Made by a program: the position numbers and the translations under genes
Shown here: positions 1 through 64,000 of the stretch, piece after piece
How positions within the stretch are numbered: the stretch's first letter is position 1
Layout: each line of letters opens with the position of its first letter
The notes under the pieces: generated by a model
Databases searched by the model: none
The model's input: only the letters and a program-made list of their open reading frames with translations
What the model was told of the DNA's origin: nothing
From: Amycolatopsis sp. WQ 127309
GTDB taxonomy: Bacteria; Actinomycetota; Actinomycetes; Mycobacteriales; Pseudonocardiaceae
Assembly (NCBI RefSeq): GCF_023023025.1
Contig: NZ_CP095481.1
Location: forward strand, 7,329,001-7,393,000
Length of the DNA: 64,000 nt
Direction of reading: 5' to 3'

Positions 1-1
1 C

Positions 2-3000
2 GACGTGCTCACGGGCGAGGTACCCGCCGACGCCCAGCCGGGCGCGGTGAGCCCGTCGACGGCCCGCGACCTGGCGGGAGCCTTCGTCCGCGGGGCGATC
101 GCCCAGGTCGCCGAGGCCTTCCCGGCAGCCGCGCGCCGCGTGGTCCCGGCGCCGACGTACCCGTACGAGCGTCAGAGCTACTGGCCGGCGGCCGTCGCCG
201 CCCCCGCCACCCCCGAGCCCTCCGCCTACCGGGTCCGGCTCACCGGGGAGGAGTTCTTCCTCGCCGACCACCACGTCAACGGCCAAGCCGTCCTGCCCGC
301 CGTCCTCTCCCTGGAGTTCGCGCGGCGCGCCGTGACCCCGGGCACCGCGTTCGCCCCGGCCGGCCTGCGTGATCTCGTCTGGAGCGCGCCCTTCCCGGTG
401 GACGCCACCGGCGCCGACCTGACCGTCGAGCGCGAGGGCGCCGCCTTCCGCATCCGGCGCGACGCGACCGACATTCACGCCCAGGGCCGGTACACCGAGC
501 CGGAAACCGCTGACACCGTGCCGCTCGACGCGGTGCGTGAGCGGTGCACCGCCCGGTCGCTCACCGCGGCGCAGTGCCGCGCGGCGCTCGACGCCGTCGG
601 CATCCGCCACGGCGCCCGGCTGCGGGCCCTGGACCGGCTCGCCATCGGCGACGGCGAGGTACTGGCCAAGCTCGTCGTGCCCGCCGCCGCCCGCGGCGCG
701 GACCTCGCCGTGCACCCGGCGCTGCTCGACAGCGCCGTGCAGGCGGTCGTCGGCCTGTTCGGCGACCCGGCCGGCACGCTGGCCGAACGCGACGGCCGGC
801 CCGCGCTGCCGTTCGCGGTCGACGCCGTCGACATCCTGACGCCCACCGCCGAGACGATGTGGGCGCACGTCCGCCGCGCCACCGACGGCACCGAAGTGAC
901 CACAGTGGACATCGACGTCTGCGACGACGCCGGCCGCGTCGCGGTCCGCCTGCGCGGGCTGGCCTTCCGTCGCGTCGCCGAGACGTCGTCGCCGCGCACG
1001 GCGCTGCTCGCCCCGGTGTGGGACGCGGTGTCCGGTGCCGGAGAGCCCGCGGTCGGCTCCCGCCCGGTCCTCGCCGGCGGCGACGCGGCGGAGCAGGAGG
1101 CGTTCCTGGCCGCGTTCCCCGGAGCCACCCTGCTCGACGGAGAACTTCCCGCTGACGTCGACCACGTCTTCTGGCTGCCGTCCGGCGACGGCGTCCTGAG
1201 CGTCTTCCGGCTGGTCAAGGCCCTCCTGAACGACGGCGCGGACGGCCGCGAGATCGGCTTCACCGCGGTCACCCGGCAGGCGTGCCGGGTGCCGGGTGAC
1301 CGGACCCTCGACGCCACGCACGCCGGCGTGCACGGCCTGCTCGGGTCCGTCGCGAAGGAGTACCCGCACTGGCAGGTGCGGATCGTCGACGTCGCCGCGG
1401 ACGAGCCGGTGCCGTGGGACGCGGTGGCGAACCCGCCCGCCGGCCCGTACGGCGTCGTCGCCGCCCGGCGGCACGGCGAGTGGTTCCGGCCGCGGCTCCT
1501 GGAGGTCGCCGACACGCCGTACGACACACCGTCGGCGCCCAGTGGCGTTGTCGTCGCGATCGGCGGCGCGGGCGGCATCGGCACCGTGTGGACCGAGCAC
1601 CTGCTGCGCCGCCACGGCACCCAGGTCGTCTGGATCGGCCGCCGCCCGCTCGACGCGGAGATCGCCGCGAACCAGGAGCGGCTCGCCGCGTTCGGGCCGA
1701 AGCCGGACTACGTCCGCGCCGACGCGTCCGATGCGGACGATCTGCGCCGGGCCTGCGCGACGATCGTCGAGCGGCACGGGCCGGTGCACGCGGTGCTGCA
1801 CACCGCGATCGTGCTGGGCGACCAGAGCGTGGCGCGGATGACCGAGGAGCGCTTCCGCACGACCTACGCGGCCAAAGCGGACATCGCCGTCAACCTGGCC
1901 GAGGTCTTCGCGGACCAGCCCCTGGAGTTCGTCGCGTTCTTCTCGTCGATGCAGGCGTTCTTCACCGCGCCCGGCCAGGCCAACTACGCGGCGGGCTGCA
2001 CGTTCGCCGACGCGTACGCCGACCGGCTCACCGAGCGGCTCGGCTGCCCGGTGAAGGTGATGAACTGGGGGTACTGGGGTGGCGTCGGCATCGTCGCCGA
2101 AGACGGCTACCGGCAGCGGATGGCGCGCCTCGGCCTCGGCTCGATCGAGCCGGCGGAGGGCATGGCCGCGTTCGACCGCCTGCTGACCTCGCCGTTCGAC
2201 CGGCTGGCGCTGCTGAAGGCCGCCGACGCCCGCAGCATCGCCGCGTTCTACGAGGACAGCGCCCTGACGGCGTTGCCCGCCGGGTCTTCCTCCCCGGTCG
2301 CCGACCTGCTCGCGGCGCGACCCGACCGGAGCGCCGACATCGAGCGCGTGCGCGTCGCCGCCGACGGCCACGGGCGGTCGATGGAAGCCGCGCTCGTCCG
2401 GATCACCTGGGCGCTGCTGCGCGACCTGGGCCTGTTCGCCCGCCCGGGCACGGCCGCCGAGCTGCTCGCGGCCGGCGGGATCGAGCCGCGGTACGAACGC
2501 TGGCTGACGCACACCCTCGACGTCTTCGTCCGCACGGGCCTGCTGCGCTCGGCCGACGGCCGCTACGAAGCCGTTTCCCCGTCGCCGGCGGACCTCGCCG
2601 AGGCGTGGCGCCGCTGGGACGCCGACCGGGCGCCGTGGCTGGCGAGCGAGGGCAAGCGTCCGCAGGCGGTGCTCGTCGACACGACCGTGCGCGCGCTGCC
2701 CGACATCCTGACCGGCCGCCGTCCCGCGACCGACGTCATGTTCCCGAAGTCCTCCCTCGAACTGGTCGAGGCCGTCTACCGGAACAACCCGGTGGCCGAC
2801 TACTTCAACGACGTCCTCGCGGACACGCTGGTCGAGCACGTCCGCGCCCGGGTGGCGGCGGATCCCGCGGCACGGCTGCGGATCCTGGAGATCGGCGCAG
2901 GCACCGGCGGCACGAGCGCGGTCCTGTTCCGGCGGCTGGCGCCGTGGCGGGACAACATCGAAACGTATTGCTACACCGACCTTTCCAAGGCGTTCCTGCT

Positions 3001-6000
3001 GCACGCGCGCCGGGCTTTCGGCGACATCGCGCCGTACCTGGACCCGCGGATCGTCGACATCGAGAAGCCCTTGGACGAGGGGTTCGGCGGCTTCGACGTC
3101 GCGGTCGCGACGAACGTGCTGCACGCGACGCGCAACATCCGCGCCACGCTGACCAACACGAAGGCCGCCCTGCGCGCGAACGGCGTCCTGCTGCTGAACG
3201 AGCTGAGCGACAACGTGTTCTTCAGCCACCTCACGTTCGGCCTGCTGGACGGCTGGTGGCGCTACGACGACCCGGCGCTGCGCATCTCCGGCTCGCCCGG
3301 CCTGACCCCGCGCGACTGGGTGCGGGCCCTGGCGGAGACGGGTTTCCGGCCGGCGTTCATCGCCGCGGAAGGGGCCGACGACCTCGGGCAGCAGGTGTTC
3401 GTGGCCGAGAGCGATGGTGTGGTCCGGCAGCCGGTCCCGGCTGGTGGGCCCGCCTTCTCGCAGGTCGCCGACGAACCCGTCCCGGTCGCCGTCACGCCTG
3501 CTCCCGCTCCTGTCACGGCGAGCCCGGATCGGGAGACCGAGCTGCTGGAGCGGGCGCGTGACCACTTCCGCGCGCTCGTCGCGGACGTGCTGCAGCTGCC
3601 GGTCGCCTCGGTGCGCGCCGACGTGACGTTCGACCGGTACGGTATCGACTCGATCCTCGTGGTCCAGCTGACCGAAGCGGTGCGCAAGGACCTCGACAAC
3701 GTCGGCAGCACGCTGTTCTTCGAGGTCCGCACGATCGACGGGCTCGCTCGCCACTTCGCCGAGACCCAGCCGGACGCGCTCGCCGCCCTGGTCGGCTTCG
3801 CCGCGGCGCAGGAGCCCGAGGTGCCGGAAGCCGCCGTCACGCGGGTCGTGGAACCCGTGCCGGACCCGGTCGTCGAATCCGTGCCCCCGGCCCGTGCGGA
3901 CGAAGAGATCCCCATCGCCGTCATCGGGATGGCCGGGCGCTACCCGGGCGCACGGGACCTCACCGAGTTCTGGGCCAACCTCCTCGCCGGCACCGACTCC
4001 GTCACCGAGATCCCCGGCGACCGCTGGGACCACGACCGCTACTACGACCCGCGCCGCGGCGCCCCCGGCAAGACCTACGCCAAGTGGGGCGGCTTCCTCG
4101 ACGGCGTCGACGAGTTCGACCCCCTGTTCTTCGGCATCTCACCCGGCGCCGCGTCCACAATGGACCCTCAGGAGCGGCTGTTCCTGGAGTCCGCCTACGA
4201 AACGCTGCAGGACGCCGGGCACACGCGTGACTCGCTGCGGGCCGCCGCTCGGGCGCGCGTCGGCGAAGACGCCGGTGACGTCGGGGTGTTCGCCGGGGCG
4301 ATGTACACCGAGTACCAGCTCTACGGCGCCGAGCAAGCGGTGCGCGGGGAACCGGTCGTGGTGCCGGGGAGTCTCGCGTCGATCGCGAACCGCGTCTCGT
4401 ACTTCTTCGACGCCAGCGGCCCGAGCATCGCCGTCGACACCATGTGCGCCGCCGCGCTGTCCGCGATCCACCTCGCCTGCGCCGCGCTGCGGCGCGGGGA
4501 GTGCGGCGCGGCGCTGGCCGGTGGCGTCAACCTGTCGCTGCACCCGAGCAAGTACCTGATGATCGGGCAGACCCAGTTCGCCGCGAGCGACGGCCGGTGC
4601 CGCAGCTTCGGCGAAGGCGGCGACGGCTACGTGCCCGGCGAGGGCGTCGGCACCGTGCTGCTGCGCCCGCTCGCCGACGCGGAGGCCGACGGCGACCGCA
4701 TCCTCGGCGTCATCCGGGGCAGCGCCGTCAACCACGGCGGCCACACCCACGGCTTCACCGTGCCGAACCCGCGGGCGCAGGGTGCGGTGATCCGGCAGGT
4801 CTACCGGAAGTCCGGGGTGGACCCGCGGCGCGTCGGCTACGTCGAGGCGCACGGCACCGGCACCCCGCTCGGCGACCCGATCGAGATCGCCGGCTTGACG
4901 TCGGCGTTCGGCGAGTTCACCGACGCCCGGCAGTTCTGCGCGCTCGGCTCGGTCAAGTCGAACATCGGCCACCTGGAAGCGGCGGCCGGGATCGCCGGGC
5001 TGAGCAAGGTGCTGCTGCAGATGCGGCACGGCACGTTCGCGCCGTCGCTGCACGCCGGGCAGGTCAACCCGGAGATCGACTTCAGCGCCACGCCGTTCGT
5101 GCTGCAGCGCGACGCCGCGCCGTGGCCCCGCGACGGCGGTGTGCCGCGCGCCGGGGTGGTCTCGGCGTTCGGCGCCGGCGGCGCCAACGCCCACCTGCTC
5201 GTGGAGGAGTACATCGTGCCCGAACGCGCGCAAGGACCGGCCGCGGCGCAGGCCGTGGTGCTCTCGGCGCTGGACGAGGACCGGCTGCGCGAGTCCGCGG
5301 CCCGCCTGCGCGACGACCTGAGCACACGGACCGACGCCGACCTGGCCGACATCGCCTACACCCTCCAGGTCGGCCGCGAGCCGATGCCGGCCCGCTTCGC
5401 GACGGTGGCCACCTCGATCGACACCTTGGTGGCCGCACTGGACGCCTACGTCCGCGGCGCGGAGCTGCCTCCGGACACGTTCGCGGGCACCGGGCTGTCG
5501 GGCACACTGGCGGCTTTGGCCGCGGACGACGACTTCCACGAGACCCTGGTCCGCTGGGGTGCGCGCGGCAAGCTGGCCCCGCTGGCCGAGGCCTGGGCCA
5601 GCGGCGTCGAGGTGGACTGGTCCCGCCTGCACGCCGACGGCCCGCGCCCGCGCCGGCTGGGCTTGCCGGCGTACCCGTTCGCCCGGGAGCGGTACTGGTA
5701 CACGGATGTGGTGCCGGGGAACCAGAAGCGCGCCGGGGCCGCGCCCGGTGGCTCGACGACGGTTGCGGCATCGGCCGGGCCCGCGAGTTCCGCGAAGCAG
5801 ACTGAGCCCGGTGGCCCCACGGCGTTCGCAACCCAAGCCGCGTTTCCCTCGCCTGTCGCAGCTGAGGTGCCGGTTCTGCCTGCGGCCACGGCGACCGCGC
5901 CTGCGGTGACCTCGGTTCCCGCGGTGCGCGAAGCTACCGCACCTGTGCCCGCCGCTCCGGCACCGCTCGCCACGGCGCCGGTCTCCGGTGCCGCCGCGGG

Positions 6001-9000
6001 TGCGGACCTGCCCGCCGGGGACCTCACCGTCTGCCCGGTCTGGGAGCCGCACCGGCCCGCCGAGGTCTCCTCCGGCGGCGCCGTGCTCGCGATCGGGCTG
6101 TCCGCCGCCGAGGCCGAGGCGATCGGGGCGTCCGGGACCGAAGTGTCCACTGAGGACGATGGCGAAATCGACCGGGTCGTCGTGCGGGTTCCGACTCGTG
6201 CCGGAGGTACCGCGGCCGAGCGCGTCGAAGAACACCGCCGCGCGACCCGGCGGCTGTTCCGCGTCCTCAACCAGCTGCAGGCCCGCCACGGCGACCGCGA
6301 CTTCGAGCTGACCCTCGTCACCCACGACGCCTTCACCCGGGACCCGGCCCAGGCCGGCCTGCACGGGCTCGTCGGCGGGCTCGCCAAGGAGCAGCCGCGG
6401 TGGCGCGTCAGGGCCGTCGACCTCGCGGCGGACGAGCCGTTCCCGGCAGCGGAGGTGTTCGGGCTGCCCGCCGACCGTCGCGCCCATCCCTTCCGGCGCA
6501 CCGGTGGCCAGTGGCTGCGTCGCCGGCTGGTGCCGGTCGAGCAGGCCGCCACGACCGCCGCGTTCCGCCGCGGCGGGGTGTACGTCCTCACCGGTGGCGC
6601 CGGGGACCTCGGCGTCGTGCTCAGCGAGTACCTGACCCGCACCTACGACGCCCGGCTCGTCTGGGTCGGCCGCCGTCCCGAGGACGACGGGATCCGCGCT
6701 CGGCGCCAGGGGAGCAACGCGGAGTACCTGCAGGCCGACGTCGCCGATCCGGCCGAGCTGCGCGACGTCCGTGACGAAGTCCTCCGTCGCCACGGCCGGA
6801 TCGACGGCGTCGTCCACCTGGCCATGACGTTCAGCCACACCCCGCTGGCCGAGCTGAGCGAGCCGGCTCTCGAAGCGACGCTCAAGTCCAAAGTGGACCC
6901 GTGCGTGCACTTCGCCGACGTCTTCGCCGGGGACGATCTCGACTTCGTGCTGCTGGTGTCGTCGCTGGTCAGCTTCATCCGCAACGCCGAGCAGGCGCAC
7001 TACGCCGCGGCCTGCGCCTACGTGGACGCGGCCGCCGACGGCCTGCGCGACGCCCTCGGCTGCCGCGTGAAGACCGTCAACTGGGGCTACTGGGGCAACG
7101 TCACCGACGACCTCCTCGACGGCATGGCCGCCCTCGGTCTCGCCCCGATCGAGCCCGCCGCCGCGATGGCCGCCGTCGAGGGGCTGCTCGCCGGGCCGCT
7201 CGACCAGATCGGGTTCCTGCGGCTCGGCCGGCCGCTGCCGGTCGAAGGGGTGCTCACCGGCGAGACCGCCGTGGTGCGGCTCCCGGCGGCAGCTATACCG
7301 GCTGAACCGGTCACGCCGCAGCTGCCCGACGCGCTCGCCACCTACCAGGCCGGCCCGGTGCCCGCCGAGATCGACGCCGCCCTGGCCCGCTGGGTCGCCG
7401 CCGAGCTGCGGGAGGCCGGGCTCACCGGCGCCGGCGAGCGGTTCGCCGCCTGGCTGCCGCCGATGCTGCGGGTGCTCACCGGCCACGGCCTGATCGACGC
7501 CGGCCGGTGGATCCCGGGACCGGACGCCGCGACCTGCCGCGCCGGGTGGCAGCGTGACGCGGAACGCTGGGCCGCGGCCAACCCCGACCTGCGCACGCCC
7601 CTCGACCTGCTCGGCCGGACCGTCCCCGCCCTGCCCGCCGTGCTGCGCGGCGACGTCCTCGCCACCGACGTCCTCTTCCCCAACGGCTCCTTCGCGCTGG
7701 TCGAGGGCGTCTACCGGGACAACCGGGTCGCCGATCACTTCAACGCCGTGCTGGCCGAACACGTGGCCGGCTTCCTGCGGGCGCGCCTCGCCGCCGAGCC
7801 CGGCGCGCGGCTGCGCGTCCTCGAGGTCGGCGCCGGTACCGGCGGGACCACCCGCGTGGTCCTCGACCGGCTCACCCGCGCCGGGCTGCCGCTCGCCGAG
7901 TACTGCTTCACCGACGTCTCGCGCGCGTTCCTGCACCGCGCCGAAGACGCCTTCGACCACGACTTCCTGACCTACCAGGTCTTCGACGTCGCCGAGCCGC
8001 CGCACGGGCAGGGCCTCGACACCGGCGCGTTCGACGTCGTCATCGCGGCCAACGTCCTGCACACCACCGCCGACGTCCGTGCGACGCTGCGCAGCGTCAA
8101 GGCCCTGCTGCGCGGCAACGGCCTGCTGGCGCTCAACGAGATCAGCGGCTTCTACCTCGTCAACCACCTGACGTTCGGCCTGCTCGACGGCTGGTGGACG
8201 CACACCGACGCCGAACTGCGCGTCCCCGGCAGCCCGGCGCTGTCCCCGGCCGGCTGGGCCGCGGTGCTGGCGCAGGAGGGCTTCACCGGCGTCGCGAACC
8301 CGGCAGCCGACGCCGAGCCGCTCGGGCAGCAGATCGTCGTCGCCCACAGCGACGGCGTCGCCCGCGGGCCGCGCGTGATCGAGGCACCCCCCGCGCCGGA
8401 GGAACCGGCGCCGGTGCGGGAAACGACGTCGATCGCCGCCGTGGTCCTCGAGAAGCTCGCCGACGCGCTGCGGATGGCCGAGAGCGCGATCGACCCGGCC
8501 CGGGCGTTCGCCGACTACGGCCTCGACTCGATCGTCGGCGCGGGGTTCGTCCAGCAGCTCAACGAGTCCCTCGGCCTCGACCTGCTCACCACGGTGATCT
8601 TCGACCACCGCAGTGTCGAGCTGCTCGCCGCGCACATCGCCGAAAGCCACCAGCCGACCGTGCCCGCCGCGGCACCGGAACCGGAAGCGCCGGAGACAGA
8701 CCCGATCGCCATCGTCGGCATCAGCGGCCGGTTCGCGCAGTCACCCGACCTCGACGCGCTGTGGCAGCACCTCGCCGACGGCGACGACCTGGTCGGCCCG
8801 ATCGAACGCTGGGACGTCTCCGGTCCCGAGTGGACGGACGTCGCGTGCCGGGAAGGCAGCTTCCTCGACGGCATCGACGAGTTCGACGCGCGTTTCTTCA
8901 AGATGTCCGGGCGCGAGGCCGCCTACACCGATCCCCAGCAGCGGCTGTTCCTCGAAGAGGCGTGGACGGCGCTGGAGAACGCCGGGTACGTCGGCACCGC

Positions 9001-12000
9001 GCTCGACGACAAGCGCGCGGGCGTCTACGTCGGCTGCACCGGCGGCGACTACACCGCCTGGTTCGACGAGCGGCCGCCCGCACAGGCGGCCTGGGGCAAC
9101 GCGCCCTCGATCGTGCCCGCCCGGGTCGCCTACCACCTGAACCTGCGCGGGCCCGCGATCGCCGTCGACACGGCCTGCTCCAGCTCGATGGTCGCGATCC
9201 ACCTCGCGTGCCAGGGGTTGTGGAGCGGCGAGACGGACCTCGCCGTCGCCGGCGGTGTCGCCGTGCAGACCACGCCGAAGACCTACCTGACGGCCGGCCG
9301 CGCGGGGATGCTGTCCCCGACGGGCCGCTGCCACACCTTCGACGCGGCCGCCGACGGGTTCGTCCCCGGTGAGGGCGTCGGCGTCGTCGTGCTCCGGCGG
9401 CTCTCCGACGCGCTCGCCGACGGCGACCACGTCCACGCCGTCATCCGCGGCTCCGGCATCAACCAGGACGGCGCGACCAACGGGATCACCGCCCCCAGCG
9501 CGACGTCGCAGGAACGGCTCATCCGCGAGGTCCACGAGCGCTTCGGCGTCGACCCGGCCGAGATCGGCCTTCTCGAGGCGCACGGCACCGGCACCAAACT
9601 GGGTGACCCGATCGAGACCGCGGCGCTGGTCCGCGCGTTCGGCGCGGCCGAAGGCTCGCGTGGCTGCGCCCTCGGCACGGTGAAGACGAACATCGGCCAC
9701 ACGATGTCCGCAGCGGGCGTCGCGGGACTGCTCAAGATCGTCCTCGCGATGCGGCACCGGATGCTCCCGCCGTCGCTGCACCACGCCGAGACCAACCCGG
9801 CGATCCGCCTCGGCGGCAGCCCGTTCCACGTCACCACCGAGCTGACGCCGTGGGAGCCGAACGGCCGGGGCAAGCTGGTCGCCGCGACGAGCTCGTTCGG
9901 CTTCAGCGGCACCAACGCACACCTCGTCGTCGAAGAGCCGCCCGCGATCGCGCCGCGCGACGACGACGGCCGCGAGCGGCTGTTCCTGCTGTCCGCGCCC
10001 CGCCCCGAAGCGCTTCGGCAGCTGGTCGAAGGCCTGGCCGAGCACCTGACCGCGCACCCGGACGCGGTGCTCGCCGACGTCGGCTACACCCTCGCGCACG
10101 GCCGGGCCCACTTCGCCCAGCGCGTCGCCTTCGCGGCTTCCGATCGTGAGACTTTGCTGCGGCAGCTGGAAAAATGGCTGGCCGACGGGACGGTCCCCGC
10201 GGCCGCCGAGCTGGAGCGGATCCGGGCGCGGTGGAGCGAAGGCGGGAAGCTCGACGCCGAGTTCACGGGCCGCCGGACGCCGTTGCCGACCTACCCGTTC
10301 CAGCGCCGCGCGGCCTGGGCCGGCGGCGGGACGCCGGAGAGCGCCCTGCCCGCCGGACCGACGGCCCACGAGCCGATCGCCGTCGTCGGGCTGGCCGCGC
10401 GGTTCGCCGACAGCCCGGACGCCGGGAGCCTGTGGGCCCACCTCGCCGCCGGCGACGACCTCGTCGGCGACGTCACCCGCTGGGACCTCGCCGGGAAGCT
10501 GGGCCCGAAGGCGGGCCGCCAGTACGGCAGCTTCCTCGACGACCCGGCGCGGTTCGACGCGCTGTTCTTCAGCGTCTCCGGCACCGAGGCGGTGCACACC
10601 GACCCGCAGCAGCGCGTCTTCCTCGAAGAGTGCTGGCACGCACTGGAAGACGCCGGGTACGCGGGGGAGCGGCTCACCGACCGCGCGTGCGGCGTCTACA
10701 TCGGCGCCTACCCGGGCGACTACCACCAGCTGATCGGCGGCGAGAAGCCCCCGCAGACCATGTGGGGCAACATGGCCTCGGTCATCGCGTCGCGGATCTC
10801 CTACCTGCTCGACCTGTCCGGGCCCGCGATCGCCGTCGACTCGGCGTGCTCCAGCTCGCTCGTCGCCATCCACCTGGCGTGCGACAGCCTGCGGCTCGGC
10901 ACGGTGTCGATGGCCTTGGCCGGCGGCGTGTTCGTCCAGGCGACGCCGCGGCTCTACGAGTACTCGTCCACGGCGAAGATGCTCTCGCCGACCGGGCGCT
11001 GCCGCACCTTCGACGCGTCGGCCGACGGCATGGTGCCCGGCGAGGGCGCCGGGGTCCTGGTGCTCAAGCGGCTGTCCGACGCGGTCCGCGACGGCGACCA
11101 CGTCTACGGCGTCATCAGCGCCTCCGGCGTCAACCAGGACGGCGCCACCAACGGCATCACCGCGCCGAGCGCCCAGGCCCAGGAGGATCTGGTCCGCCAG
11201 GTCCACCGCGACGCGGGCGTGCGCCCGGGCGGCGTCCAGCTGATCGAGGCCCACGGCACCGGCACCCCGCTCGGCGACCCGATCGAGTTCGGCGCCCTCG
11301 CCGAGGCGTTCACCGGCGCGCCCGCGGGTGGGTGCGCGCTCGGGTCGATCAAGACGAACGTCGGGCACACGCAGTTCACCGCGGGGGTCGCCGGCACGAT
11401 CAAGGCGCTGCTCGCGCTGCACCACCGGCAGGTACCCCCGTCGCTGCACTTCGGCCGGGCCAACCCGGCGATTCCTCTGACGGACAGCGCGTTCTACGTG
11501 CCCACGTCGCTGCGCGAGTGGCCGTCGCCGGAGTCCGGGCCGCGCCGTGCGGGCGTGAGCTCGTTCGGCGCCAGCGGGACCAACGCGCACCTCGTCGTCG
11601 AGGAGGCGGCGGGGGCCGATGTGACGCACGCGGCGCGGGACGAGTGGCTGGTCGTGCTGTCGGCGCAGGACGAGACGGCGTTGCGCAGTCACGTCGAGCG
11701 CGTGCTCGCCCACGCCGAGTCACACGACGTCGACCTCGGCGACGCCGCTTACACCCTCGCCGTCGGCCGCCGTCCGGAGAACCTGCGGTGGGCCTGTGTC
11801 GCGCCGGACCGGGCCGCGTGGCTCGACGCCATGCGGGCCTGGCTGCGCGACGGCCGGGCGGACTCGGTCGTCACCGGCTCGGTGCCCGACGAGCTGCCCG
11901 AGATGTCCTCGGTGGACGGGCTGGCGCTGACCGAGGTGGCCGCGCGGTACGTACGGGGCGAGATCCCGTCGTTGGGCGGGTTGTTCGGTGACGGGTTCCG

Positions 12001-15000
12001 GGTGGTGCCGCTGCCCGGCTACCCGTTCGGCGGGGAGCGGTACTGGATCGACGAAGCTCCCTCGACTGTCCACAAGGGATTCGACGGGCACGTCGTCGAG
12101 CTGACCGGGCGCGAGTTCTTCCTGGACCACCACCGGGTGTCCGGGACGCCGGTGCTGCCGGGCGTCGCGTACCTGGAGCTGGCGCGGGCCGCCGCAGAGG
12201 CCGAAGGGTTCGGCCGGACCGGGGTGACGGTGCGCAACGTCGTCTGGACGCGCCCGGCGCGGATCACGGGCCCGACAACCGCCGGGGTCGTCCTCGACCC
12301 GCAGGACGGTGGTTTCGCCTACCGGATCACGACGACCACCGGTGGCGAGACGCAGACGCACGGCCAGGGGCGCGTCGAGCCGACCGTCGCGGCGCCGCCG
12401 CCGAAGGTGGACATCGCCGCGCTGCGGGCGAAGTGCACCCGCCGCACGCTCGATCGCGCAGCTTGCTACGCCCTGTACGAAGGCACGGAGATGGGCCTCG
12501 GCCCGGCGATGCGCGGCATCGAGCAGCTGGAGATCGGCGACGGCCTGATCGTCGCCCGCCTTCGCCGTCCCGCCGCGTCCGGCGACGGCTTCACCGTCAA
12601 CCCGGCGATGCTCGACTCCGCGTTGCAGTCGACGCTCGGCCTCGCGCTGGCGGAGGGCGCGGACGAGGTGTCGGCCGCGCTGCCGTTCGCGCTGACGGAG
12701 GTCCGCGTGCACGCCGCGACGCCGATGGCGGGCTGGGCGGTGATCCGCCCGTCGGCCAACGACCGCCCGGGCACCGTCCGGCGGCTGGACATCGACCTGT
12801 GCGACGAGACGGGCGAGGTGTGCGTGCGGCTGCTCGGCTTCACGTTCCGCGAGCTGCCCGCGCCGGAGAAGCAGGAGCCCGCGCCCGTCGATGACCAGGT
12901 GACCCCGGCCGGACCCGCCACCGAGACTGGGGAGCTGGTGCTGGCCCGCCCCACCTGGCACCCGGCCGCGCCCGTCGCCGGCGCGCCGCGGTTCGTCCGG
13001 CACGAGGTGCTGCTCGCCGGGCTCGACCCGGTCGACCTCACCGACCTCACCGACCTCGACGCCACCTGCACGGTCTTGCCCGACGGCCCCGACCTCGCCA
13101 CCGCGTTCACCCGGCGGGCCGAGCAGCTGCTCACGCACCTTCAGGACGCCGTCGTGGCGAGCCGGGAGGGGCGGGTGCTGCTGCAGGTCGTCGTGCCGGC
13201 GGGGTCACCCGATCTCGCGCTGGCCGGGCTGCTGCGGACCGCCCGCTACGAGCACCCGAAGCTGGTCACCCAGCTCGTGGTCGCCGGGCCGACCGGGCTC
13301 GCCGACCGCCTTCGCCGGGAAGCCGGGGCCGACGACGTCGTCATCCGCGAGGAGGCCGGACGGCGTGCGGTCCCGCAGTGGACACCGCTCGCCGACGCCC
13401 CCGCGGTGCGGCCCTGGCGCGACGGCGGCGTCTACCTGATCACGGGCGGCGCCGGTGGGCTCGGGCGAGTGTTCGCCCAGGAGATAGCCGCCGGTGTGGC
13501 CGAGCCCACGATCATCCTTTGTGGACGTTCGGCGCACGGGCCCGGGAACTACCGGCAGCTGGACGTCACGGACCGGGCCGCCGTCGAGCGGTGTGTCCGG
13601 GACGTCGTCGCCGAACACGGACGCCTTGACGGTGTCCTGCACAGCGCCGGCGTGCTGCGGGACGGCTACCTCGTCAAGAAGGACGTCGCCGACCTGCGGG
13701 CCGTCCTCGCCGCGAAGGTCGCGGGGTTCGTCAACCTCGACGAGGCCACCGCCGGGCTGGACCTCGACTTCTTCATCGGCTTCTCGTCGCTGTCGGCGTC
13801 GGGGAACCCGGGCCAGGCCGACTACGCCGCGGCCAACGCCTTCCTCGACGAGTACGCGGCTCTTCGCGAGAAGCGCGTCGCCGCGGGGGAGCGGCACGGG
13901 CGGACGCTCAGCGTCGGCTGGCCGCTGTGGGCCGACGGCGGGATGCGCGTCGACGCCGCGACCGAGCGGTCCATGCGGGACACCGTCGGCATCTTGCCGA
14001 TGCCCGCCGCGGCCGGCGTCGAAGCCCTGCACCGGGCCTACGGCAGCGGCGAACCCCACGTCCTCGTGGCGTACGGCGACCGGGCGCGGATCGGGGAAAC
14101 CCTGCTGCGCCCCGAAACGGAGGTGACCACCATGCCCGACAGCCTGGTGACGCTGCTGGCCGACCGCGTGTCGCGCCTGCTCGACGTCCCCGCCGACGAG
14201 ATCGAGGGCGGGGTCGACCTGAGCGAGTACGGCTTCGACTCGATCTCCCTCGTGGACTACGTCGGCCTGCTCAACGACGAGTTCGGCCTGACCCTCGTCC
14301 CGACGCTGCTCATCGAGTACCCGACCCTCGACGGCCTGGCCGGGTACCTGACGGAGAACCACAGCGACGTCTTCAGCACGACCCCGGCGCCGGAACCGAC
14401 GCCCGAACCTGCGCCCGAACCTGCGCCCGAACCGGAGCCCGTGCCCGCGCCGGAAGAGCGGCCGGACCTGCTCGCCGAGCTGACGGAACTGACGGCGAGC
14501 GTCCTGCGCCTGCCGGTGGGGCGGATCGAGGGCGGCCGCGAGCTGAGCAAGTACGGCGTCGACTCCCTGTCGCTCACCGAGCTGATCTCGGAGATCAACG
14601 CGCGGTACGGCCTGGCGCTCGACCCGACGCTGCTGTTCGAGTACCCGACGCTCAACGGCCTGGCCGGCTACCTCCGGGAGCATCACGCGGACCGGGTCGC
14701 GCCCAAGCCCGAACCGATGTCCGAACCGAAGCCCGAGCCGGTCGTCGAGACACCCGCAGCCCCGAAGGCCGAGCCGCGGGAAGGCCCCGAACCGATCGCC
14801 GTGATCGGCATGAGCGGCCGGTTCCCGAAGGCCGGCGACATCGCCGAGTTCTGGCGCAACCTCGCCGAGGGCCGGGACTGCATCGGCGAAATCCCCGCCG
14901 ACCGCTGGGACTGGCGCGAGTGCTTCGGCGACCCGATCACCGAACCCAACACCAGCAACGTGAAGTTCGGCGGGTTCATGGACGGCGTCGGCGACTTCGA

Positions 15001-17494
15001 CCCGCTGTTCTTCGACATCTCGCCGCGCGAGGCCGAGCTGATGGACCCGCAGCAGCGGCTGATGCTGCTCTACGCCTGGAAGGCCCTCGAAGACGCCGGG
15101 TACGCGGCCGAATCCGTCGAAGGCAGTGACATGGCCATCGTCGTCGGCACCGCCAGCACCGGTTACCCGACGATGGTCGCGAAGTACTCGCCGGTCGTCG
15201 AACCGTACGACGCCACCGGCGCCGCGCCCTGCCTCGGGCCGAACCGGATGAGCTACTTCCTCGGCGTCCACGGCCCGAGCGAGCCCGTCGACACCGCCTG
15301 CTCCAGCGCGCTCATCGCCACCCACCGCGCGGTCGGCGCGCTGCAGGACGGCACGTCCGACATGGCCATCGTCGGCGGCGTCAACACGGTCCTCAGCAAG
15401 GACCTGCACATCAGCATGAGCAAGGCCGGCATGCTCGCCGAGGACGGGCGGAGCAAGACGTTCTCCGCCGACGCCAACGGGTACGCCCGCGGCGAAGGCG
15501 TCGGGATGCTGGTCCTGAAACGGCTTTCGGCGGCCGAGCGGGACGGCGACCACGTCTACGGGCTGATCCGCGGCACCGCCGAAAACCACGGCGGCCGCGC
15601 GAACTCGCTGACCGCGCCGAACCCGAAGGCGCAGGCCGCGGTCATCCGCGCGGCCCACCGCAAGGCCGGCGTCGACCCGCGCACCGTCGGCTACATCGAG
15701 GCACACGGCACCGGCACCAAACTCGGCGACCCCGTCGAGATCAACGGCCTGAAGGAGGCCTTCCGCGACCTGTACGACGGCGCGGACGTCGCGGGCGCGC
15801 ACTGCGGCATCGGCTCGGTGAAGACCAACATCGGGCACCTCGAGGTCGCCGCCGGTGTCGCGGGCATGATCAAGGTGCTGCTGCAGATGAAGCACCGGAC
15901 CCTGGTGCGGAGCCTGCACTGCGACACCGTGAACCCGTACGTCAAGCTCGACGGGACGCCGTTCTACCTGGTCCGCGAGCAGCAGCCGTGGCCGGCGCCG
16001 GTCGACGACACCGGAGCCGAGCTGCCGCGACGCGCCGGGGTCAGCTCGTTCGCCTTCGGCGGCGCCAACGCGCACATCGTGCTCGAGGAGTACGTCCCGG
16101 CGCCCGTGGACCAGACGCCCGCGGAGCCGCTGCCGGTCGTGTTGTCGGCGACCCACCCCGAGGTGCTGCGCACCCTGGCCGAGAACTGGGTCAAGGCTTT
16201 GAGGGACGGCACCTACACCGACGCCGACCTCACCTCGATCGCCTACACCTCCCAGATCGGGCGCACACCCCACGCCGAACGGCTCGGCTGCGTCGCGGCC
16301 ACCGTCGACGACCTCGCGACCGGGCTGGAGTCCTGGCTGCGCGGCGAGCCGGACGGCTCGATCGTCACCGGCCGCGTCACCCGCGACGACGTCCCGGCGG
16401 CACCCGTGGGCACCGACGCGACGGCCGCGACGAGGGCCTGGGTGCGCGGCGCCGACGTCGGCTGGAGCCGGTGGCACCCGGACGCGCCGCGGCGGATCCC
16501 GCTGCCGACCTACCCGTTCCGGCTGAAGCGCTACTGGCTCGACACAAGCACCCCGGTGGGGGCGGGTACCCCGAAGCTGCACCCGCTCGTGCACACCAAC
16601 ACCTCGGACCTGACCGGCCCGCGCTACACCACCCGCCTCACCGGCCGTGAGTTCTTCCTCGCCGACCACAAGGTCCGCGGTGTCCCGGTGCTGCCGGGCG
16701 CGGCCTACCTGGAGATGGCCCGGGCCGCGGCGGACCTGGCGGGCGGTGACCGGCCGGTCGTCAGCGCCGCCTGGGACCGGCCGCTGCCGGTCGAGCGCGC
16801 CACGGACGTCCACATCGGACTGTCGGCCGACGGCGGTGCCCTGTCCTACCGCGTCTTCACCACCGGCCCGGACGGCGAGCCCGTCGTCCACGGCCACGGC
16901 GAGCTGACCGCGGCGGACGGCAAAACACCGGAGCGGCACGACATCCCGGCGCTGCTCGAAGAGACCGACGGCCGGGTGCTCGACGCGGACGAGTGCTACG
17001 CGCGGTTCGAGCGGCTCGACCTCGGGTACGGTCCCGCGCTGCGGACGATCGAGCGGCTGCACAGCGGCTCGCGGCTCGCGGTGGCGCGGCTCCGGCTGCC
17101 CGCCGAGGCCGGCGCGGAGGCGTTCGTGCTGCACCCGAGCCTGCTCGACGCGGCGTTCCAGGCCACCTTGGGCCTGTTCGCCGCCGACGGCGCCGAAGCG
17201 GTACCCGCCACGCTGCCGCGGTCGGTCGACGCGGTCCGCGTGCTGCGGCCGCTGCCCGCCTCGGCGTGGGCCGTGGTCCGGTTCGGCGAGGGCGGGGCGG
17301 TGCCCGGCGAATACGTCCTCGACGTCGACCTGTGCGACGACGACGGCGAGATCTGCGCCCGCCTGCGCGGCTTCCGCGTCCGGTCCCTCGATCCCGGGCC
17401 GGTCGATCCCGGCGACGAGTTCCTGGCCCAGCTGATCGAGGCGGCCGGTGACGGCGCGATCAGCCTGGCCGACTTCGAACGGAGCCTGACGTGA
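2..17494 (+). CDS. Trans-AT modular polyketide synthase, 5' end cut by window edge
   Basis: Modular PKS with no AT domain after any KS, so extender units must come from a separate acyltransferase (the next gene). The frame is open to the window edge and begins in a post-KS linker (TYPYERQSYW), so the real start and at least one KS lie outside. Counting residues from the GTG at 5: DH (H89, D242), KR (GGAGGIG near 520, Y661), C-methyltransferase (EIGAGTGG near 962), ACP (S1216); KS (C1481 in DTMCAAAL), Pro/Ala-rich linker, KR (Y2333), cMT (near 2610), ACP (S2842); KS (C3058); KS (C3615), DH (H4043, D4204), KR (Y4607), two ACPs (S4746, S4854) joined by an EP-rich linker; KS (C5099), DH (H5555, D5715), short tail. 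All four KSs keep the Cys and both His motifs (HGTGT, NIGH or NVGH). Odd points are the KS-KS tandem without an ACP and an end after KS-DH, with the matching ACP at the start of the next PKS. Three other modules carry or share methylation domains. The stop overlaps the AT gene by 4 bases. Confidence 0.95.
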   Translation, partial: DVLTGEVPADAQPGAVSPSTARDLAGAFVRGAIAQVAEAFPAAARRVVPAPTYPYERQSYWPAAVAAPATPEPSAYRVRLTGEEFFLADHHVNGQAVLPAVLSLEFARRAVTPGTAFAPAGLRDLVWSAPFPVDATGADLTVEREGAAFRIRRDATDIHAQGRYTEPETADTVPLDAVRERCTARSLTAAQCRAALDAVGIRHGARLRALDRLAIGDGEVLAKLVVPAAARGADLAVHPALLDSAVQAVVGLFGDPAGTLAERDGRPALPFAVDAVDILTPTAETMWAHVRRATDGTEVTTVDIDVCDDAGRVAVRLRGLAFRRVAETSSPRTALLAPVWDAVSGAGEPAVGSRPVLAGGDAAEQEAFLAAFPGATLLDGELPADVDHVFWLPSGDGVLSVFRLVKALLNDGADGREIGFTAVTRQACRVPGDRTLDATHAGVHGLLGSVAKEYPHWQVRIVDVAADEPVPWDAVANPPAGPYGVVAARRHGEWFRPRLLEVADTPYDTPSAPSGVVVAIGGAGGIGTVWTEHLLRRHGTQVVWIGRRPLDAEIAANQERLAAFGPKPDYVRADASDADDLRRACATIVERHGPVHAVLHTAIVLGDQSVARMTEERFRTTYAAKADIAVNLAEVFADQPLEFVAFFSSMQAFFTAPGQANYAAGCTFADAYADRLTERLGCPVKVMNWGYWGGVGIVAEDGYRQRMARLGLGSIEPAEGMAAFDRLLTSPFDRLALLKAADARSIAAFYEDSALTALPAGSSSPVADLLAARPDRSADIERVRVAADGHGRSMEAALVRITWALLRDLGLFARPGTAAELLAAGGIEPRYERWLTHTLDVFVRTGLLRSADGRYEAVSPSPADLAEAWRRWDADRAPWLASEGKRPQAVLVDTTVRALPDILTGRRPATDVMFPKSSLELVEAVYRNNPVADYFNDVLADTLVEHVRARVAADPAARLRILEIGAGTGGTSAVLFRRLAPWRDNIETYCYTDLSKAFLLHARRAFGDIAPYLDPRIVDIEKPLDEGFGGFDVAVATNVLHATRNIRATLTNTKAALRANGVLLLNELSDNVFFSHLTFGLLDGWWRYDDPALRISGSPGLTPRDWVRALAETGFRPAFIAAEGADDLGQQVFVAESDGVVRQPVPAGGPAFSQVADEPVPVAVTPAPAPVTASPDRETELLERARDHFRALVADVLQLPVASVRADVTFDRYGIDSILVVQLTEAVRKDLDNVGSTLFFEVRTIDGLARHFAETQPDALAALVGFAAAQEPEVPEAAVTRVVEPVPDPVVESVPPARADEEIPIAVIGMAGRYPGARDLTEFWANLLAGTDSVTEIPGDRWDHDRYYDPRRGAPGKTYAKWGGFLDGVDEFDPLFFGISPGAASTMDPQERLFLESAYETLQDAGHTRDSLRAAARARVGEDAGDVGVFAGAMYTEYQLYGAEQAVRGEPVVVPGSLASIANRVSYFFDASGPSIAVDTMCAAALSAIHLACAALRRGECGAALAGGVNLSLHPSKYLMIGQTQFAASDGRCRSFGEGGDGYVPGEGVGTVLLRPLADAEADGDRILGVIRGSAVNHGGHTHGFTVPNPRAQGAVIRQVYRKSGVDPRRVGYVEAHGTGTPLGDPIEIAGLTSAFGEFTDARQFCALGSVKSNIGHLEAAAGIAGLSKVLLQMRHGTFAPSLHAGQVNPEIDFSATPFVLQRDAAPWPRDGGVPRAGVVSAFGAGGANAHLLVEEYIVPERAQGPAAAQAVVLSALDEDRLRESAARLRDDLSTRTDADLADIAYTLQVGREPMPARFATVATSIDTLVAALDAYVRGAELPPDTFAGTGLSGTLAALAADDDFHETLVRWGARGKLAPLAEAWASGVEVDWSRLHADGPRPRRLGLPAYPFARERYWYTDVVPGNQKRAGAAPGGSTTVAASAGPASSAKQTEPGGPTAFATQAAFPSPVAAEVPVLPAATATAPAVTSVPAVREATAPVPAAPAPLATAPVSGAAAGADLPAGDLTVCPVWEPHRPAEVSSGGAVLAIGLSAAEAEAIGASGTEVSTEDDGEIDRVVVRVPTRAGGTAAERVEEHRRATRRLFRVLNQLQARHGDRDFELTLVTHDAFTRDPAQAGLHGLVGGLAKEQPRWRVRAVDLAADEPFPAAEVFGLPADRRAHPFRRTGGQWLRRRLVPVEQAATTAAFRRGGVYVLTGGAGDLGVVLSEYLTRTYDARLVWVGRRPEDDGIRARRQGSNAEYLQADVADPAELRDVRDEVLRRHGRIDGVVHLAMTFSHTPLAELSEPALEATLKSKVDPCVHFADVFAGDDLDFVLLVSSLVSFIRNAEQAHYAAACAYVDAAADGLRDALGCRVKTVNWGYWGNVTDDLLDGMAALGLAPIEPAAAMAAVEGLLAGPLDQIGFLRLGRPLPVEGVLTGETAVVRLPAAAIPAEPVTPQLPDALATYQAGPVPAEIDAALARWVAAELREAGLTGAGERFAAWLPPMLRVLTGHGLIDAGRWIPGPDAATCRAGWQRDAERWAAANPDLRTPLDLLGRTVPALPAVLRGDVLATDVLFPNGSFALVEGVYRDNRVADHFNAVLAEHVAGFLRARLAAEPGARLRVLEVGAGTGGTTRVVLDRLTRAGLPLAEYCFTDVSRAFLHRAEDAFDHDFLTYQVFDVAEPPHGQGLDTGAFDVVIAANVLHTTADVRATLRSVKALLRGNGLLALNEISGFYLVNHLTFGLLDGWWTHTDAELRVPGSPALSPAGWAAVLAQEGFTGVANPAADAEPLGQQIVVAHSDGVARGPRVIEAPPAPEEPAPVRETTSIAAVVLEKLADALRMAESAIDPARAFADYGLDSIVGAGFVQQLNESLGLDLLTTVIFDHRSVELLAAHIAESHQPTVPAAAPEPEAPETDPIAIVGISGRFAQSPDLDALWQHLADGDDLVGPIERWDVSGPEWTDVACREGSFLDGIDEFDARFFKMSGREAAYTDPQQRLFLEEAWTALENAGYVGTALDDKRAGVYVGCTGGDYTAWFDERPPAQAAWGNAPSIVPARVAYHLNLRGPAIAVDTACSSSMVAIHLACQGLWSGETDLAVAGGVAVQTTPKTYLTAGRAGMLSPTGRCHTFDAAADGFVPGEGVGVVVLRRLSDALADGDHVHAVIRGSGINQDGATNGITAPSATSQERLIREVHERFGVDPAEIGLLEAHGTGTKLGDPIETAALVRAFGAAEGSRGCALGTVKTNIGHTMSAAGVAGLLKIVLAMRHRMLPPSLHHAETNPAIRLGGSPFHVTTELTPWEPNGRGKLVAATSSFGFSGTNAHLVVEEPPAIAPRDDDGRERLFLLSAPRPEALRQLVEGLAEHLTAHPDAVLADVGYTLAHGRAHFAQRVAFAASDRETLLRQLEKWLADGTVPAAAELERIRARWSEGGKLDAEFTGRRTPLPTYPFQRRAAWAGGGTPESALPAGPTAHEPIAVVGLAARFADSPDAGSLWAHLAAGDDLVGDVTRWDLAGKLGPKAGRQYGSFLDDPARFDALFFSVSGTEAVHTDPQQRVFLEECWHALEDAGYAGERLTDRACGVYIGAYPGDYHQLIGGEKPPQTMWGNMASVIASRISYLLDLSGPAIAVDSACSSSLVAIHLACDSLRLGTVSMALAGGVFVQATPRLYEYSSTAKMLSPTGRCRTFDASADGMVPGEGAGVLVLKRLSDAVRDGDHVYGVISASGVNQDGATNGITAPSAQAQEDLVRQVHRDAGVRPGGVQLIEAHGTGTPLGDPIEFGALAEAFTGAPAGGCALGSIKTNVGHTQFTAGVAGTIKALLALHHRQVPPSLHFGRANPAIPLTDSAFYVPTSLREWPSPESGPRRAGVSSFGASGTNAHLVVEEAAGADVTHAARDEWLVVLSAQDETALRSHVERVLAHAESHDVDLGDAAYTLAVGRRPENLRWACVAPDRAAWLDAMRAWLRDGRADSVVTGSVPDELPEMSSVDGLALTEVAARYVRGEIPSLGGLFGDGFRVVPLPGYPFGGERYWIDEAPSTVHKGFDGHVVELTGREFFLDHHRVSGTPVLPGVAYLELARAAAEAEGFGRTGVTVRNVVWTRPARITGPTTAGVVLDPQDGGFAYRITTTTGGETQTHGQGRVEPTVAAPPPKVDIAALRAKCTRRTLDRAACYALYEGTEMGLGPAMRGIEQLEIGDGLIVARLRRPAASGDGFTVNPAMLDSALQSTLGLALAEGADEVSAALPFALTEVRVHAATPMAGWAVIRPSANDRPGTVRRLDIDLCDETGEVCVRLLGFTFRELPAPEKQEPAPVDDQVTPAGPATETGELVLARPTWHPAAPVAGAPRFVRHEVLLAGLDPVDLTDLTDLDATCTVLPDGPDLATAFTRRAEQLLTHLQDAVVASREGRVLLQVVVPAGSPDLALAGLLRTARYEHPKLVTQLVVAGPTGLADRLRREAGADDVVIREEAGRRAVPQWTPLADAPAVRPWRDGGVYLITGGAGGLGRVFAQEIAAGVAEPTIILCGRSAHGPGNYRQLDVTDRAAVERCVRDVVAEHGRLDGVLHSAGVLRDGYLVKKDVADLRAVLAAKVAGFVNLDEATAGLDLDFFIGFSSLSASGNPGQADYAAANAFLDEYAALREKRVAAGERHGRTLSVGWPLWADGGMRVDAATERSMRDTVGILPMPAAAGVEALHRAYGSGEPHVLVAYGDRARIGETLLRPETEVTTMPDSLVTLLADRVSRLLDVPADEIEGGVDLSEYGFDSISLVDYVGLLNDEFGLTLVPTLLIEYPTLDGLAGYLTENHSDVFSTTPAPEPTPEPAPEPAPEPEPVPAPEERPDLLAELTELTASVLRLPVGRIEGGRELSKYGVDSLSLTELISEINARYGLALDPTLLFEYPTLNGLAGYLREHHADRVAPKPEPMSEPKPEPVVETPAAPKAEPREGPEPIAVIGMSGRFPKAGDIAEFWRNLAEGRDCIGEIPADRWDWRECFGDPITEPNTSNVKFGGFMDGVGDFDPLFFDISPREAELMDPQQRLMLLYAWKALEDAGYAAESVEGSDMAIVVGTASTGYPTMVAKYSPVVEPYDATGAAPCLGPNRMSYFLGVHGPSEPVDTACSSALIATHRAVGALQDGTSDMAIVGGVNTVLSKDLHISMSKAGMLAEDGRSKTFSADANGYARGEGVGMLVLKRLSAAERDGDHVYGLIRGTAENHGGRANSLTAPNPKAQAAVIRAAHRKAGVDPRTVGYIEAHGTGTKLGDPVEINGLKEAFRDLYDGADVAGAHCGIGSVKTNIGHLEVAAGVAGMIKVLLQMKHRTLVRSLHCDTVNPYVKLDGTPFYLVREQQPWPAPVDDTGAELPRRAGVSSFAFGGANAHIVLEEYVPAPVDQTPAEPLPVVLSATHPEVLRTLAENWVKALRDGTYTDADLTSIAYTSQIGRTPHAERLGCVAATVDDLATGLESWLRGEPDGSIVTGRVTRDDVPAAPVGTDATAATRAWVRGADVGWSRWHPDAPRRIPLPTYPFRLKRYWLDTSTPVGAGTPKLHPLVHTNTSDLTGPRYTTRLTGREFFLADHKVRGVPVLPGAAYLEMARAAADLAGGDRPVVSAAWDRPLPVERATDVHIGLSADGGALSYRVFTTGPDGEPVVHGHGELTAADGKTPERHDIPALLEETDGRVLDADECYARFERLDLGYGPALRTIERLHSGSRLAVARLRLPAEAGAEAFVLHPSLLDAAFQATLGLFAADGAEAVPATLPRSVDAVRVLRPLPASAWAVVRFGEGGAVPGEYVLDVDLCDDDGEICARLRGFRVRSLDPGPVDPGDEFLAQLIEAAGDGAISLADFERSLT
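14390..14445 (+). repeat. Short in-frame tandem repeat encoding an Ala-Pro-Glu-Pro linker
   Basis: Imperfect 12-base units (core GCGCCCGAACCT) encode repeated APEP between the two tandem ACPs of the first PKS. Such Pro/Glu/Ala linkers are usual flexible tethers between carrier domains, and the repeat probably varies in length between strains. Confidence 0.6.
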
Positions 17495-19704
17495 AAGCGG
17501 TGATCTTCCCCGGCCAGGGCGCCCAGGTGAAGGGCATGGGCCGCGAGCTGTTCGACGCCTACCCCGAGCAGGCCGACCAGGCCTCGGGCCTGCTCGGCTA
17601 CTCGATCCGCGAGCTGTGCCTCGACGATCCCCGGCGCGAGCTGAACCGCACGGAGTTCACCCAGCCCGCGCTGTTCGTGGTCGGCGCGCTGGCCCACCGG
17701 CAGTGGCGCGAGCAGCATTCCGAAGCGCCCGCGTTCTACGCCGGGCACAGCCTCGGCGAGTACTGCGCGCTGCACGCCGCCGGCGCGTTCGACTTCGCGA
17801 CGGGCCTGCGGCTCGTCCGGCGCCGGGGCGAGCTGATGGCCCGGGCCGAGGGCGGCGGCATGATCGCCGTCACCGGCCTCGACCGCGACCAGGTCACGGC
17901 GCTGGTGCGCGAAGGCGAGTTCTGCACCCTGTCGGTGGCGAACGACAACTCGCCCCAGCAGTGCGTCGTCTCGGGGGACGCCGAATCGATCGACGAGCTG
18001 GGCGCGTTCCTGCAGGACCGGGGCGTCCGCTGGGTCCGGCTGCGCGTGTCCGGCGGCTTCCACTCCGCGCTGATGCGGCCGGCCCAGCAGGAGTTCCGGC
18101 GCTTCCTCGACGCCTTCGACCTCGGCACGCCGGACGTGCCGGTGATCGCCAACGCGACGGCGCGGCCCTACTCGGCCGACACCACGGCCGGGGTGCTCAC
18201 CGACCAGATCGTGCAGCCGGTGCGCTGGACCGAAACCGTGCGGCACCTGCTCGACGCGGGCGTCACGGACTTCGTCGAGCTGGGCGGCACGGTGCTGACC
18301 AAGCTCGTCGAGCAGACGCGAGCCGCGTCCCGGGCGCCGGTGCTCCGGCCCCAGGACCTCGGTAGCGCCGCTTTCCGTGAGCGACACGGCCTTCGCTTCG
18401 CGTACGTCGCCGGCGGGATGTACCGCGGGATCGCGTCACCGGAGCTGGTCATCCGGCTGGGCCGCGCGGGGATGCTCGGCTTCCTCGGCACCGGCGGCAG
18501 TGAGCCGGCCGAGATCGAGCGTGGGATCAAGGAGATCCAGGCCGCCCTGGCCGGGGACCAGCCCTACGGCGTCAACTTCATCGCGAACCACGACGATCCC
18601 GCCGCCGAGGAGGGCGTGGTCGACGTCCTGCTGCGGCACGGCGTCCGGCTGGTCGAGGCGTCGGCGTTCATCCAGATGACGCCCGCGCTCGTGCGCTACC
18701 GCGTCACGGGCCTGCGACGCGGGCCCGGCGGTGAGCCGGTGTGCGAGCACCGCGTACTGGCGAAGGTGTCCCGGCCCGAGGTCGCGTCGGCTTTCCTGGC
18801 GCCGCCGCCGGCCGCGGTCCTGGACCGGCTTCGCAAGGACGGCGTGATCACCGCCGAGCAGGCCGAGCTGGCCCGGCGGGTGCCGATGAGCCACGACGTC
18901 ACCGTCGAGGCCGATTCCGGCGGGCACACCGACGGCGGCATCCCGACCGTGCTGCTGCCGTCACTGCTCGAACTGCGCCGCCGCGCGCAGGCCGAGCACG
19001 GCTACGCCGAGCCGGTCTGCATGGGCCTGGCCGGCGGGATCGGCACGCCCGCCGCCGTCGCGGCCGCGTTCGTGCTCGGCGCCGACTACGTCCTCACCGG
19101 CTCGGTCAACCAGTGCACCGCCGAGGCCGCGACCAGCGACGTCGTCAAGGACATGCTGCAGGACATCGACGTGCAGGACACCGACTACGCGCCGGCCGGT
19201 GACATGTTCGAGCTCGGCAGCCGGGTCCAGGTGCTGCGCAAGGGCGTGTTCTTCCCGTCGCGCGGCAACAAGCTCCACGCGCTCTACAGCCACCACGACG
19301 GCATCGACGACCTGCCCGCGAAGACTCGGGCGCAGCTGGAGCGCACCTACTTCCGCAAGCCCCTGGACGACGTCTGGGCCGACGTCGTCGGGCACCTGCG
19401 CGCGAGCGGCCGCGCGGAGCTGGTGGAGCGCGCCGAAAAGCAGCCGAAGCAGAAGATGGCGCTGATCTTCCGGCGCTACTTCGGTTACAGCGCGCGGATC
19501 GCGCTGGAAGGCAGCCGCGAAGACAAGGTCAACTACCAGGTCCACACCGGACCGGCCCTGGGTTCCTTCAACCAGTGGGTGAAGGGCACCCCGCACGAGT
19601 CCTGGCGGAACCGGCACGTCGACGAGATCGGCCTGCTGCTGCTGGACGGCGCCGCCCAGCACCTCGCGGCGTTCTCACGAGTAGCGAAAGGACAGACGAC
19701 ATGA
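17491..19704 (+). CDS. Trans-acting acyltransferase fused to PfaD-type enoyl reductase
   Basis: A 737-residue bifunctional partner of the AT-less PKSs. Residues 1 to about 290 are a malonyl-CoA:ACP transacylase: FPGQGAQ near the N-terminus, active-site S87 in GHSLGEY, and a GGFHS motif of the malonyl-specific type. From about residue 295 the sequence is a PfaD-like FMN-dependent enoyl reductase (AYVAGGMYRGIAS, and GLAGGIGTPAAVAAAF in the barrel). AT-ER fusions of this kind are known from other trans-AT clusters, such as LnmG of leinamycin. The enzyme would load malonyl units on the ACPs and may reduce enoyl groups made by the DH-KR modules, none of which has its own ER. Start is GTG overlapping the PKS stop (GTGA), and the end overlaps the P450 start (ATGA), so the three genes look translationally coupled. 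Confidence 0.95.
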   Translation: MKAVIFPGQGAQVKGMGRELFDAYPEQADQASGLLGYSIRELCLDDPRRELNRTEFTQPALFVVGALAHRQWREQHSEAPAFYAGHSLGEYCALHAAGAFDFATGLRLVRRRGELMARAEGGGMIAVTGLDRDQVTALVREGEFCTLSVANDNSPQQCVVSGDAESIDELGAFLQDRGVRWVRLRVSGGFHSALMRPAQQEFRRFLDAFDLGTPDVPVIANATARPYSADTTAGVLTDQIVQPVRWTETVRHLLDAGVTDFVELGGTVLTKLVEQTRAASRAPVLRPQDLGSAAFRERHGLRFAYVAGGMYRGIASPELVIRLGRAGMLGFLGTGGSEPAEIERGIKEIQAALAGDQPYGVNFIANHDDPAAEEGVVDVLLRHGVRLVEASAFIQMTPALVRYRVTGLRRGPGGEPVCEHRVLAKVSRPEVASAFLAPPPAAVLDRLRKDGVITAEQAELARRVPMSHDVTVEADSGGHTDGGIPTVLLPSLLELRRRAQAEHGYAEPVCMGLAGGIGTPAAVAAAFVLGADYVLTGSVNQCTAEAATSDVVKDMLQDIDVQDTDYAPAGDMFELGSRVQVLRKGVFFPSRGNKLHALYSHHDGIDDLPAKTRAQLERTYFRKPLDDVWADVVGHLRASGRAELVERAEKQPKQKMALIFRRYFGYSARIALEGSREDKVNYQVHTGPALGSFNQWVKGTPHESWRNRHVDEIGLLLLDGAAQHLAAFSRVAKGQTT

Positions 19705-20912
19705 TCACGGAGTTCGACACCTGGGGCGTCCACGAACAGCAGTTCTGGCTGCGCGGCACCACCGCGGACCAGCCGGTCGCCTTCGACGCCGAAAGCGGCA
19801 TGTGGAACGTCTACGGCCACGCCGAGGCGTCGAAGGTGCTGAGCAACCCGAAGCTGTTCTCCTCCAACATGATGCGGCTGATGGCCGCGGAGATCGGCGC
19901 CGACATCGAGGAGGCGTCGGCCGGGGAGCTGCTCTACCTCGACCCGCCGCGCCACACCCGGCTGCGCAGGCTCGTCAACCACGCTTTCACCCCCAAGGTC
20001 CTCGCCGACCTCGAACCGCGGATCGCCGGCCTGACCCACGACCTGCTCGACGAGGCGAAGGTGACCGACCGGCTGGAGCTGGTCAGCGCGCTGGCGTACC
20101 CGCTGCCGGTCATCGTCATCGCCGAGCTGCTCGGCATCCCGGCGAGCGACCGTGACCTGTTCCGCCGCTGGGCGGAGTCGCTGATCCCGTCGACGTCCAC
20201 CGAGGACGTCTCGATCGTCGGCCGGTTCGAGGGCCAGGAGGAGGTCACCGAGACGACCCTGCAGCAACGCAAGGAGTTCGGCGAGTACCTGGCCGAGCAC
20301 ATCGAGGACCGCCGCAAGCACCCGCGCGAGGACCTGCTCAGCGGGCTGGTGCACGCCGAGGTCGAGGGGGAGCAGCTCAGCGACAAGGAGATCGCGACGC
20401 TGGCCGACGTCCTGCTGCTGGCCGGGCACGTGACCACGACGATGCTGCTGGGCAACACGATCCTCTGCCTGGACGCGCACCCGGACGAGTTCGCCCGCGT
20501 CCGCGCGGACCGCTCGCGCCTGCCCGACGTGATGGAGGAGTCGCTGCGCTACCTCCCGCCGTTCGCCGTGACGTCCCGGGCGACCACGGCCGAGGCCGAG
20601 GTCGGCGGCGTGACGATCCCGGCCGACCAGCTCGTGATGGTCTGGCTCGGCGCCGCCAACCGCGACCCGCTGGTGTTCGACGACCCCACGGAGTTCCGCC
20701 CGGGCCGCGATCCGAACCCGCACCTGACGTTCTCGCGCGGCATCCACTACTGCATCGGGGCCGGCCTGGCCCGGCTCGAGGGCCGGATCGCGCTGGACAT
20801 CCTGTTCGACCGCTTCCCGAAGATCACCACGATCCCCGACGAGCCGCCGCGGTTCATCCGCAGCTCGCAGATGCTCAACGCCTTCACGCTGCCCCTCGCC
20901 GTCTCGTCGTGA
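19701..20912 (+). CDS. Cytochrome P450 (polyketide tailoring), copy 1
   Basis: A 403-residue bacterial class P450. The heme ligand is C351 in FSRGIHYCIG and the K-helix is ESLR. The I-helix reads AGHVTT (A241-T246), where most P450s have an acidic residue before the Thr pair, so the usual acid-alcohol proton relay lacks its acid. It overlaps the AT-ER stop by 4 bases and lies inside the PKS operon, so it most likely oxidises the polyketide. The second P450 at 27782-28990 is a close paralogue along its whole length (shared starts TEFD.WGV and ends FIR..QM.NA.TLPLAVS), which suggests duplication inside the cluster. No ferredoxin or ferredoxin reductase gene is in the window, so electrons must come from elsewhere. 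Confidence 0.95.
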   Translation: MITEFDTWGVHEQQFWLRGTTADQPVAFDAESGMWNVYGHAEASKVLSNPKLFSSNMMRLMAAEIGADIEEASAGELLYLDPPRHTRLRRLVNHAFTPKVLADLEPRIAGLTHDLLDEAKVTDRLELVSALAYPLPVIVIAELLGIPASDRDLFRRWAESLIPSTSTEDVSIVGRFEGQEEVTETTLQQRKEFGEYLAEHIEDRRKHPREDLLSGLVHAEVEGEQLSDKEIATLADVLLLAGHVTTTMLLGNTILCLDAHPDEFARVRADRSRLPDVMEESLRYLPPFAVTSRATTAEAEVGGVTIPADQLVMVWLGAANRDPLVFDDPTEFRPGRDPNPHLTFSRGIHYCIGAGLARLEGRIALDILFDRFPKITTIPDEPPRFIRSSQMLNAFTLPLAVSS

Positions 20913-21015
20913 CCGGCGATTTGTCCGGATTACCGCCAGGGGCGCGTCCGCGGGACCGGAGCGGGAACGGCATTCGTGACCATCGATAGCGCGACGAACG
21001 CGAACGGAGCCTGAC

Positions 21016-24000
21016 ATGAGCCACCGCGTCGGTTCGGTGACCGAGCTGTACGAGCTGGTCAGCCGGGGAGAGATCGACAAGGCCGAGGCGATGCGCCTGG
21101 CCAAGCAGCTGAAGACGGCCAAGCGCGCCGAGCCCGCCGAGGCTGCCGGGCATCCGGCCGGGGTCGACCGGGACGTGCTGCGGGACCGGGTCTGCGACGT
21201 GCTCGCGGACAAGGTCCGGCAGCTGCTGAAGGTGAGCGCCGAGGACCTGGACGTCGACGTCGAGCTGAGCGAGTACGGCCTCGACTCGGTCGTCATCAGC
21301 CACCTCGTGAGCATGGTCAACGACGCGCTGGGCCTCGACCTCAAGCCCACGGTGGTGTTCGAGCACCCCACCCTGCGCGCGCTGGCCGGCCACCTCGCGC
21401 TCGACCACGAGACGGGTCTCGCGGACCGTCTCGGAGTGCGTCCCGCGGCTGTCGTGCGGGCGCCCAAGCCGGTCGCCCCACCCCGTCCGGTCCCGGTCGA
21501 ACGGCCGCGCACCGGGGACCCGGTCGCGATCATCGGGATGAGCGGTCGTTTCCCGCAGGCCGACGACCTCGACGCGTTCTGGCGCAACCTCTCCGAGGGG
21601 CGCGACTGCGTCAGCGAGGTGCCCGCCGACCGCTGGGACTGGCGCGAGCTGTACGGCGACCCGTTCGACGAGGCCGGCCGCACCACCGTCAAGTGGGGCG
21701 GGTTCATCGACGGCGTCGCCGACTTCGACCCCGAGTTCTTCGGCATCGCGCCCCGCGAAGCGGCGCTGATGGACCCCCAGCACCGGCTGCTGATGCTGCA
21801 CACGTGGAAGGCACTGGAGGACGCCGGGTACGCGGCGGACGCCCTGGCCGGCACCGATCTCGGCATCATCGTGGGCACCGCGACCACCGGGTACCACCGC
21901 CTGATCGACGCGCACGCCCGTGGCGGCGACGGCGTCGCGGCCACCGCCACGGTGCCGTCCATCGGCCCGAACCGGATGAGCTTCTTCCTCGACGTCCACG
22001 GCCCGAGCGAGCCGGTCGAGACGGCCTGCTCCAGCTCCCTGGTCGCGCTGCACCGCGCGGTGTCCGCCCTGGACCGGGAGGAGTGCTCGCTCGCCGTCGC
22101 GGGCGGCGTCAACACCGTGCTCGTCCCGGACGGCCACATCAGCTTCGGCCGCGCCGGCATGCTCAGCGAGGACGGCCGGAGCAAGACGTTCTCCGCCGGC
22201 GCGGACGGCTACGCCCGCGGTGAGGGCGTCGGCATGCTGGTGCTGAAGAAGCTCTCGGCGGCCGAGCGCGACGGCGACCACATCCACGGCGTCATCCGCG
22301 CGACGGCCGTCAACCACGGCGGCCGCGCCAACTCGCTCACCGCGCCGAACCCCAAGGCCCAGGCGTCGGTGATCCGCGACGCCTACCGCCGCGCCGGCGT
22401 CGACCCGCGCACGATCGGCTACATCGAGGCGCACGGCACGGGAACGAAGCTCGGCGACCCCGTCGAGGTCAACGGCCTCAAGGACGCCTTCCGTGAGCTC
22501 TACGACGGCGCCGACGTCACCGGCGCCCACTGCGGCATCGGCTCGGTCAAGACCAACATCGGGCACACCGAGCTGTCCGCCGGGGTCGCCGGCGTGCTCA
22601 AGGTGCTGCTGCAGCTGCGTCACCGCACGCTGGTCGAGAGCCTGCACTGCGACACGGTGAACCCGTACGTCGAGCTGGCCGGCAGCCCGTTCTTCCTGGT
22701 GCGCGAACGGCAGTCCTGGGCCGCGCCGGTCGACGCCGACGGCGCCGAGCTGCCGCGCCGGGCCGGCGTCAGCTCGTTCGGCTTCGGCGGCGCGAACGCG
22801 CACGTCGTGCTGGAGGAGTACCGCCCGCCCGCGCCGGCCGGTGCGGCGGCGGGACCGTTCGCCATCGTGCTGTCGGCCCGCGAACCCGAGACGCTGGTGA
22901 CCCGCGCGCGGCAGCTGCTCGCCTGGACCGACGGCCGGGGCGACGACGACCTGGCGAGCGTGGCCTACACCCTGCAGGTCGGCCGGGTCGCGATGCCGGA
23001 GCGGCTGGCGTTCACCGTCGAGACGCTCGACGACCTGCGCGACGCGCTGCGGGCGTTCGTCGCCGGGGAGCCGCGCGGCGATCTGCATCGCGGCCGGCCG
23101 CAGCCGAACGCCGCGTGGCGCGTGCTCGCCGGCGACGAGGACATCGCCGCCGCGATGGACACCTGGGTCGCCAAGGGCAAGCTGCCGCGCCTGCTGGAAC
23201 TGTGGGCCGCCGGGTTCGACTTCGACTGGCGGCGCCTGCACGGCGACACCCCGCCGCGTCGCCTCCCGCTGCCGACGTACCCGTTCAACCTGCGCCGCTT
23301 CTGGATCGCCGACCGAGCCGCCCGCGCCGCCCGAGCCGTCCGCGCCGCCCGCAACCCCGCCCCGCCGCGCGAGCGTGTCCTGGACGGCAGCGAGTACTAC
23401 CTGCGCGACCACTGCCTGCGCGGCGTCCCGGTGCTGCCCGCCGTCGCCTACCTGGAGCTGGCGCGCGACGCGCTCGGCGCCGAGACCGGTGTCCGGATCA
23501 GCGACGTCCGCTGGCTGCGGCCGATCGAGGTCACCGAACCGCGCCGCGTCGAAGTCCGGCTCGACCCGGCGGATCAGGCCGGGCGCCGCGCGTTCGAGGT
23601 GCACGTCGACGGCGACGCGGCGGTCTACGCCCAAGGCACCGGCGAGATCACCGCCCTGACCACGGAAACCCTTGCGGTGGAACAACTCCGTGACGGCTGC
23701 ACGCACAGCTTGGACGCGGCCGGGTTCTACCGGACCTACGAGCGCATCGGGATGGACTACGGCCCCGCGCTGCGCGCTGTCCGTTCCCTGCACTACGACG
23801 ACGGCATCGCCGTGGCCCGGCTGAGCCTGCCGCGCGAGGCCGAGTCGCCGCTCGTGCTCAACCCCAGCCTGCTCGACGGCGCGCTCCAGGCCGTCCTGGG
23901 CGTCTGGCTGGGTGAAGACGACGGCACGGCGGCCCAGCTCGCGCTGCCGTTCGCCGTGCGGGAGGTCCAGGTGCACGCCCCGACCCCCGCGGACGGCTGG

Positions 24001-27000
24001 GTCGTCATCCGCAGTCACCCCGACGACCGCGGCGGCGACGTCCGCCGGCTGGACGTCGACGTGTGCGACGCCGACGGCCGCGTCTGTGTCCGCCTGCTGG
24101 GCTTCAGCACGCGAACCCTGCCGCCGGCCGCGAACGCGGAAACCCGCCTCATGACGCCGGTGTGGGACGCGGTGGCCGTCGACCCGGCCCCGCTCCGGCC
24201 CGCCGCCGATGCCCGGGTCGCCCTCGTCGGCGGGACGCCGGAGGACCAGGCCGAGTTCCGCCGCCGCTACCCGGACGCCGCCGTGCTGGACGCCGGCGAT
24301 TCACCGGCGGGGTTCGACCACGTCGTGCTGCTGGCGCCCGAGGTCCGGACGGCGTTCCGGCTGCTCAAGGCGGCCACCGGCGAGATCGGCTGGACCGTCG
24401 TCACCCGGCAGGCTCGCCTGCTGCCCGGCGACACCCGCGTCGACCCGGACGCCGCCGGCCTGCACGGCCTCTTCGGCTCGCTGGCCCAGGAGTACCCGCA
24501 CTGGCCCGTCCGCGTCGTGGACGTCCCCGCCGACGCCCCCGTGCCCTGGGACGACGTCCTGACCCTGCCGCCGGAGCCGCAGGGCGCACTGCTGGCGCGG
24601 CGCGACGGCGAGTGGTACCGGCAGCGCCTGCTGGAGCTGGCGGCGCCCGTCCCGGCCGGGCCGGCGCACGCGAACCTGCAGCCCGACGACGTCGTCGTGG
24701 CCATCGGCGGCGCCGGCGGCATCGGCACCGTCTGGACCGAGCACCTGCTGCGCCGTCACAAGGTGCGCGTCGTGTGGATCGGCCGGCGCCCCTTGGACGC
24801 CGGCATCGAAGCCCGCCGCAGCGCACTCGCGGCCCACGGTCCCAAACCGGACTACGTCCAGGCCGACGCCACCGACCCGGCGGCGTTGCGCCGGGCCCGC
24901 GACGAGATCGTCCGCCGCCACGGCCCCGTCCGCGGCGTGCTGCACTCCGCCATCGTGCTCGGCGACCAGAGCCTGGCCCGGATGGACGAAGAGCGCTTCG
25001 CCGCCACCTACGCGGCGAAGGCCGACGTCGCCGTCAGCATCGCCGACGTCTTCGCCGGCGAGCCCCTCGACTTCGTCGTGTTCTTCTCGTCGCTGCAGTC
25101 CTTCCTCACCTCGCCCGGTCAGGCCAACTACGCCGCCGGCTGCACCTTCGCCGACGCCTACGCCGAGCACCTCGGCACCCGGCTCGACTGCCCGGTGAAG
25201 GTCGTCAACTGGGGTTACTGGGGCGGGGTCGGCGTGGTCGCCGACGACGCCCACCGCGAGCGGATGGCCCGATCCGGCGTGGCGTCGATCGAACCGGCCG
25301 AAGGCATGGCCACCTACGACACGCTCCTGGGCTCCCGGCACTCGCAGCTGGCGCTGGTGAAGGCGACCTACACGCTCGACGACGACGTGGTCGAGCAGCT
25401 CGAAGCCCGCACCCCGGCCCTGATCGCGTCCCTGCGTGACGGCCGTCCGGATCGCACCGACGAGGTCGCCCGGCTCCGCGAGAAGATCGACGGCCACAAC
25501 GGGAAACTGGACGCCGCCCTGGTGCCGGTCCTGTGGACCGTGCTGCGCTCCCTCGGCCTGTTCGAGGACGGCCGCGCGGCCACCGCCGGGGAATGGCGGA
25601 CCCGCGGTGGGATCACCGACGAGTACGACCGCTGGTTCCGGCACACCCTCGACGTCCTGACCGGCACCGGCCACCTGAGCCACGACGACGGCCGCTACTC
25701 GGCCGATCCGGCCGCGCAGACCGATACCGCCGAGTGGGACCGGCACCGCGACGGCTGGCTGGCCGAGGCGTCCACCCGGGCCCAGACGACGCTCGTCGAC
25801 ACCGCACTGGGCGCGCTGGCCGACATCCTCACCGGCGGCCGCCCGGCCACCGACGTGCTGTTCCCGGCGTCGTCGATGGACCTCGTCGAGGGCGTCTACA
25901 AGGCCAACCCGGTCGCCGACCACTTCAACGAGGTCCTGGCCGAGACGCTCGTCGGGTACGTGCGCCGCCGTGTCGCCGACGATCCCGGTGCGAAGCTGCG
26001 CGTCCTGGAGATCGGCGCGGGCACCGGGGGCACCACCGAAACCGTCTTCCGGCACCTGGAGCCGTGGGCCGACCACATCGAGACCTATTGCTACACCGAC
26101 ATCTCCAAGGCCTTCCTGCTGCACGCCCGGCGTGAGTTCGGCACACCCTTCCTCGACACCCGGCTGTTCGACGTCGAGGCGCCCCTGGCGGGACAGCCGA
26201 TCCCGGCCGGCGGCTTCGACGTCGCCATCGCCACCAACGTCCTGCACGCCACCCGCGACATCCGCACCACGCTGCGGAACACCAAGGCGACCTTGCGCGC
26301 CCACGGGATCCTGCTGCTCAACGAGCTGAGCGGCGGCAGTCTGTTCAGCCACCTCACCTTCGGTCTCCTCGACGGCTGGTGGCGCTACGACGACCCCGCG
26401 CCGCGCGTGCCCGGCACGCCCACGCTGGCCCCCGCCACCTGGCAGCGGCTGCTGACCGAAACGGGCTTCCGCGGCGCGTTCCCCGCCGCCGACGGGGCCG
26501 ACGACCTCGGCCAGCAGGTGATCGTCGCCGAGAGCGACGGCGCCGTCCGTCAACCGCGGCAGGACACCCCGCCCGCGGCCAAGTCCACAGTGGACAAAAC
26601 CGGGGAGAACGAGGCCGGCCGCGTCGCCGAGCTGATGGCCGAAGTGCTGGAGATCGACGCCGGACAGCTCGACCCGGACGTGCCCCTGCGGCGCTACGGC
26701 TTCGACTCGATCTTCATGGCCCAGTTCCTGTCCTCGGTGAAGAAGCACCTCGACGACACGATGACTCTGGACGTCATCGCCGAGTGCGAAACGCTCAACG
26801 ACATCATCGCCCGTGTCGGCACGTCGGCGAAGCCCGCCGAGACGGCGGACGCCCCCGAGCTGATCCGGATGAACCGCGGCGGCGAAGGCCGGCCGGTCTT
26901 CTGGATCCACCACGGCAACGGGGGAGTGGAGTCCTACCGGCCCCTGGCCGAGCACAGCGGCCGGCCGTTCTACGGCATCCGGCCGAAGGGCTGGCTCGGC

Positions 27001-27780
27001 GACGGCGAGATCCTCAGCGGCCAGGTGCCGATGGCCGAGCACTACGCGGCCCTCATCCGCGCGGTGCAACCGGACGGGCCCTACGACGTCGGCGGGTTCT
27101 CGCTGGGCGGCCTGCTGGCCTACGAGGTCGTCCGGCAGCTCCAGCTGCAGGGCGCCGAAGTGACCACCCTCGTCATGCTCGACACCCTCGACGCCGCCGC
27201 GACCAACCGCGTCAACACGATCATGCAGGGCGGCCGGGCCGACCCGGACGTGATCGCCAAGGTCTGCGCGTTCCGCGCGGTCAACCTCGTGCTCGGCAAC
27301 AACCGCCTGGACGCGAACGACGGCAGTGCCCCGATCCTGCACCGGGACGAGGTGGATCCCGGCCTGGACTACCCGGAGTTCCTCGGCTCGCTGCTCAAGG
27401 CCGCGCTGGCCGCCGGGATCACCAAGACCGAGGCGCAGCTGCGCACCCAGGTCACCCAGCTGGCGCGCTTCTTCGAGGTGCTGCACACCGGCGACCACGT
27501 CGTCGACCCGCTCCCGCGGCGGGACGCGGTGCGCTGCTACTACGTCCGCAACCGCGGTGGCCGGTTCTTCGGCGACTTCGAGGAGTACATGGTGCTCTTC
27601 GCCAACCCGGACCTGCCCGGCCTGGACGGCGTCGAGTACTGGCGCGAGTGGGAGGAGCGGATCGACGACTTCTTCGTCACCGAGGTCGCCACCACCAACC
27701 ACACCGACGTGATGACGGCGCCAGAGTCGCTGGAGAAGGTGCTGCGGCTGTGCGACACCCTCTACGGAAAGGAAGCCTGA
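21016..27780 (+). CDS. Trans-AT modular polyketide synthase with terminal thioesterase
   Basis: A 2254-residue PKS that completes the chain. Residues 1-40 are a short helical segment (VTELYELVSRGEIDKAEA) of the kind found at N-termini of split trans-AT subunits. Then ACP (S91), KS (about 169-600, C338 in ETACSSSL), DH (H799 in HxxxGxxxxP, D954), KR (GGAGGIG near 1232, Y1372), C-methyltransferase (EIGAGTGG near 1666), ACP (S1898) and thioesterase (GFSLGG with S2029, H2229 near the end). There is no AT. The leading ACP has no KS in this protein and fits the KS-DH that ends the first PKS, so one module is split between the proteins. The DH-KR-cMT block closely resembles the first such block of the upstream PKS. 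It lies 103 bases after the P450, the only clear gap in the core operon, with RBS-like GGAGCC before the ATG. Confidence 0.95.
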   Translation: MSHRVGSVTELYELVSRGEIDKAEAMRLAKQLKTAKRAEPAEAAGHPAGVDRDVLRDRVCDVLADKVRQLLKVSAEDLDVDVELSEYGLDSVVISHLVSMVNDALGLDLKPTVVFEHPTLRALAGHLALDHETGLADRLGVRPAAVVRAPKPVAPPRPVPVERPRTGDPVAIIGMSGRFPQADDLDAFWRNLSEGRDCVSEVPADRWDWRELYGDPFDEAGRTTVKWGGFIDGVADFDPEFFGIAPREAALMDPQHRLLMLHTWKALEDAGYAADALAGTDLGIIVGTATTGYHRLIDAHARGGDGVAATATVPSIGPNRMSFFLDVHGPSEPVETACSSSLVALHRAVSALDREECSLAVAGGVNTVLVPDGHISFGRAGMLSEDGRSKTFSAGADGYARGEGVGMLVLKKLSAAERDGDHIHGVIRATAVNHGGRANSLTAPNPKAQASVIRDAYRRAGVDPRTIGYIEAHGTGTKLGDPVEVNGLKDAFRELYDGADVTGAHCGIGSVKTNIGHTELSAGVAGVLKVLLQLRHRTLVESLHCDTVNPYVELAGSPFFLVRERQSWAAPVDADGAELPRRAGVSSFGFGGANAHVVLEEYRPPAPAGAAAGPFAIVLSAREPETLVTRARQLLAWTDGRGDDDLASVAYTLQVGRVAMPERLAFTVETLDDLRDALRAFVAGEPRGDLHRGRPQPNAAWRVLAGDEDIAAAMDTWVAKGKLPRLLELWAAGFDFDWRRLHGDTPPRRLPLPTYPFNLRRFWIADRAARAARAVRAARNPAPPRERVLDGSEYYLRDHCLRGVPVLPAVAYLELARDALGAETGVRISDVRWLRPIEVTEPRRVEVRLDPADQAGRRAFEVHVDGDAAVYAQGTGEITALTTETLAVEQLRDGCTHSLDAAGFYRTYERIGMDYGPALRAVRSLHYDDGIAVARLSLPREAESPLVLNPSLLDGALQAVLGVWLGEDDGTAAQLALPFAVREVQVHAPTPADGWVVIRSHPDDRGGDVRRLDVDVCDADGRVCVRLLGFSTRTLPPAANAETRLMTPVWDAVAVDPAPLRPAADARVALVGGTPEDQAEFRRRYPDAAVLDAGDSPAGFDHVVLLAPEVRTAFRLLKAATGEIGWTVVTRQARLLPGDTRVDPDAAGLHGLFGSLAQEYPHWPVRVVDVPADAPVPWDDVLTLPPEPQGALLARRDGEWYRQRLLELAAPVPAGPAHANLQPDDVVVAIGGAGGIGTVWTEHLLRRHKVRVVWIGRRPLDAGIEARRSALAAHGPKPDYVQADATDPAALRRARDEIVRRHGPVRGVLHSAIVLGDQSLARMDEERFAATYAAKADVAVSIADVFAGEPLDFVVFFSSLQSFLTSPGQANYAAGCTFADAYAEHLGTRLDCPVKVVNWGYWGGVGVVADDAHRERMARSGVASIEPAEGMATYDTLLGSRHSQLALVKATYTLDDDVVEQLEARTPALIASLRDGRPDRTDEVARLREKIDGHNGKLDAALVPVLWTVLRSLGLFEDGRAATAGEWRTRGGITDEYDRWFRHTLDVLTGTGHLSHDDGRYSADPAAQTDTAEWDRHRDGWLAEASTRAQTTLVDTALGALADILTGGRPATDVLFPASSMDLVEGVYKANPVADHFNEVLAETLVGYVRRRVADDPGAKLRVLEIGAGTGGTTETVFRHLEPWADHIETYCYTDISKAFLLHARREFGTPFLDTRLFDVEAPLAGQPIPAGGFDVAIATNVLHATRDIRTTLRNTKATLRAHGILLLNELSGGSLFSHLTFGLLDGWWRYDDPAPRVPGTPTLAPATWQRLLTETGFRGAFPAADGADDLGQQVIVAESDGAVRQPRQDTPPAAKSTVDKTGENEAGRVAELMAEVLEIDAGQLDPDVPLRRYGFDSIFMAQFLSSVKKHLDDTMTLDVIAECETLNDIIARVGTSAKPAETADAPELIRMNRGGEGRPVFWIHHGNGGVESYRPLAEHSGRPFYGIRPKGWLGDGEILSGQVPMAEHYAALIRAVQPDGPYDVGGFSLGGLLAYEVVRQLQLQGAEVTTLVMLDTLDAAATNRVNTIMQGGRADPDVIAKVCAFRAVNLVLGNNRLDANDGSAPILHRDEVDPGLDYPEFLGSLLKAALAAGITKTEAQLRTQVTQLARFFEVLHTGDHVVDPLPRRDAVRCYYVRNRGGRFFGDFEEYMVLFANPDLPGLDGVEYWREWEERIDDFFVTEVATTNHTDVMTAPESLEKVLRLCDTLYGKEA
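26583..26595. repeat. Copy of a recurrent 13-base quasi-palindrome
   Basis: GTCCACAGTGGAC, with 6-base arms around a central A. Here it is read as Ser-Thr-Val-Asp inside the linker before the last ACP of the second PKS. Other exact copies are at 31495, 50802 and 51830. Confidence 0.6.
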
Positions 27781-27781
27781 C

Positions 27782-28990
27782 GTGCTCACCGAATTCGACG
27801 AGTGGGGGGTCGACGAGCGCCAGTACTGGCTGCGCGGCATCGAACCCGAAAAGGCCGTCGCCTACGACGCCGAGACGCGGATGTGGCACGTCTACGGTCA
27901 CCCCGAGAACGTGCAACTGCTGAGCAAGCCGAAGGTGTTCTCCTCGAACCTGCAGCGGGTGATGGGCGCCGAGATCGGCGGCGACAACCCGGAAGAGACC
28001 TACGACGAGCTGCTCTACCTGGACCCGCCGGACCACACCCGGCTGCGCAAGCTCGTCAGCCACGCGTTCACGGCCAAGGTCGTCGCCGACCTGGAGCCGA
28101 AGATCGCGGCCCTGACGAACGAACTGCTCGACGAGGTGAAGTCGTCGGACCGGCTCGAGCTGGTCAGCGAGCTGGCCTACCCGCTGCCGGTCACCGTGAT
28201 CTGCGAGCTGCTCGGCATCCCGGCCGGCGACCGCGACCTGTTCCGCAAGCAGGCCGAGTCGCTGATGCCGTCCACTTCGGACGACGTCCAGCTGGTCGGC
28301 CGCTTCGAAGGCCAGGAAGAGGTCACGAAGACGGTCATCCAGCGGCACCGGGAGTTCGCCGAGTACCTGCAGCAGTTCATCGACGACCGGCGGAAGAAGC
28401 CCCGCGAGGACCTGTTGAGCGGGCTCGTGCACGCCGAGGTCGACGGGGAACGCCTGACCGGCAAGGAAGTCGCGAGCCTCGTCGACACCCTGCTGCTCGC
28501 CGGGCACCTCAACACCACGATGATGCTCAGCAACACCATCCTGTGCCTGGACGCGCACCCGGAGGAGTTCCGGCGCACCCGCGAGGACCGCTCCCGGCTG
28601 CCGGGCGTGGTCGAGGAGTCGCTGCGCTACCTGCCGCCGTTCTCGGTGACCTCCCGGGTGACCGCGGCCGAGACGGAGCTCGGCGGCGAGACGATCCCGG
28701 CCGACCAGCTGGTGATGGTGTGGATGGCCACGGCCAACCGCGACCCCCGCGTGTTCGACGCGCCGGCGGAGTTCCGCCCGGAACGCCACCCCAACCCGCA
28801 CCTGACGTTCTCGCGCGGCATCCACTTCTGCGTCGGCGCCGGGCTGGGTCGGCTGGAGGGGCGCGTCGCGCTGAACACGCTGCTGGACCGCTTCCCGCAC
28901 CTGGCCACGATTCCCGATGAGCCGCCGCGGTTCATCCGCACCGACCAGATGTTCAACGCGCACACGCTGCCGCTCGCCGTTTCCGGCTGA
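27782..28990 (+). CDS. Cytochrome P450 (polyketide tailoring), copy 2
   Basis: A 402-residue P450, paralogous to the one at 19701-20912. The heme ligand is C350 in FSRGIHFCVG and the K-helix is ESLR. The I-helix reads AGHLNT (A240-T245): the acidic residue is Leu and the first Thr is Asn, so it departs further from the consensus than copy 1. It starts with GTG one base after the PKS stop, behind GGAAAGG, and so belongs to the same transcript. Its position next to the thioesterase and methyltransferase fits a late tailoring oxidation. Whether the two copies act on different carbons, or in successive oxidations of one carbon, cannot be read from sequence. Confidence 0.95.
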   Translation: MLTEFDEWGVDERQYWLRGIEPEKAVAYDAETRMWHVYGHPENVQLLSKPKVFSSNLQRVMGAEIGGDNPEETYDELLYLDPPDHTRLRKLVSHAFTAKVVADLEPKIAALTNELLDEVKSSDRLELVSELAYPLPVTVICELLGIPAGDRDLFRKQAESLMPSTSDDVQLVGRFEGQEEVTKTVIQRHREFAEYLQQFIDDRRKKPREDLLSGLVHAEVDGERLTGKEVASLVDTLLLAGHLNTTMMLSNTILCLDAHPEEFRRTREDRSRLPGVVEESLRYLPPFSVTSRVTAAETELGGETIPADQLVMVWMATANRDPRVFDAPAEFRPERHPNPHLTFSRGIHFCVGAGLGRLEGRVALNTLLDRFPHLATIPDEPPRFIRTDQMFNAHTLPLAVSG

Positions 28991-29082
28991 GCGGCTCCTA
29001 CGACGGGAGGAGTCACGCAACTTCCGAGAACTTCCAGTCACTGCCCGTGTATCCGACCGCACCCCACGTCAAGGAGAGCTTC

Positions 29083-29931
29083 ATGACCACCGAGTCGCTG
29101 CCCAAGCCCGAAGAAGTCGGCACCTTCTACGACGCGACCAACGACCTGATGACCCAGTTCCTGGGTGGCAGCACGCACTACGGCTACTGGACCGGCCCGG
29201 ACGACACCAGCACGTTCGAGCAGGCGGCGGACCGGCTGACCGACATCCTGACCGGCAAGCTCGGCGCGACGGCGGGGGACCGCGTTCTCGACGTCGGCTG
29301 CGGCCAGGGCAACCCGGGCGTGCGCACGGCGATCCGCACCGGCGCGGACCTGACCGGCATCTCGATCAGCGCCCGGGACGTCGAGGTGTCGAACGCCCGC
29401 GCCGCGCGTGAGGGCGTCGCCGACCGGGTGCGCTTCCAGCGTGCCGACGCCATGGAGCTGCCCTTCGAGGACGATTCCTTCGACCACGTCTTCGCGCTCG
29501 AGTCGATCGTCTGCGTGCCGGACCGCGTCCGGGCGCTCAAGCAGATCGCGCGGGTGATCAAGCCGGGCGGGTTCGTCGCGCTCACCGACTTCAGCGACCG
29601 GGACGCCGCGGCCAACGCGCAGAAGAAGAAGGACCTGGAAGAGGTCGGCGAGTCGTGGCACACCGCGCCGCTGGTCACCGAGGCGGACTACGAGACGTTC
29701 GCCGCCGCGGCCGGCCTGGAGGTCGTCGAGGTCACCGACATCACCCTCAACACCAAGTACACCGAGGAGCGGTTCTACGGGCCGCTGCGCGAGTACGCCG
29801 AGAACAACGACGTGCCGCCGGAGATCACGCAGGTGCTGGAGATCGCGCCCAGCCCGGAGGAACTGAAGGCGATGAGCGACGGCGCCCCCTCGGTCGGCGT
29901 GCTCCTGATCGTCCTGCGCAACCCCGCCTAG
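29083..29931 (+). CDS. SAM-dependent methyltransferase (small-molecule O- or C-methyltransferase)
   Basis: A 282-residue class I methyltransferase with the SAM-binding motif VLDVGCGQG at residues 68-76, and PFEDDSFDHVFALES downstream as motifs II and III. The family includes tailoring enzymes of the erythromycin 3''-O-methyltransferase and UbiE-like type. I chose the ATG at 29083 over an upstream GTG because AAGGAG sits 7 bases before it. It follows the second P450 by 92 bases and is followed by a hairpin and the exporter. It probably methylates the released polyketide, perhaps at a hydroxyl placed by one of the P450s. The substrate and the O versus C choice are inference. Confidence 0.85.
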   Translation: MTTESLPKPEEVGTFYDATNDLMTQFLGGSTHYGYWTGPDDTSTFEQAADRLTDILTGKLGATAGDRVLDVGCGQGNPGVRTAIRTGADLTGISISARDVEVSNARAAREGVADRVRFQRADAMELPFEDDSFDHVFALESIVCVPDRVRALKQIARVIKPGGFVALTDFSDRDAAANAQKKKDLEEVGESWHTAPLVTEADYETFAAAAGLEVVEVTDITLNTKYTEERFYGPLREYAENNDVPPEITQVLEIAPSPEELKAMSDGAPSVGVLLIVLRNPA

Positions 29932-29939
29932 GGCGTCGT

Positions 29940-29972
29940 CCGGCTGGAGGCAGGTTTCCGGCCTCCAGCCGG
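29940..29972 (+). terminator. Hairpin between methyltransferase and exporter genes
   Basis: Perfect 12-base stem (CCGGCTGGAGGC / GCCTCCAGCCGG) with a 9-base loop, 9 bases after the methyltransferase stop. No U-tract follows, as is usual in actinomycetes. It may terminate or attenuate transcription into the exporter gene. Confidence 0.6.
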
Positions 29973-30003
29973 TCCCGCGGCCAGACCACAGAAAGGAAGG
30001 CAC

Positions 30004-31476
30004 ATGTCCGAAGACCGCGCCGCCCGCACTGTCGCCGACACCCGGGAGGTGTCCGCGCCGCCGGCCCCGGACCCCCGGCGCTGGGTGCTGCTGGCCGTGG
30101 TGGTCACCGCGCAGCTGCTGGTGGTGCTGGACGCCACGGTGATCAACATCGCGCTGCCGTCCGCGCAGAACGCACTGCACATCTCCGACGCGGACCGGCA
30201 GTGGGTCATCACCGCGTACACCCTCACCTTCGGCGGGCTGCTGCTGCTCGGCGGGCGCGTCGCGGACTACGCCGGCCGCAAGCGCGTGTTCCTGATCGGC
30301 CTGGCGGGCTTCGCCGTCGCGTCCGCGCTGAGCGGCGCGGCCACGACCGGCTGGATGCTGTTCGTCGGCCGCGGGCTGCAGGGCGTGTTCGGCGCGCTGC
30401 TGGCCCCCGCCGCACTGTCCCTCATCACGGTCACCTTCACCGAAATGGGCGAGCGGGCCAAGGCGTTCGGCATCTTCGGCGCAGTCAGCGGCGCCGGCGC
30501 CGCGGTCGGCGCGCTCGTCGGCGGCGTGCTCACCGAGTACGCCAGCTGGCGCTGGTGCCTGTTCTTCAACATCCCGGTCGTGGCGATCGCGTTCGCCTTC
30601 GCGGTGCCGAACATGCGGGAAAGCAGGATCGAGGGCCGCGCGCGGTACGATGTCGCGGGCGCGCTGCTGGGCACGGTCGGCCTGATCGCGCTGGTCTACG
30701 GGTTCACCACGGCGGCCAGTGAAGGCTGGGGCTCCGGCCTGACGCTCGGCCTGATCGCGTTCGCGCTGGTGCTGCTGGCCGCGTTCGTCGTCGTCGAGGC
30801 GAAGGTGCGCGCCCCGCTGCTGCCACTGCGGGTCGTGCTCGACCGTGACCGCGGCACCGCGTACCTGACGTCGGTCCTGCTCGGCGTCGGCAGCATGGGC
30901 ATGTTCCTGTTCATGATGTACTACGTCCAGCAGACGCTGGGGTATTCGGCGCTGCAGGCCGGGATCGTCTTCCTGCCGTTCCCGATCTGCGTGGTGCTGA
31001 CCGCGACCTACACCGCGAAACTCCTGCCCCGGTTCGGGGCGCGGGCGTTGATGACGCTCGGTGCGGCGCTGGCCGCGGTGGCCGTGCTGGCGCTGACCCT
31101 GCTGGAGCCGGACTCGTCGTACTTCGGCCTGATCCTGCCGGTGCTGGTCGTGATGAGCGTCGGCATGGGGCTGGTGTACACACCGATGAACAACGTGGCG
31201 CTGAGCGGGATCGAGTACGCCGACGCGGGCGTCGCGAGCGCACTGGTGAACACGTCGCAGCAGATCGGTGGTTCGCTGGGCACGGCGCTGCTCAACACGA
31301 TCTTCACGACGTCGGTCGCGTCGTACCTCGCCACCACACCGGGCGACGCGGTGAACGCCACGATGCACGGCTACCACGTGGCGTTCGCGGTGAGCGCGGT
31401 GCTGCTGGTGGCGAGCGCGGTGCTGGTCTGCGCGTTCGTCCGGGCGCTGCCGAAGACGCCACGCGCCACCGCCTGA
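30004..31476 (+). CDS. DHA2-family MFS drug exporter (14 membrane helices)
   Basis: A 490-residue integral membrane protein of the EmrB/QacA type. The first helix carries VLDATVINIALP, the loop after helix 2 has GGRVADYAGRKR (MFS motif A), and hydrophobic segments run to the end, enough for about 14 helices. The N-terminal 25 residues are a polar cytoplasmic tail. AAAGGAAGG precedes the ATG. Placed last in the polyketide operon, it most likely exports the product and gives self-resistance. The strong hairpin after it marks the probable cluster end. Confidence 0.9.
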   Translation: MSEDRAARTVADTREVSAPPAPDPRRWVLLAVVVTAQLLVVLDATVINIALPSAQNALHISDADRQWVITAYTLTFGGLLLLGGRVADYAGRKRVFLIGLAGFAVASALSGAATTGWMLFVGRGLQGVFGALLAPAALSLITVTFTEMGERAKAFGIFGAVSGAGAAVGALVGGVLTEYASWRWCLFFNIPVVAIAFAFAVPNMRESRIEGRARYDVAGALLGTVGLIALVYGFTTAASEGWGSGLTLGLIAFALVLLAAFVVVEAKVRAPLLPLRVVLDRDRGTAYLTSVLLGVGSMGMFLFMMYYVQQTLGYSALQAGIVFLPFPICVVLTATYTAKLLPRFGARALMTLGAALAAVAVLALTLLEPDSSYFGLILPVLVVMSVGMGLVYTPMNNVALSGIEYADAGVASALVNTSQQIGGSLGTALLNTIFTTSVASYLATTPGDAVNATMHGYHVAFAVSAVLLVASAVLVCAFVRALPKTPRATA

Positions 31477-31483
31477 GCCCGAC

Positions 31484-31518
31484 CGCCGGTGACGGTCCAC
31501 AGTGGACCGTCACCGGCG
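31484..31518. terminator. Strong bidirectional terminator closing the polyketide cluster
   Basis: Perfect 17-base stem starting CGCCGGTGACGG with a minimal one-base centre, lying between the convergent exporter and serine hydrolase genes. The apex of the hairpin is an exact copy of the 13-base quasi-palindrome GTCCACAGTGGAC (31495-31507). Confidence 0.8.
31495..31507. repeat. Copy of the recurrent 13-base quasi-palindrome, intergenic
   Basis: GTCCACAGTGGAC at the tip of the terminator after the exporter gene. This is the only exact copy outside coding sequence in the window. Confidence 0.6.
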
Positions 31519-31523
31519 CGGGT

Positions 31524-32591
31524 TCAGCTGTCGAACGTCGCCATCACGACGCTCAGCCCGCGGTCGTCGCCCAGCGGGCCTTCCTCCAGCATCCGGTTCA
31601 TCACGTACGCCACGGTCATGCGGCGGTCGAAGTCGTTCATGACGAGCGATCCGCCCCAGCCACCCCAGGAACAGCTGCGGCCCTGCACGGCGTAACCCAT
31701 GCCGTACCGGATCCGGGCGCCCAGGACCTGGTCCTCGCCGGCGAACTGCTCCTCCAGGGCCCGCTCGCAGCCGGCCGCGGACAACAGCCCCCGGCCGCCC
31801 GAGGTGAGCACCGACTGCACGGCGGCCACCGATCGCGCGTTGCCGAACCCGCTGGCGGACGGGATGTCCGCCCGCTGCCACGCCTCGGTGTTGGCCACTT
31901 CCGCGGGGACGTCCGGGTTGCCGGGCCCGCGGTCCGCGAACTCGGGTGCCCGCGTCGTGGCCGGGATGACCGGCGCGACCCGGTGGTCGTGCTCGGGGGC
32001 CAGCCCGATGTGGAAGTCGGCGCCCAGCGGCGCGGCCACCTCCTCGGCGAAGAACCGGCCGAGCCGGTGTCCGGTGACCCGGCGGATCACCTCGCCGGCC
32101 AGGTACCCCTGCGTGACGGCGTGGTAGGCGCCCACCGTGCCCGGTGCCGACGCGGGCGCCTGCGCCGCCAGCAGCGCGGTCATCGCGGGCCAGTCGTAGA
32201 GCCGCTCGACGGTCAGGGGCTCGTCCCAGGACGGCAGCCCCGCGGTGTGCCCGAGCACGTGCCGCACCCGCACGTCGCCCTTCCCGGCGGCGGCGAACTC
32301 GGGCCAGTACGCCGCCACGGGCGCGTCCAGGTCGAGCTCACCGCGATCGGCGAGGATCAGCGCGCACAGCGCGGTCATCGTCTTGGTGGTCGACCAGACG
32401 GCGGTGATCGTGTCGCGCTCCCACGGCCGCGTCCGCGCCTCGTCGGCGTACCCGCCCCAGAGGTCGACGACCGGCGCACCGTCCACGTACACCGCGACGG
32501 ACGCCCCGACGTCGTCCTTGTCCAGCGACGCCGCCAGGGCGTCCCGCACCGCTTCGAACCGTTCGTCACACGTACCCTCGATGTGGGCCAT
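31524..32591 (-). CDS. Beta-lactamase-fold serine hydrolase / esterase
   Basis: A 355-residue protein of the class C beta-lactamase/EstB family. The nucleophile motif SxxK is S67-TT-K70, the second-motif tyrosine is Y156 (YHA, not the usual YxN), and WGGWGGS near residue 320 takes the place of the KTG/HxG motif. No signal peptide is evident, so it is probably cytoplasmic. Members of this group usually hydrolyse esters or small amides and are seldom true beta-lactamases. It converges on the exporter gene and reads away from the LLM gene at 32745. Nothing ties it firmly to the polyketide cluster, though release or activation of the product cannot be excluded. Confidence 0.85.
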   Translation of the reverse strand: MAHIEGTCDERFEAVRDALAASLDKDDVGASVAVYVDGAPVVDLWGGYADEARTRPWERDTITAVWSTTKTMTALCALILADRGELDLDAPVAAYWPEFAAAGKGDVRVRHVLGHTAGLPSWDEPLTVERLYDWPAMTALLAAQAPASAPGTVGAYHAVTQGYLAGEVIRRVTGHRLGRFFAEEVAAPLGADFHIGLAPEHDHRVAPVIPATTRAPEFADRGPGNPDVPAEVANTEAWQRADIPSASGFGNARSVAAVQSVLTSGGRGLLSAAGCERALEEQFAGEDQVLGARIRYGMGYAVQGRSCSWGGWGGSLVMNDFDRRMTVAYVMNRMLEEGPLGDDRGLSVVMATFDS

Positions 32592-32744
32592 GAGCGGTAC
32601 CTAACCCCGTTTCCCCACCGGCGCCAACGGATTAACGCAGGCCGTGATCAGCCGCGCCGCCGAATTACTTGAACGAACAACCAGATGCGAGTAGTAGTGG
32701 CACCAGGACCTCCATGATCCGTTCGTTCTCCAGGGGAGTCATTG

Positions 32745-33638
32745 ATGCGCATTGGTTTCAGCCTTCCGGTGTTCGGCAAGGCGGCGGGCACGCCGGGTGG
32801 GGTCGCGCGGTACGCGCGGGCCGCCGAAGAGGCCGGGGCGGCCGGTCTGTGGGTGGGGGACCGGCTGTTGTCGCCGGTCAAGCCCGTGGTGCCGTACCCG
32901 GGTTACGAGACCATGCCCGACGAGTTCCGGACCGCCCAGGACCCGTTCGCCGCGCTGGCCGTCGCCGCGGCGGTGACCGAGACCGTGATCCTCGGCTCCA
33001 GCACCATCAACGCCACGCAGTACCAGCCCGCCAACCTCGCGCGGCTGCTGACCAGCATCGACGTCGCCAGCAACGGCCGGCTGCTGCCCGGGCTGGGCAT
33101 CGGCTGGTCGCCCGACGAGTACGACGCCGTCGGCATCCCGATGTCCGAGCGCGGCAAGCGGCTCGACGACCTGCTCGACCTGCTCGACACCTGGTGGAGC
33201 AAGGACATCGTGTCCCACGAGGGTGTCGGCTACAAGATCGCGGAGTCGTACGTCGACCTCAAGCCGGTGCGGAAGCCGCCGGTGCACCTGGCCGGGTTCG
33301 GCGAGAAGTCGCTGCGCCGGGTCGCCGAGCGGGCCGACGGCTGGCTGCCGGTCTGGTCGATCCCCGAAGCGTTCCCCGCGGACGTGCTCACCACGACCCT
33401 GGCCAAGCTCCGCGCCGACGCCGAGCAGGCCGGCCGTGACCCGGGGGCACTGGGCGTGGCGCTGCGGGTCAACGCCGCCCCGGACACGAAGCCGGAGGAC
33501 ATCGCCGAGTCCGTCGTGAAGATCGTCTCGATCCTCGACCCGGACCACACCTTCATCGACATCAGTTACCTGACCAGCAGTGTGGACGAGCACATCGACC
33601 TCACCGGCCGGTTGCTGGAACTGGCCGCCCAGGGCTGA
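32745..33638 (+). CDS. LLM-class (F420- or FMN-dependent) oxidoreductase
   Basis: A 297-residue luciferase-like TIM-barrel protein. It starts MRIGFSLPVFG, has LLPGLGIGWSPDEYDAVGI near residues 110-130 and HLAGFGEKSLRRVAERADGWLP near 185-205, the typical LLM signature for actinobacterial F420-dependent members. The ATG at 32745 follows GGGGAG by 7 bases; a TTG one codon earlier is less likely. It stands alone between two intergenic hairpin regions and could be a redox enzyme of unknown substrate. A role in the adjacent polyketide pathway is possible but unsupported, because the strong terminator and an opposite-strand gene separate them. Confidence 0.85.
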   Translation: MRIGFSLPVFGKAAGTPGGVARYARAAEEAGAAGLWVGDRLLSPVKPVVPYPGYETMPDEFRTAQDPFAALAVAAAVTETVILGSSTINATQYQPANLARLLTSIDVASNGRLLPGLGIGWSPDEYDAVGIPMSERGKRLDDLLDLLDTWWSKDIVSHEGVGYKIAESYVDLKPVRKPPVHLAGFGEKSLRRVAERADGWLPVWSIPEAFPADVLTTTLAKLRADAEQAGRDPGALGVALRVNAAPDTKPEDIAESVVKIVSILDPDHTFIDISYLTSSVDEHIDLTGRLLELAAQG

Positions 33639-33642
33639 ATCG

Positions 33643-33678
33643 CCGGTGGCGGCTCGCCCGCGGGTGAGCCGCCACCGG
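33643..33678 (+). terminator. Rho-independent-like hairpin after LLM gene
   Basis: A 17-base stem (CCGGTGGCGGCTCGCCC with one G-T wobble partner) and 2-base centre, starting 4 bases after the stop codon. Confidence 0.75.
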
Positions 33679-33732
33679 AGCGGTTCCGACGAGTTCCGGT
33701 TGTCTGCGTCACGGGCGTGGTGATAAGATAAC

Positions 33733-33746
33733 TTGAAACGTTTCAA
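33733..33746. promoter_or_regulatory. LacI/CcpA-type operator before the rhamnosidase gene
   Basis: Perfect 14-base palindrome TTGAAACGTTTCAA with the central CG typical of LacI-family operators, 50 bases before the rhamnosidase start, in an AT-rich patch that contrasts with the surrounding DNA. It probably lies in the promoter, so a sugar-responsive LacI-type repressor is inferred. That repressor is not encoded in this window. Confidence 0.7.
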
Positions 33747-33795
33747 ATCAGCGAAGATTTGACGTCGGCCGGCTGCGGCCGCGAGTGGAGCGTCC

Positions 33796-36700
33796 ATGCC
33801 CGGTCACCCCGCACGAGTCGCGCTCGCTTTCCTGTGCGCCTTGCTCTCGACGCTCTTCCTCGGCACCCCCGCGCTCGCGGGGGATCGCGGCGCAGGGCTC
33901 GAGGTCTACGACCTGCGCGCCGACAACGTTGTCAACCCGCTGGCCACCACCGGCACTCCGACGTTGAGCTGGAAACTGCGCTCCGATCGACCCGGCGCGC
34001 GGCAGACGGCCTACCGGATCCTCGTCGCCAGCTCGCCCGGCCTGCTCGCGGCGCACCGCACCGACGTCTGGGACAGCGGCAAGGTCGTGAGCGGCGACTC
34101 GGTTTCGGTGCCCTACCGCGGTGCGGCCGCCGCGGCCGGGAAGCGGAGCTACTGGACCGTCGAAGTCTGGGATTCCCGTGGCGTCGTGACAAAACCGGCG
34201 ACGCCCGCGTGGTGGGAGACCGGGCCGGCGGACTGGGGGAGCGCGGCCTGGATCAGCCCGGACGCGGGGAGCGCGTACGCGTGGCAGGACTTCACCCTGG
34301 ACCTCGACTTCACGATCAAGGCGGGCGCCGCGAGCGTACTTTTCCGCGCCGCCGGCCCCGACGACTTCCTGATGTGGCAGGTCAACGCGGCCACGACGCC
34401 GGGCAAAGTGCTGCTGCGGCCGCACGTGAAGAGCTACGGCGCCTTCACCCTCCTCGGCGAGACCGATCTCGCGCCCGTCATCACCCCGGCCACCGTCGGC
34501 GCACCGCACCACCTGCGTCTCGAAGCCCGCGGCGACACCGTCGTCACGTCGATCGACGGCACGCGGGTCGACTCCCGCACGGTCGGCGCGGCGACCACCG
34601 GCACCCTCGGCTTCCGGACGTCCGTCAGCCAGGGCACGGCCGAGGACGCCCGCTACGACAACGTCGCCGTGCACGCGCCCGACGGCACACCGCTGTTCTC
34701 CGACGACTTCTCGGCCGCGCCGGACCCGCGCTTCCCCGGCGTCACCATCGCCGACGGTCAGCTGGAACCGCAGGGCGACCCGGTCCTGCTGGCCCAGACG
34801 CCGGACGCGCCGTTGCTGCGCCACGAGTTCGTCCTGGACAAGCCGGTCGCCACGGCGCGGGCGTACGTGTACGGCCTCGGTTTCTACGAACTCCACCTCA
34901 ACGGCGAGAAGACCGGCGACCAGGTCCTCTCGCCCGCCAGTACCCCTTACGACCAAAGAAACCTCTACGACTCCTTCGACGTCACCAGGCAGGTCCACAT
35001 CGGACACAACGCCGTGGGCCTGTGGCTGGGCAACGGGTACGGCTCGCGGTTCAGCCAGTACGGCTTCCGGTGGACGGGCCCGAAACAGGGCATCCTCGCG
35101 CTCGCCGTCACCTTCACCGACGGGACGACCCGGACCGTCACCACCGACGACACCTGGCGCTGGTCCGACGGCCCGGTGACGGCCAACGACCTCTACGCGG
35201 GGGAGAGCTACGACGCGCGTCTGCAGCAGAACGGCTGGGACCGGCCCGGTTTCGCCGACGCGTCCTGGCACCCGGTGCGCACGGTCGCGGCGCCCAGCGC
35301 CACCCTCACCGCCGCCACGGCGCCGCCGATCCGCGTGGTGCAGACGCTGCGCGCGGTGTCGGTGAAGCAGCCCCGCCCGGGCGTCCACGTCTACGACTTC
35401 GGGCAGAACTTCGCGGGCTGGGCGCAGCTCCGCGTCGCCGGGCCGGCCGGGACGACCGTGCGGATGCGCACGGCGGAGGAACTCGGCGCCGACGGGATGC
35501 TCGACACCAGCACCAACCGGAACGCCGCGTCGACCGACTCCTACACCCTCGGATCCGCCGCGGGGACCCAGGTCTACGAGCCGCGGTTCACCTACCACGG
35601 CTTCCGCTACCTCGAGCTGACCGGCTTCCCGGGCACGCCGGACCTCGGCAGCGTCACCGGCCGCGTCGCGCACGCCGACGTCGCGGCCACCGGGCACGTC
35701 GAGACGTCCGACCCGCTGCTGAACACGATCTGGGCGAACAACCGGCGGGCCGTCCTGAACAACTCGATGAGCCTGCCCACCGACAACCCGGTCCGCGACG
35801 AGCGGACGCCGCCGGGCATGGACGTGCAGGCCTACCACGACGCGGCCGTCCTCGACTTCGGCATGGACGGCTTCTACGGCAAGTACCTGCAGGACCTGCC
35901 GCCCGGCACGGCGCTGCCCAGCGACGCGGGCAACGCGCAGCTGCCGGACATGGGCGGGGGCTCGGTCGACCTCGCGTGGTCGCTCTACGAGCAGTACGGC
36001 GACCTCGGGCGCCTCGCCGCGACCTACCCGAAGATGACGGCGTTCGTGGACACCAACGCGGCCGCCTACCCGGGCCGGATCTGGCCGGACGACCGCGGGT
36101 TCGGCGACTGGTGCCCGCCCGACCGCGGCCCGAATGCCAATGGCGGCCAGGGAAACCCGTCGGCGGGCGACTGCTTCAGCGAGCGGTCGATCGTCAACAC
36201 GGCCTTGTCGTTCCGGCAGGCCGACGACGTCGCGAAAGCCGCGCGAGCACTGGGGAACACCGCCGACGCGGCCCACTTCGCCGGACTGGCGACGTCGATC
36301 GCCGACGCGTTCAACGCGCACTTCCTCAACGCCGCAGGTAACACCTACGGCGACGGGCGCCAGACGACCAGCATCCTGCCGCTCGCCTTCGGCATCGTGC
36401 CGCCGGACAAGCTGGCCGCCGTCGGCGCGCAGCTCGTCGACACGATCCTCACGAAGAACGGCGGCCACCTCGACACCGGCATCTTCGGCACGCGCTACCT
36501 GCCCGAGGCGCTCGCCAAGGTCGGCCGGATCGACGTCGCGCTGACCGTGCTCGACCAGAAGACCTACCCCGGGTTCGGGTACGAGATCGGCCGCGGCGCG
36601 ACGACGCCGTGGGAGCAGTGGACCTACCAGTCCGGCATGGAAACCCACGACCACGCCATGTTCGCGGGCGTCAACGCCGCGCTGTACACGCAGTTCGCCG

Positions 36701-36996
36701 GGATCACCCCGGCCGCGCCCGGCTACGCCGCGATCGCTTTCGCACCCCAGGTTCCCGCCGGGCTCGGGCACGTGGCGGCGTCGATCGACACGGTCCGCGG
36801 CCCGGTCTCGTCGGCGTGGACGCGGTCCGGGTGCCGGCTCGACCTGACCGTCACGGTGCCTGCCGGCACGACCGGCACGGTGACGGTCCCCGGTACGGGC
36901 GTGACGGCGCCGCCGGGTGCGACGCCGTTGCCGGGGGCGAACCGGTACTCCGTGGGCTCCGGCGCCTGGACGTTCACCGCCCGCCACTGCGACTGA
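33796..36996 (+). CDS. Secreted alpha-L-rhamnosidase, glycoside hydrolase family 78
   Basis: A 1066-residue exported enzyme. The Sec signal peptide ends about A28 (TPALA). Then a fibronectin-like N-domain (LEVYDLRADNVVNPLATTGTPTLSWKL region), an inserted concanavalin-like jelly-roll (about 150-320, LDFTIKAGAASVLFRAAG), the Bac_rhamnosid_N domain (about 350-540, GLGFYELHLNGEKTGDQVLSP), and the (alpha/alpha)6 catalytic barrel from about 610. The GH78 acid region is seen at 663-676 (DNPVRDERTPPGMD), and TTPWEQW at 936-942 matches the second catalytic region. A beta-sandwich closes the protein. It should release terminal L-rhamnose from rhamnogalacturonan or glycosides outside the cell. It is followed 12 bases later by a secreted esterase gene and preceded by a LacI-type operator, so the pair is probably induced by a plant sugar. 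Confidence 0.92.
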   Translation: MPGHPARVALAFLCALLSTLFLGTPALAGDRGAGLEVYDLRADNVVNPLATTGTPTLSWKLRSDRPGARQTAYRILVASSPGLLAAHRTDVWDSGKVVSGDSVSVPYRGAAAAAGKRSYWTVEVWDSRGVVTKPATPAWWETGPADWGSAAWISPDAGSAYAWQDFTLDLDFTIKAGAASVLFRAAGPDDFLMWQVNAATTPGKVLLRPHVKSYGAFTLLGETDLAPVITPATVGAPHHLRLEARGDTVVTSIDGTRVDSRTVGAATTGTLGFRTSVSQGTAEDARYDNVAVHAPDGTPLFSDDFSAAPDPRFPGVTIADGQLEPQGDPVLLAQTPDAPLLRHEFVLDKPVATARAYVYGLGFYELHLNGEKTGDQVLSPASTPYDQRNLYDSFDVTRQVHIGHNAVGLWLGNGYGSRFSQYGFRWTGPKQGILALAVTFTDGTTRTVTTDDTWRWSDGPVTANDLYAGESYDARLQQNGWDRPGFADASWHPVRTVAAPSATLTAATAPPIRVVQTLRAVSVKQPRPGVHVYDFGQNFAGWAQLRVAGPAGTTVRMRTAEELGADGMLDTSTNRNAASTDSYTLGSAAGTQVYEPRFTYHGFRYLELTGFPGTPDLGSVTGRVAHADVAATGHVETSDPLLNTIWANNRRAVLNNSMSLPTDNPVRDERTPPGMDVQAYHDAAVLDFGMDGFYGKYLQDLPPGTALPSDAGNAQLPDMGGGSVDLAWSLYEQYGDLGRLAATYPKMTAFVDTNAAAYPGRIWPDDRGFGDWCPPDRGPNANGGQGNPSAGDCFSERSIVNTALSFRQADDVAKAARALGNTADAAHFAGLATSIADAFNAHFLNAAGNTYGDGRQTTSILPLAFGIVPPDKLAAVGAQLVDTILTKNGGHLDTGIFGTRYLPEALAKVGRIDVALTVLDQKTYPGFGYEIGRGATTPWEQWTYQSGMETHDHAMFAGVNAALYTQFAGITPAAPGYAAIAFAPQVPAGLGHVAASIDTVRGPVSSAWTRSGCRLDLTVTVPAGTTGTVTVPGTGVTAPPGATPLPGANRYSVGSGAWTFTARHCD

Positions 36997-37008
36997 CTGG
37001 GAGTCCTC

Positions 37009-38766
37009 GTGAAGCGCATCCTCTTGGCCGCCTTGGTGGTCGCCGGTCTCGTCACTCCGATCAGCACGGCCGCCGCGGCCGTCGGCTACCCGGGTCTCGC
37101 CGCCGCGTTCGACAACGTCGGCGTCAGCACCGCCGACCAGCCGGGCGCGGCCGACCTCGACGGGAGCGGGCACAGCCTCATCGCCGAAGACCTGGCCGCC
37201 GCGGGCTGGGCTCCCGGCCGCACGGTCACCGTCGACGAGGCACCGCTGGCGCTGCCCGCCTACAGCCCGGGCGCACCCGACAACGTCGTCGCCGCCGGCC
37301 AGCGGATCGAGGGCGGCTTTTCCGGTGCGGCGCTGTCGTTCCTGGTGACGAGCACGGGCACGGCGTCCGCCGGGACCGGGACGATCGAGTACGCGGACGG
37401 GCACGTCCAGGACTTCCAGCTGGGCGCGCCCGACTGGTACTTCGGGCCGGGCGACCGGATGACCGTGTCGTTCCCGCGGTGGAACACCCCGAGCGGGCCG
37501 AACGCCTTCTCCGCCAAGCTGTACACCGTGTCGGTTCCACTCGACCCGGGTTCGCCGGCGACCGCCGTCACCCTGCCCACGATCGGCCCGGGAGCGGCCC
37601 TGCACGTGTTCGCCCTCGGCGTGCGGCCCGCGGCGGGGCCGTGGGTGGGGACGTGGGCCGCGGCGACGGACGACGGCCTCGCCGCGGGGCCGTGGACCGA
37701 GCGGACGCTGCGCATGGTCGAGCACACCAGCCTCGGCGGCTCGCAGGTGCGGGTCCGGCTCGACAACGCCTACGACCCCGGGCCGCTGGTCGTCGGCCAC
37801 GCCACGGTCGCGGTGCGGCAGGCGGGCGCGACACCGGTGAGCACGCCGGTCACCCTGACCTTCGGCGGGCAGCCGGAAGCCGGGTTGCCCGCGGGCGGGC
37901 AGGCCGTCAGCGACGCGCTGCCGTTCGCGGTGCCGGCCGACGCCGACCTGCTGGTGAGCCTGTATCTGAAGGGGACCGTGACCAACGCACCCGCGCACAG
38001 CGTCGGGCTGCAGGACATGTACACCACGGCCGACGGCACCGGCGACCACACCGCCGACGCCGGCGGCTTCCCGTCCGCCGGCACGTTCGGCTTCTGGACG
38101 ATCCTCAGCGGCATCGACGTCGCCGACGCGGGCACGGCCGGTTCCGTTGTGGCCTTCGGCGACTCGATCACCGACGGCTACTCGTCGACCCCGAACACCA
38201 ACAGCCGCTGGCCGAACTTCCTGGCCCGGCGCCTGCTCGCGCGCGGCCCGGACAGCGCGCCCGGGGTGGTCGACGAGGGCATCGCGGGCAACCGCATCCT
38301 GCAGGACGCCTTCAGCGGATTCCCCGATGGCCGCACGGCCGGCGTGAGCGGCCTCGCCCGGCTGGGCCACGACCTGATCAGCCGGCCCGGGGCGCGCACC
38401 GCGATCGTGCTGGAGGGCATCAACGACATCAACAGCGACGCGAGCGCCGACGCCGTCATCGCCGGGCTGAAGCAGATCGCCACCGAGCTGCACGCGGCCC
38501 ACATCCGGGTGCTGGCGGCCACGCTCACGCCGATCAAGGGCTGCTCCTGCAGCAACGACGCCCACCTGGCGGCCCGCGACCAGGTGAACACCTTCATCCG
38601 CACGAGCACGGGGGTGTTCGACGGCTGGGTCGACTTCGACGCGGCGGTCCGCGACCCGGCCGACCCGGAGGCCATGCTGCCGGTCTACGACTCGGGCGAC
38701 CACCTGCACCCCGGCGACGCGGGCTACCGCGCCATGGCCGAGGCCGTTCCGCTCGACGCGCTGTGA
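37009..38766 (+). CDS. Secreted SGNH/GDSL-type esterase
   Basis: A 585-residue exported hydrolase, GTG start after GGGAG. Signal peptide of about 24 residues (ISTAAAA). The first 150 residues form a beta-rich domain of the type seen at the N-terminus of actinobacterial secreted SGNH and glycosidase proteins. The catalytic domain holds block I FGDSITDG (S386), block III GINDIN and block V DHLH (D564, H567). It is probably co-transcribed with the rhamnosidase, so deacetylation of rhamnose-containing pectin is a reasonable guess; the family also includes lipases and other acetylesterases. A cysteine pair (CSC near residue 508) may form a disulfide. Confidence 0.88.
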   Translation: MKRILLAALVVAGLVTPISTAAAAVGYPGLAAAFDNVGVSTADQPGAADLDGSGHSLIAEDLAAAGWAPGRTVTVDEAPLALPAYSPGAPDNVVAAGQRIEGGFSGAALSFLVTSTGTASAGTGTIEYADGHVQDFQLGAPDWYFGPGDRMTVSFPRWNTPSGPNAFSAKLYTVSVPLDPGSPATAVTLPTIGPGAALHVFALGVRPAAGPWVGTWAAATDDGLAAGPWTERTLRMVEHTSLGGSQVRVRLDNAYDPGPLVVGHATVAVRQAGATPVSTPVTLTFGGQPEAGLPAGGQAVSDALPFAVPADADLLVSLYLKGTVTNAPAHSVGLQDMYTTADGTGDHTADAGGFPSAGTFGFWTILSGIDVADAGTAGSVVAFGDSITDGYSSTPNTNSRWPNFLARRLLARGPDSAPGVVDEGIAGNRILQDAFSGFPDGRTAGVSGLARLGHDLISRPGARTAIVLEGINDINSDASADAVIAGLKQIATELHAAHIRVLAATLTPIKGCSCSNDAHLAARDQVNTFIRTSTGVFDGWVDFDAAVRDPADPEAMLPVYDSGDHLHPGDAGYRAMAEAVPLDAL

Positions 38767-38778
38767 GTGTCTCTCTTC

Positions 38779-38800
38779 CGTGCGGCGGATCCGCCGCACG
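38779..38800. terminator. Perfect palindrome after the SGNH esterase gene
   Basis: A 22-base perfect inverted repeat centred on GGATCC (half CGTGCGGCGGA), 12 bases after the stop. It can act on both strands and so would also stop reading from the opposite-strand MFS remnant. Confidence 0.7.
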
Positions 38801-39231
38801 TCGGGAACGGCGAGGACCGCGGCGGTCGCGGCCGGAGGAGTGAGCCCGAAGGAGCCGAGTGCCTCGTAGGCCGCGACGCGTGAGAACTTGTCGTGCGGCA
38901 CCTGCTGCCGCAGCCTCGTCAGCCAGTTGACGCCGAAGATCTCCACGCCGACCCCGGCCGGCAAGGATGCCGCGCAGATCACCAGGAGCGGCGCCGGAGC
39001 CGCGAACGCCGCGAGCGGCAGGGTGAGCAGCACCACCGCGGCGGTGCCGGACACCAGCAGCCGTTTCGGCCGCAACCGCACCATCAGCAGGCCGCCGAAG
39101 GTCATGCCGACCGCGTCGCACGACAGGATGAAACACACCACCGAGACGACCGCACTCGCGAACTGCAGCCGGTAGTCGCGGCTTCGCCGCACGATGTTCT
39201 CCCCAAGACGTTTCAACCCGGATAGTGTCAA
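38801..39231 (-). pseudogene. Deletion remnant of an MFS exporter (EntS-like)
   Basis: Only about 140 residues resemble an MFS protein. The N-terminal stretch (NIVRRSRDYRLQFASAVVS) looks like the start of helix 1, yet it runs straight into sequence typical of helices 8-10 of the C-terminal half (GMTFGGLLMVRLRPKR, GVEIFGVNWLTRLRQQVPHDKFSRVAAYEALGSFGL), so about 200 internal residues are missing. The last helices are missing too: the frame runs into the terminator and then into nonsense antisense to the esterase gene. This reads as an in-frame internal deletion plus 3' loss. A working short protein is unlikely. Confidence 0.7.
39203..39216. promoter_or_regulatory. Degenerate second LacI-type operator half-site
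   Basis: CCAAGACGTTTCAA matches 10 of 14 positions of the palindrome at 33733, with one half perfect. It lies at the 5' end of the MFS remnant. It may be the decayed operator of a transporter once co-regulated with the rhamnosidase, or chance. Confidence 0.3.
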
Positions 39232-39265
39232 TTGTGTACATGAGGGTTGCGGCTACTCTGGGAGC

Positions 39266-39736
39266 GTGTCAAGTGAGACAACGCCGCCGTCCGGGGCGCA
39301 GCTGGCCGACGCGCTCATGCGCACCACCCACGCGCTGCGGCGGTACGCCGGGCAGCCCTACCAGCAACGCGGCTGGTCCACGTCCCGGGTGCTGCTGATG
39401 CTCGCCGTCGACGAAGCGGGCACCCCGCGGATGGGTGAGCTCAAGGACCGGCTCGGCGTCACCGGCCGGTCGATCACGTCCCTGGTGGACGGCCTGGAGG
39501 ACGAAGGCCTGCTGCGCCGGTGCGACGACCCCGGCGACCGCCGCTCCACCCGGCTCGAGATCACCGCCAAGGGCCGCGAACACCTCGGCGAGATCAAGGC
39601 CCTGCACGACGCGCACGCCGAACACACCTTCGCCGTCCTCGGCGCCGCCGAGCGCAGCGCCCTGCTCGACACGCTGGGCCGGCTCCGCGACCACGTCGCA
39701 GGGCGGCTGCCGGAACCCGGCGAAGACGCGTCCTGA
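39266..39736 (+). CDS. MarR-family transcriptional regulator
   Basis: A 156-residue winged-helix regulator. The recognition region is MGELKDRLGVTGRSITSLVDGLEDEGLL and the wing is DDPGDRRSTRLEITAKG, both near the middle, with amphipathic dimerisation helices at the two ends. GTG start behind GGGAG. It reads away from the MFS remnant. MarR proteins often control an adjacent divergent exporter, so its original target may have been that lost transporter. An AT-rich stretch with a CAATTG core (around 39225-39240) precedes the gene and may hold its promoter and operator. The ligand is unknown. Confidence 0.88.
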   Translation: MSSETTPPSGAQLADALMRTTHALRRYAGQPYQQRGWSTSRVLLMLAVDEAGTPRMGELKDRLGVTGRSITSLVDGLEDEGLLRRCDDPGDRRSTRLEITAKGREHLGEIKALHDAHAEHTFAVLGAAERSALLDTLGRLRDHVAGRLPEPGEDAS

Positions 39737-39969
39737 GCACCGCGTCGCACAACCGTTGCACGCTCGTCAGGCCGCCCGCACCAGGCCAGGAGCCGGGGTT
39801 CGGGACCCGGGTTCTGCATCGGTTGTGGATCGGTTGTACCGTCGGGGGTGCAGCGGTTCACCTGAGCAGCCGCCGCACCCCACATCCGCGATCCCGTCCG
39901 GGACCGGCGTGGGACTGGACTGGTGCACGCCGCGGTTTGGCCTCACGGTGAAGAGGGAGGCCACCCGTC

Positions 39970-40386
39970 ATGCCTGCTGTTCCGCTGCCCCGTCAGCATG
40001 GCGCGTTCGCGTCGGCGCGGTTCGACGTATCGGTCTCGGCCGAGGCCACGGTGCTGGCCGCGGCCGGTGAGCTCGACATCTCCGTCGCCGCTTCGCTCGC
40101 CGAGTCGCTCGACCGGGAACTGGCCCTGCGGCCGCCCGTCCTCGTGGTCGACGCCGCGGCCGTCACCTTCTGCGCGGCGCGGGCGCTGACCGTGCTGGTG
40201 AAGACCGCCGCTGACGCGCACGCCGCCGGGGTCCCGTTCGTGCTCGTCACCCGGCAGCGGTCGGTGCTGCGCCCGCTGACGGCGCTGGGGCTGGAGCGGG
40301 TGCTGCCGGTCTACCGCGACCTCGCCGAGGCGTTGTCGTGGCTGGCGCTGCTGCCGCGGCTGACCGAGCCGGCGCCGGACTGCTAG
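39970..40386 (+). CDS. STAS-domain anti-sigma factor antagonist with altered phosphorylation site
   Basis: A 138-residue single STAS domain (SpoIIAA/RsbV-like). In the family the kinase target is a serine in FxDSxG; here residues 67-73 read FCAARAL, so both the Asp and the phosphorylated Ser are Ala. If it still binds an anti-sigma kinase, it should not be switched off by phosphorylation. GAGGGAGG precedes the ATG. It converges on an anti-sigma-like HATPase gene only 3 bases away, the natural candidate partner. The 233-base stretch before it (39737-39969) holds no gene that I can support. Confidence 0.85.
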   Translation: MPAVPLPRQHGAFASARFDVSVSAEATVLAAAGELDISVAASLAESLDRELALRPPVLVVDAAAVTFCAARALTVLVKTAADAHAAGVPFVLVTRQRSVLRPLTALGLERVLPVYRDLAEALSWLALLPRLTEPAPDC

Positions 40387-40389
40387 CCG

Positions 40390-40797
40390 TCAGCCTTCCG
40401 TGCAGGGCACCCGGCCCCACACGGTCTTGCCGCCGTCGTCGTCGCTGACGCCCCAGGCCCGGCAGATCCGGTCGACCAGCAGCAGCCCGCGGCCGCCGTC
40501 GTGGGCCGGGTCCCGCATGTGCGGCACCCCGCCGCCGTGGTCGGCGACGGCCACCACGACCTCGCAGGGGTCGTCGACCTGGTGGAGCCGGAGCTGGATC
40601 GGTCCGTCGGCGTGGTGGTAGGCGTTGTCGAGCAGCTCCCCGACGACCAGCATCGTATCGACGCGGTGGGCCTCGTCGAGGGTCGAGAGCCGCGCTTCGG
40701 TCCACCGCCGGGCCGCGGCGAGGTCGGCGAGATCGTGGCCGGTCAGGTCCAGGACCTGCCACCCGGGCCGATCGGTTTCGCGCCAGGTCACCGGCAT
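40390..40797 (-). CDS. HATPase_c anti-sigma-factor-like serine kinase
   Basis: A 135-residue protein of the RsbW/SpoIIAB-like ATPase family. It shows the N-box ELLDNAYHHADG, the G1 box VADHGGG and the G2 box GGRGLLLVDRI, so ATP binding should be intact. In actinomycetes these small proteins bind a SigB/SigF-type sigma factor or phosphorylate STAS antagonists. It converges with the STAS gene at 39970. A close paralogue is at 46779-47222, also beginning (M)PVTW and also beside a STAS gene, so the two pairs likely arose by duplication. No sigma factor gene is in the window. Confidence 0.85.
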   Translation of the reverse strand: MPVTWRETDRPGWQVLDLTGHDLADLAAARRWTEARLSTLDEAHRVDTMLVVGELLDNAYHHADGPIQLRLHQVDDPCEVVVAVADHGGGVPHMRDPAHDGGRGLLLVDRICRAWGVSDDDGGKTVWGRVPCTEG

Positions 40798-40934
40798 GAA
40801 CAACTCCTCACGACGACGTCCGCCACACCGGGGAACACAAGTGGCCGGCGTCGTTGTCCGGTAGGTACCCCGAGCCGCCGGGCTTACCCGTGACTCGCGC
40901 CCCTTTTCGCGGACGCCCCGACCGGCTGAACCGG

Positions 40935-40959
40935 GTTTGTGCCCGCCCGTCGCGGGAAA
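40935..40959 (+). promoter_or_regulatory. SigB/SigF-type promoter of the alcohol dehydrogenase gene
   Basis: GTTT, 15 bases, then GGGAAA, matching the actinobacterial SigF/SigB consensus (GTTT-N15-17-GGGWAW), 30 bases before the ATG. This fits the stress-regulator genes next to it. Confidence 0.5.
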
Positions 40960-40989
40960 CCGGGTGGTCCGCACCCGCAGAGGAGTCCC

Positions 40990-42180
40990 ATGAAGGCAGT
41001 GACCTGGCACGGCAAGCGTGACGTCCGCGTCGAAGAAGTGCCGGATCCGAAGCTCGAAGAACCCACCGACGCGATCGTGCGGATCACCTCCAGCGGCATC
41101 TGCGGCTCCGACCTGCACCTGTACGAGGTGCTCGGGGCGTTCATGACCGAGGGCGACATCCTGGGCCACGAGCCGATGGGCGTGGTCGAGGAGGTCGGGG
41201 CCGAGGTGACCGGCCTGAAGCCGGGCGACCGCGTGGTCGTCCCGTTCACCATCTCGTGCGGCCACTGCTGGATGTGCGAGCGCGGGCTGCAGTCGCAGTG
41301 CGAGACCACCCAGGTCACCGGCCAGGGCAAGGGCGCCGCGCTGCTGGGCTACACCAAGCTCTACGGCCAGGTGCCCGGCGGGCAGGCCGAGTACCTGCGG
41401 GTCCCGCAGGCGCAGTACGGGCCGGTCAAGGTCCCGGACGGCCCGCCGGACGAGCGGTTCGTCTACCTGTCCGACGTCGTCCCGACCGCCTGGCAGGCCG
41501 TCGAGTACGCGAACGTCCCCCGCGACGGCACGGTCGTGGTCTTCGGCCTCGGCCCGATCGGGCAGATGGCCTGCCGGATCGCCCGCCACCGCGGCGCCGG
41601 CCAGGTCATCGGCGTCGACCTGGTGCCGGAACGGCTCGCCCGCGCCCGCGAACACGGCGCCACCGCGATCGACACCCGCGACCACAAGGTCATCGGCGAC
41701 GCGATCCGGCAGCTGACCGGCGGCCGCGGCGCCGACTCGGTGATCGACGCCGTCGGCATGGAGGCGCACGGCGCCCCGGTGGGCAAGCTCGCGCACAACC
41801 TGGTCGCGATGCTGCCGCAGCCGATCGGCGCGAAGATCACCGAGAAGGCCGGCATCGACCGGCTGAGCGTCGTCTACGCCGCGATCGACAGCGTGCGCCG
41901 CGGCGGCACGATCTCGCTGTCCGGGGTGTACGGCGGAATGGTGGACCCGCTGCCGCTGATGGACATGTTCGACAAGCAGCTCCAGCTGCGGATGGGCCAG
42001 GCGAACGTCCGCCACTGGATCGACGACATCATGCCGGTGCTGACCGGGGACGGCGACCCGCTCGGCGTCGAAGGGTTCGCCACGCACAAGCTGCCGCTGT
42101 CGGAGGCGCCCCGGGCGTACGAGATGTTCCAGAAGAAGCTCGACGGCGCCCAGAAGATCCTGCTGCGGCCGGGGTCCTGA
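40990..42180 (+). CDS. Zinc-dependent alcohol dehydrogenase
   Basis: A 396-residue medium-chain dehydrogenase of the formaldehyde/threonine dehydrogenase-like group. GICGSDLHLYE near residue 38 supplies the catalytic-zinc Cys, GHEPMGVVEEVG the His-Glu, and CGHCWMCERGLQSQC near 92-106 is the four-Cys structural-zinc lobe. VFGLGPIGQMACRIA near 183 is the NAD(P)-binding turn. ATG follows AGGAG by 4 bases. A SigB/SigF-like promoter sits just upstream, and the next gene is a hemerythrin, so a role in stress-induced alcohol or aldehyde turnover is likely. The substrate is not determined by sequence. Confidence 0.92.
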   Translation: MKAVTWHGKRDVRVEEVPDPKLEEPTDAIVRITSSGICGSDLHLYEVLGAFMTEGDILGHEPMGVVEEVGAEVTGLKPGDRVVVPFTISCGHCWMCERGLQSQCETTQVTGQGKGAALLGYTKLYGQVPGGQAEYLRVPQAQYGPVKVPDGPPDERFVYLSDVVPTAWQAVEYANVPRDGTVVVFGLGPIGQMACRIARHRGAGQVIGVDLVPERLARAREHGATAIDTRDHKVIGDAIRQLTGGRGADSVIDAVGMEAHGAPVGKLAHNLVAMLPQPIGAKITEKAGIDRLSVVYAAIDSVRRGGTISLSGVYGGMVDPLPLMDMFDKQLQLRMGQANVRHWIDDIMPVLTGDGDPLGVEGFATHKLPLSEAPRAYEMFQKKLDGAQKILLRPGS

Positions 42181-42199
42181 GCGGGACGCCGGTTGGGCC

Positions 42200-42227
42200 G
42201 TCCCCCGGCGGGTACCCGCCGGGGGAC
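42200..42227 (+). terminator. 28-base perfect palindrome between dehydrogenase and hemerythrin genes
   Basis: Each arm reads GTCCCCCGGCGGGT around the central GGTACC. It lies 19 bases after the dehydrogenase stop and 14 bases before the hemerythrin GTG, so it could end the first transcript or shape the leader of the second. Confidence 0.6.
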
Positions 42228-42241
42228 GAAGGAGGCTGCCC

Positions 42242-42721
42242 GTGTCGACCGACGCGATCGTGATGCTCAAGGACGATCACAAGACAGTCGAAAGGCTGTT
42301 CAAGCAGTTCGAGAAGGCGGGCGAGCGGGCCTACCAGGAGAAGCGGAAGCTCGTCGACGCGATGATCGAGGAGCTGACCACCCACACGTACATCGAAGAA
42401 GAGATCTTCTACCCCGTCGCCCGGGAAGCCGTTCCGGAAACGCGCGACCACGTGCTGGAAAGCGTGGAAGAGCACCACGTGATGGTGTGGCTGATGGCCG
42501 AGCTGCGCACGCTCGACCCGAAGGACGAAACCTTCGACGCGAAGGTCACCGTGCTCACCGAAAGCGTGCGCCACCACGTCGAGGAAGAAGAGGAAGAGTG
42601 GTTCCCCGAGGTGCGCAAGGCGTTGGGGCGCAAGCGGTTGCAGGAGATCGGGCAGACCATGCTCGACATCCGGTCGAAGGCTCCCAAGGATCCGCTGAAG
42701 ATCCGCAGCGCGCACGCCTGA
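42242..42721 (+). CDS. Hemerythrin HHE-domain protein
   Basis: A 159-residue four-helix protein. Candidate di-iron ligands follow the HHE spacing: H13, H48, E52, H78/H79, H111/H112 and E116. The run HHVEEEEEEW at 111-120 is unusually acidic. GTG start after GGAGG. Actinobacterial HHE proteins of this size are general-stress proteins thought to bind oxygen or respond to peroxide or NO. It follows the dehydrogenase after a large palindrome and ends at a bidirectional terminator. Confidence 0.9.
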   Translation: MSTDAIVMLKDDHKTVERLFKQFEKAGERAYQEKRKLVDAMIEELTTHTYIEEEIFYPVAREAVPETRDHVLESVEEHHVMVWLMAELRTLDPKDETFDAKVTVLTESVRHHVEEEEEEWFPEVRKALGRKRLQEIGQTMLDIRSKAPKDPLKIRSAHA

Positions 42722-42735
42722 CGCGCGTCGCGTGA

Positions 42736-42767
42736 ACCGGCCCGGGCGCACTCGCGCCCGGGCCGGT
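42736..42767. terminator. Bidirectional terminator between hemerythrin and esterase genes
   Basis: Perfect 14-base stem (ACCGGCCCGGGCGC) with loop ACTC, lying between two convergent genes. Confidence 0.8.
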
Positions 42768-42771
42768 CCCG

Positions 42772-43770
42772 TCACCGCAACCAGCCGAGCAGGGCCTCGT
42801 AGACGACGTTCTCGTGCAGCAGCGCGAAGTGGTTCAGCCCGCCGAGCCAGACGATGTCGGCGTCCTCGGTCAGGTCGTCGCTCCCGACCGGGGTCACGAG
42901 GAGATCGCCGAAGAGCCGGCCCCACGTGCTGTCCCGGGTGCGCGAGAGCGTCGCGGACACGAACAACCGGCGGATGCCCGCGCCCGAGCCGGGTTCCGGT
43001 CGCCACGCGGCGGCGGTCTCCCACTGCGCGGCGTGGACGTAGCCGTACGCGAGGTCCTGGATGCCGTCGCTGCGCAGCGCGAGCACCCGGGCCAGCGGCG
43101 CCGCCGCGGCCGAGCGGCCGAGCAGGCCCGCGAGCCGGGCGACGTGGCGTTCGAGCGGCGCGCCGCGGTGCGGGGTGCCCAGGCACACCAGGCGCGTCAC
43201 GCGGGGGAGCCACGGCGAACCCTGTTCTTGTGCTTGGTACAGCGCGCTTCGCGCCACCAGCCCGCCCATGGAGTGTCCGATGAGGACGATGTCGGTGACG
43301 GGCACCGGCCACGCGGCGACGAGCCGGGACAGCAGCGCGACGAGATCACGGCCGTTCTCGGAAACGTGGCGGCCCGAGTTGTACCGCAGGTACACCGGGG
43401 TGCTGCCGACGTCGGCGGCCAAGCGCGTCCCGAAGTCGGCGCCGGGGGTCGCGCCGCGGAACCAGCCGCGCTCGGTTTCCACCAGGCCGTGCAGGAAGAC
43501 CACGACGTTGCCGGTCGCGTCCGGGAAGGCCGCGGCGAGCGCGTGGTGATCGACCTCGACGGGTCTTCGGTCCGCCCGGACGGTCATGATGTCCCGGCCG
43601 GGCGCGGGCAGGCTCGCGCCGAACATCCCGTGGGCGACGCCGGTGACGTAGTGCCCCGCCGAGGACTCGAGCACGGAGCCGGCCCAGTACTGCCACGCGA
43701 GGAACGCCGGCAGCTGCGCGGGGACCCGGCCCAGCAGTCCGCCCAGTGCCGAAACGGCCGTCTTCGTCAT
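42772..43770 (-). CDS. Alpha/beta-hydrolase (lipase/PGAP1-like esterase)
   Basis: A 332-residue hydrolase. VVVFLHGLVET gives the oxyanion strand-turn, S167 in GHSMGG is the nucleophile, LGTPHRGAPLERH follows as in lipase/PGAP1-like proteins, and the Asp and His are probably in EDADIVW and GLNHFALL near the C-terminus. The N-terminus is hydrophobic in part (residues 17-32) but not a clear signal peptide. ATG after GGAAGAAG. It converges on the hemerythrin gene. The natural substrate is unknown; lipid or ester hydrolysis is all that can be said. Confidence 0.85.
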   Translation of the reverse strand: MTKTAVSALGGLLGRVPAQLPAFLAWQYWAGSVLESSAGHYVTGVAHGMFGASLPAPGRDIMTVRADRRPVEVDHHALAAAFPDATGNVVVFLHGLVETERGWFRGATPGADFGTRLAADVGSTPVYLRYNSGRHVSENGRDLVALLSRLVAAWPVPVTDIVLIGHSMGGLVARSALYQAQEQGSPWLPRVTRLVCLGTPHRGAPLERHVARLAGLLGRSAAAAPLARVLALRSDGIQDLAYGYVHAAQWETAAAWRPEPGSGAGIRRLFVSATLSRTRDSTWGRLFGDLLVTPVGSDDLTEDADIVWLGGLNHFALLHENVVYEALLGWLR

Positions 43771-43879
43771 GGTGCTTCTTCCGTCCTTCGCCGCCGCAGG
43801 ACCGGCTGACCTCAGAGAGGGACTACCCGCCGGGACACCCGGTACGCGGCCGGGCCCGAGGCGCCGGGGTGACGTCCGA

Positions 43880-43899
43880 CGCACTGCCGGAGCAGTGCG
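43880..43899 (-). terminator. Small hairpin after the DUF2188-fused catalase homologue
   Basis: CGCACTGC / GCAGTGCG with loop CGGA, 22 bases beyond the stop of the minus-strand gene. Confidence 0.4.
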
Positions 43900-43920
43900 C
43901 CGCGCGGCGAAGGGCGAAGG

Positions 43921-44952
43921 TCAGGACCGGGCGCGCGGGTACGTCCGGCGTTCGCCCACAGCGCCGTCCTTCGTGTGGATGAAGTGCGCCGTGGCGCGCT
44001 TGATCGCCAGTCGGCGGCCGGCCGTGACGGCGTCGGCCTTGGTCTCGGCGCTGCCGGAGGCCCGCGAGTTGCCGACGACCTTGTTCTTCCACACCTCACC
44101 GTCGAAGAACGTCTCGACGTCGCCGTCGCCCGGCTCGACGCCGGTGGCGTTCGTGTGGGTCACGTAGAGCGCGGGGTCCGGCGCGGGCGCGGTGCCGGGG
44201 CCACCCAGGGGCTGGGGATCGGTGCGGTACTCGATCCCGGTGCCGCGGAAGGCCCAGGCCGCTAGCGGGCCGTCGGCTCCGTCGGAGAGGTGCCAGATCG
44301 CGTTGTCGTGGTCCTGGTTCTGCTCGTCGAGCAGCGCGTCCGGGACGATCGGGCCTTCGAGGTGGTCGGCTTCCAGTTCTTCGATGGCGGCGAGCCACTG
44401 CTTCTGGTGGGCGGTGGCGCGGGCGAGCATCACCCGGAGCATCGCTCGGACGCCGGTGTCGTCGGTCATGGCGTAGAGCCGGGCGGTCTGCAGGCGGCTC
44501 TGGCCCTCGGCGGCCGCGTCGGCGCGGAAGTCGGCCAGCAGGTTGCCGGACGCCTTGACGTAGTCGCCGGACCAGGGGACGCCGTTGCCGTCGGCGGGCA
44601 GGGCGCCGCCGCCGGCGACGATGATCTGCTGCAGGTCCAGGCCGCCGAGCACCGCGGCCATCGCCGGGGTGCGCACGGCGCCGGCGGCGGTGGTGCCGGG
44701 GGCGTTCTTGAGGAGCCGGGTGACCATCGTGGTGACCATTTCGACCTGGCCGAGCTTTTCCGTGGCCGTGTCCAGCAGGAGGTCTTTGTACTTGCCCTCG
44801 ACGCGGCAGTTCCAGCCCTGGAACAGGTACTGCATCGCGAGGGTGAGTTCCCCGTACGCGCCGCCGACGAGTTCCTGGAGTTTGCGGGCGAAGACGGCGT
44901 CGGGCTTGTCGGGTTTGGCGGCGAACTGCAGTGACTGGGTGTGGCGGAACAC
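43921..44952 (-). CDS. Manganese-catalase homologue lacking two metal ligands, fused to DUF2188
   Basis: A 343-residue protein. Residues 1-275 align with the intact manganese catalase at 45026-45892 at almost every position (start MFRHT, GWNCRVEGKYKDL, GGGALPADGNGVPW). The ligand pattern E35, E66, H69, E149, H182 is broken: here residues 65-69 read EKLGQ where the intact copy has EELGH, so E66 is Lys and H69 is Gln, while E35, E149 and H182 remain. A dinuclear Mn site is therefore unlikely. Residues 275-343 form a DUF2188 domain (FFDGEVWKNKVV, HFIHTKDGAVGERRTYP) closely like the free protein at 46039. GTG start. Probably a structural or regulatory relative of catalase, not an active one. Confidence 0.9.
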   Translation of the reverse strand: MFRHTQSLQFAAKPDKPDAVFARKLQELVGGAYGELTLAMQYLFQGWNCRVEGKYKDLLLDTATEKLGQVEMVTTMVTRLLKNAPGTTAAGAVRTPAMAAVLGGLDLQQIIVAGGGALPADGNGVPWSGDYVKASGNLLADFRADAAAEGQSRLQTARLYAMTDDTGVRAMLRVMLARATAHQKQWLAAIEELEADHLEGPIVPDALLDEQNQDHDNAIWHLSDGADGPLAAWAFRGTGIEYRTDPQPLGGPGTAPAPDPALYVTHTNATGVEPGDGDVETFFDGEVWKNKVVGNSRASGSAETKADAVTAGRRLAIKRATAHFIHTKDGAVGERRTYPRARS

Positions 44953-44984
44953 GGGTGGTCCTTTCGGGGAACGGGGCGCTGGTG

Positions 44985-45020
44985 GGGCCGGCGGGCGGGC
45001 CGTGGCCCACCCGCCGGCCC
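44985..45020 (-). terminator. Strong hairpin between the two catalase-family genes
   Basis: 17-base stem starting GGGCCGGCGGG with one wobble position and a 2-base centre. It lies after the intact catalase stop and upstream of the pseudo-catalase GTG, so the two genes are probably transcribed apart or with attenuation. Confidence 0.7.
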
Positions 45021-45025
45021 GAGGC

Positions 45026-45892
45026 TCACTTGAGCTTGTTCTTGACGTCCTTGACCTTCCCCTTCATCGTCGCGATCGCGTCCAGCGTGGGGGAGTAGGT
45101 GCCGTACAGCGCGGGGTCCGGCCGGGGGGCCGTACCCGGTCCGCCGAGCGGCTGGGGGTCGGTGACGTACTCGATCAAGGTGCCGTTGTAGCTCCAGTCG
45201 GCCTTGGCGCCGTCGACGCCGTCCGAGAGGTGCCAGATCGAGTTGTTGTGGTCCTGGTTCTCCTCCTCGAAGAGGGCGTCCGGGACGATCGGGCCTTCCA
45301 GGCGGTCGGCTTCGAGCTCTTCGATGGCGGCGAGCCACTGCTTCTGGTGCACGGTGTCGCGGGCCAGGTTGAACTGCAGCATCGCCTTGACACCGGGGTC
45401 GTCGGTCATGTTGTACAGCCGCGCGGTCTGCAGGCGGCCCTGGGCCTCGGCGGCCGCGTTGGCGCGGAAGTCGGCCAGCAGGTTGCCGGAAGCGGTGACG
45501 TACCGGCCGTTCCACGGGACGCCGTTGCTGTCGGCGGGCAGCGCGCCGCCGCCGGCGACGATCAGCTGCTGCGGGTCCATGCCGCCGAGCACCGCCGCCA
45601 TCACGGGGTCCTTGGCGGCTTCGGCGGTGACGGTGGCGGGTGCGCCTTCGAGCAGGCGGGCGACCATGGTGGCGAGCATTTCGACGTGGCCGAGCTCTTC
45701 GGTGGCCGTGTCCATGATCAGGTCCTTGTACTTGCCCTCGACGCGGCAGTTCCAGCCCTGGAACAGGTACTGCATCGCGACGGTCATCTCCCCGGCCGCG
45801 CCGCCGATGAGCTCCTGGAGTTTGTGGGCGAAGACGGCGTCGGGCTTGTCGGGCTTGGCTTCGAACTGGAGCAGTTTCGTATGACGGAACAC
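45026..45892 (-). CDS. Manganese catalase
   Basis: A 288-residue four-helix non-heme catalase that disproportionates hydrogen peroxide. All five ligand positions of the family are present: E35, E66 and H69 (TEELGHVEM), E149 and H182 (RDTVHQKQW). The length matches the family. GTG start behind GAAAGAGG. The upstream region holds a candidate stress-sigma promoter at 45949-45972. The gene sits in a block of stress functions with a diverged fused copy downstream. Cytoplasmic, with no signal peptide. Confidence 0.92.
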   Translation of the reverse strand: MFRHTKLLQFEAKPDKPDAVFAHKLQELIGGAAGEMTVAMQYLFQGWNCRVEGKYKDLIMDTATEELGHVEMLATMVARLLEGAPATVTAEAAKDPVMAAVLGGMDPQQLIVAGGGALPADSNGVPWNGRYVTASGNLLADFRANAAAEAQGRLQTARLYNMTDDPGVKAMLQFNLARDTVHQKQWLAAIEELEADRLEGPIVPDALFEEENQDHNNSIWHLSDGVDGAKADWSYNGTLIEYVTDPQPLGGPGTAPRPDPALYGTYSPTLDAIATMKGKVKDVKNKLK

Positions 45893-45948
45893 GGGGCCTC
45901 TTTCGGAAAGACGCGGGCGGCCGGTGTGCCGGACGCGTGGCTTGCCGT

Positions 45949-45972
45949 ATTCCCCCTGATATCACCGATAAC
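45949..45972 (-). promoter_or_regulatory. Candidate SigB/SigF-type promoter of the manganese catalase gene
   Basis: On the minus strand GTTA, 14 bases, GGGAAT, about 57 bases before the GTG. The -35 has one deviation from GTTT, so this is tentative. Confidence 0.35.
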
Positions 45973-46038
45973 CACGATCGGCCCCGGTTTCGGGCCCGGA
46001 CCATTCTCACTGTCCTGAATGGACGAATAAGTCGCTCG

Positions 46039-46263
46039 TCAGGAACGCGGCCCGTACGTTTTCCGGCTTTCGACGTTTCCCGCGGCGTCGTGGACGAAAT
46101 GCGTGACCCGCTTCCGGCGCGCCATCGTGCGCCCGGACGACACCGCGTCGCTGCGGCGGGCCGAGGTGTTCGAGGCGCGGACGCCGCCCTCGATCCGGTT
46201 CTTCCACAGTCCGTCTTCGTAGTACGTGTGCACGTCTCCGCGAGTCACGCCGACGCCTTTCAC
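46039..46263 (-). CDS. Small DUF2188-domain protein
   Basis: A 74-residue protein consisting of one DUF2188 domain: VHTYYEDGLWKN, then RASNTSARRSDAVSSGR, and the end HFVHDAAGNVESRKTYGPRS. It is a close relative of the C-terminal tail of the catalase homologue at 43921 (shared pattern DG.WKN, RAS, DAV..GR..A, HF.H, R.TY.PRS). The function of DUF2188 is unknown. The gene lies between the intact catalase and a STAS gene. The start is uncertain between GTG codons at residues 1 and 6, and the upstream one overlaps one arm of an inverted repeat. Confidence 0.75.
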   Translation of the reverse strand: MKGVGVTRGDVHTYYEDGLWKNRIEGGVRASNTSARRSDAVSSGRTMARRKRVTHFVHDAAGNVESRKTYGPRS

Positions 46264-46290
46264 CGTGGGTGGGCCGTCCTACCCACGGTG
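46261..46290. promoter_or_regulatory. Inverted repeat overlapping the DUF2188 gene start
   Basis: Perfect 10-base arms CACCGTGGGT / ACCCACGGTG separated by 10 bases. One arm covers the upstream GTG start. It could be an operator, or an RNA hairpin hiding the start codon. It also lies just after the STAS gene end and could terminate that transcript. Confidence 0.45.
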
Positions 46291-46337
46291 GGTGCCCTTC
46301 CCGGTGCGGCACAAACGCGGTGCCGCCGATCAAGGGC

Positions 46338-46715
46338 TCAAGTGCCGCCCGGGCCGGGGGCGCCCGAGTCGAGCACGGTCACGACCCGGTCGATCCCGGC
46401 GAGGCCGATCACCCGCCGGACCCGGCGCGGTGCGAGGACGACGAACCTCGTTCCGCGGTCGGCGCAGCGCCCCTGCACGGTCACCAGCGTCGAGATGCCG
46501 GCGGAGCTGAAGAAGGTCACGGAGTCGAGGTCGAGCGTGAGCCGGCGCGGGCCGCCGGCGAGCTCCGCGGTCAGCGCGTCCTCCAGGACGGGGCTGGTCG
46601 AGGCGTCGACCTCGCCGCGCGCCCGCACGCTCACGTCGCCGTCACCGGCGCTCTGCCGGGTCACCGTGAGCAGGTCGTCGGCGGGTCCGGTGCCGTCCGG
46701 GCGCGGCGTCTCCAT
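46338..46715 (-). CDS. STAS-domain anti-sigma factor antagonist
   Basis: A 125-residue STAS protein. The region SVTFFSSAGIS (residues 65-75) keeps the phosphorylatable serine (S71) before A-G, though the usual Asp is Ser. It is read 63 bases after the HATPase gene at 46779-47222 in the same direction, so the two form an antagonist/kinase operon. ATG after GGAGCTGCC. It contrasts with the STAS protein at 39970, which has lost the serine. Confidence 0.85.
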   Translation of the reverse strand: METPRPDGTGPADDLLTVTRQSAGDGDVSVRARGEVDASTSPVLEDALTAELAGGPRRLTLDLDSVTFFSSAGISTLVTVQGRCADRGTRFVVLAPRRVRRVIGLAGIDRVVTVLDSGAPGPGGT

Positions 46716-46778
46716 GGCAGCTCCTCCACTCGCGTGGCCGGTTCCATCCCACCAGGTCCGGCGGCGGATACCAAGGGG

Positions 46779-47222
46779 CTAGCTCGGGCCAGCTTCGTCC
46801 TTGGGGCAGGCGAGGCCGGGCTCCGCGCAGCCGAGGCGGCCCCACACCACCTTGCCGTCGTCGTGGTAGCTCGCGCCCCAGGCGAGGCACAGCTGGTCGA
46901 CGAGCAGCAGCCCGCGGCCGCCGTGGTCGTCGGGGACGCGCAGCCGCGGCGAGCTGCCGCTGGTGTCGGCGACCGCCACGGTGATCTCGCAGGGGTCGGC
47001 GAGCCGGTGGAGCCGGACCTGGGTGGGGCCGTCGGCGTGCTGGTAGGCGTTGTCGAGCAGTTCGCCGATCACCATGAGCACGTCGAGGCGGTGCGGTTCG
47101 CCCAGCGTGGCGAGCCGGGCTTCGGCCCAGTGCCGCGCGGACGCCGAGTCGGTCCGGTCGCGGCCGGTCACGTCCAGGATCTGCCAGCCGGCCTGGTCGT
47201 CTCGAGCCCAGGTCACCGGCAA
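46779..47222 (-). CDS. HATPase_c anti-sigma-factor-like serine kinase, second copy
   Basis: A 147-residue RsbW-like ATPase with N-box ELLDNAYQHADG, G1 VADTSGS and G2 GGRGLLLVDQL. I chose the TTG at 47222 because it gives (M)PVTW, the same start as the paralogue at 40390, and lies behind GGGAGGAG. Compared with the paralogue the G1 glycines are partly Ser, and the C-terminus is about 12 residues longer with an added Cys pair. It precedes the STAS gene, its likely partner. Confidence 0.85.
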   Translation of the reverse strand: MPVTWARDDQAGWQILDVTGRDRTDSASARHWAEARLATLGEPHRLDVLMVIGELLDNAYQHADGPTQVRLHRLADPCEITVAVADTSGSSPRLRVPDDHGGRGLLLVDQLCLAWGASYHDDGKVVWGRLGCAEPGLACPKDEAGPS

Positions 47223-47261
47223 AACGACTCCTCCCGCGGGCCCGTTCCCAGAGGTGCGGAA

Positions 47262-47292
47262 CCTGCCTGGGCTGTCGTGTTCTCCAGGCAGG
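47262..47292 (-). terminator. Inverted repeat after the reductase gene
   Basis: CCTGCCTGG / CCAGGCAGG, 9-base arms with a 13-base loop, about 38 bases past the reductase stop and upstream of the HATPase gene. Confidence 0.45.
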
Positions 47293-47329
47293 CTACCCGC
47301 GCTCGGGATCGGCGCCCGCAGCGCCGTGC

Positions 47330-47923
47330 TCAGCGCAGCGGCAGCTCGACGAAGTTGCGCAGCACGAGGGCGTTCTGCGCCTGGATCAGGCGGCCGCCTT
47401 CGTCGATCCGGCCCAGCTGCACCGCGGCGAAGCCGAGGGCGACGGCGAGGTCCGCGATCCGGTCGCCCGCGGCCGGCGCGTCGGTCGCGAGGAAGACCAC
47501 CCGCTTGCCCGGTCCCGGGGCGGGTTCGGCCGCGAGGGTCTCCGACGGCAGCTGGTTGAAGGCCTTGACGACCTCGGCGCCGGGCAGCTGCTCGGCGACG
47601 TAGCGGGTGGACAGCCGGCCCTGCAGGATCTCGTCGGCGTTCGGCGTGTAGTACGCGTTCGTCGTGTCGACGACGGTCTTGCCGGCCCAGTCCGGCCGGG
47701 ACTTGCCGAAGCGCTCGACCGCCGTGAACGGGATCGCCAGGAAGAGGACGTCGCTCTCCAGCGCCTCTTCCAGCGGCACGGCGTGCACGCCGGCGCCGAA
47801 CGACGGCAGCGACTCCGGCCCGCGGGTGTTGGCGATGCTCACCTCGACGCCGGCCCGGGCGAACAGCCGGGCCAGGGCCGAGCCGATGTTGCCGCTGCCG
47901 ATGATCGCGGGGCGCGTGGTCAT
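47330..47923 (-). CDS. NADP-binding reductase, F420-dependent NADP reductase-like
   Basis: A 197-residue Rossmann protein. IGSGNIGSALARLFARAG at residues 8-25 binds NADP(H), and VVDTTNAYY and VVKAFNQLPSETLA follow as in the NADPH:F420 oxidoreductase-like (F420_oxidored) family. It reads away from a MarR gene with two operator-like palindromes between them, so it is probably repressed by that MarR protein until an inducer, perhaps an electrophile or oxidant, is present. Whether it uses F420 or another acceptor is not evident. Confidence 0.85.
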   Translation of the reverse strand: MTTRPAIIGSGNIGSALARLFARAGVEVSIANTRGPESLPSFGAGVHAVPLEEALESDVLFLAIPFTAVERFGKSRPDWAGKTVVDTTNAYYTPNADEILQGRLSTRYVAEQLPGAEVVKAFNQLPSETLAAEPAPGPGKRVVFLATDAPAAGDRIADLAVALGFAAVQLGRIDEGGRLIQAQNALVLRNFVELPLR

Positions 47924-47938
47924 GGTGTCCTCCCGATG

Positions 47939-47989
47939 TGGTTAACGTGTGAACCAAACGTAGGCCGCAACTGGTTCACATGTCAACCA
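47939..47989. promoter_or_regulatory. Twin MarR operators between divergent genes
   Basis: Two 18-base imperfect palindromes share the form TGGTTNACNNGTNAACCA: TGGTTAACGTGTGAACCA at 47939-47956 and TGGTTCACATGTCAACCA at 47972-47989. They are 33 bases apart centre to centre, about three helical turns, so two dimers would sit on one face. They cover the intergenic region between the reductase and the MarR gene. Confidence 0.75.
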
Positions 47990-48007
47990 AGGGGTAGGGT
48001 CCCGGTC

Positions 48008-48481
48008 ATGGCGGACGCGCGGTGGCTGGACGAACGGGAAGACCGGGCCTGGCGTGGCCTGATGGCGATGCAGGACGGCCTCTCGGAGTTCATCGAGCGG
48101 CAGCTGCGCACCCGCTGCGGGCTGTCCCGGGCCGATTACCAGGTACTGGCCCACCTTTCCGAGGCGCCGGAGGGCCGGTTGCGGTCGTTCGAACTCGGCG
48201 AGCTGCTGCGGTGGGAGAAGAGCCGCTTGTCCCAGCACCTGGGCCGGATGCAGCACCGCGGCCTGGTGACGCGCGAGCGGTGCGCCACCGACCAGCGCGG
48301 GGCGGTCGTCGTCAGCACCCCGCGAGGCCGGGAACTGATCGAGGCCGCGGCCCCGCAGCACGTCGCCGACGTCCGGGACGCGTTCATCGACCAGCTCACC
48401 GCGGCGGAGCTGGAGACGCTCACCACCATCGGCGACAAGGTCCGCGACCGCCTCGCGGCCCTGACCGCCGGTGACGGTTAG
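48008..48481 (+). CDS. MarR-family transcriptional regulator
   Basis: A 157-residue winged-helix protein. The helix-turn-helix lies around ELGELLRWEKSRLSQHLGRMQHRGLVTRE and the wing around CATDQRGAVVVSTPRG. It is divergent from the reductase at 47330, with twin palindromes between the start codons, which suggests autoregulation and control of the reductase. It has no cysteine at the position used by OhrR; the only Cys residues are C116? near the wing and C39? before the HTH, both approximate, so a redox switch is possible but unproven. Its end overlaps the convergent serine hydrolase gene by 4 bases. Confidence 0.9.
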   Translation: MADARWLDEREDRAWRGLMAMQDGLSEFIERQLRTRCGLSRADYQVLAHLSEAPEGRLRSFELGELLRWEKSRLSQHLGRMQHRGLVTRERCATDQRGAVVVSTPRGRELIEAAAPQHVADVRDAFIDQLTAAELETLTTIGDKVRDRLAALTAGDG

Positions 48482-49482
48482 CCCAGCCGGGCCGCCGCGT
48501 CGTGGAACTCGCGGCGCACCGCGGCGATGGCGTCGCCCGAGCGCGTCGGGTGGACGCGGTTGGTGAGCAGCACGTAGTACCGCCCACGCGCGGGCTCCAC
48601 CCACAGGCTCGTGCCGGTGAACCCGGTGTGACCGTAGGCGTCCGGCTCCAGCGCGGTGCCGACCGGCGAACCCGGGACGTCGAGTCCCTGCCACCCCAGG
48701 CCGCGGCGCAGGCCTGCCGTCCGGACGGTGATCATCTCGGCGTGCGTGGCCGGTTTCAGCAGCGGTGCGGCGCCGCCGGCGAGCACTCGGCCGAGGCGTT
48801 CGACGTCGCCCAGTGGCGCGAACAGCCCGGCGTGGCCGCAGATTCCGCCCAGCACCACGGCGTTCTCGTCGTGCACCTGCCCGCAGACGACCCGGCCGCG
48901 CCACGGGCAGTCCTCGGTCGCGACGGCGTCGGCCACCGGGCCGAAGCCGGTGCCCGGCATCCCCGCCGGTGTCGTGACGAGGTCCGCGACCAGGCGGTCC
49001 AGCGGCGTTCCGGCGGCGGCCGACGCGATCAGGCCGAGCAGGATGAACCCCTGCGACGAGTACTCGACGCGCGTGCCGGGAGCAGCGGGCAACGGCGTCG
49101 TGCGGATGGCTTCCAGCAGTGCCTCGCGGGTGGCGTGCGCCCGCCACAACGGCGTGCCGCCGGGCAGCCCCGAGGTGTGCAGGAGCAGCTGACGCACGGT
49201 GATCGACGCCTTGTCGGTGCCGGCGTAGGCCGGCAGGTGGCGGGGGAGCGGGTCGTCGAGAGCGAGCACGCCGCGCTCGGCCAGCGCGGCCACCACGATG
49301 CCCACGACGGGCTTGGTCACCGACGCCAGATCCCACCGGCTCGTCTCGCCGGCGGGTGGCCCGTCGTGCCACCGCGTGCCGAGAACGCCCCGGTCGAGGA
49401 CGCCGTCCGCGGTGCCGACCGACCACGCGGCGGCGGAGAACACCCGCGCGTCGCGGGCCCGGGCGAGGAGGTCAGCGAGCAT
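48478..49482 (-). CDS. Beta-lactamase-fold serine hydrolase (D-aminopeptidase/esterase-like)
   Basis: A 334-residue penicillin-binding-protein-like hydrolase. S54-VT-K57 is the nucleophile motif, Y141-SS the second motif, and HTGFTG near residue 285 the third. No signal peptide. The gene overlaps the end of the IclR gene by 11 bases, so the two form an operon divergent from the peptide-type ABC transporter. Intracellular hydrolysis of an imported peptide-like, amide or ester compound is the natural reading. Confidence 0.88.
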   Translation of the reverse strand: MLADLLARARDARVFSAAAWSVGTADGVLDRGVLGTRWHDGPPAGETSRWDLASVTKPVVGIVVAALAERGVLALDDPLPRHLPAYAGTDKASITVRQLLLHTSGLPGGTPLWRAHATREALLEAIRTTPLPAAPGTRVEYSSQGFILLGLIASAAAGTPLDRLVADLVTTPAGMPGTGFGPVADAVATEDCPWRGRVVCGQVHDENAVVLGGICGHAGLFAPLGDVERLGRVLAGGAAPLLKPATHAEMITVRTAGLRRGLGWQGLDVPGSPVGTALEPDAYGHTGFTGTSLWVEPARGRYYVLLTNRVHPTRSGDAIAAVRREFHDAAARLG

Positions 49483-50308
49483 CGGGCACCGCCCGCGGCG
49501 CCGTCCCGGCCAGGACGGCGGACAGCCGGTTCGCCGCCTCGGCCACGAGCGGCCCCAGGACGTCGAAGCTCGACGGCTGCAGGGTGAACGTCAGCCCCGA
49601 CACGCTCACCGCGCCGACGACGGCGCCCTCGGCGTCCAGCACCGGCGCGCCGAGGCAGCGCACGTGCGCCTCGAACTGCTCGTCGTCCACGACGTAGCCC
49701 GCACTGTCCACAGTGGCCAGTTCGCGGCGGACGGCGCCGGGGTCGGTGAGGGTCTTGGCCGTGCGCGCGGTGAGCGGCGTGGCGAGCGCCGCGGCGACGT
49801 CGGCCTCGGGCAGACGCGAGAGGATCGCGCGGCCCACGGCGGTGCAGTACAGCGGCACCTCGCCGCCGGGCCGGGTGTTGAGCCGGTAGGCCTGGTCCGG
49901 TTCGAGCTTCTCGACGTACACCGCGCGGTCGGCGTGGCGCACCGCGTAGTGCACCGTGTGCCCGCTGCGCCGCTGCAGGTCCGCCAGCACCGGGCGCAGC
50001 GACCGCGTGCTGGTCAGCGCCGCCGCCGACAGGCCCAGCAGTCGCGGCCCGACCGTGTAGCGCCCGCTGCCCGCACCGACCGCGTACCCGGCCTCGGTGA
50101 ACGTCTGCAGCATCCGGTGCGCGGTCGGTTTCGGCAGGTCACAGGCCTGCGCGAGGTCGGCGAGCCGGTGCGGCCCGCCGGGGGCCGAGAGGGTGGCGAG
50201 CACCTCCAGGGCCTTCTCGACCGCACCGCGTGAGCTGCCGGGCGAGCTGCCGGGCGAAGTGTTGACAGCGTTGTTCACGCCGCCTACCTTAGCGCAATCG
50301 CGTTCCAT
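49472..50308 (-). CDS. IclR-family transcriptional regulator
   Basis: A 278-residue regulator. The N-terminal winged helix has LADLAQACDLPKPTAHRMLQTFTEAGY, and the C-terminal effector-binding domain has GRAILSRLPEADV, the Cys-containing VRCLGAPVLDAEGAVVGAVSVSG segment and a typical length. The ATG at 50308 gives ten extra residues ahead of an equally possible GTG at residue 11; the ATG lies inside a palindrome likely to be the operator, which favours the GTG. It is divergent from the ABC operon and should control it in response to the imported compound or a breakdown product. Confidence 0.9.
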   Translation of the reverse strand: MERDCAKVGGVNNAVNTSPGSSPGSSRGAVEKALEVLATLSAPGGPHRLADLAQACDLPKPTAHRMLQTFTEAGYAVGAGSGRYTVGPRLLGLSAAALTSTRSLRPVLADLQRRSGHTVHYAVRHADRAVYVEKLEPDQAYRLNTRPGGEVPLYCTAVGRAILSRLPEADVAAALATPLTARTAKTLTDPGAVRRELATVDSAGYVVDDEQFEAHVRCLGAPVLDAEGAVVGAVSVSGLTFTLQPSSFDVLGPLVAEAANRLSAVLAGTAPRAVPDAR

Positions 50309-50318
50309 CTGACGGAAC
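50302..50318. promoter_or_regulatory. Candidate IclR operator between the divergent genes
   Basis: GTTCC-N7-GGAAC inverted repeat in the 44-base gap between the IclR gene and the substrate-binding protein gene, with a related GACGGAA repeated about 20 bases further on (50331-50337). Confidence 0.5.
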
Positions 50319-50352
50319 AGCGTTTCACAAGACGGAAGACAGGTGGTGAACC

Positions 50353-51894
50353 GTGGCTCGTTCCCGGCTGTCGCGCCGCGACGCCCTCCGGCTCGGCGGT
50401 CTCGCGCTCCCCGCGCTGGCCCTGCCCGGCCTGCTCTCCGCGTGCGGCAGCGCCTCGGGCACCACCGGCACCGTGCTGCGCGTGGCGCAGTCGTCAGACC
50501 CCAAGACGCTCGACCCGCAGAAGCAGGGCGACCTGACCTCGATGAACGTGCTGACCAACCTGTTCGACACGCTCACCACCCGCGGCCCGGACAACCAGCT
50601 GGCGCCCGGGCTCGCGCTGTCGTGGACCTCGCCCGACCCGCTGACCTGGCGGTTCAAGCTCCGCCCCGGCGTGAAGTTCCACAACGGCGAGCCGTGCGAC
50701 GCCGACGCCGTCGCGTTCAGCATCAACCGGCTGCTCGACCCGGCCACCAAGTCGCCGATCGTCGAGCTGCGCTACGTGAAGCAGGCCGTCGCGCTCGACG
50801 CGTCCACAGTGGACCTCCGCTGCAGCGCCCCGGACCCGATCATCCCGGCCAAGGTCTCGCTGTTCGGCGGCGTCGCCGTGCCGCCGGGGTATCTCAAGCA
50901 GGTCGGCTCGGCCGGCTTCGCGAAGCACCCGGTCGGCACCGGCCCGTTCACGTTCGAAGAGTTCCAGCGCGACCACCAGCTGCGGCTGCGCGCGAACCCG
51001 GCGTACTGGGGCGGTAAACCGGCCTACGACGAGCTGGTCTTCCTCCCGATGCCCGACGCGTCCTCGTCGCTGGCCTCGCTGCAGAGCGACGAGGTCGACA
51101 TCGTCGCCGGGCTCACCCCGGACGCCGCGCTCCAGCTGCAGGGCTACACCGGCGTCTCGATCCGGCACTACCCGGGCATCCGCACGTCGTACCTCTCGCT
51201 CGACACCACCGCCGGCCCGCTGCGCGACGTCCGGGTGCGCCGCGCGCTCAACCACGCCGTCGACGTCCCGCTGCTGATCAAGGCCGTGCTCGACGGCAAG
51301 GCCCGCGAGGTGCCGACGATGTTCCCGCGCGAGGCGTTCGGCTTCGACCCGGCCATCACGCCCTACACCCGCGACGTCGGCCTGGCGAAGCAGCTGCTCG
51401 CCGAAGCCGGCTTCGCGGCCGGGTTCGACACCTCGATCACCGCGCAGACCGCCGACTCGAACCTCGCCGAGGCGATCTCCGGGCTCCTCGCCCGCGTCGG
51501 CGTCCGAGCTCGCGTGGACCTGGTCGACCCCGGCACGTACAGCAGCCGTCTGACGTCCAGCAACCGCGGCGCGCTCGGCCCGATCTACCTCGCCGCCAGC
51601 ACCGGCTGGACCCTCGACGCCGAAAGCCTCGTGCAGTCCAACGTCCGCCACGACCGGCGGCAGAGCCGGTGGACCAACCCGGAGGCCGACCGGCTCGTGG
51701 ACGCCGAGGAGCAGTCGCTCGCGCCCGCCGACCGGCAGCGGGCCTTCACCTCGCTCCAGCAACTTCTCAAGCAGGAGGCGCCGTTCGTGTTCCTCTACCA
51801 GATCGACAACGTCTACGCGGTCAACACGCGTCCACAGTGGACACCGGGTGTGGTCGGCGTGCTGGGCATGGCGAAGGCGACGGTGACCCCGTGA
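50353..51894 (+). CDS. ABC transporter solute-binding lipoprotein, peptide/opine type
   Basis: A 513-residue family 5 substrate-binding protein (DppA/OppA-like). The N-terminus has a twin-arginine-like SRRDAL and a lipobox LLSAC, so it should be anchored outside the membrane at C32 or nearby. SSDPKTLDPQ and the stretch DPLTWRFKLRPGVKFHNGEP are the usual family 5 signature. GTG start behind AGGTGGTG. It heads a five-gene transporter whose junctions all overlap by 4 bases. The ligand could be a peptide, a modified amino acid or a sugar acid conjugate; the enzymes downstream do not settle it. Confidence 0.92.
   Translation: MARSRLSRRDALRLGGLALPALALPGLLSACGSASGTTGTVLRVAQSSDPKTLDPQKQGDLTSMNVLTNLFDTLTTRGPDNQLAPGLALSWTSPDPLTWRFKLRPGVKFHNGEPCDADAVAFSINRLLDPATKSPIVELRYVKQAVALDASTVDLRCSAPDPIIPAKVSLFGGVAVPPGYLKQVGSAGFAKHPVGTGPFTFEEFQRDHQLRLRANPAYWGGKPAYDELVFLPMPDASSSLASLQSDEVDIVAGLTPDAALQLQGYTGVSIRHYPGIRTSYLSLDTTAGPLRDVRVRRALNHAVDVPLLIKAVLDGKAREVPTMFPREAFGFDPAITPYTRDVGLAKQLLAEAGFAAGFDTSITAQTADSNLAEAISGLLARVGVRARVDLVDPGTYSSRLTSSNRGALGPIYLAASTGWTLDAESLVQSNVRHDRRQSRWTNPEADRLVDAEEQSLAPADRQRAFTSLQQLLKQEAPFVFLYQIDNVYAVNTRPQWTPGVVGVLGMAKATVTP
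50802..50814. repeat. Copy of the recurrent 13-base quasi-palindrome
   Basis: GTCCACAGTGGAC in the solute-binding protein gene, read as Ser-Thr-Val-Asp. Confidence 0.6.
51830..51842. repeat. Copy of the recurrent 13-base quasi-palindrome in another reading frame
   Basis: GTCCACAGTGGAC near the end of the solute-binding protein gene. Here it is read as Pro-Gln-Trp-Thr, a different frame from the copies at 26583 and 50802, so the conserved thing is the DNA and not the peptide. Confidence 0.6.
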
Positions 51895-52862
51895 CCGCGC
51901 CGGCCGTCGCCGTGGCCCGCCCGGCCGCCCCGGGCCGCGGGGTGCTGCGCGTGGTCGTCACCAAGGTGCTGACCGCGATCGTGGTGCTGTTCTTCGTGGC
52001 CACCGCGGCGTTCTTCCTGGTCCGGCTGTCCGGCGACCCGGTGAAGCTGATCCTGCCGCCGGACGCCACCGCGGCGCAGGAGGCCACGCTGCGCGCGAGC
52101 CTCGGGCTGGACCGGCCGCTGCTCACGCAGTACCTCGACTACCTCGGCGGCCTGCCGCGGCTGCACCTGGGCACGTCGCTCGTCTACGACCAGCCGGTCG
52201 CCGAAGTCCTGTTCTCCCGCGTCCCCGCGACGCTGGAACTGGCCGGCGCCGCGCTGCTCGTGGCGCTCGTGCTGGCCATCCCGGCGGGCACGTTCGCCGC
52301 GCTGCGCCGGGGCCGCGCGGGCGACACCGGCGTCATGACGGGGGTCCTCGTCGGCCAGTCGACGCCCGCGTTCTGGGTCGGGATCCTGCTGATCCTCATC
52401 TTCGCCGTGCAGCTGCAGGTGCTGCCCGCGTCCGGCTACGGCGGCTTCGAGCACCTCGTGCTCCCGGCCATCACGCTGGCGGTGTATTCGGTGGCGGTGA
52501 TCGCGCGGTTGCTGCGCAGCTCCCTGGTCGACGTGCTCGGCTCGGACTACATCCGCACCGCGCGGGCCAAGGGCCTGAGCCCCGGCGGGATCGTGCTGGG
52601 CCACGGCCTGCGCAACGCGGCGCTGCCCGTCGTCACGGTCGTCGGCCTGGAGGTCGGCAGCCTGCTGGGCGGCGCGATCCTCACCGAGCAGGTGTTCTCC
52701 TGGCCCGGCCTCGGCCGCCTCACCGTCGAGGCCATCCAGAACCGCGACTTCCCGCTGGTGCAGGCCGCGGTGCTGTTCTTCGCCGCGACGTTCGTCGTGG
52801 TGAACCTCCTGGTGGACCTGTCCTACACGATTCTCGACCCGAGGGTGCGGGTGACCGCGTGA
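51891..52862 (+). CDS. ABC transporter permease, DppB type
   Basis: A 323-residue inner-membrane permease with about six helices. [25 protein letters not shown] and [27 protein letters not shown] are the conserved DppB/OppB segments, the second holding the EAA-like loop that contacts the ATPases. The start is a GTG overlapping the previous stop (GTGA), in preference to a longer frame that would run far into the upstream gene. It pairs with the DppC-type permease that follows. Confidence 0.92.
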
Positions 52863-53737
52863 CCGCCATCGCTGTTCCCCTGGCCCGGCCGGGTGTGGTG
52901 CGCGGGGTCCTGCGCAACAAGCTCGGTGTCGTCGCCGTGAGCGTGCTGACGCTGATGGTGCTCGTCGCCCTGCTCGCGCCGCTGATCGCGCCGTACGACC
53001 CGGGCGCGCAGGACCTGCTGGTGCGCCTGCACCCACCCGCGTGGGCCGCCGGCGGCGACTCCGCGCACCTGCTCGGCACCGACCAGCTGGGCCGCGACAT
53101 CCTGTCGCGCCTGTTCTACGGCGCCCGCGTCTCGCTGCTCGTCGGCGCGTGCGCGGCGCTGCTGGCCGGCGTCGTCGGCGCCGCCATCGGCCTGGTGGCC
53201 GGGTTCCTCGGCGGCTGGTTCGACCGGATCCTGATGCGGATCGCCGACATCCAGCTGGCGTTCCCGTCGATCCTGCTCGCGCTCGCCATCGTCGGGTTCC
53301 TCGGCTCCGGCCTCTGGTACGTCGTGCTGGTGCTCGGCTTCACCGGCTGGGTGTCCTACGCCCGGGTGATCCGCTCCGAGGTGCTTTCCCTGCGCACCAG
53401 GGAGTTCGTCACCGAGGCGCGGGCGATCGGCGTCACGGACTTCACGATCATGCGCCGCCACTTGCTGCCCAACGTGCTGGCACCGCTGGCGACCATCGGC
53501 ACCCTGCACGTCGCCGCGGCGATCGTCGCCGAGGCGTCACTGAGCTACCTCGGTCTCGGCGTGCCCAAGCGGACCGTGACCTGGGGCGGGATGCTCGCCG
53601 ACGGCCAGCTCTACCTCGGCACGTCGTGGTGGGTGGCCGTGTTCCCCGGCGTCGCGCTGATGCTCACCGCGCTGGCCGTCAACATCACCGGCGACGTCCT
53701 GCGCGACGTCGCGGACCCGAAGGCGTACCGCTCATGA
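52859..53737 (+). CDS. ABC transporter permease, DppC type
   Basis: A 292-residue permease. [23 protein letters not shown] is the hallmark of DppC/OppC, and [24 protein letters not shown] holds the EAA loop. About six membrane segments. GTG start overlapping the preceding stop by 4 bases, and its own stop overlaps the next ATG by 4. Confidence 0.93.
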
Positions 53738-54528
53738 GCCTGCTGGAGATCACCGACCTGAGCGTCGAGTTCCGGGTGGACACCGGCACCGTGACCGCCG
53801 TCGACGGCGTCAGCCTGTCCGTGGCCGAAGGCGAGACCCTCACGCTGGTGGGGGAGTCGGGCAGCGGCAAGACCGCGACCGCGTTGTCGGTGCTGCGGCT
53901 CAACCCCGAGCCGCCGTGCGTGTACGCGGGCGGCGAGATCCTCCTCGACGGCCGTGACGTGCTGCGACTGTCCGAAAAGGACCTGCGAGGGATCCGCGGC
54001 AACGACGTCGCGATGGTCTTCCAGGACCCGATGACGAGCCTCAACCCGGTCAAGCGCGTCGGCGCGCAGGTGGCTGAGGTCGTCCGGAAGCACCAGAACG
54101 CGTCACGCTCCGACGCGCGCGCCGCTGCCGTCGAAGCGTTGCGCGAGGCGGGTATTCCCGATCCCGAGACGCGCGCTTCGCAGTACCCGCACCAGCTTTC
54201 GGGTGGGTTGCGGCAACGCGTGATGATCGCGATGGCGCTGGTCGGCCGGCCGCGGGTGCTCATCGCCGACGAGCCGACCACGGCCCTCGACGTCACCGTG
54301 CAGGCGCAGATCCTGGAGCTGCTGGTCGACCTGCAACGGCGGCACGGGATGGCGATCCTGCTCATCACGCACGACCTCGGCGTCGTCGCGGAGGTCGCCG
54401 ACCGGGTCGTGGTGCTCAAGTCGGGCCGGGTCGTCGAGACCGGGGACGTGGTACCGCTGTTCGAGGCACCGCGCGAGGACTACACGCGCGAGCTGCTGCG
54501 CGCGACACCGAAGCTGGAGCGGGTATGA
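53734..54528 (+). CDS. ABC transporter ATP-binding protein, DppD type
   Basis: A 264-residue ATPase. Walker [10 protein letters not shown]-loop [11 protein letters not shown], signature LSGGLRQRV, Walker [13 protein letters not shown] and switch His in LLITHDLG are all present. It is shorter than the typical DppD: it ends soon after [10 protein letters not shown] without the extra C-terminal Fe-S-type Cys cluster seen in many OppD/DppD proteins. It forms the heterodimeric motor with the next gene product. Confidence 0.93.
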
Positions 54529-55328
54529 CGAACCTGGTCGAGATCCGCGGGCTGCGCAAGGACTACGGCGCACTGTCCGCGGTGGACGGCGTCGACCTCG
54601 ACGTCGTCTCGGGGGAGACCCTGGCCGTCGTCGGCGAGTCGGGCAGCGGCAAGACGACGCTGACCCGGCTGCTGCTGTGCCTGCTCGAGCCGACGGCGGG
54701 CACGGTCCGGTTCGACGGCGCGGACCTGCACGCGCTGAGCGCGGCGAGCCTGCGCAAGGTGCGGCGCGAGATGCAGGTCGTGCTGCAGGACCCGTATTCG
54801 AGCATGAACCCGCGGCTGCGCGTGACGGAGATCGTCGCTGAGCCGCTGGTGACGCACGACCCTTCGCTGCGTGGCCACCGTGGCCGGGCGAAGGTGCGTG
54901 ACCGCGTGGCGGGCCTGCTCGACGCCGTCGGGCTGTCACCGCAGGTGCAGGACCGCTACCCGCACGAGTTCTCCGGCGGCCAGCGGCAGCGGATCTCCAT
55001 CGCCCGCGCGCTGGCCCTGGAACCCCGGCTGGTGGTGCTCGACGAGCCGACGAGCGCCCTCGACGTCTCGGTGCAGGCCCAGGTGCTGGACCTGCTGGCC
55101 GGCCTGCAGGACCGGCTGAAGCTGACGTACGTGTTCGTGTCGCACAACCTGGCGGTGGTGCAGCAGATCGCGGACCGCGTCGCGGTGATGCGGGCGGGGA
55201 AGATCGTGGAGCTGGCGCCGTCGGCTCGGCTGTTCGCGTCGCCGTCGCACGAGTACACGAAGAGCCTGCTCGATGCGGTCCCGAACCCGGATCCGCGGCT
55301 CGCGCGCCGCCGCCAGGTGACGGCGTGA
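54525..55328 (+). CDS. ABC transporter ATP-binding protein, DppF type
   Basis: A 267-residue ATPase partner. Walker [12 protein letters not shown]-loop [15 protein letters not shown] (typical of OppF/DppF), signature FSGGQRQRI, Walker [13 protein letters not shown] and switch VSHNLAVV are intact. ATG overlaps the previous stop by 4 bases. It ends 5 bases from the convergent ROK gene, with no clear hairpin between. Confidence 0.93.
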
Positions 55329-55333
55329 AGGCG

Positions 55334-56266
55334 TCAGTGGTGGGACAGCACGAGCCCGGCGCCGCCGAGCAGCGCGACGTCGTCGGCCGGGCCCGGGTTC
55401 ACCACGACCGTCGGGGGCTCGGCGGTCAGCGCCCACGACGAGTCCTCGCGCAGCCGCTGCTCGATCCGCGCCCGGAAGCGCTCGCCACCCTCGGCGGCTT
55501 CGCCGTGCAGCACGAACAGGCCGGGCGCGAAGAGCTGCTGGATGTTCACCAGGCCCAGCGCGATGTTGGCCGCGTACTCGTCGAGCAGCGGGTCGCCCGC
55601 GAGGTCCCGCACCGTGCGCGCGCGGAGACCCCGCCGCTCGGCCTCGGCGCGCAGCCACGGCGTCGTCGCGACGGTCTTCCAGCAACCGCGCGCGCCGCAG
55701 GTGCACGGCCGGCCGCTCGCGGCGACCGTCATGTGCGCGCCGCTGCGGCCACCCGGCGGGGCCAGCACCTCGCCGTCGTACAGCAGGCCGACGCCGAGCA
55801 CCTCGCCCGTCGACACGGACGCGAACGTCGTGCGGCCGCGGCCCGGGCCGAACCAGCGGTCGCCCAGGACCTGCAGCCGCGCCCGGTGTTCGATGTGGAC
55901 CGGCGCGTGCACCAGCTCGGCGAGCACGGCCGCGACGGGATAACCGTGCAGCGCGGGCACTTCGTTGACCTCGATGATCACACCGGCGTCGGCGTCGACC
56001 AGGCCCGCGGCAGCCACGCCGACGCCCACCGGCGGCGTGGGGAACCGCGTGACCTCAGCCAGCGCGGCGTCGATCTCGGCCCGGTCCGCCGCGCCGCGCG
56101 GGTAGGTCGCCTCGGCGCGCCACAGCACGGTGCCGGACAGGTCGAGCAGCGCGGCCCGGACCCGGCCCGGCAGCAGCTCGACGGCGCCCAGCACCGGGCC
56201 CGCGCCGGCCTCGGGCGCGGCCGGCGCCGGGACCAGCCGCAGGGCCGGGCGTTCGCCGGTGCTCAT
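55334..56266 (-). CDS. ROK-family protein with degenerate kinase site
   Basis: A 310-residue ROK-fold protein without an N-terminal DNA-binding domain, so of kinase rather than repressor layout. The zinc motif is kept (H178, then CTCGARGC at 188-195). The N-terminal ATP-phosphate loop, normally DxGGT, reads AVELLPGRV, and the catalytic Asp of the END motif is Glu (EVNEV, E102). Sugar phosphorylation is therefore doubtful, and it may be a sugar sensor or an enzyme that has changed function. It is convergent with the transporter operon and divergent from the creatininase gene. Confidence 0.8.
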   Translation of the reverse strand: MSTGERPALRLVPAPAAPEAGAGPVLGAVELLPGRVRAALLDLSGTVLWRAEATYPRGAADRAEIDAALAEVTRFPTPPVGVGVAAAGLVDADAGVIIEVNEVPALHGYPVAAVLAELVHAPVHIEHRARLQVLGDRWFGPGRGRTTFASVSTGEVLGVGLLYDGEVLAPPGGRSGAHMTVAASGRPCTCGARGCWKTVATTPWLRAEAERRGLRARTVRDLAGDPLLDEYAANIALGLVNIQQLFAPGLFVLHGEAAEGGERFRARIEQRLREDSSWALTAEPPTVVVNPGPADDVALLGGAGLVLSHH

Positions 56267-56307
56267 GCGATCACGATGCCACGACCCGGCTCCGGAGGGG
56301 AGACCAC

Positions 56308-57051
56308 GTGCCGGAACTGACGCGGATGACCTGGCGGGAGGTGCGCGACGCCGGGCGGTCGGCGATCGCGCTGCTGCCGATCGGTTCGCAGGAGCAGCAC
56401 GCCGTCCACCTGCCGATGGGCACCGACACGATGCTCGCCGAAGCCGTCGTCGACGGCGCGCTGGCGCGGGTGGCCGACCCGGTCGTGGTGCGGCTGCCCG
56501 CGCTGCCGTTCGGCCACAGCCCGCACCACCTGTTCGCCGCCGCCGTCTCGCTCCGGGCGTCGACCCTGCAGGCCGTGCTCGCCGACGTCCTGGACTCGCT
56601 CGCCGGCAGCGGCTTCCGGCGGATCCTCGTGGTCAACGGCCACGGCGGCAACGACGAGATCATGCGGCTCGCCGTCAAGGAGTACGCGCTGCGGGCCGAC
56701 GTCGCGCTCGCGGCGTGCTCCTACTTCTCCCTCGGCGACGGCTCTTCGCCGGGTCACGCCGGGGTGTTCGAGACGTCGCTGATGCTCGCCACCCACGGCG
56801 ATCTCGTGCGGCCCCGCGAACCGCGCGCCGACGTCACGCCGCCACCGCTGTTCGCGTACCCGCCGTACCCGGGCCTGACCGTCGAACGCCACGGCGAATG
56901 GGCCCGCGCGGGCGGCAGCACCGACGACGCGACCACCGCGACCGCCGAAGGCGGCGCGGACCTGCTCGAAGACCGGGTGACCGCGCTGGCGGACGCGATC
57001 CGCGCGTTCGACGCGGCCACCCGCGTTACCCACGCCGAAGGGGAGGCATGA
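56308..57051 (+). CDS. Creatininase-family amidohydrolase
   Basis: A 247-residue metal-dependent amidohydrolase. GSQEQHAVHLPMGTD (E29, H31, H34, D40) and VNGHGGND near residue 114 are the family's metal-binding motifs, and GVFETS supplies the later Glu. Members hydrolyse cyclic amides such as creatinine, or N-formyl and N-glycoside-like bonds. GTG start; the stop overlaps the next start by 4 bases, so it is strictly coupled to the enolase-superfamily gene. With the transporter it suggests uptake and opening of a cyclic amide or amino-sugar derivative, which is inference. Confidence 0.88.
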   Translation: MPELTRMTWREVRDAGRSAIALLPIGSQEQHAVHLPMGTDTMLAEAVVDGALARVADPVVVRLPALPFGHSPHHLFAAAVSLRASTLQAVLADVLDSLAGSGFRRILVVNGHGGNDEIMRLAVKEYALRADVALAACSYFSLGDGSSPGHAGVFETSLMLATHGDLVRPREPRADVTPPPLFAYPPYPGLTVERHGEWARAGGSTDDATTATAEGGADLLEDRVTALADAIRAFDAATRVTHAEGEA

Positions 57052-58175
57052 AGATCACCGACGTCGACGTGCGGGTCGTGAACCTGCCGTTGACCAACCC
57101 GTTCACCAGCTCGTTCGAGACGAAGACGGGCGAGACCCGCACCGTCGTGCGGCTGCGCACCGACACCGGCGTCGAGGGCTGGGGCGAGACCATGTGGGGC
57201 CGCCCGGTCGCGGAGCTGGTGCGCAAGCTCGGCGCCGAGCTGGTGGGCACGAGCCCGTTCGCGCTGGAGGCGTTCCACCGGCGGCACCACATGGTGCCGT
57301 TCTTCCACGGCTACCTCGGGTACGCGGCGCTGGCCGCGCTCGACGTCGCCTGCTGGGACCTGATGGGCAAGGCCACCGGCCAGTCCGTGACCGACCTGCT
57401 CGGCGGCCCGGTGCGCGCCGAGGTGCCGATCACCGCGCTGATCACCCGCGCCGACGCGCCCGGCGCGGCCGGCCGCGAACTGGCCCAGGGGCTGGGGGAG
57501 TACGCGGCGAAGGTGGTCGCCGAGGGCGGCTTCACGGCCGTGAAGCTCAAGGGCACCAAGGACGTCCGCGGTGACGTCGCGATCATGCGCGAGCTGCGCC
57601 GGGCGTTGCCGGACGTCGAGCTGCGCGTCGACCCGAACGCGGCGTGGTCCGTGCCCGACTCGATCCGCGCGGGACTGGCGCTGGAGGAGCTGGACCTGGA
57701 GTACCTGGAGGACCCGTGCGTCGGCATCGAGGGCATGGCCCAGGTGCGGGCGAAGGTGCGGATCCCGTTGTGCACCAACATGTGCGTGGTCCGCTTCGAG
57801 GAGTTCGCCCCGGCGGTCCGGCTCGGCGCGGTCGACGTGATCCACGGCGACGTCTACAAGTGGGGCGGCATCGCGGCGACGAAGGCGCTGGCCGCCCACT
57901 GCGAGACGTTCGGCCTCGGGATGAACCTCCACAGCGGCGGCGAACTGGGCATCGCGACGGCCGCGCACCTCGCCGTGGTCGCGAGCACCCCGGTCCTGTC
58001 ACGGGCCATCGACAGCATGTACTACCTGCACGCGGACGACATCGTCGCACCACTGGAACTGACCGACGGCCGCCTGCGCGTCCCGTCCGGACCCGGCCTC
58101 GGCGTGACGGTGGACGAGGACAAGCTGGCCTTCTACGCCGGCCGCAACGAGGAGGAAGGCGACCTCACCGGCTGA
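57048..58175 (+). CDS. Enolase-superfamily dehydratase, mandelate racemase/glucarate dehydratase-like
   Basis: A 375-residue enzyme with the N-terminal capping domain and the C-terminal barrel. Catalytic residues are visible: K166/K168 in VKLKGT, metal ligands D195 (with N197) and E221 in YLEDP, N244 in CTNMCV in place of the third acidic ligand, D267 in HGDVYKWGG and H295 in NLHSGGELG. The KxK, the Asn ligand and the His/Asp dyad point to the glucarate dehydratase subgroup, which dehydrates acid sugars. Coupled to the creatininase-family gene, it probably works on a sugar-acid product of that step. Confidence 0.88.
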   Translation: MKITDVDVRVVNLPLTNPFTSSFETKTGETRTVVRLRTDTGVEGWGETMWGRPVAELVRKLGAELVGTSPFALEAFHRRHHMVPFFHGYLGYAALAALDVACWDLMGKATGQSVTDLLGGPVRAEVPITALITRADAPGAAGRELAQGLGEYAAKVVAEGGFTAVKLKGTKDVRGDVAIMRELRRALPDVELRVDPNAAWSVPDSIRAGLALEELDLEYLEDPCVGIEGMAQVRAKVRIPLCTNMCVVRFEEFAPAVRLGAVDVIHGDVYKWGGIAATKALAAHCETFGLGMNLHSGGELGIATAAHLAVVASTPVLSRAIDSMYYLHADDIVAPLELTDGRLRVPSGPGLGVTVDEDKLAFYAGRNEEEGDLTG

Positions 58176-58199
58176 GCACCGTATAACGCCCTACACGGC

Positions 58200-58889
58200 T
58201 CACCGGTGGGTGATGCCGGCCAGGATCAGATCGACCCCGGCGAGGAACTGCTCACGGTCGTCGTGCTCGCGCAGCTGCGCCGCGACGGCCCGGGTGAACG
58301 GGTACTCGTCGGGGTCGAGCTCTTCCCAGGCCGTCGACACGGCGTCGAGGAACTGGGAGCGGTCGATGCCGGGCTCGAGCGCGCGGCCGCTCGCGGAGTT
58401 CGCGGCGTTCTGGCCGGCGGCGCCGAGGATGTAGTGCACCAGCGCCGAGGTCGCCGTGAACCAGCTGCCTTCGGGCACGCCCAGCGCGCGGACCTGCCGG
58501 CCGAGGCTTTCGAAGATCCGCGGGGTCACCGAGCCCCAGGGGCTGCGGGCGAACTGCGCCGTGAGCTGCGTGGCGAGCCACGGGTGGTCGTCGATCGCCT
58601 CGAACAGGCCGAGCGCGACGGCACGCACCTCGTCCTGCGGGGTGCCCTGGGCCTTCCCGGGCGCCATGGCCCGCGCGACGACGGCGTCGGTCGCGGCGGC
58701 CAGCAGCTCGCCCTTGTTCGCCACGTGCCAGTAGATCGCGCCGGCGCCGGTGGCGAGGCGTTCGGTCAGCACCCGGAACGTCAGCCCGCCTTCGCCGGCC
58801 GCGTCGAGCACTTCGACGGCGGTCTCGACGATGCGCTCGCGGGAGAGCGCCTCTGTGCGCCGCGGGGTCCGGCGCGTGCGTGTGGCCAT
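58200..58889 (-). CDS. TetR-family transcriptional regulator
   Basis: A 229-residue regulator. The N-terminal helix-turn-helix is around RERIVETAVEVLDAAGEGGLTFRVLTERLATGAGAIYWHVANKGELLAAA, and the C-terminal domain is of the TetR class C type (DHPWLATQLTAQFARSPWG). It is divergent from an FAD monooxygenase gene, with two palindromes between them, so it should repress both genes until it binds a small aromatic or antibiotic-like ligand. I took the ATG at 58889, since longer frames run through the operators. Confidence 0.9.
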   Translation of the reverse strand: MATRTRRTPRRTEALSRERIVETAVEVLDAAGEGGLTFRVLTERLATGAGAIYWHVANKGELLAAATDAVVARAMAPGKAQGTPQDEVRAVALGLFEAIDDHPWLATQLTAQFARSPWGSVTPRIFESLGRQVRALGVPEGSWFTATSALVHYILGAAGQNAANSASGRALEPGIDRSQFLDAVSTAWEELDPDEYPFTRAVAAQLREHDDREQFLAGVDLILAGITHR

Positions 58890-58908
58890 GCCTCCAGTTT
58901 GACACATC

Positions 58909-58941
58909 TGGAATGGTGTTCCAAGATGGAATGACGTTCCA
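58909..58941. promoter_or_regulatory. Twin TetR operators
   Basis: TGGAATGGTGTTCCA (58909-58923) and TGGAATGACGTTCCA (58927-58941): two 15-base palindromes with identical 6-base arms TGGAAT/GTTCCA-type, 18 bases centre to centre, in the gap between divergent genes. The close spacing suggests cooperative binding of two dimers. Confidence 0.8.
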
Positions 58942-58977
58942 GTGAGGCTCGACGGCCTCGAACCCGGAGGAGACACC

Positions 58978-60102
58978 ATGAACACCCAGGTCACGATCAT
59001 CGGCGCCGGTCTCGGCGGCCTCACCCTCGCCCGCGTCCTGCACGTCCACGGCATCCCGGCCACGGTCTACGAGGCCGAGGCGTCGCCGGCCGCCCGCACG
59101 CAGGGCGGCATGCTGGACATCCACGACTACAACGGCCAGCTCGCCCTCGAGGCCGCCGGCCTCACCGAGGAATTCCGCAACCTGATCCTGGAGGGCCGCG
59201 AAGCGACGCGGATCCTCGAGCGGGACGGAACCGTGCTGCTCGACGAACCCGACGACGGCACCGGCGCCCGCCCCGAAGTGCAACGCGGCGAGCTGCGCCA
59301 GGTCCTGCTCGACTCCCTCCCGGACGGCACCGTCCGGTGGGGCCACAAGGTCAGCGGCGTCCGCACCCTCGGTGACGGCCGCCACGAAGTGACCTTCGCC
59401 GACGACACGACCGTCGTCACGAGCCTGCTGGTCGGCGCGGACGGCGCGTGGTCCCGGGTCCGGTCGCTGCTCTCGGACGCCACCCCCGAGTACGTCGGCA
59501 CGTCGTTCGTCGAGACGTACCTGTTCGACAGCGACACCCGGCACCCGGACAGCGCGAAGGCGGTCGGCGGCGGGGCCCTGTTCTCGCTCGAACCGGGCAA
59601 GGGGATCCAGGCGCACCGCGAGAGCGGCGGGAACCTCCACACCTACGTGGTGCTGTCGAAGCCGCAGGAGTGGTTCGCCGGCATCGACTTCACCGACGCC
59701 GCGGCGTCCACCGCCCGGATCGTGGCGGAGTTCGACGGCTGGGCCCCGGAGCTCACCGCGCTGATCACCGACGGCGAGACCCCGCTGGTGCTGCGCCCGA
59801 TCAACACCCTGCCGACCGGGCACCGGTGGGACCGGGTGCCGGGGGTGACCCTGCTCGGCGACGCCGCCCACCTCTGCGTCCCGAACGGAGAAGGCGCCAA
59901 CCTGGCCATGTTCGACGCCGCCGAGCTCGGCAAGGCGATCGCCGCGCACCCCGGCGACGTCGAAGCCGCGCTCGCCGACTACGAGCAGTCGCTGTTCCCG
60001 CGCAGCGCCGAAGCCGCCACCGAAGCCGCGCGAGACTTCGACCTCTGCTTCGGCGAGGAGACCCCGCACAGTCTCGTGAAGCTGCTGACCGGGCAGGCTT
60101 AG
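58978..60102 (+). CDS. FAD-dependent monooxygenase, TetX-like
   Basis: A 374-residue flavoprotein hydroxylase. IIGAGLGGLTLARVL at the N-terminus binds the ADP part of FAD, VGADGAWSRVR is the DG motif, and LLGDAAHLCVPNGEGANLAMFDA is the GD motif; the last segment is very close to the TetX tetracycline-inactivating family, as are the start TIIGAGLGGL and RTQGGMLDIH. ATG after GGAGG. It is divergent from a TetR repressor with twin operators. Whether it destroys an antibiotic or acts in metabolism of another aromatic compound cannot be told from sequence. Confidence 0.9.
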   Translation: MNTQVTIIGAGLGGLTLARVLHVHGIPATVYEAEASPAARTQGGMLDIHDYNGQLALEAAGLTEEFRNLILEGREATRILERDGTVLLDEPDDGTGARPEVQRGELRQVLLDSLPDGTVRWGHKVSGVRTLGDGRHEVTFADDTTVVTSLLVGADGAWSRVRSLLSDATPEYVGTSFVETYLFDSDTRHPDSAKAVGGGALFSLEPGKGIQAHRESGGNLHTYVVLSKPQEWFAGIDFTDAAASTARIVAEFDGWAPELTALITDGETPLVLRPINTLPTGHRWDRVPGVTLLGDAAHLCVPNGEGANLAMFDAAELGKAIAAHPGDVEAALADYEQSLFPRSAEAATEAARDFDLCFGEETPHSLVKLLTGQA

Positions 60103-60112
60103 CCCACTGGCC

Positions 60113-61234
60113 TCACCCCCGGTTCCACTGCTCGGCGAGCAGTTCGTAGGACCGCACGCGGTCGGCGTGCGCGTGGGTGATGGTGGTGATGACGAGCTCG
60201 TCGGCGCCCGTCGCCTCCTGGAGCTGCCGCAGCCGGGCCGCCACCGTGGCGGGGGAGCCGACGAACTGGGTGTCGACGCGGTCGGCGACCAGGGCCCGGT
60301 CTTCATCGCTCCAGACGTGGGCGGCGGCTTCTTCCGGCGTGGGAAAGAGGATCGCCCCCTCCGCACGGCGGATGGAGCGGACCCAGAGGGCGTAGCCGCT
60401 GGCCAGTTCCCGCGCGGTGGCGTCGTCTTCGGCGACGACGACGTCGGCCGACACCGCGACGTACGGCTTCGGCAGGGCCGCCGAGGGCACGAACGCCTGC
60501 CGGTAGGCGGTGACGGCGTCGAGCACGCTGGACGGGCTGACGTGGTAGTTCGCGGCGAACCGCAGGGCGTTGCGACCGGCCACGGACGCGCTCTGCCCGC
60601 CGCTGCTGCCGAGGATCCAGATCTCGACCTGCGCGCCCTCGCCGGGCACGGCGTGCGCGTCGAGCCCTTCGGCGGAACGGTAGGTGCCGCCGAGGAAGGC
60701 GAGGATGTCGTCGACCTGTTCGCCGTAGTCCGGTGATTCGGCGCCGGGCTGTTGCAGCAGCCCGAACGTCAGGCCGATCCGCGACGAGCGGGCGAGCGTG
60801 CTGAAGTCGGGCTTCTCGGGAATGAGCAGGCCGTTGCTCGCCTGGGTGGTCGGCGGTGGCGCGGCCGCGGCCGCGGCGTACTCGCGGACGAGCTGCTTGC
60901 CGCTGCGGCCGAGCCCGAGGTCCAGCCGCCCCGGGTGCAAGGCCGCGACGAGACCGAACTCCTCGACGACGGCCAGTGGTGTCCGGTGCGCGAGCTGCAC
61001 GCCCGCGGACCCGAGCCGGATCCGCTCGGTGGCCCCGGCGACGAGGGCGATCAGCACGGGTGGTGACGCGCCGGCGACGCCGGGGTTGAGGTGGTGCTCG
61101 GCGAACCAGTAGCGGTGGTAGCCGAAGCCTTCGGCGTGCTGCGCGAGGTCGACGGCGTTGCGCACGGCCTCGGCGGCGCCGGACCCGGTGCTGATCGGGA
61201 CGAGGTCCAGCACCGACAACGGGACTTCAGGCAT
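60113..61234 (-). CDS. LLM-class flavin-dependent oxidoreductase (MsnO8-like)
   Basis: A 373-residue luciferase-like monooxygenase. The start LSVLDLVPISTGSG, RYWFAEHHLNPGVAGASPPVLIA and IRLGSAGVQLAHRTPL are typical of the MsnO8/LuxA-like branch. It is the last gene of a three-gene operon; its ATG lies 8 bases before the stop of the preceding LLM gene. Such enzymes oxidise aldehydes, organosulfur compounds or natural products with FMNH2 from a separate reductase, which is not in the window. Confidence 0.87.
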   Translation of the reverse strand: MPEVPLSVLDLVPISTGSGAAEAVRNAVDLAQHAEGFGYHRYWFAEHHLNPGVAGASPPVLIALVAGATERIRLGSAGVQLAHRTPLAVVEEFGLVAALHPGRLDLGLGRSGKQLVREYAAAAAAPPPTTQASNGLLIPEKPDFSTLARSSRIGLTFGLLQQPGAESPDYGEQVDDILAFLGGTYRSAEGLDAHAVPGEGAQVEIWILGSSGGQSASVAGRNALRFAANYHVSPSSVLDAVTAYRQAFVPSAALPKPYVAVSADVVVAEDDATARELASGYALWVRSIRRAEGAILFPTPEEAAAHVWSDEDRALVADRVDTQFVGSPATVAARLRQLQEATGADELVITTITHAHADRVRSYELLAEQWNRG

Positions 61235-62288
61235 GGCGGTCCTTTCCGGCGGGCCACGGCGGGTCGGGGATCTCCCGCCGCAGCGCGGGCGCGATGTCCG
61301 ACTGGAACAGTTCGAGGGTGGCGCGGTGCTGCCGGGCGGTGAGCCCGTCGCGGTCGGCGTGCAGGTGCATCACCTGGTGCCCGAGTTCCTTGTGGTAGCG
61401 CAGGACTTTCTCGGTGATCTGGGCTGGGCTGCCGATCAGCGCCGAGCTGCGCTCGACGAAGTCCTCGAGCGTCGGGAAGACGGGTTCGAGGCCGAGCCGG
61501 GTCTGCAGGGCCAGCCGGCTCTCGAAGATCGGCCGGTAGACCTCGAGCGCCTCCTGCGACGTCTCGGCGGCGTAGTACCCGGCGGTCCCGGCGCCGACGA
61601 CGGCGGCCGCGGGGTCGTGGCCGTGGTGGGCCCACCGTTCGCGGTAGTGGCGGACCAGCTCGGCATAGGGCTCGACGGGGTTGGTGACGTTCGCGGAGAA
61701 GAGCGGATCACCCCACTTCGCGGCGAGGTCGACGGATTCGCGGCTGGTCGCGCTGCCGTGCCAGACGCGGATCGGCTGCTGCAGGGGTCGCGGCCAGACC
61801 TCGGCTTCGGTCAGCGACGGCCGGAACCGCCCGGACCAGGTGACCTTGTCCTGGCGCCAGAGTTTCCGGAACAGCTCGTAGCCCTCGGAGTTGCGGTCCC
61901 ACTGGTCGTCCGGGGTGACGTGGAACAGCTCGCGCTGGGCGGCGCCGTTGCCCTTGCCGATGATCAGTTCGAGCCGGCCGCCGGAGAGGTTGTCCAGGGT
62001 CGAGTAGTCCTCGAACGCGCGGACCGGGTCGAGCAGGCTGAGCGTGGTGACGGCGGTGAACAACCGGATCCGGGACGTCCGGGCGGCGATGTGGCTCAGC
62101 ACGACCGGCGGCGAGGAGGAGATGAACGGCCGCTCGTGCCGCTCGCCGACGCCGTAGCCGTCGAAGCCGAGCTCTTCGGCCAGCTCGGCGTTCGCGACGA
62201 CGTCCAGCAGCCGTTGGTCGGTCGGGGTGAGGACGCCGGTGACCGGGTCCGGTACGTGGGTGATCAGGGTGATGAGCAGGAACTTCAC
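61227..62288 (-). CDS. LLM-class flavin-dependent monooxygenase
   Basis: A 353-residue luciferase-like protein (KFLLITLITHVPDPVTG start, GFDGYGVGERHERPFISSSPPV, GRLELIIGKGNG). I took the GTG at 62288 because it overlaps the stop of the upstream synthase gene by 4 bases and has GAAAGGA before it; the frame is open much further upstream but only antisense-like sequence is there. The pair of LLM enzymes behind a cysteine/cystathionine-synthase-like gene suggests organosulfur metabolism, which is inference. Confidence 0.87.
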   Translation of the reverse strand: MKFLLITLITHVPDPVTGVLTPTDQRLLDVVANAELAEELGFDGYGVGERHERPFISSSPPVVLSHIAARTSRIRLFTAVTTLSLLDPVRAFEDYSTLDNLSGGRLELIIGKGNGAAQRELFHVTPDDQWDRNSEGYELFRKLWRQDKVTWSGRFRPSLTEAEVWPRPLQQPIRVWHGSATSRESVDLAAKWGDPLFSANVTNPVEPYAELVRHYRERWAHHGHDPAAAVVGAGTAGYYAAETSQEALEVYRPIFESRLALQTRLGLEPVFPTLEDFVERSSALIGSPAQITEKVLRYHKELGHQVMHLHADRDGLTARQHRATLELFQSDIAPALRREIPDPPWPAGKDRHA

Positions 62289-63709
62289 GTGCCCGCAGTC
62301 CTTTCTCCGGCTGGTTCTAGCTGTCCCTTGTGGACGAATCCGGCGACGCGCCCGTCGACGAGGACCCACGCGGTTTCGTGCGCGCCGAGCCGATCCGCGG
62401 CGGCCCGGCGGCCTTCGCCGATGCCGACCGCGGGCAGGGGACCGGTGACGTATTCGGCGATCGGGTCGGCCGGGCGGGCCACACCGGCCGCGGTCAGCAA
62501 GCGGAGCTCCGTGACGTCGAGCGCGCCGGTCACCTCGGCCACCGACGGTGGGCCCGTGGCGCCGGGCCGGTCCGGGCCGACCGGCCACAGCGGTCCGGCG
62601 CCGGGATGGCGGTCGGCCACGGCGAGCGCGCTGCCGACCGACGCCGTCACCGCCAGGCCGGGCGCGGCGGCCGGGAACGGGCCGGCGGCCTCGGCCACGG
62701 TCTGCTCGCCCGCGTGCTCGGTGAGGAAACCGAGGTGCCGGAGCCAGTCGTCGTCGTAGTACTTGGACAGGTACGAGCGACCGGAGTCGGGGACCACGAC
62801 GACGATCAGGTCGTCCGGCCCCAGCCCGGCAGCCAGGCGCAGCGCGGCGGCGACGGCCGTGCCCGCGGAAGCTCCGAGCAGCAGGCCCTCCTCGCGCGCC
62901 AGCCGTCGCGTGGTCAGCAGTGACTCGCGATCACCGACCGGTTCGACGTGGTCGACGACGTCGCGGTGGTAGGAGCGGGGCCAGGTGTCCTCGACGGTGT
63001 CCGGGTGCAGGTAGTGCCCGATGCTTTCGACCACGTAGGGGCTGCCGTCACCGCCCGAGTAGACGGAGGTCTCGGGATCGGCGCCGATCACCCGCACCCG
63101 GCCGCCGCTGACCCGCTTGAGGTGGGCGCCGGCGCCGCTGATGGTGCCGCCGGTGCCGATCCCGGCGACGAAGTGGGTGATCCGGCCCCGGGTCTGCCGC
63201 CAGATCTCCGGCCCGGTGGTCGTTTCGTGAGCGGCCGGGTTGGCCGGGTTGTCGTACTGGTCGGCGAGCCAGCCGCCGTTCTCCTCGGCGAGCCGGCGCG
63301 CGACCTGCGAGACGTGGGCCGGGTCTTCGCGCGGTACGGCACCGGGGGTGACCACGACGCCGGCTCCGTAGGCGCGCAGGATCGCGGTCTTCTCCCGGCT
63401 GCTCTTGTCCGGCAGCACGACGGTGAGCCGGTAGCCGCGCTGGGCCGCCACGATCGCCAGCCCGATCCCGGTGTTGCCGGAGGTGCTTTCGACGATCAGC
63501 CCGCCGGCCGGCAGCGCGCCCGAGCGTTCCGCGTCGAGCACCATCGAGAGCGCGGCGCGGTCCTTGACGCTGCCGCCCGGGTTGAGGAACTCGGCCTTGA
63601 CGTAGATCCGCGGGCCGGCCGGCGGCGCGATCCGCGCGAGCCGGATCAGCGGGGTGCCGCCGATCGCGTCGAGCACGGAGTCGAACGCCTCGACGTCGTC
63701 GGATGCCAT
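62285..63709 (-). CDS. Cystathionine beta-synthase / cysteine synthase-like PLP enzyme with C-terminal CBS-like region
   Basis: A 474-residue fold-type II PLP enzyme. K49 in NPGGSVKD is the PLP lysine, STSGNTG near residues 75-81 holds the substrate loop, and GIGTGGTISG near 179-188 binds the phosphate. Residues after about 335 form a diverged pair of CBS motifs (EVTGALDVTELRLLTAAG, WVLVDGRVAGFVHKGQL), as in CBS enzymes of actinomycetes, likely regulatory. It should join serine or O-activated serine with a thiol or sulfide. It heads an operon with two luciferase-like monooxygenases, joined by 4-base and 8-base overlaps, so the sulfur chemistry of all three is probably linked. Confidence 0.9.
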   Translation of the reverse strand: MASDDVEAFDSVLDAIGGTPLIRLARIAPPAGPRIYVKAEFLNPGGSVKDRAALSMVLDAERSGALPAGGLIVESTSGNTGIGLAIVAAQRGYRLTVVLPDKSSREKTAILRAYGAGVVVTPGAVPREDPAHVSQVARRLAEENGGWLADQYDNPANPAAHETTTGPEIWRQTRGRITHFVAGIGTGGTISGAGAHLKRVSGGRVRVIGADPETSVYSGGDGSPYVVESIGHYLHPDTVEDTWPRSYHRDVVDHVEPVGDRESLLTTRRLAREEGLLLGASAGTAVAAALRLAAGLGPDDLIVVVVPDSGRSYLSKYYDDDWLRHLGFLTEHAGEQTVAEAAGPFPAAAPGLAVTASVGSALAVADRHPGAGPLWPVGPDRPGATGPPSVAEVTGALDVTELRLLTAAGVARPADPIAEYVTGPLPAVGIGEGRRAAADRLGAHETAWVLVDGRVAGFVHKGQLEPAGERTAGT

Positions 63710-63795
63710 GCCCCATCACCTCGCTTCCGGGTACTGCACAGGTATCCCGTCGCGGGTGGTCCCCGCACGGGTGTTCAGGATGTGGACCTCGCCGG

Positions 63796-63825
63796 TTGAC
63801 AAAGTCGCTGGGTTGATCCTAACCT
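63796..63825 (+). promoter_or_regulatory. Candidate promoter toward the right-edge gene
   Basis: TTGACA, 18 bases, TAACCT. It would leave a leader of about 140 bases before the right-edge gene. On the minus strand the same patch holds TAGGAT (63816-63821), a possible -10 for the synthase operon, so divergent promoters may overlap here. Apart from these and a GGCACAG/CTGTGCC repeat near 63880, I see nothing in 63710-63970. Confidence 0.3.
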
Positions 63826-63970
63826 GTAAAAGTGACCAGTGGGGTTAGTTGACCGGATCGGGTTACGGCGGGCACAGCCTGTGCCGTCGTGTTCCCAGCA
63901 TGTGGTTTCTGTCGTACCCGCTGGTTAGGGTCGTGGATGTCTGGATCATGGGAACGAGGAGTGTGGGCAC

Positions 63971-64000
63971 GTGCGCTGGAGCCGGAACCTTCGAGCGGCC
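63971..64000 (+). CDS. Start of an unidentified gene cut by the right edge
   Basis: GTG at 63971 behind GAGGAG (63956-63961) gives MRWSRNLRAA before the window ends. A basic, Trp-containing start like this is common in membrane sensor kinases of actinomycetes, but ten residues cannot identify a family. Other GTG codons at 63961 and 63963 are possible in other frames. Confidence 0.3.
   Translation, partial: MRWSRNLRAA

What the first reader, a model, noticed from the sequence alone, without database searches (positions are those of the whole stretch)
8700..11620. Two complete ketosynthases in tandem with no carrier protein between them
In the first PKS, a KS (C3058) is followed by its normal post-KS linker (ends PLPTYPF) and then at once by a second KS (C3615). 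No ACP, KR or other domain lies between. Both keep Cys and both His motifs, so neither is an obvious dead domain. A KS normally hands its product to the ACP of its own module, so the first of the pair has no ACP. It could be a relay, a gate, the scar of a lost module, or the docking point for a trans-acting ACP or enzyme.
Basis: partly seen in the sequence, partly recalled or inferred. Interest (0 to 1): 0.72.

Follow-up and report, generated by a model that had tools for sequence, protein, structure and literature searches.

The report
Back-to-back ketosynthases pooling two carriers
In an antibiotic-type assembly line, two chain-extending enzymes sit side by side because the carrier domain that separates them in sister bacteria was lost long ago, and the two carriers further downstream may now serve both, which would bend the rule that every extender has its own carrier.

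Summary
A complete KS (Cys codon 9176) runs into a second complete KS (Cys codon 10847) with only the normal post-KS subdomain and 23 residues between PLPTYPF and KS2; both keep Cys-His-His. It is not an assembly collapse: 10 strains (own, Lentzea, Saccharothrix, Amycolatopsis, Streptomyces and others) share the junction. Ten sister lines have a live ACP between the KSs and three have MT-ACP; the tree makes KS-KS derived, one origin. The junction lies just after LPTYPFx5W, the published trans-AT fusion motif. The line looks like a glutarimide-type trans-AT PKS. New here: the KS2 module ends in twin ACPs. Where the inter-KS ACP is missing, the first twin keeps its attachment Ser (10 of 10); where it is present, that Ser is mutated (10 of 10: Pro, Arg or Leu). 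KS1 is under the same purifying selection as its neighbours, and KS2 sits in a clade of KSs that follow non-reducing modules. Best reading: KS1 still elongates, borrowing the downstream ACP pair, and KS2 takes the chain back for the next round. An engineered tandem KS (Science 2024) made a doubly extended product. The mechanism is inferred; each ACP change is only one or two events on the tree.

The parts
8417..8635 (+). ACP of the upstream KS-KR-MT-ACP module (M5), donor to KS1
   Evidence: ACP HMM 74 bits, YGLDSI
8681..9979 (+). KS1 core (M6 ketosynthase), Cys codon 9176, DTACSSSM, EAHGTGT at 9575, KTNIGHT at 9683
   Evidence: KS HMM 650 bits; Pfam ketoacyl-synt; catalytic motifs kept in 10 of 10 KS-KS strains; dN/dS 0.215 over 4 strains
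9980..10318 (+). KS1 post-KS (flanking) subdomain ending in LPTYPFQRRAAW (LPTYPFx5W, 10283-10318)
   Evidence: fusion motif of PMC11260071
10319..10369 (+). 17-residue linker where ten sister lines carry an ACP and three carry MT-ACP
   Evidence: inter-KS sequences of 14 proteins, of L011-L013, own count; architectures
10358..11653 (+). KS2 core (M7 ketosynthase), Cys codon 10847, DSACSSSL, EAHGTGT at 11246, KTNVGHT at 11351
   Evidence: KS HMM 632 bits; in a 34-row clade whose rows all follow KS-ACP, KS-MT-ACP or a KS directly (selected rows)
12095..12853 (+). DH of M7
   Evidence: own DH HMM 287 bits
13427..13930 (+). KR of M7
   Evidence: own KR HMM 175 bits
14132..14347 (+). ACPa, first of the twin ACPs, with attachment Ser (GFDSISL 14231-14251)
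   Evidence: Ser at this position in 10 of 10 KS-KS strains, replaced in 10 of 10 KS-ACP-KS strains
14450..14671 (+). ACPb, second of the twin ACPs, with attachment Ser (GVDSLSL 14555-14575)
14774..16126 (+). KS of M8 (DTACSSAL), acceptor of the bimodule's product
17491..19704 (+). discrete AT fused to an NMO-type (trans enoyl reductase-like) domain; would load the ACPs in trans
   Evidence: Pfam Acyl_transf_1, FabD_helical_ins, NMO

Best explanation
KS1-KS2-DH-KR-ACPa-ACPb is a fused two-extension unit of a glutarimide-type trans-AT PKS. The ancestor had KS1-ACP-KS2-DH-KR-ACP(s); the ACP directly after KS1's LPTYPFx5W motif was lost once (shown by comparison). KS1 remains an elongating KS: it takes the chain from the M5 ACP (expected to be alpha-methyl-beta-hydroxy, from KR-MT) and condenses it with malonyl on one of the two downstream ACPs (inferred). 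That beta-keto chain is passed back to KS2, whose clade follows non-reducing modules, and KS2 extends it onto the other ACP, where KR and DH act (inferred). So two KSs draw on a pooled pair of ACPs instead of each owning one. Direct KS-to-KS transfer is not needed and is chemically unlikely (recalled PKS chemistry).
For: Sister lines keep an ACP (10) or MT-ACP (3) at the junction. KS-KS is one derived clade, 97/97, on the KS2 tree rooted with the M4 KS (22 strains plus 7 outgroup rows; P0132 not in it). At the first twin-ACP position the Ser is present in 10 of 10 KS-KS strains and replaced (Pro 6, Arg 3, Leu 1) in 10 of 10 KS-ACP-KS strains, so Ser-bearing ACPs number two for the two KSs in all strains whose record can be read to the next KS. 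KS1 is not decaying: dN/dS 0.215 against 0.205 (KS2), 0.194 (M5 KS), 0.179 (M8 KS), and 0.221 for KS1 in sister lines that have the ACP (4 and 4 strains, NG86, no error bars). First-twin dN/dS is 0.293 in KS-KS strains, 0.602 in the others. Two fixed differences in KS1 between 10 KS-KS rows and 9 others. KS2 sits in a 34-row clade (SH-aLRT 97), all rows preceded by KS-ACP, KS-MT-ACP or a KS directly. Three sister lines have an MT between KS1 and its ACP, which implies that KS1 elongates there. [quoted passage not shown] the ACP count is my reading of the text, figures not seen). Transfer of a chain from ACP back to KS is shown for gladiolin module 5 (PMC10921412, passages).
Against: No product was found for any of these clusters, so two extensions are unproved. 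The ACP loss and the first-twin mutation are each about one or two events on the tree, so 10 against 10 is not 20 independent observations. On the ACP tree the first twin of KS-KS strains does not group with the first twin of sister lines (86 columns, long branches), so they are matched by position, not by shown orthology. The second twin in KS-KS strains has dN/dS 0.569, near the 0.602 of the mutated first twin in sister lines, which speaks against equal need of both, though 72 residues give a noisy figure. DH and KR lie beside the twins, so a KS1 product held there might be reduced, which KS2's ancestry would not predict. KS2 carries 5 fixed substitutions (T162S two residues before the Cys, S195A, S274A, L279V, A341T), which could mean a changed substrate. 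The rows of the KS2 clade were selected: from named lines I kept those after KS-ACP, KS, KS-MT-ACP or KS-KR-MT-ACP, plus 12 outside relatives; of the 25 nearest outside KSs of KS2, 6 follow KS-DH-KR-MT-ACP and 1 KS-KR-ACP. Twin ACPs can serve flux alone (recalled). dN/dS shows constraint, not catalysis.
Confidence: 0.47

Rival explanations
1. KS1 is bypassed. After the ACP was lost, the M5 ACP hands its chain straight to KS2; KS1 stays only as part of the dimeric scaffold with its flanking subdomain.
For: No ACP of its own. Shortening of glutarimide-type lines is reported (PMC7930024, passages). Five fixed changes in KS2 could reflect a new substrate.
Against: KS1 keeps Cys and both His in 10 of 10 KS-KS strains and normal dN/dS over 4 of them, across several genera. 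KS2's clade is that of KSs after non-reducing modules, not after KR-MT (selected rows).
Confidence: 0.24
2. KS1 is a non-elongating gate or relay: it selects the chain from the M5 ACP and moves it to a twin ACP without adding carbon, and KS2 then extends it.
For: A non-elongating KS acting as transacylase is shown for hangtaimycin (PMC8456789, passages). The first twin ACP bears its Ser exactly where KS1 lacks its own ACP.
Against: The non-elongating KS in that paper has Cys-Asn-His; KS1 keeps Cys-His-His in 10 of 10. Three sister lines carry a methyltransferase between KS1 and its ACP, which implies that KS1 made a beta-keto chain there.
Confidence: 0.16
3. A trans-acting ACP serves KS1, docking between the two KSs; the free ACP of the cluster or one elsewhere in the genome.
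For: A free 88-aa ACP gene exists (L009:2753-3019); other free ACPs in the genome were not searched.
Against: It lies between the AT-thioesterase and asparagine-synthase genes, the kind of set proposed to make the starter in known glutarimide lines (PMC7756379, PMC10574677, passages). The 17-residue linker is too short for a domain. It would not explain the first-twin pattern.
Confidence: 0.1
4. Assembly collapse or misannotation.
For: PKS repeats are a known risk; PMC7930024 itself warns of misassembly (passages).
Against: The same junction in 10 strains from separate records, three of them on contigs of 10 to 11 Mb (P0005, P0007, P0009).
Confidence: 0.01

Closest known systems
Engineered tandem-KS chimera of the oocydin PKS (PMC11260071, Science 2024; passages and part 2 of 6 read)
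   Same: Two elongation-competent KSs joined after LPTYPFx5W with no ACP between; the authors report the doubly extended product 3.
   Different: Man-made, ends in an ACP-C part, called unexpected there; here natural, conserved, with twin ACPs and DH-KR.
Glutarimide trans-AT PKSs (cycloheximide, 9-methylstreptimidone, migrastatin, lactimidomycin, gladiostatin; PMC7756379 passages)
   Same: Starter set AT, ACP, AsnB; first module KS-DH-KR-ACP-KS-B-ACP; then KR-ACP, KS-ACP, KS-DH-KR-MT-ACP in the same order as in S. noursei L028.
   Different: After M4: KS-KR-MT-ACP, then the KS-KS bimodule; no product found.
KS-CLF pairs (polyunsaturated fatty acid synthase PfaC, type II KS-alpha/KS-beta; recalled)
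   Same: Two KS-type domains side by side with no ACP between.
   Different: In KS-CLF the second lacks the active Cys; here both are complete. L015 of Anaeromicropila is nearer to that kind.
Dehydrating bimodules of trans-AT PKSs (PMC8456789, passages)
   Same: Two KSs and two ACPs cooperate across a module boundary.
   Different: There an ACP separates the KSs, and the second KS of type A is non-elongating (Cys-Asn-His in hangtaimycin).

Membership tests
trans-AT PKS | No AT inside the modules; a discrete AT elsewhere | tested here: met
   No AT match in the PKS ORFs scanned; discrete AT genes at window 17491-19704 and L009:877-2760
trans-AT PKS | KS followed by a flanking subdomain ending in LPTYPFx5W | tested here: met
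   10283-10318; Pfam post-KS linkers
Glutarimide PKS | AT, free ACP and asparagine-synthase genes | tested here: met
   L009:877-2760 AT plus thioesterase, L009:2753-3019 PP-binding, L009:3025-4995 Asn_synthase
Glutarimide PKS | First module KS-DH-KR-ACP-KS-B-ACP | tested here: inconclusive
   Order met apart from B; the B stretch matches Pfam RhiE_B at E 0.0013, under its cut-off, and the RhiE structure sequence at E 2.4e-18 over residues 48-166 of 366 only
Glutarimide PKS | Glutarimide product | not testable with these tools
   No product record found in two paper searches
Non-elongating KS (KS0) | Loss of a catalytic residue (His, as in Cys-Asn-His) | tested here: not met
   Cys and both His kept in KS1 and KS2 in 10 of 10 KS-KS strains
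KS-CLF pair | Second KS lacks the active Cys | tested here: not met
   DSACSSSL in KS2 in 10 of 10
Functional tandem KS as in the ooc chimera | Two extensions with no ACP between the KSs | not tested
   Needs product or in vitro assay

The most novel reading that the evidence does not exclude
A natural two-KS/two-ACP bimodule in which neither KS owns an ACP: both elongations draw on a shared downstream ACP pair, the chain going back from ACP to KS2 between rounds. Sister lineages would then show three ways of ending with two usable ACPs (lose the inter-KS ACP, mutate the first twin, or keep a single downstream ACP), which makes the ACPs interchangeable across the module boundary and breaks strict one-KS-one-ACP colinearity.
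Probability: 0.4. Interest if true: 0.78.

Novelty: new variant of a known kind. Interest (0 to 1): 0.6.

Why it matters
Module boundaries and carrier ownership decide how PKS products are predicted from sequence and how lines are spliced. Here evolution seems to have run the experiment that engineers found working unexpectedly: a KS without its own ACP inside a line, kept long enough to be found in several actinomycete genera. Three sister states (KS-ACP-KS, KS-MT-ACP-KS, KS-KS) in otherwise matching lines make the question of whether a KS needs its own ACP directly testable. Colinearity-based prediction would miscount this product by one ketide under one reading or the other.

Tried and rejected
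Assembly collapse: rejected, 10 strains. A hidden, degenerate ACP between the KSs: rejected; 17 residues follow LPTYPFx5W here and orthologous linkers are likewise short and plain. That the second twin ACP is the inter-KS ACP moved downstream: rejected; on the ACP tree it lies with the second twins of sister lines (94/92, not starred) and the inter-KS ACPs lie in another clade (86 columns). My first idea that only KS-KS lines have twin ACPs came from a regex that demanded DS (noted) and was wrong: sister lines have the twin too, with the first Ser mutated. Recent duplication within the pair: rejected; KS2 is nearest to the KS of M4 (62%) and KS1 and KS2 fall in different clades. KS1 decay: not seen. 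Paper searches for a natural tandem KS found only the engineered one in PMC11260071. Of the 5 papers I opened one, PMC2613160 (passages), whose 'KS-KS' strings look like the two Pfam halves of single KSs; the other 4, and the other 5, were judged from the listing. One search gave 3 papers, of which I read passages of two. The library holds open-licence papers only, so none of this shows absence from print. No fold prediction was run: it would not tell which ACP a KS uses.
Full report
What is there. The frame window 2-17494 (+) is part of a 7493-aa PKS (P0005). Its domain order is KR-ACP-KS-ACP-KS-DH-KR-MT-ACP-KS-KR-MT-ACP-KS1-KS2-DH-KR-ACPa-ACPb-KS-DH. KS1 occupies 8681-9979 and KS2 10358-11653; the stretch between holds KS1's flanking subdomain, the motif LPTYPFQRRAAW at 10283-10318, and 17 further residues. 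Both KSs keep Cys and both His motifs.

The cluster. Upstream lie an AT-thioesterase gene, a free 88-aa ACP, an asparagine-synthase gene and a PKS with KS-DH-KR-ACP-KS-(B)-ACP-KS. That is the set described for glutarimide lines in PMC7756379 and PMC10574677 (passages); the B domain match is weak. Modules 2 to 4 (KR-ACP; KS-ACP; KS-DH-KR-MT-ACP) have the order seen in Streptomyces noursei L028 and four similar loci, which I take for cycloheximide-type lines from memory. The genome is one contig of 11.13 Mb. A genome of its family, G051, carries a contig of the same length as the Lentzea xinjiangensis contig of L012, so the host is probably one of the Pseudonocardiaceae (inference). The product is unknown to me.

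Not an artefact. A protein search (best 120 of 889 listed) and a genome-contig scan returned orthologues. Ten strains have KS1-KS2 with no ACP between: own, P0016, Streptomyces milbemycinicus P0006, Lentzea P0007, P0008, P0009 and L. xinjiangensis L012, Saccharothrix coeruleofusca P0012 (= L014), Amycolatopsis rifamycinica L011, and S. nanshensis L013. Ten strains have KS1-ACP-KS2: P0010, P0011 (= L016), P0013 (= L101), P0015, P0018, L017, L019, L095, L096, P0132. Three have KS1-MT-ACP-KS2: P0014, P0017, and S. ruber L113. Records of the same strain were counted once, by name or contig length.

Direction. On the KS2 tree rooted with the M4 KS, the ten KS-KS rows form one clade (97/97), the nine KS-ACP-KS rows another (100/99) and the three MT rows a third (100/99); the MT rows are sister to KS-KS with weak support (83/79) (22 strains, P0132 not included). 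The KS1 tree keeps the KS-KS rows together only weakly (62/48), S. nanshensis being divergent. In the 34-row clade the 24 rows that are not KS-KS are all preceded by an ACP. So an ACP was most likely lost once. The junction lies directly after LPTYPFx5W, which PMC11260071 picks out by statistical coupling as a fusion site, noting that natural recombination is common at the C-terminus of KS domains (passages; part 2 of 6).

The twin ACPs. All ten KS-KS strains have two ACPs after the KR, both with the attachment Ser (L. xinjiangensis again). All ten KS-ACP-KS strains also have an ACP at the first twin position, but its Ser is replaced: Pro in six (P0010, P0011, P0018, L017, L019, P0132), Arg in three (P0015, L095, L096), Leu in one (P0013). 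In nine of the ten the second twin follows with its Ser; L017 ends before it. The three MT strains show a single ACP with Ser, though P0017 ends just after it. So every record that can be read to the next KS has two Ser-bearing ACPs for KS1 and KS2. Against over-reading this: on the tree these are one or two events each, and on the ACP tree the first twins of the two groups do not group together (86 columns, long branches), so the comparison is by position.

Selection. Over four KS-KS strains (own, L011, L012, L014; six pairs) dN/dS is 0.194 for the M5 KS, 0.215 for KS1, 0.205 for KS2 and 0.179 for the M8 KS. Over four KS-ACP-KS strains (L016, L019, L017, L095) it is 0.300, 0.221, 0.174 and 0.178. 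The first twin has 0.293 in the former and 0.602 in the latter; the second twin 0.569 and 0.382; the M5 ACP 0.456 and 0.308 (NG86; only three pairs for the M5 KS, M8 KS and second twin in the latter; no error bars). KS1 is therefore maintained, and the first twin is the best kept ACP where the inter-KS ACP is missing. Between the ten KS-KS rows and nine others there are two fixed differences in KS1 and five in KS2.

What KS2 expects. The clade of KS2 and the M4 KS (34 rows, SH-aLRT 97) contains only KSs that follow KS-ACP, KS-MT-ACP or, here, a KS directly. The rows were chosen: from the named lines those after KS-ACP, KS, KS-MT-ACP or KS-KR-MT-ACP, plus 12 outside relatives; the four of those 12 that follow a KR fell outside the clade. 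By BLAST, of the 25 nearest outside KSs of KS2, 12 follow KS-A-MT-A, 6 KS-DH-KR-MT-A, 5 KS-MT-A, 1 KS-KR-A and 1 KS-A. PMC7756379 speaks of a beta-keto thioester on the module 3 ACP (passage), the substrate of the M4 KS. KS2 thus probably descends from acceptors of unreduced chains. If KS1 were bypassed, KS2 would receive the product of the KR-MT module M5 instead.

Mechanism. A KS must meet malonyl on an ACP and leave its product there; KS-to-KS transfer without an ACP is not expected (PKS chemistry, recalled). The cis ACPs nearest to hand are the M5 ACP upstream and the twin downstream. I propose that KS1 elongates onto one twin ACP, KS2 takes the chain back and elongates onto the other. Two published results make this plausible: the ooc chimera with a tandem KS still gave the doubly extended product 3 (PMC11260071; that only one ACP follows is my reading of the text), and gladiolin module 5 iterates by passing its product from ACP back to KS (PMC10921412, passages). 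The same paper lists 9-methylstreptimidone, a glutarimide, among proposed cases of module iteration. Shown here: anatomy, conservation, a derived loss, the first-twin pattern, constraint on KS1. Inferred: that KS1 elongates, which ACP it uses, the order of steps.

How unusual. In 166 fetched proteins 9 of 791 neighbouring KS pairs lack an ACP; seven are this junction. The other two lie in one metagenome protein, P0164: an N-terminal KS-like domain without the Cys followed by a KS, and KS-KS-KR-MT-ACP with both Cys. L015 of Anaeromicropila populeti has a KS followed by a dead KS. So tandem KSs recur but are rare in this similarity-drawn sample, and I found no account of a natural one in the open library (searches; most hits judged from the listing).

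Verdict. A real, conserved, derived domain arrangement; new variant of a known kind (trans-AT PKS module architecture). Interest 0.6, higher if pooling of ACPs is demonstrated.

Noticed in passing
L015, + strand ORF (Anaeromicropila populeti, NZ_FOYZ01000004.1): KS followed directly by a KS-like domain that has lost the Cys (NTDSSSGM) and the usual His motifs, then two ACPs with Ser: a KS-CLF-like pair inside a trans-AT PKS.
   Followed up: partly
P0164 residues 1184-2228 and 47-923 (metagenome protein, 6498 aa): Another PKS with a KS-KS-KR-MT-ACP tandem (both Cys kept) and an N-terminal KS-like domain without Cys directly before a KS.
   Followed up: partly
window 14774-17494 and 21016-27780: Module 8 is split: KS-DH ends one protein and an ACP begins the next PKS, with an AT-ER gene and a P450 gene between; no KR was found for this module.
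   Followed up: no
L009:5020-14016 and L009:14013 onward: Module 2 is split between genes: KS at the end of one PKS, KR-ACP at the start of the next.
   Followed up: no
L009:877-2760: AT fused to a thioesterase domain, next to the free ACP and the asparagine-synthase gene.
   Followed up: no
L095, L096, P0010, P0011, P0013 (= L101), P0015, P0018, P0132, L017, L019: An ACP whose attachment Ser is lost (Pro, Arg or Leu) is kept in place as the first of a twin; over 4 of these strains its dN/dS is 0.602, about twice the 0.293 of the Ser-bearing ACP at that position in 4 KS-KS strains.
   Followed up: yes
P0014, P0017, L113: A methyltransferase domain sits between KS1 and its ACP in three Streptomyces lines, a further variant of the same module.
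   Followed up: partly
G000 whole genome: 130 matches to the KS pair in an 11.13 Mb genome; many lie near 5.9-6.2, 8.0-8.4 and 9.7 Mb, which suggests several large PKS clusters.
   Followed up: no
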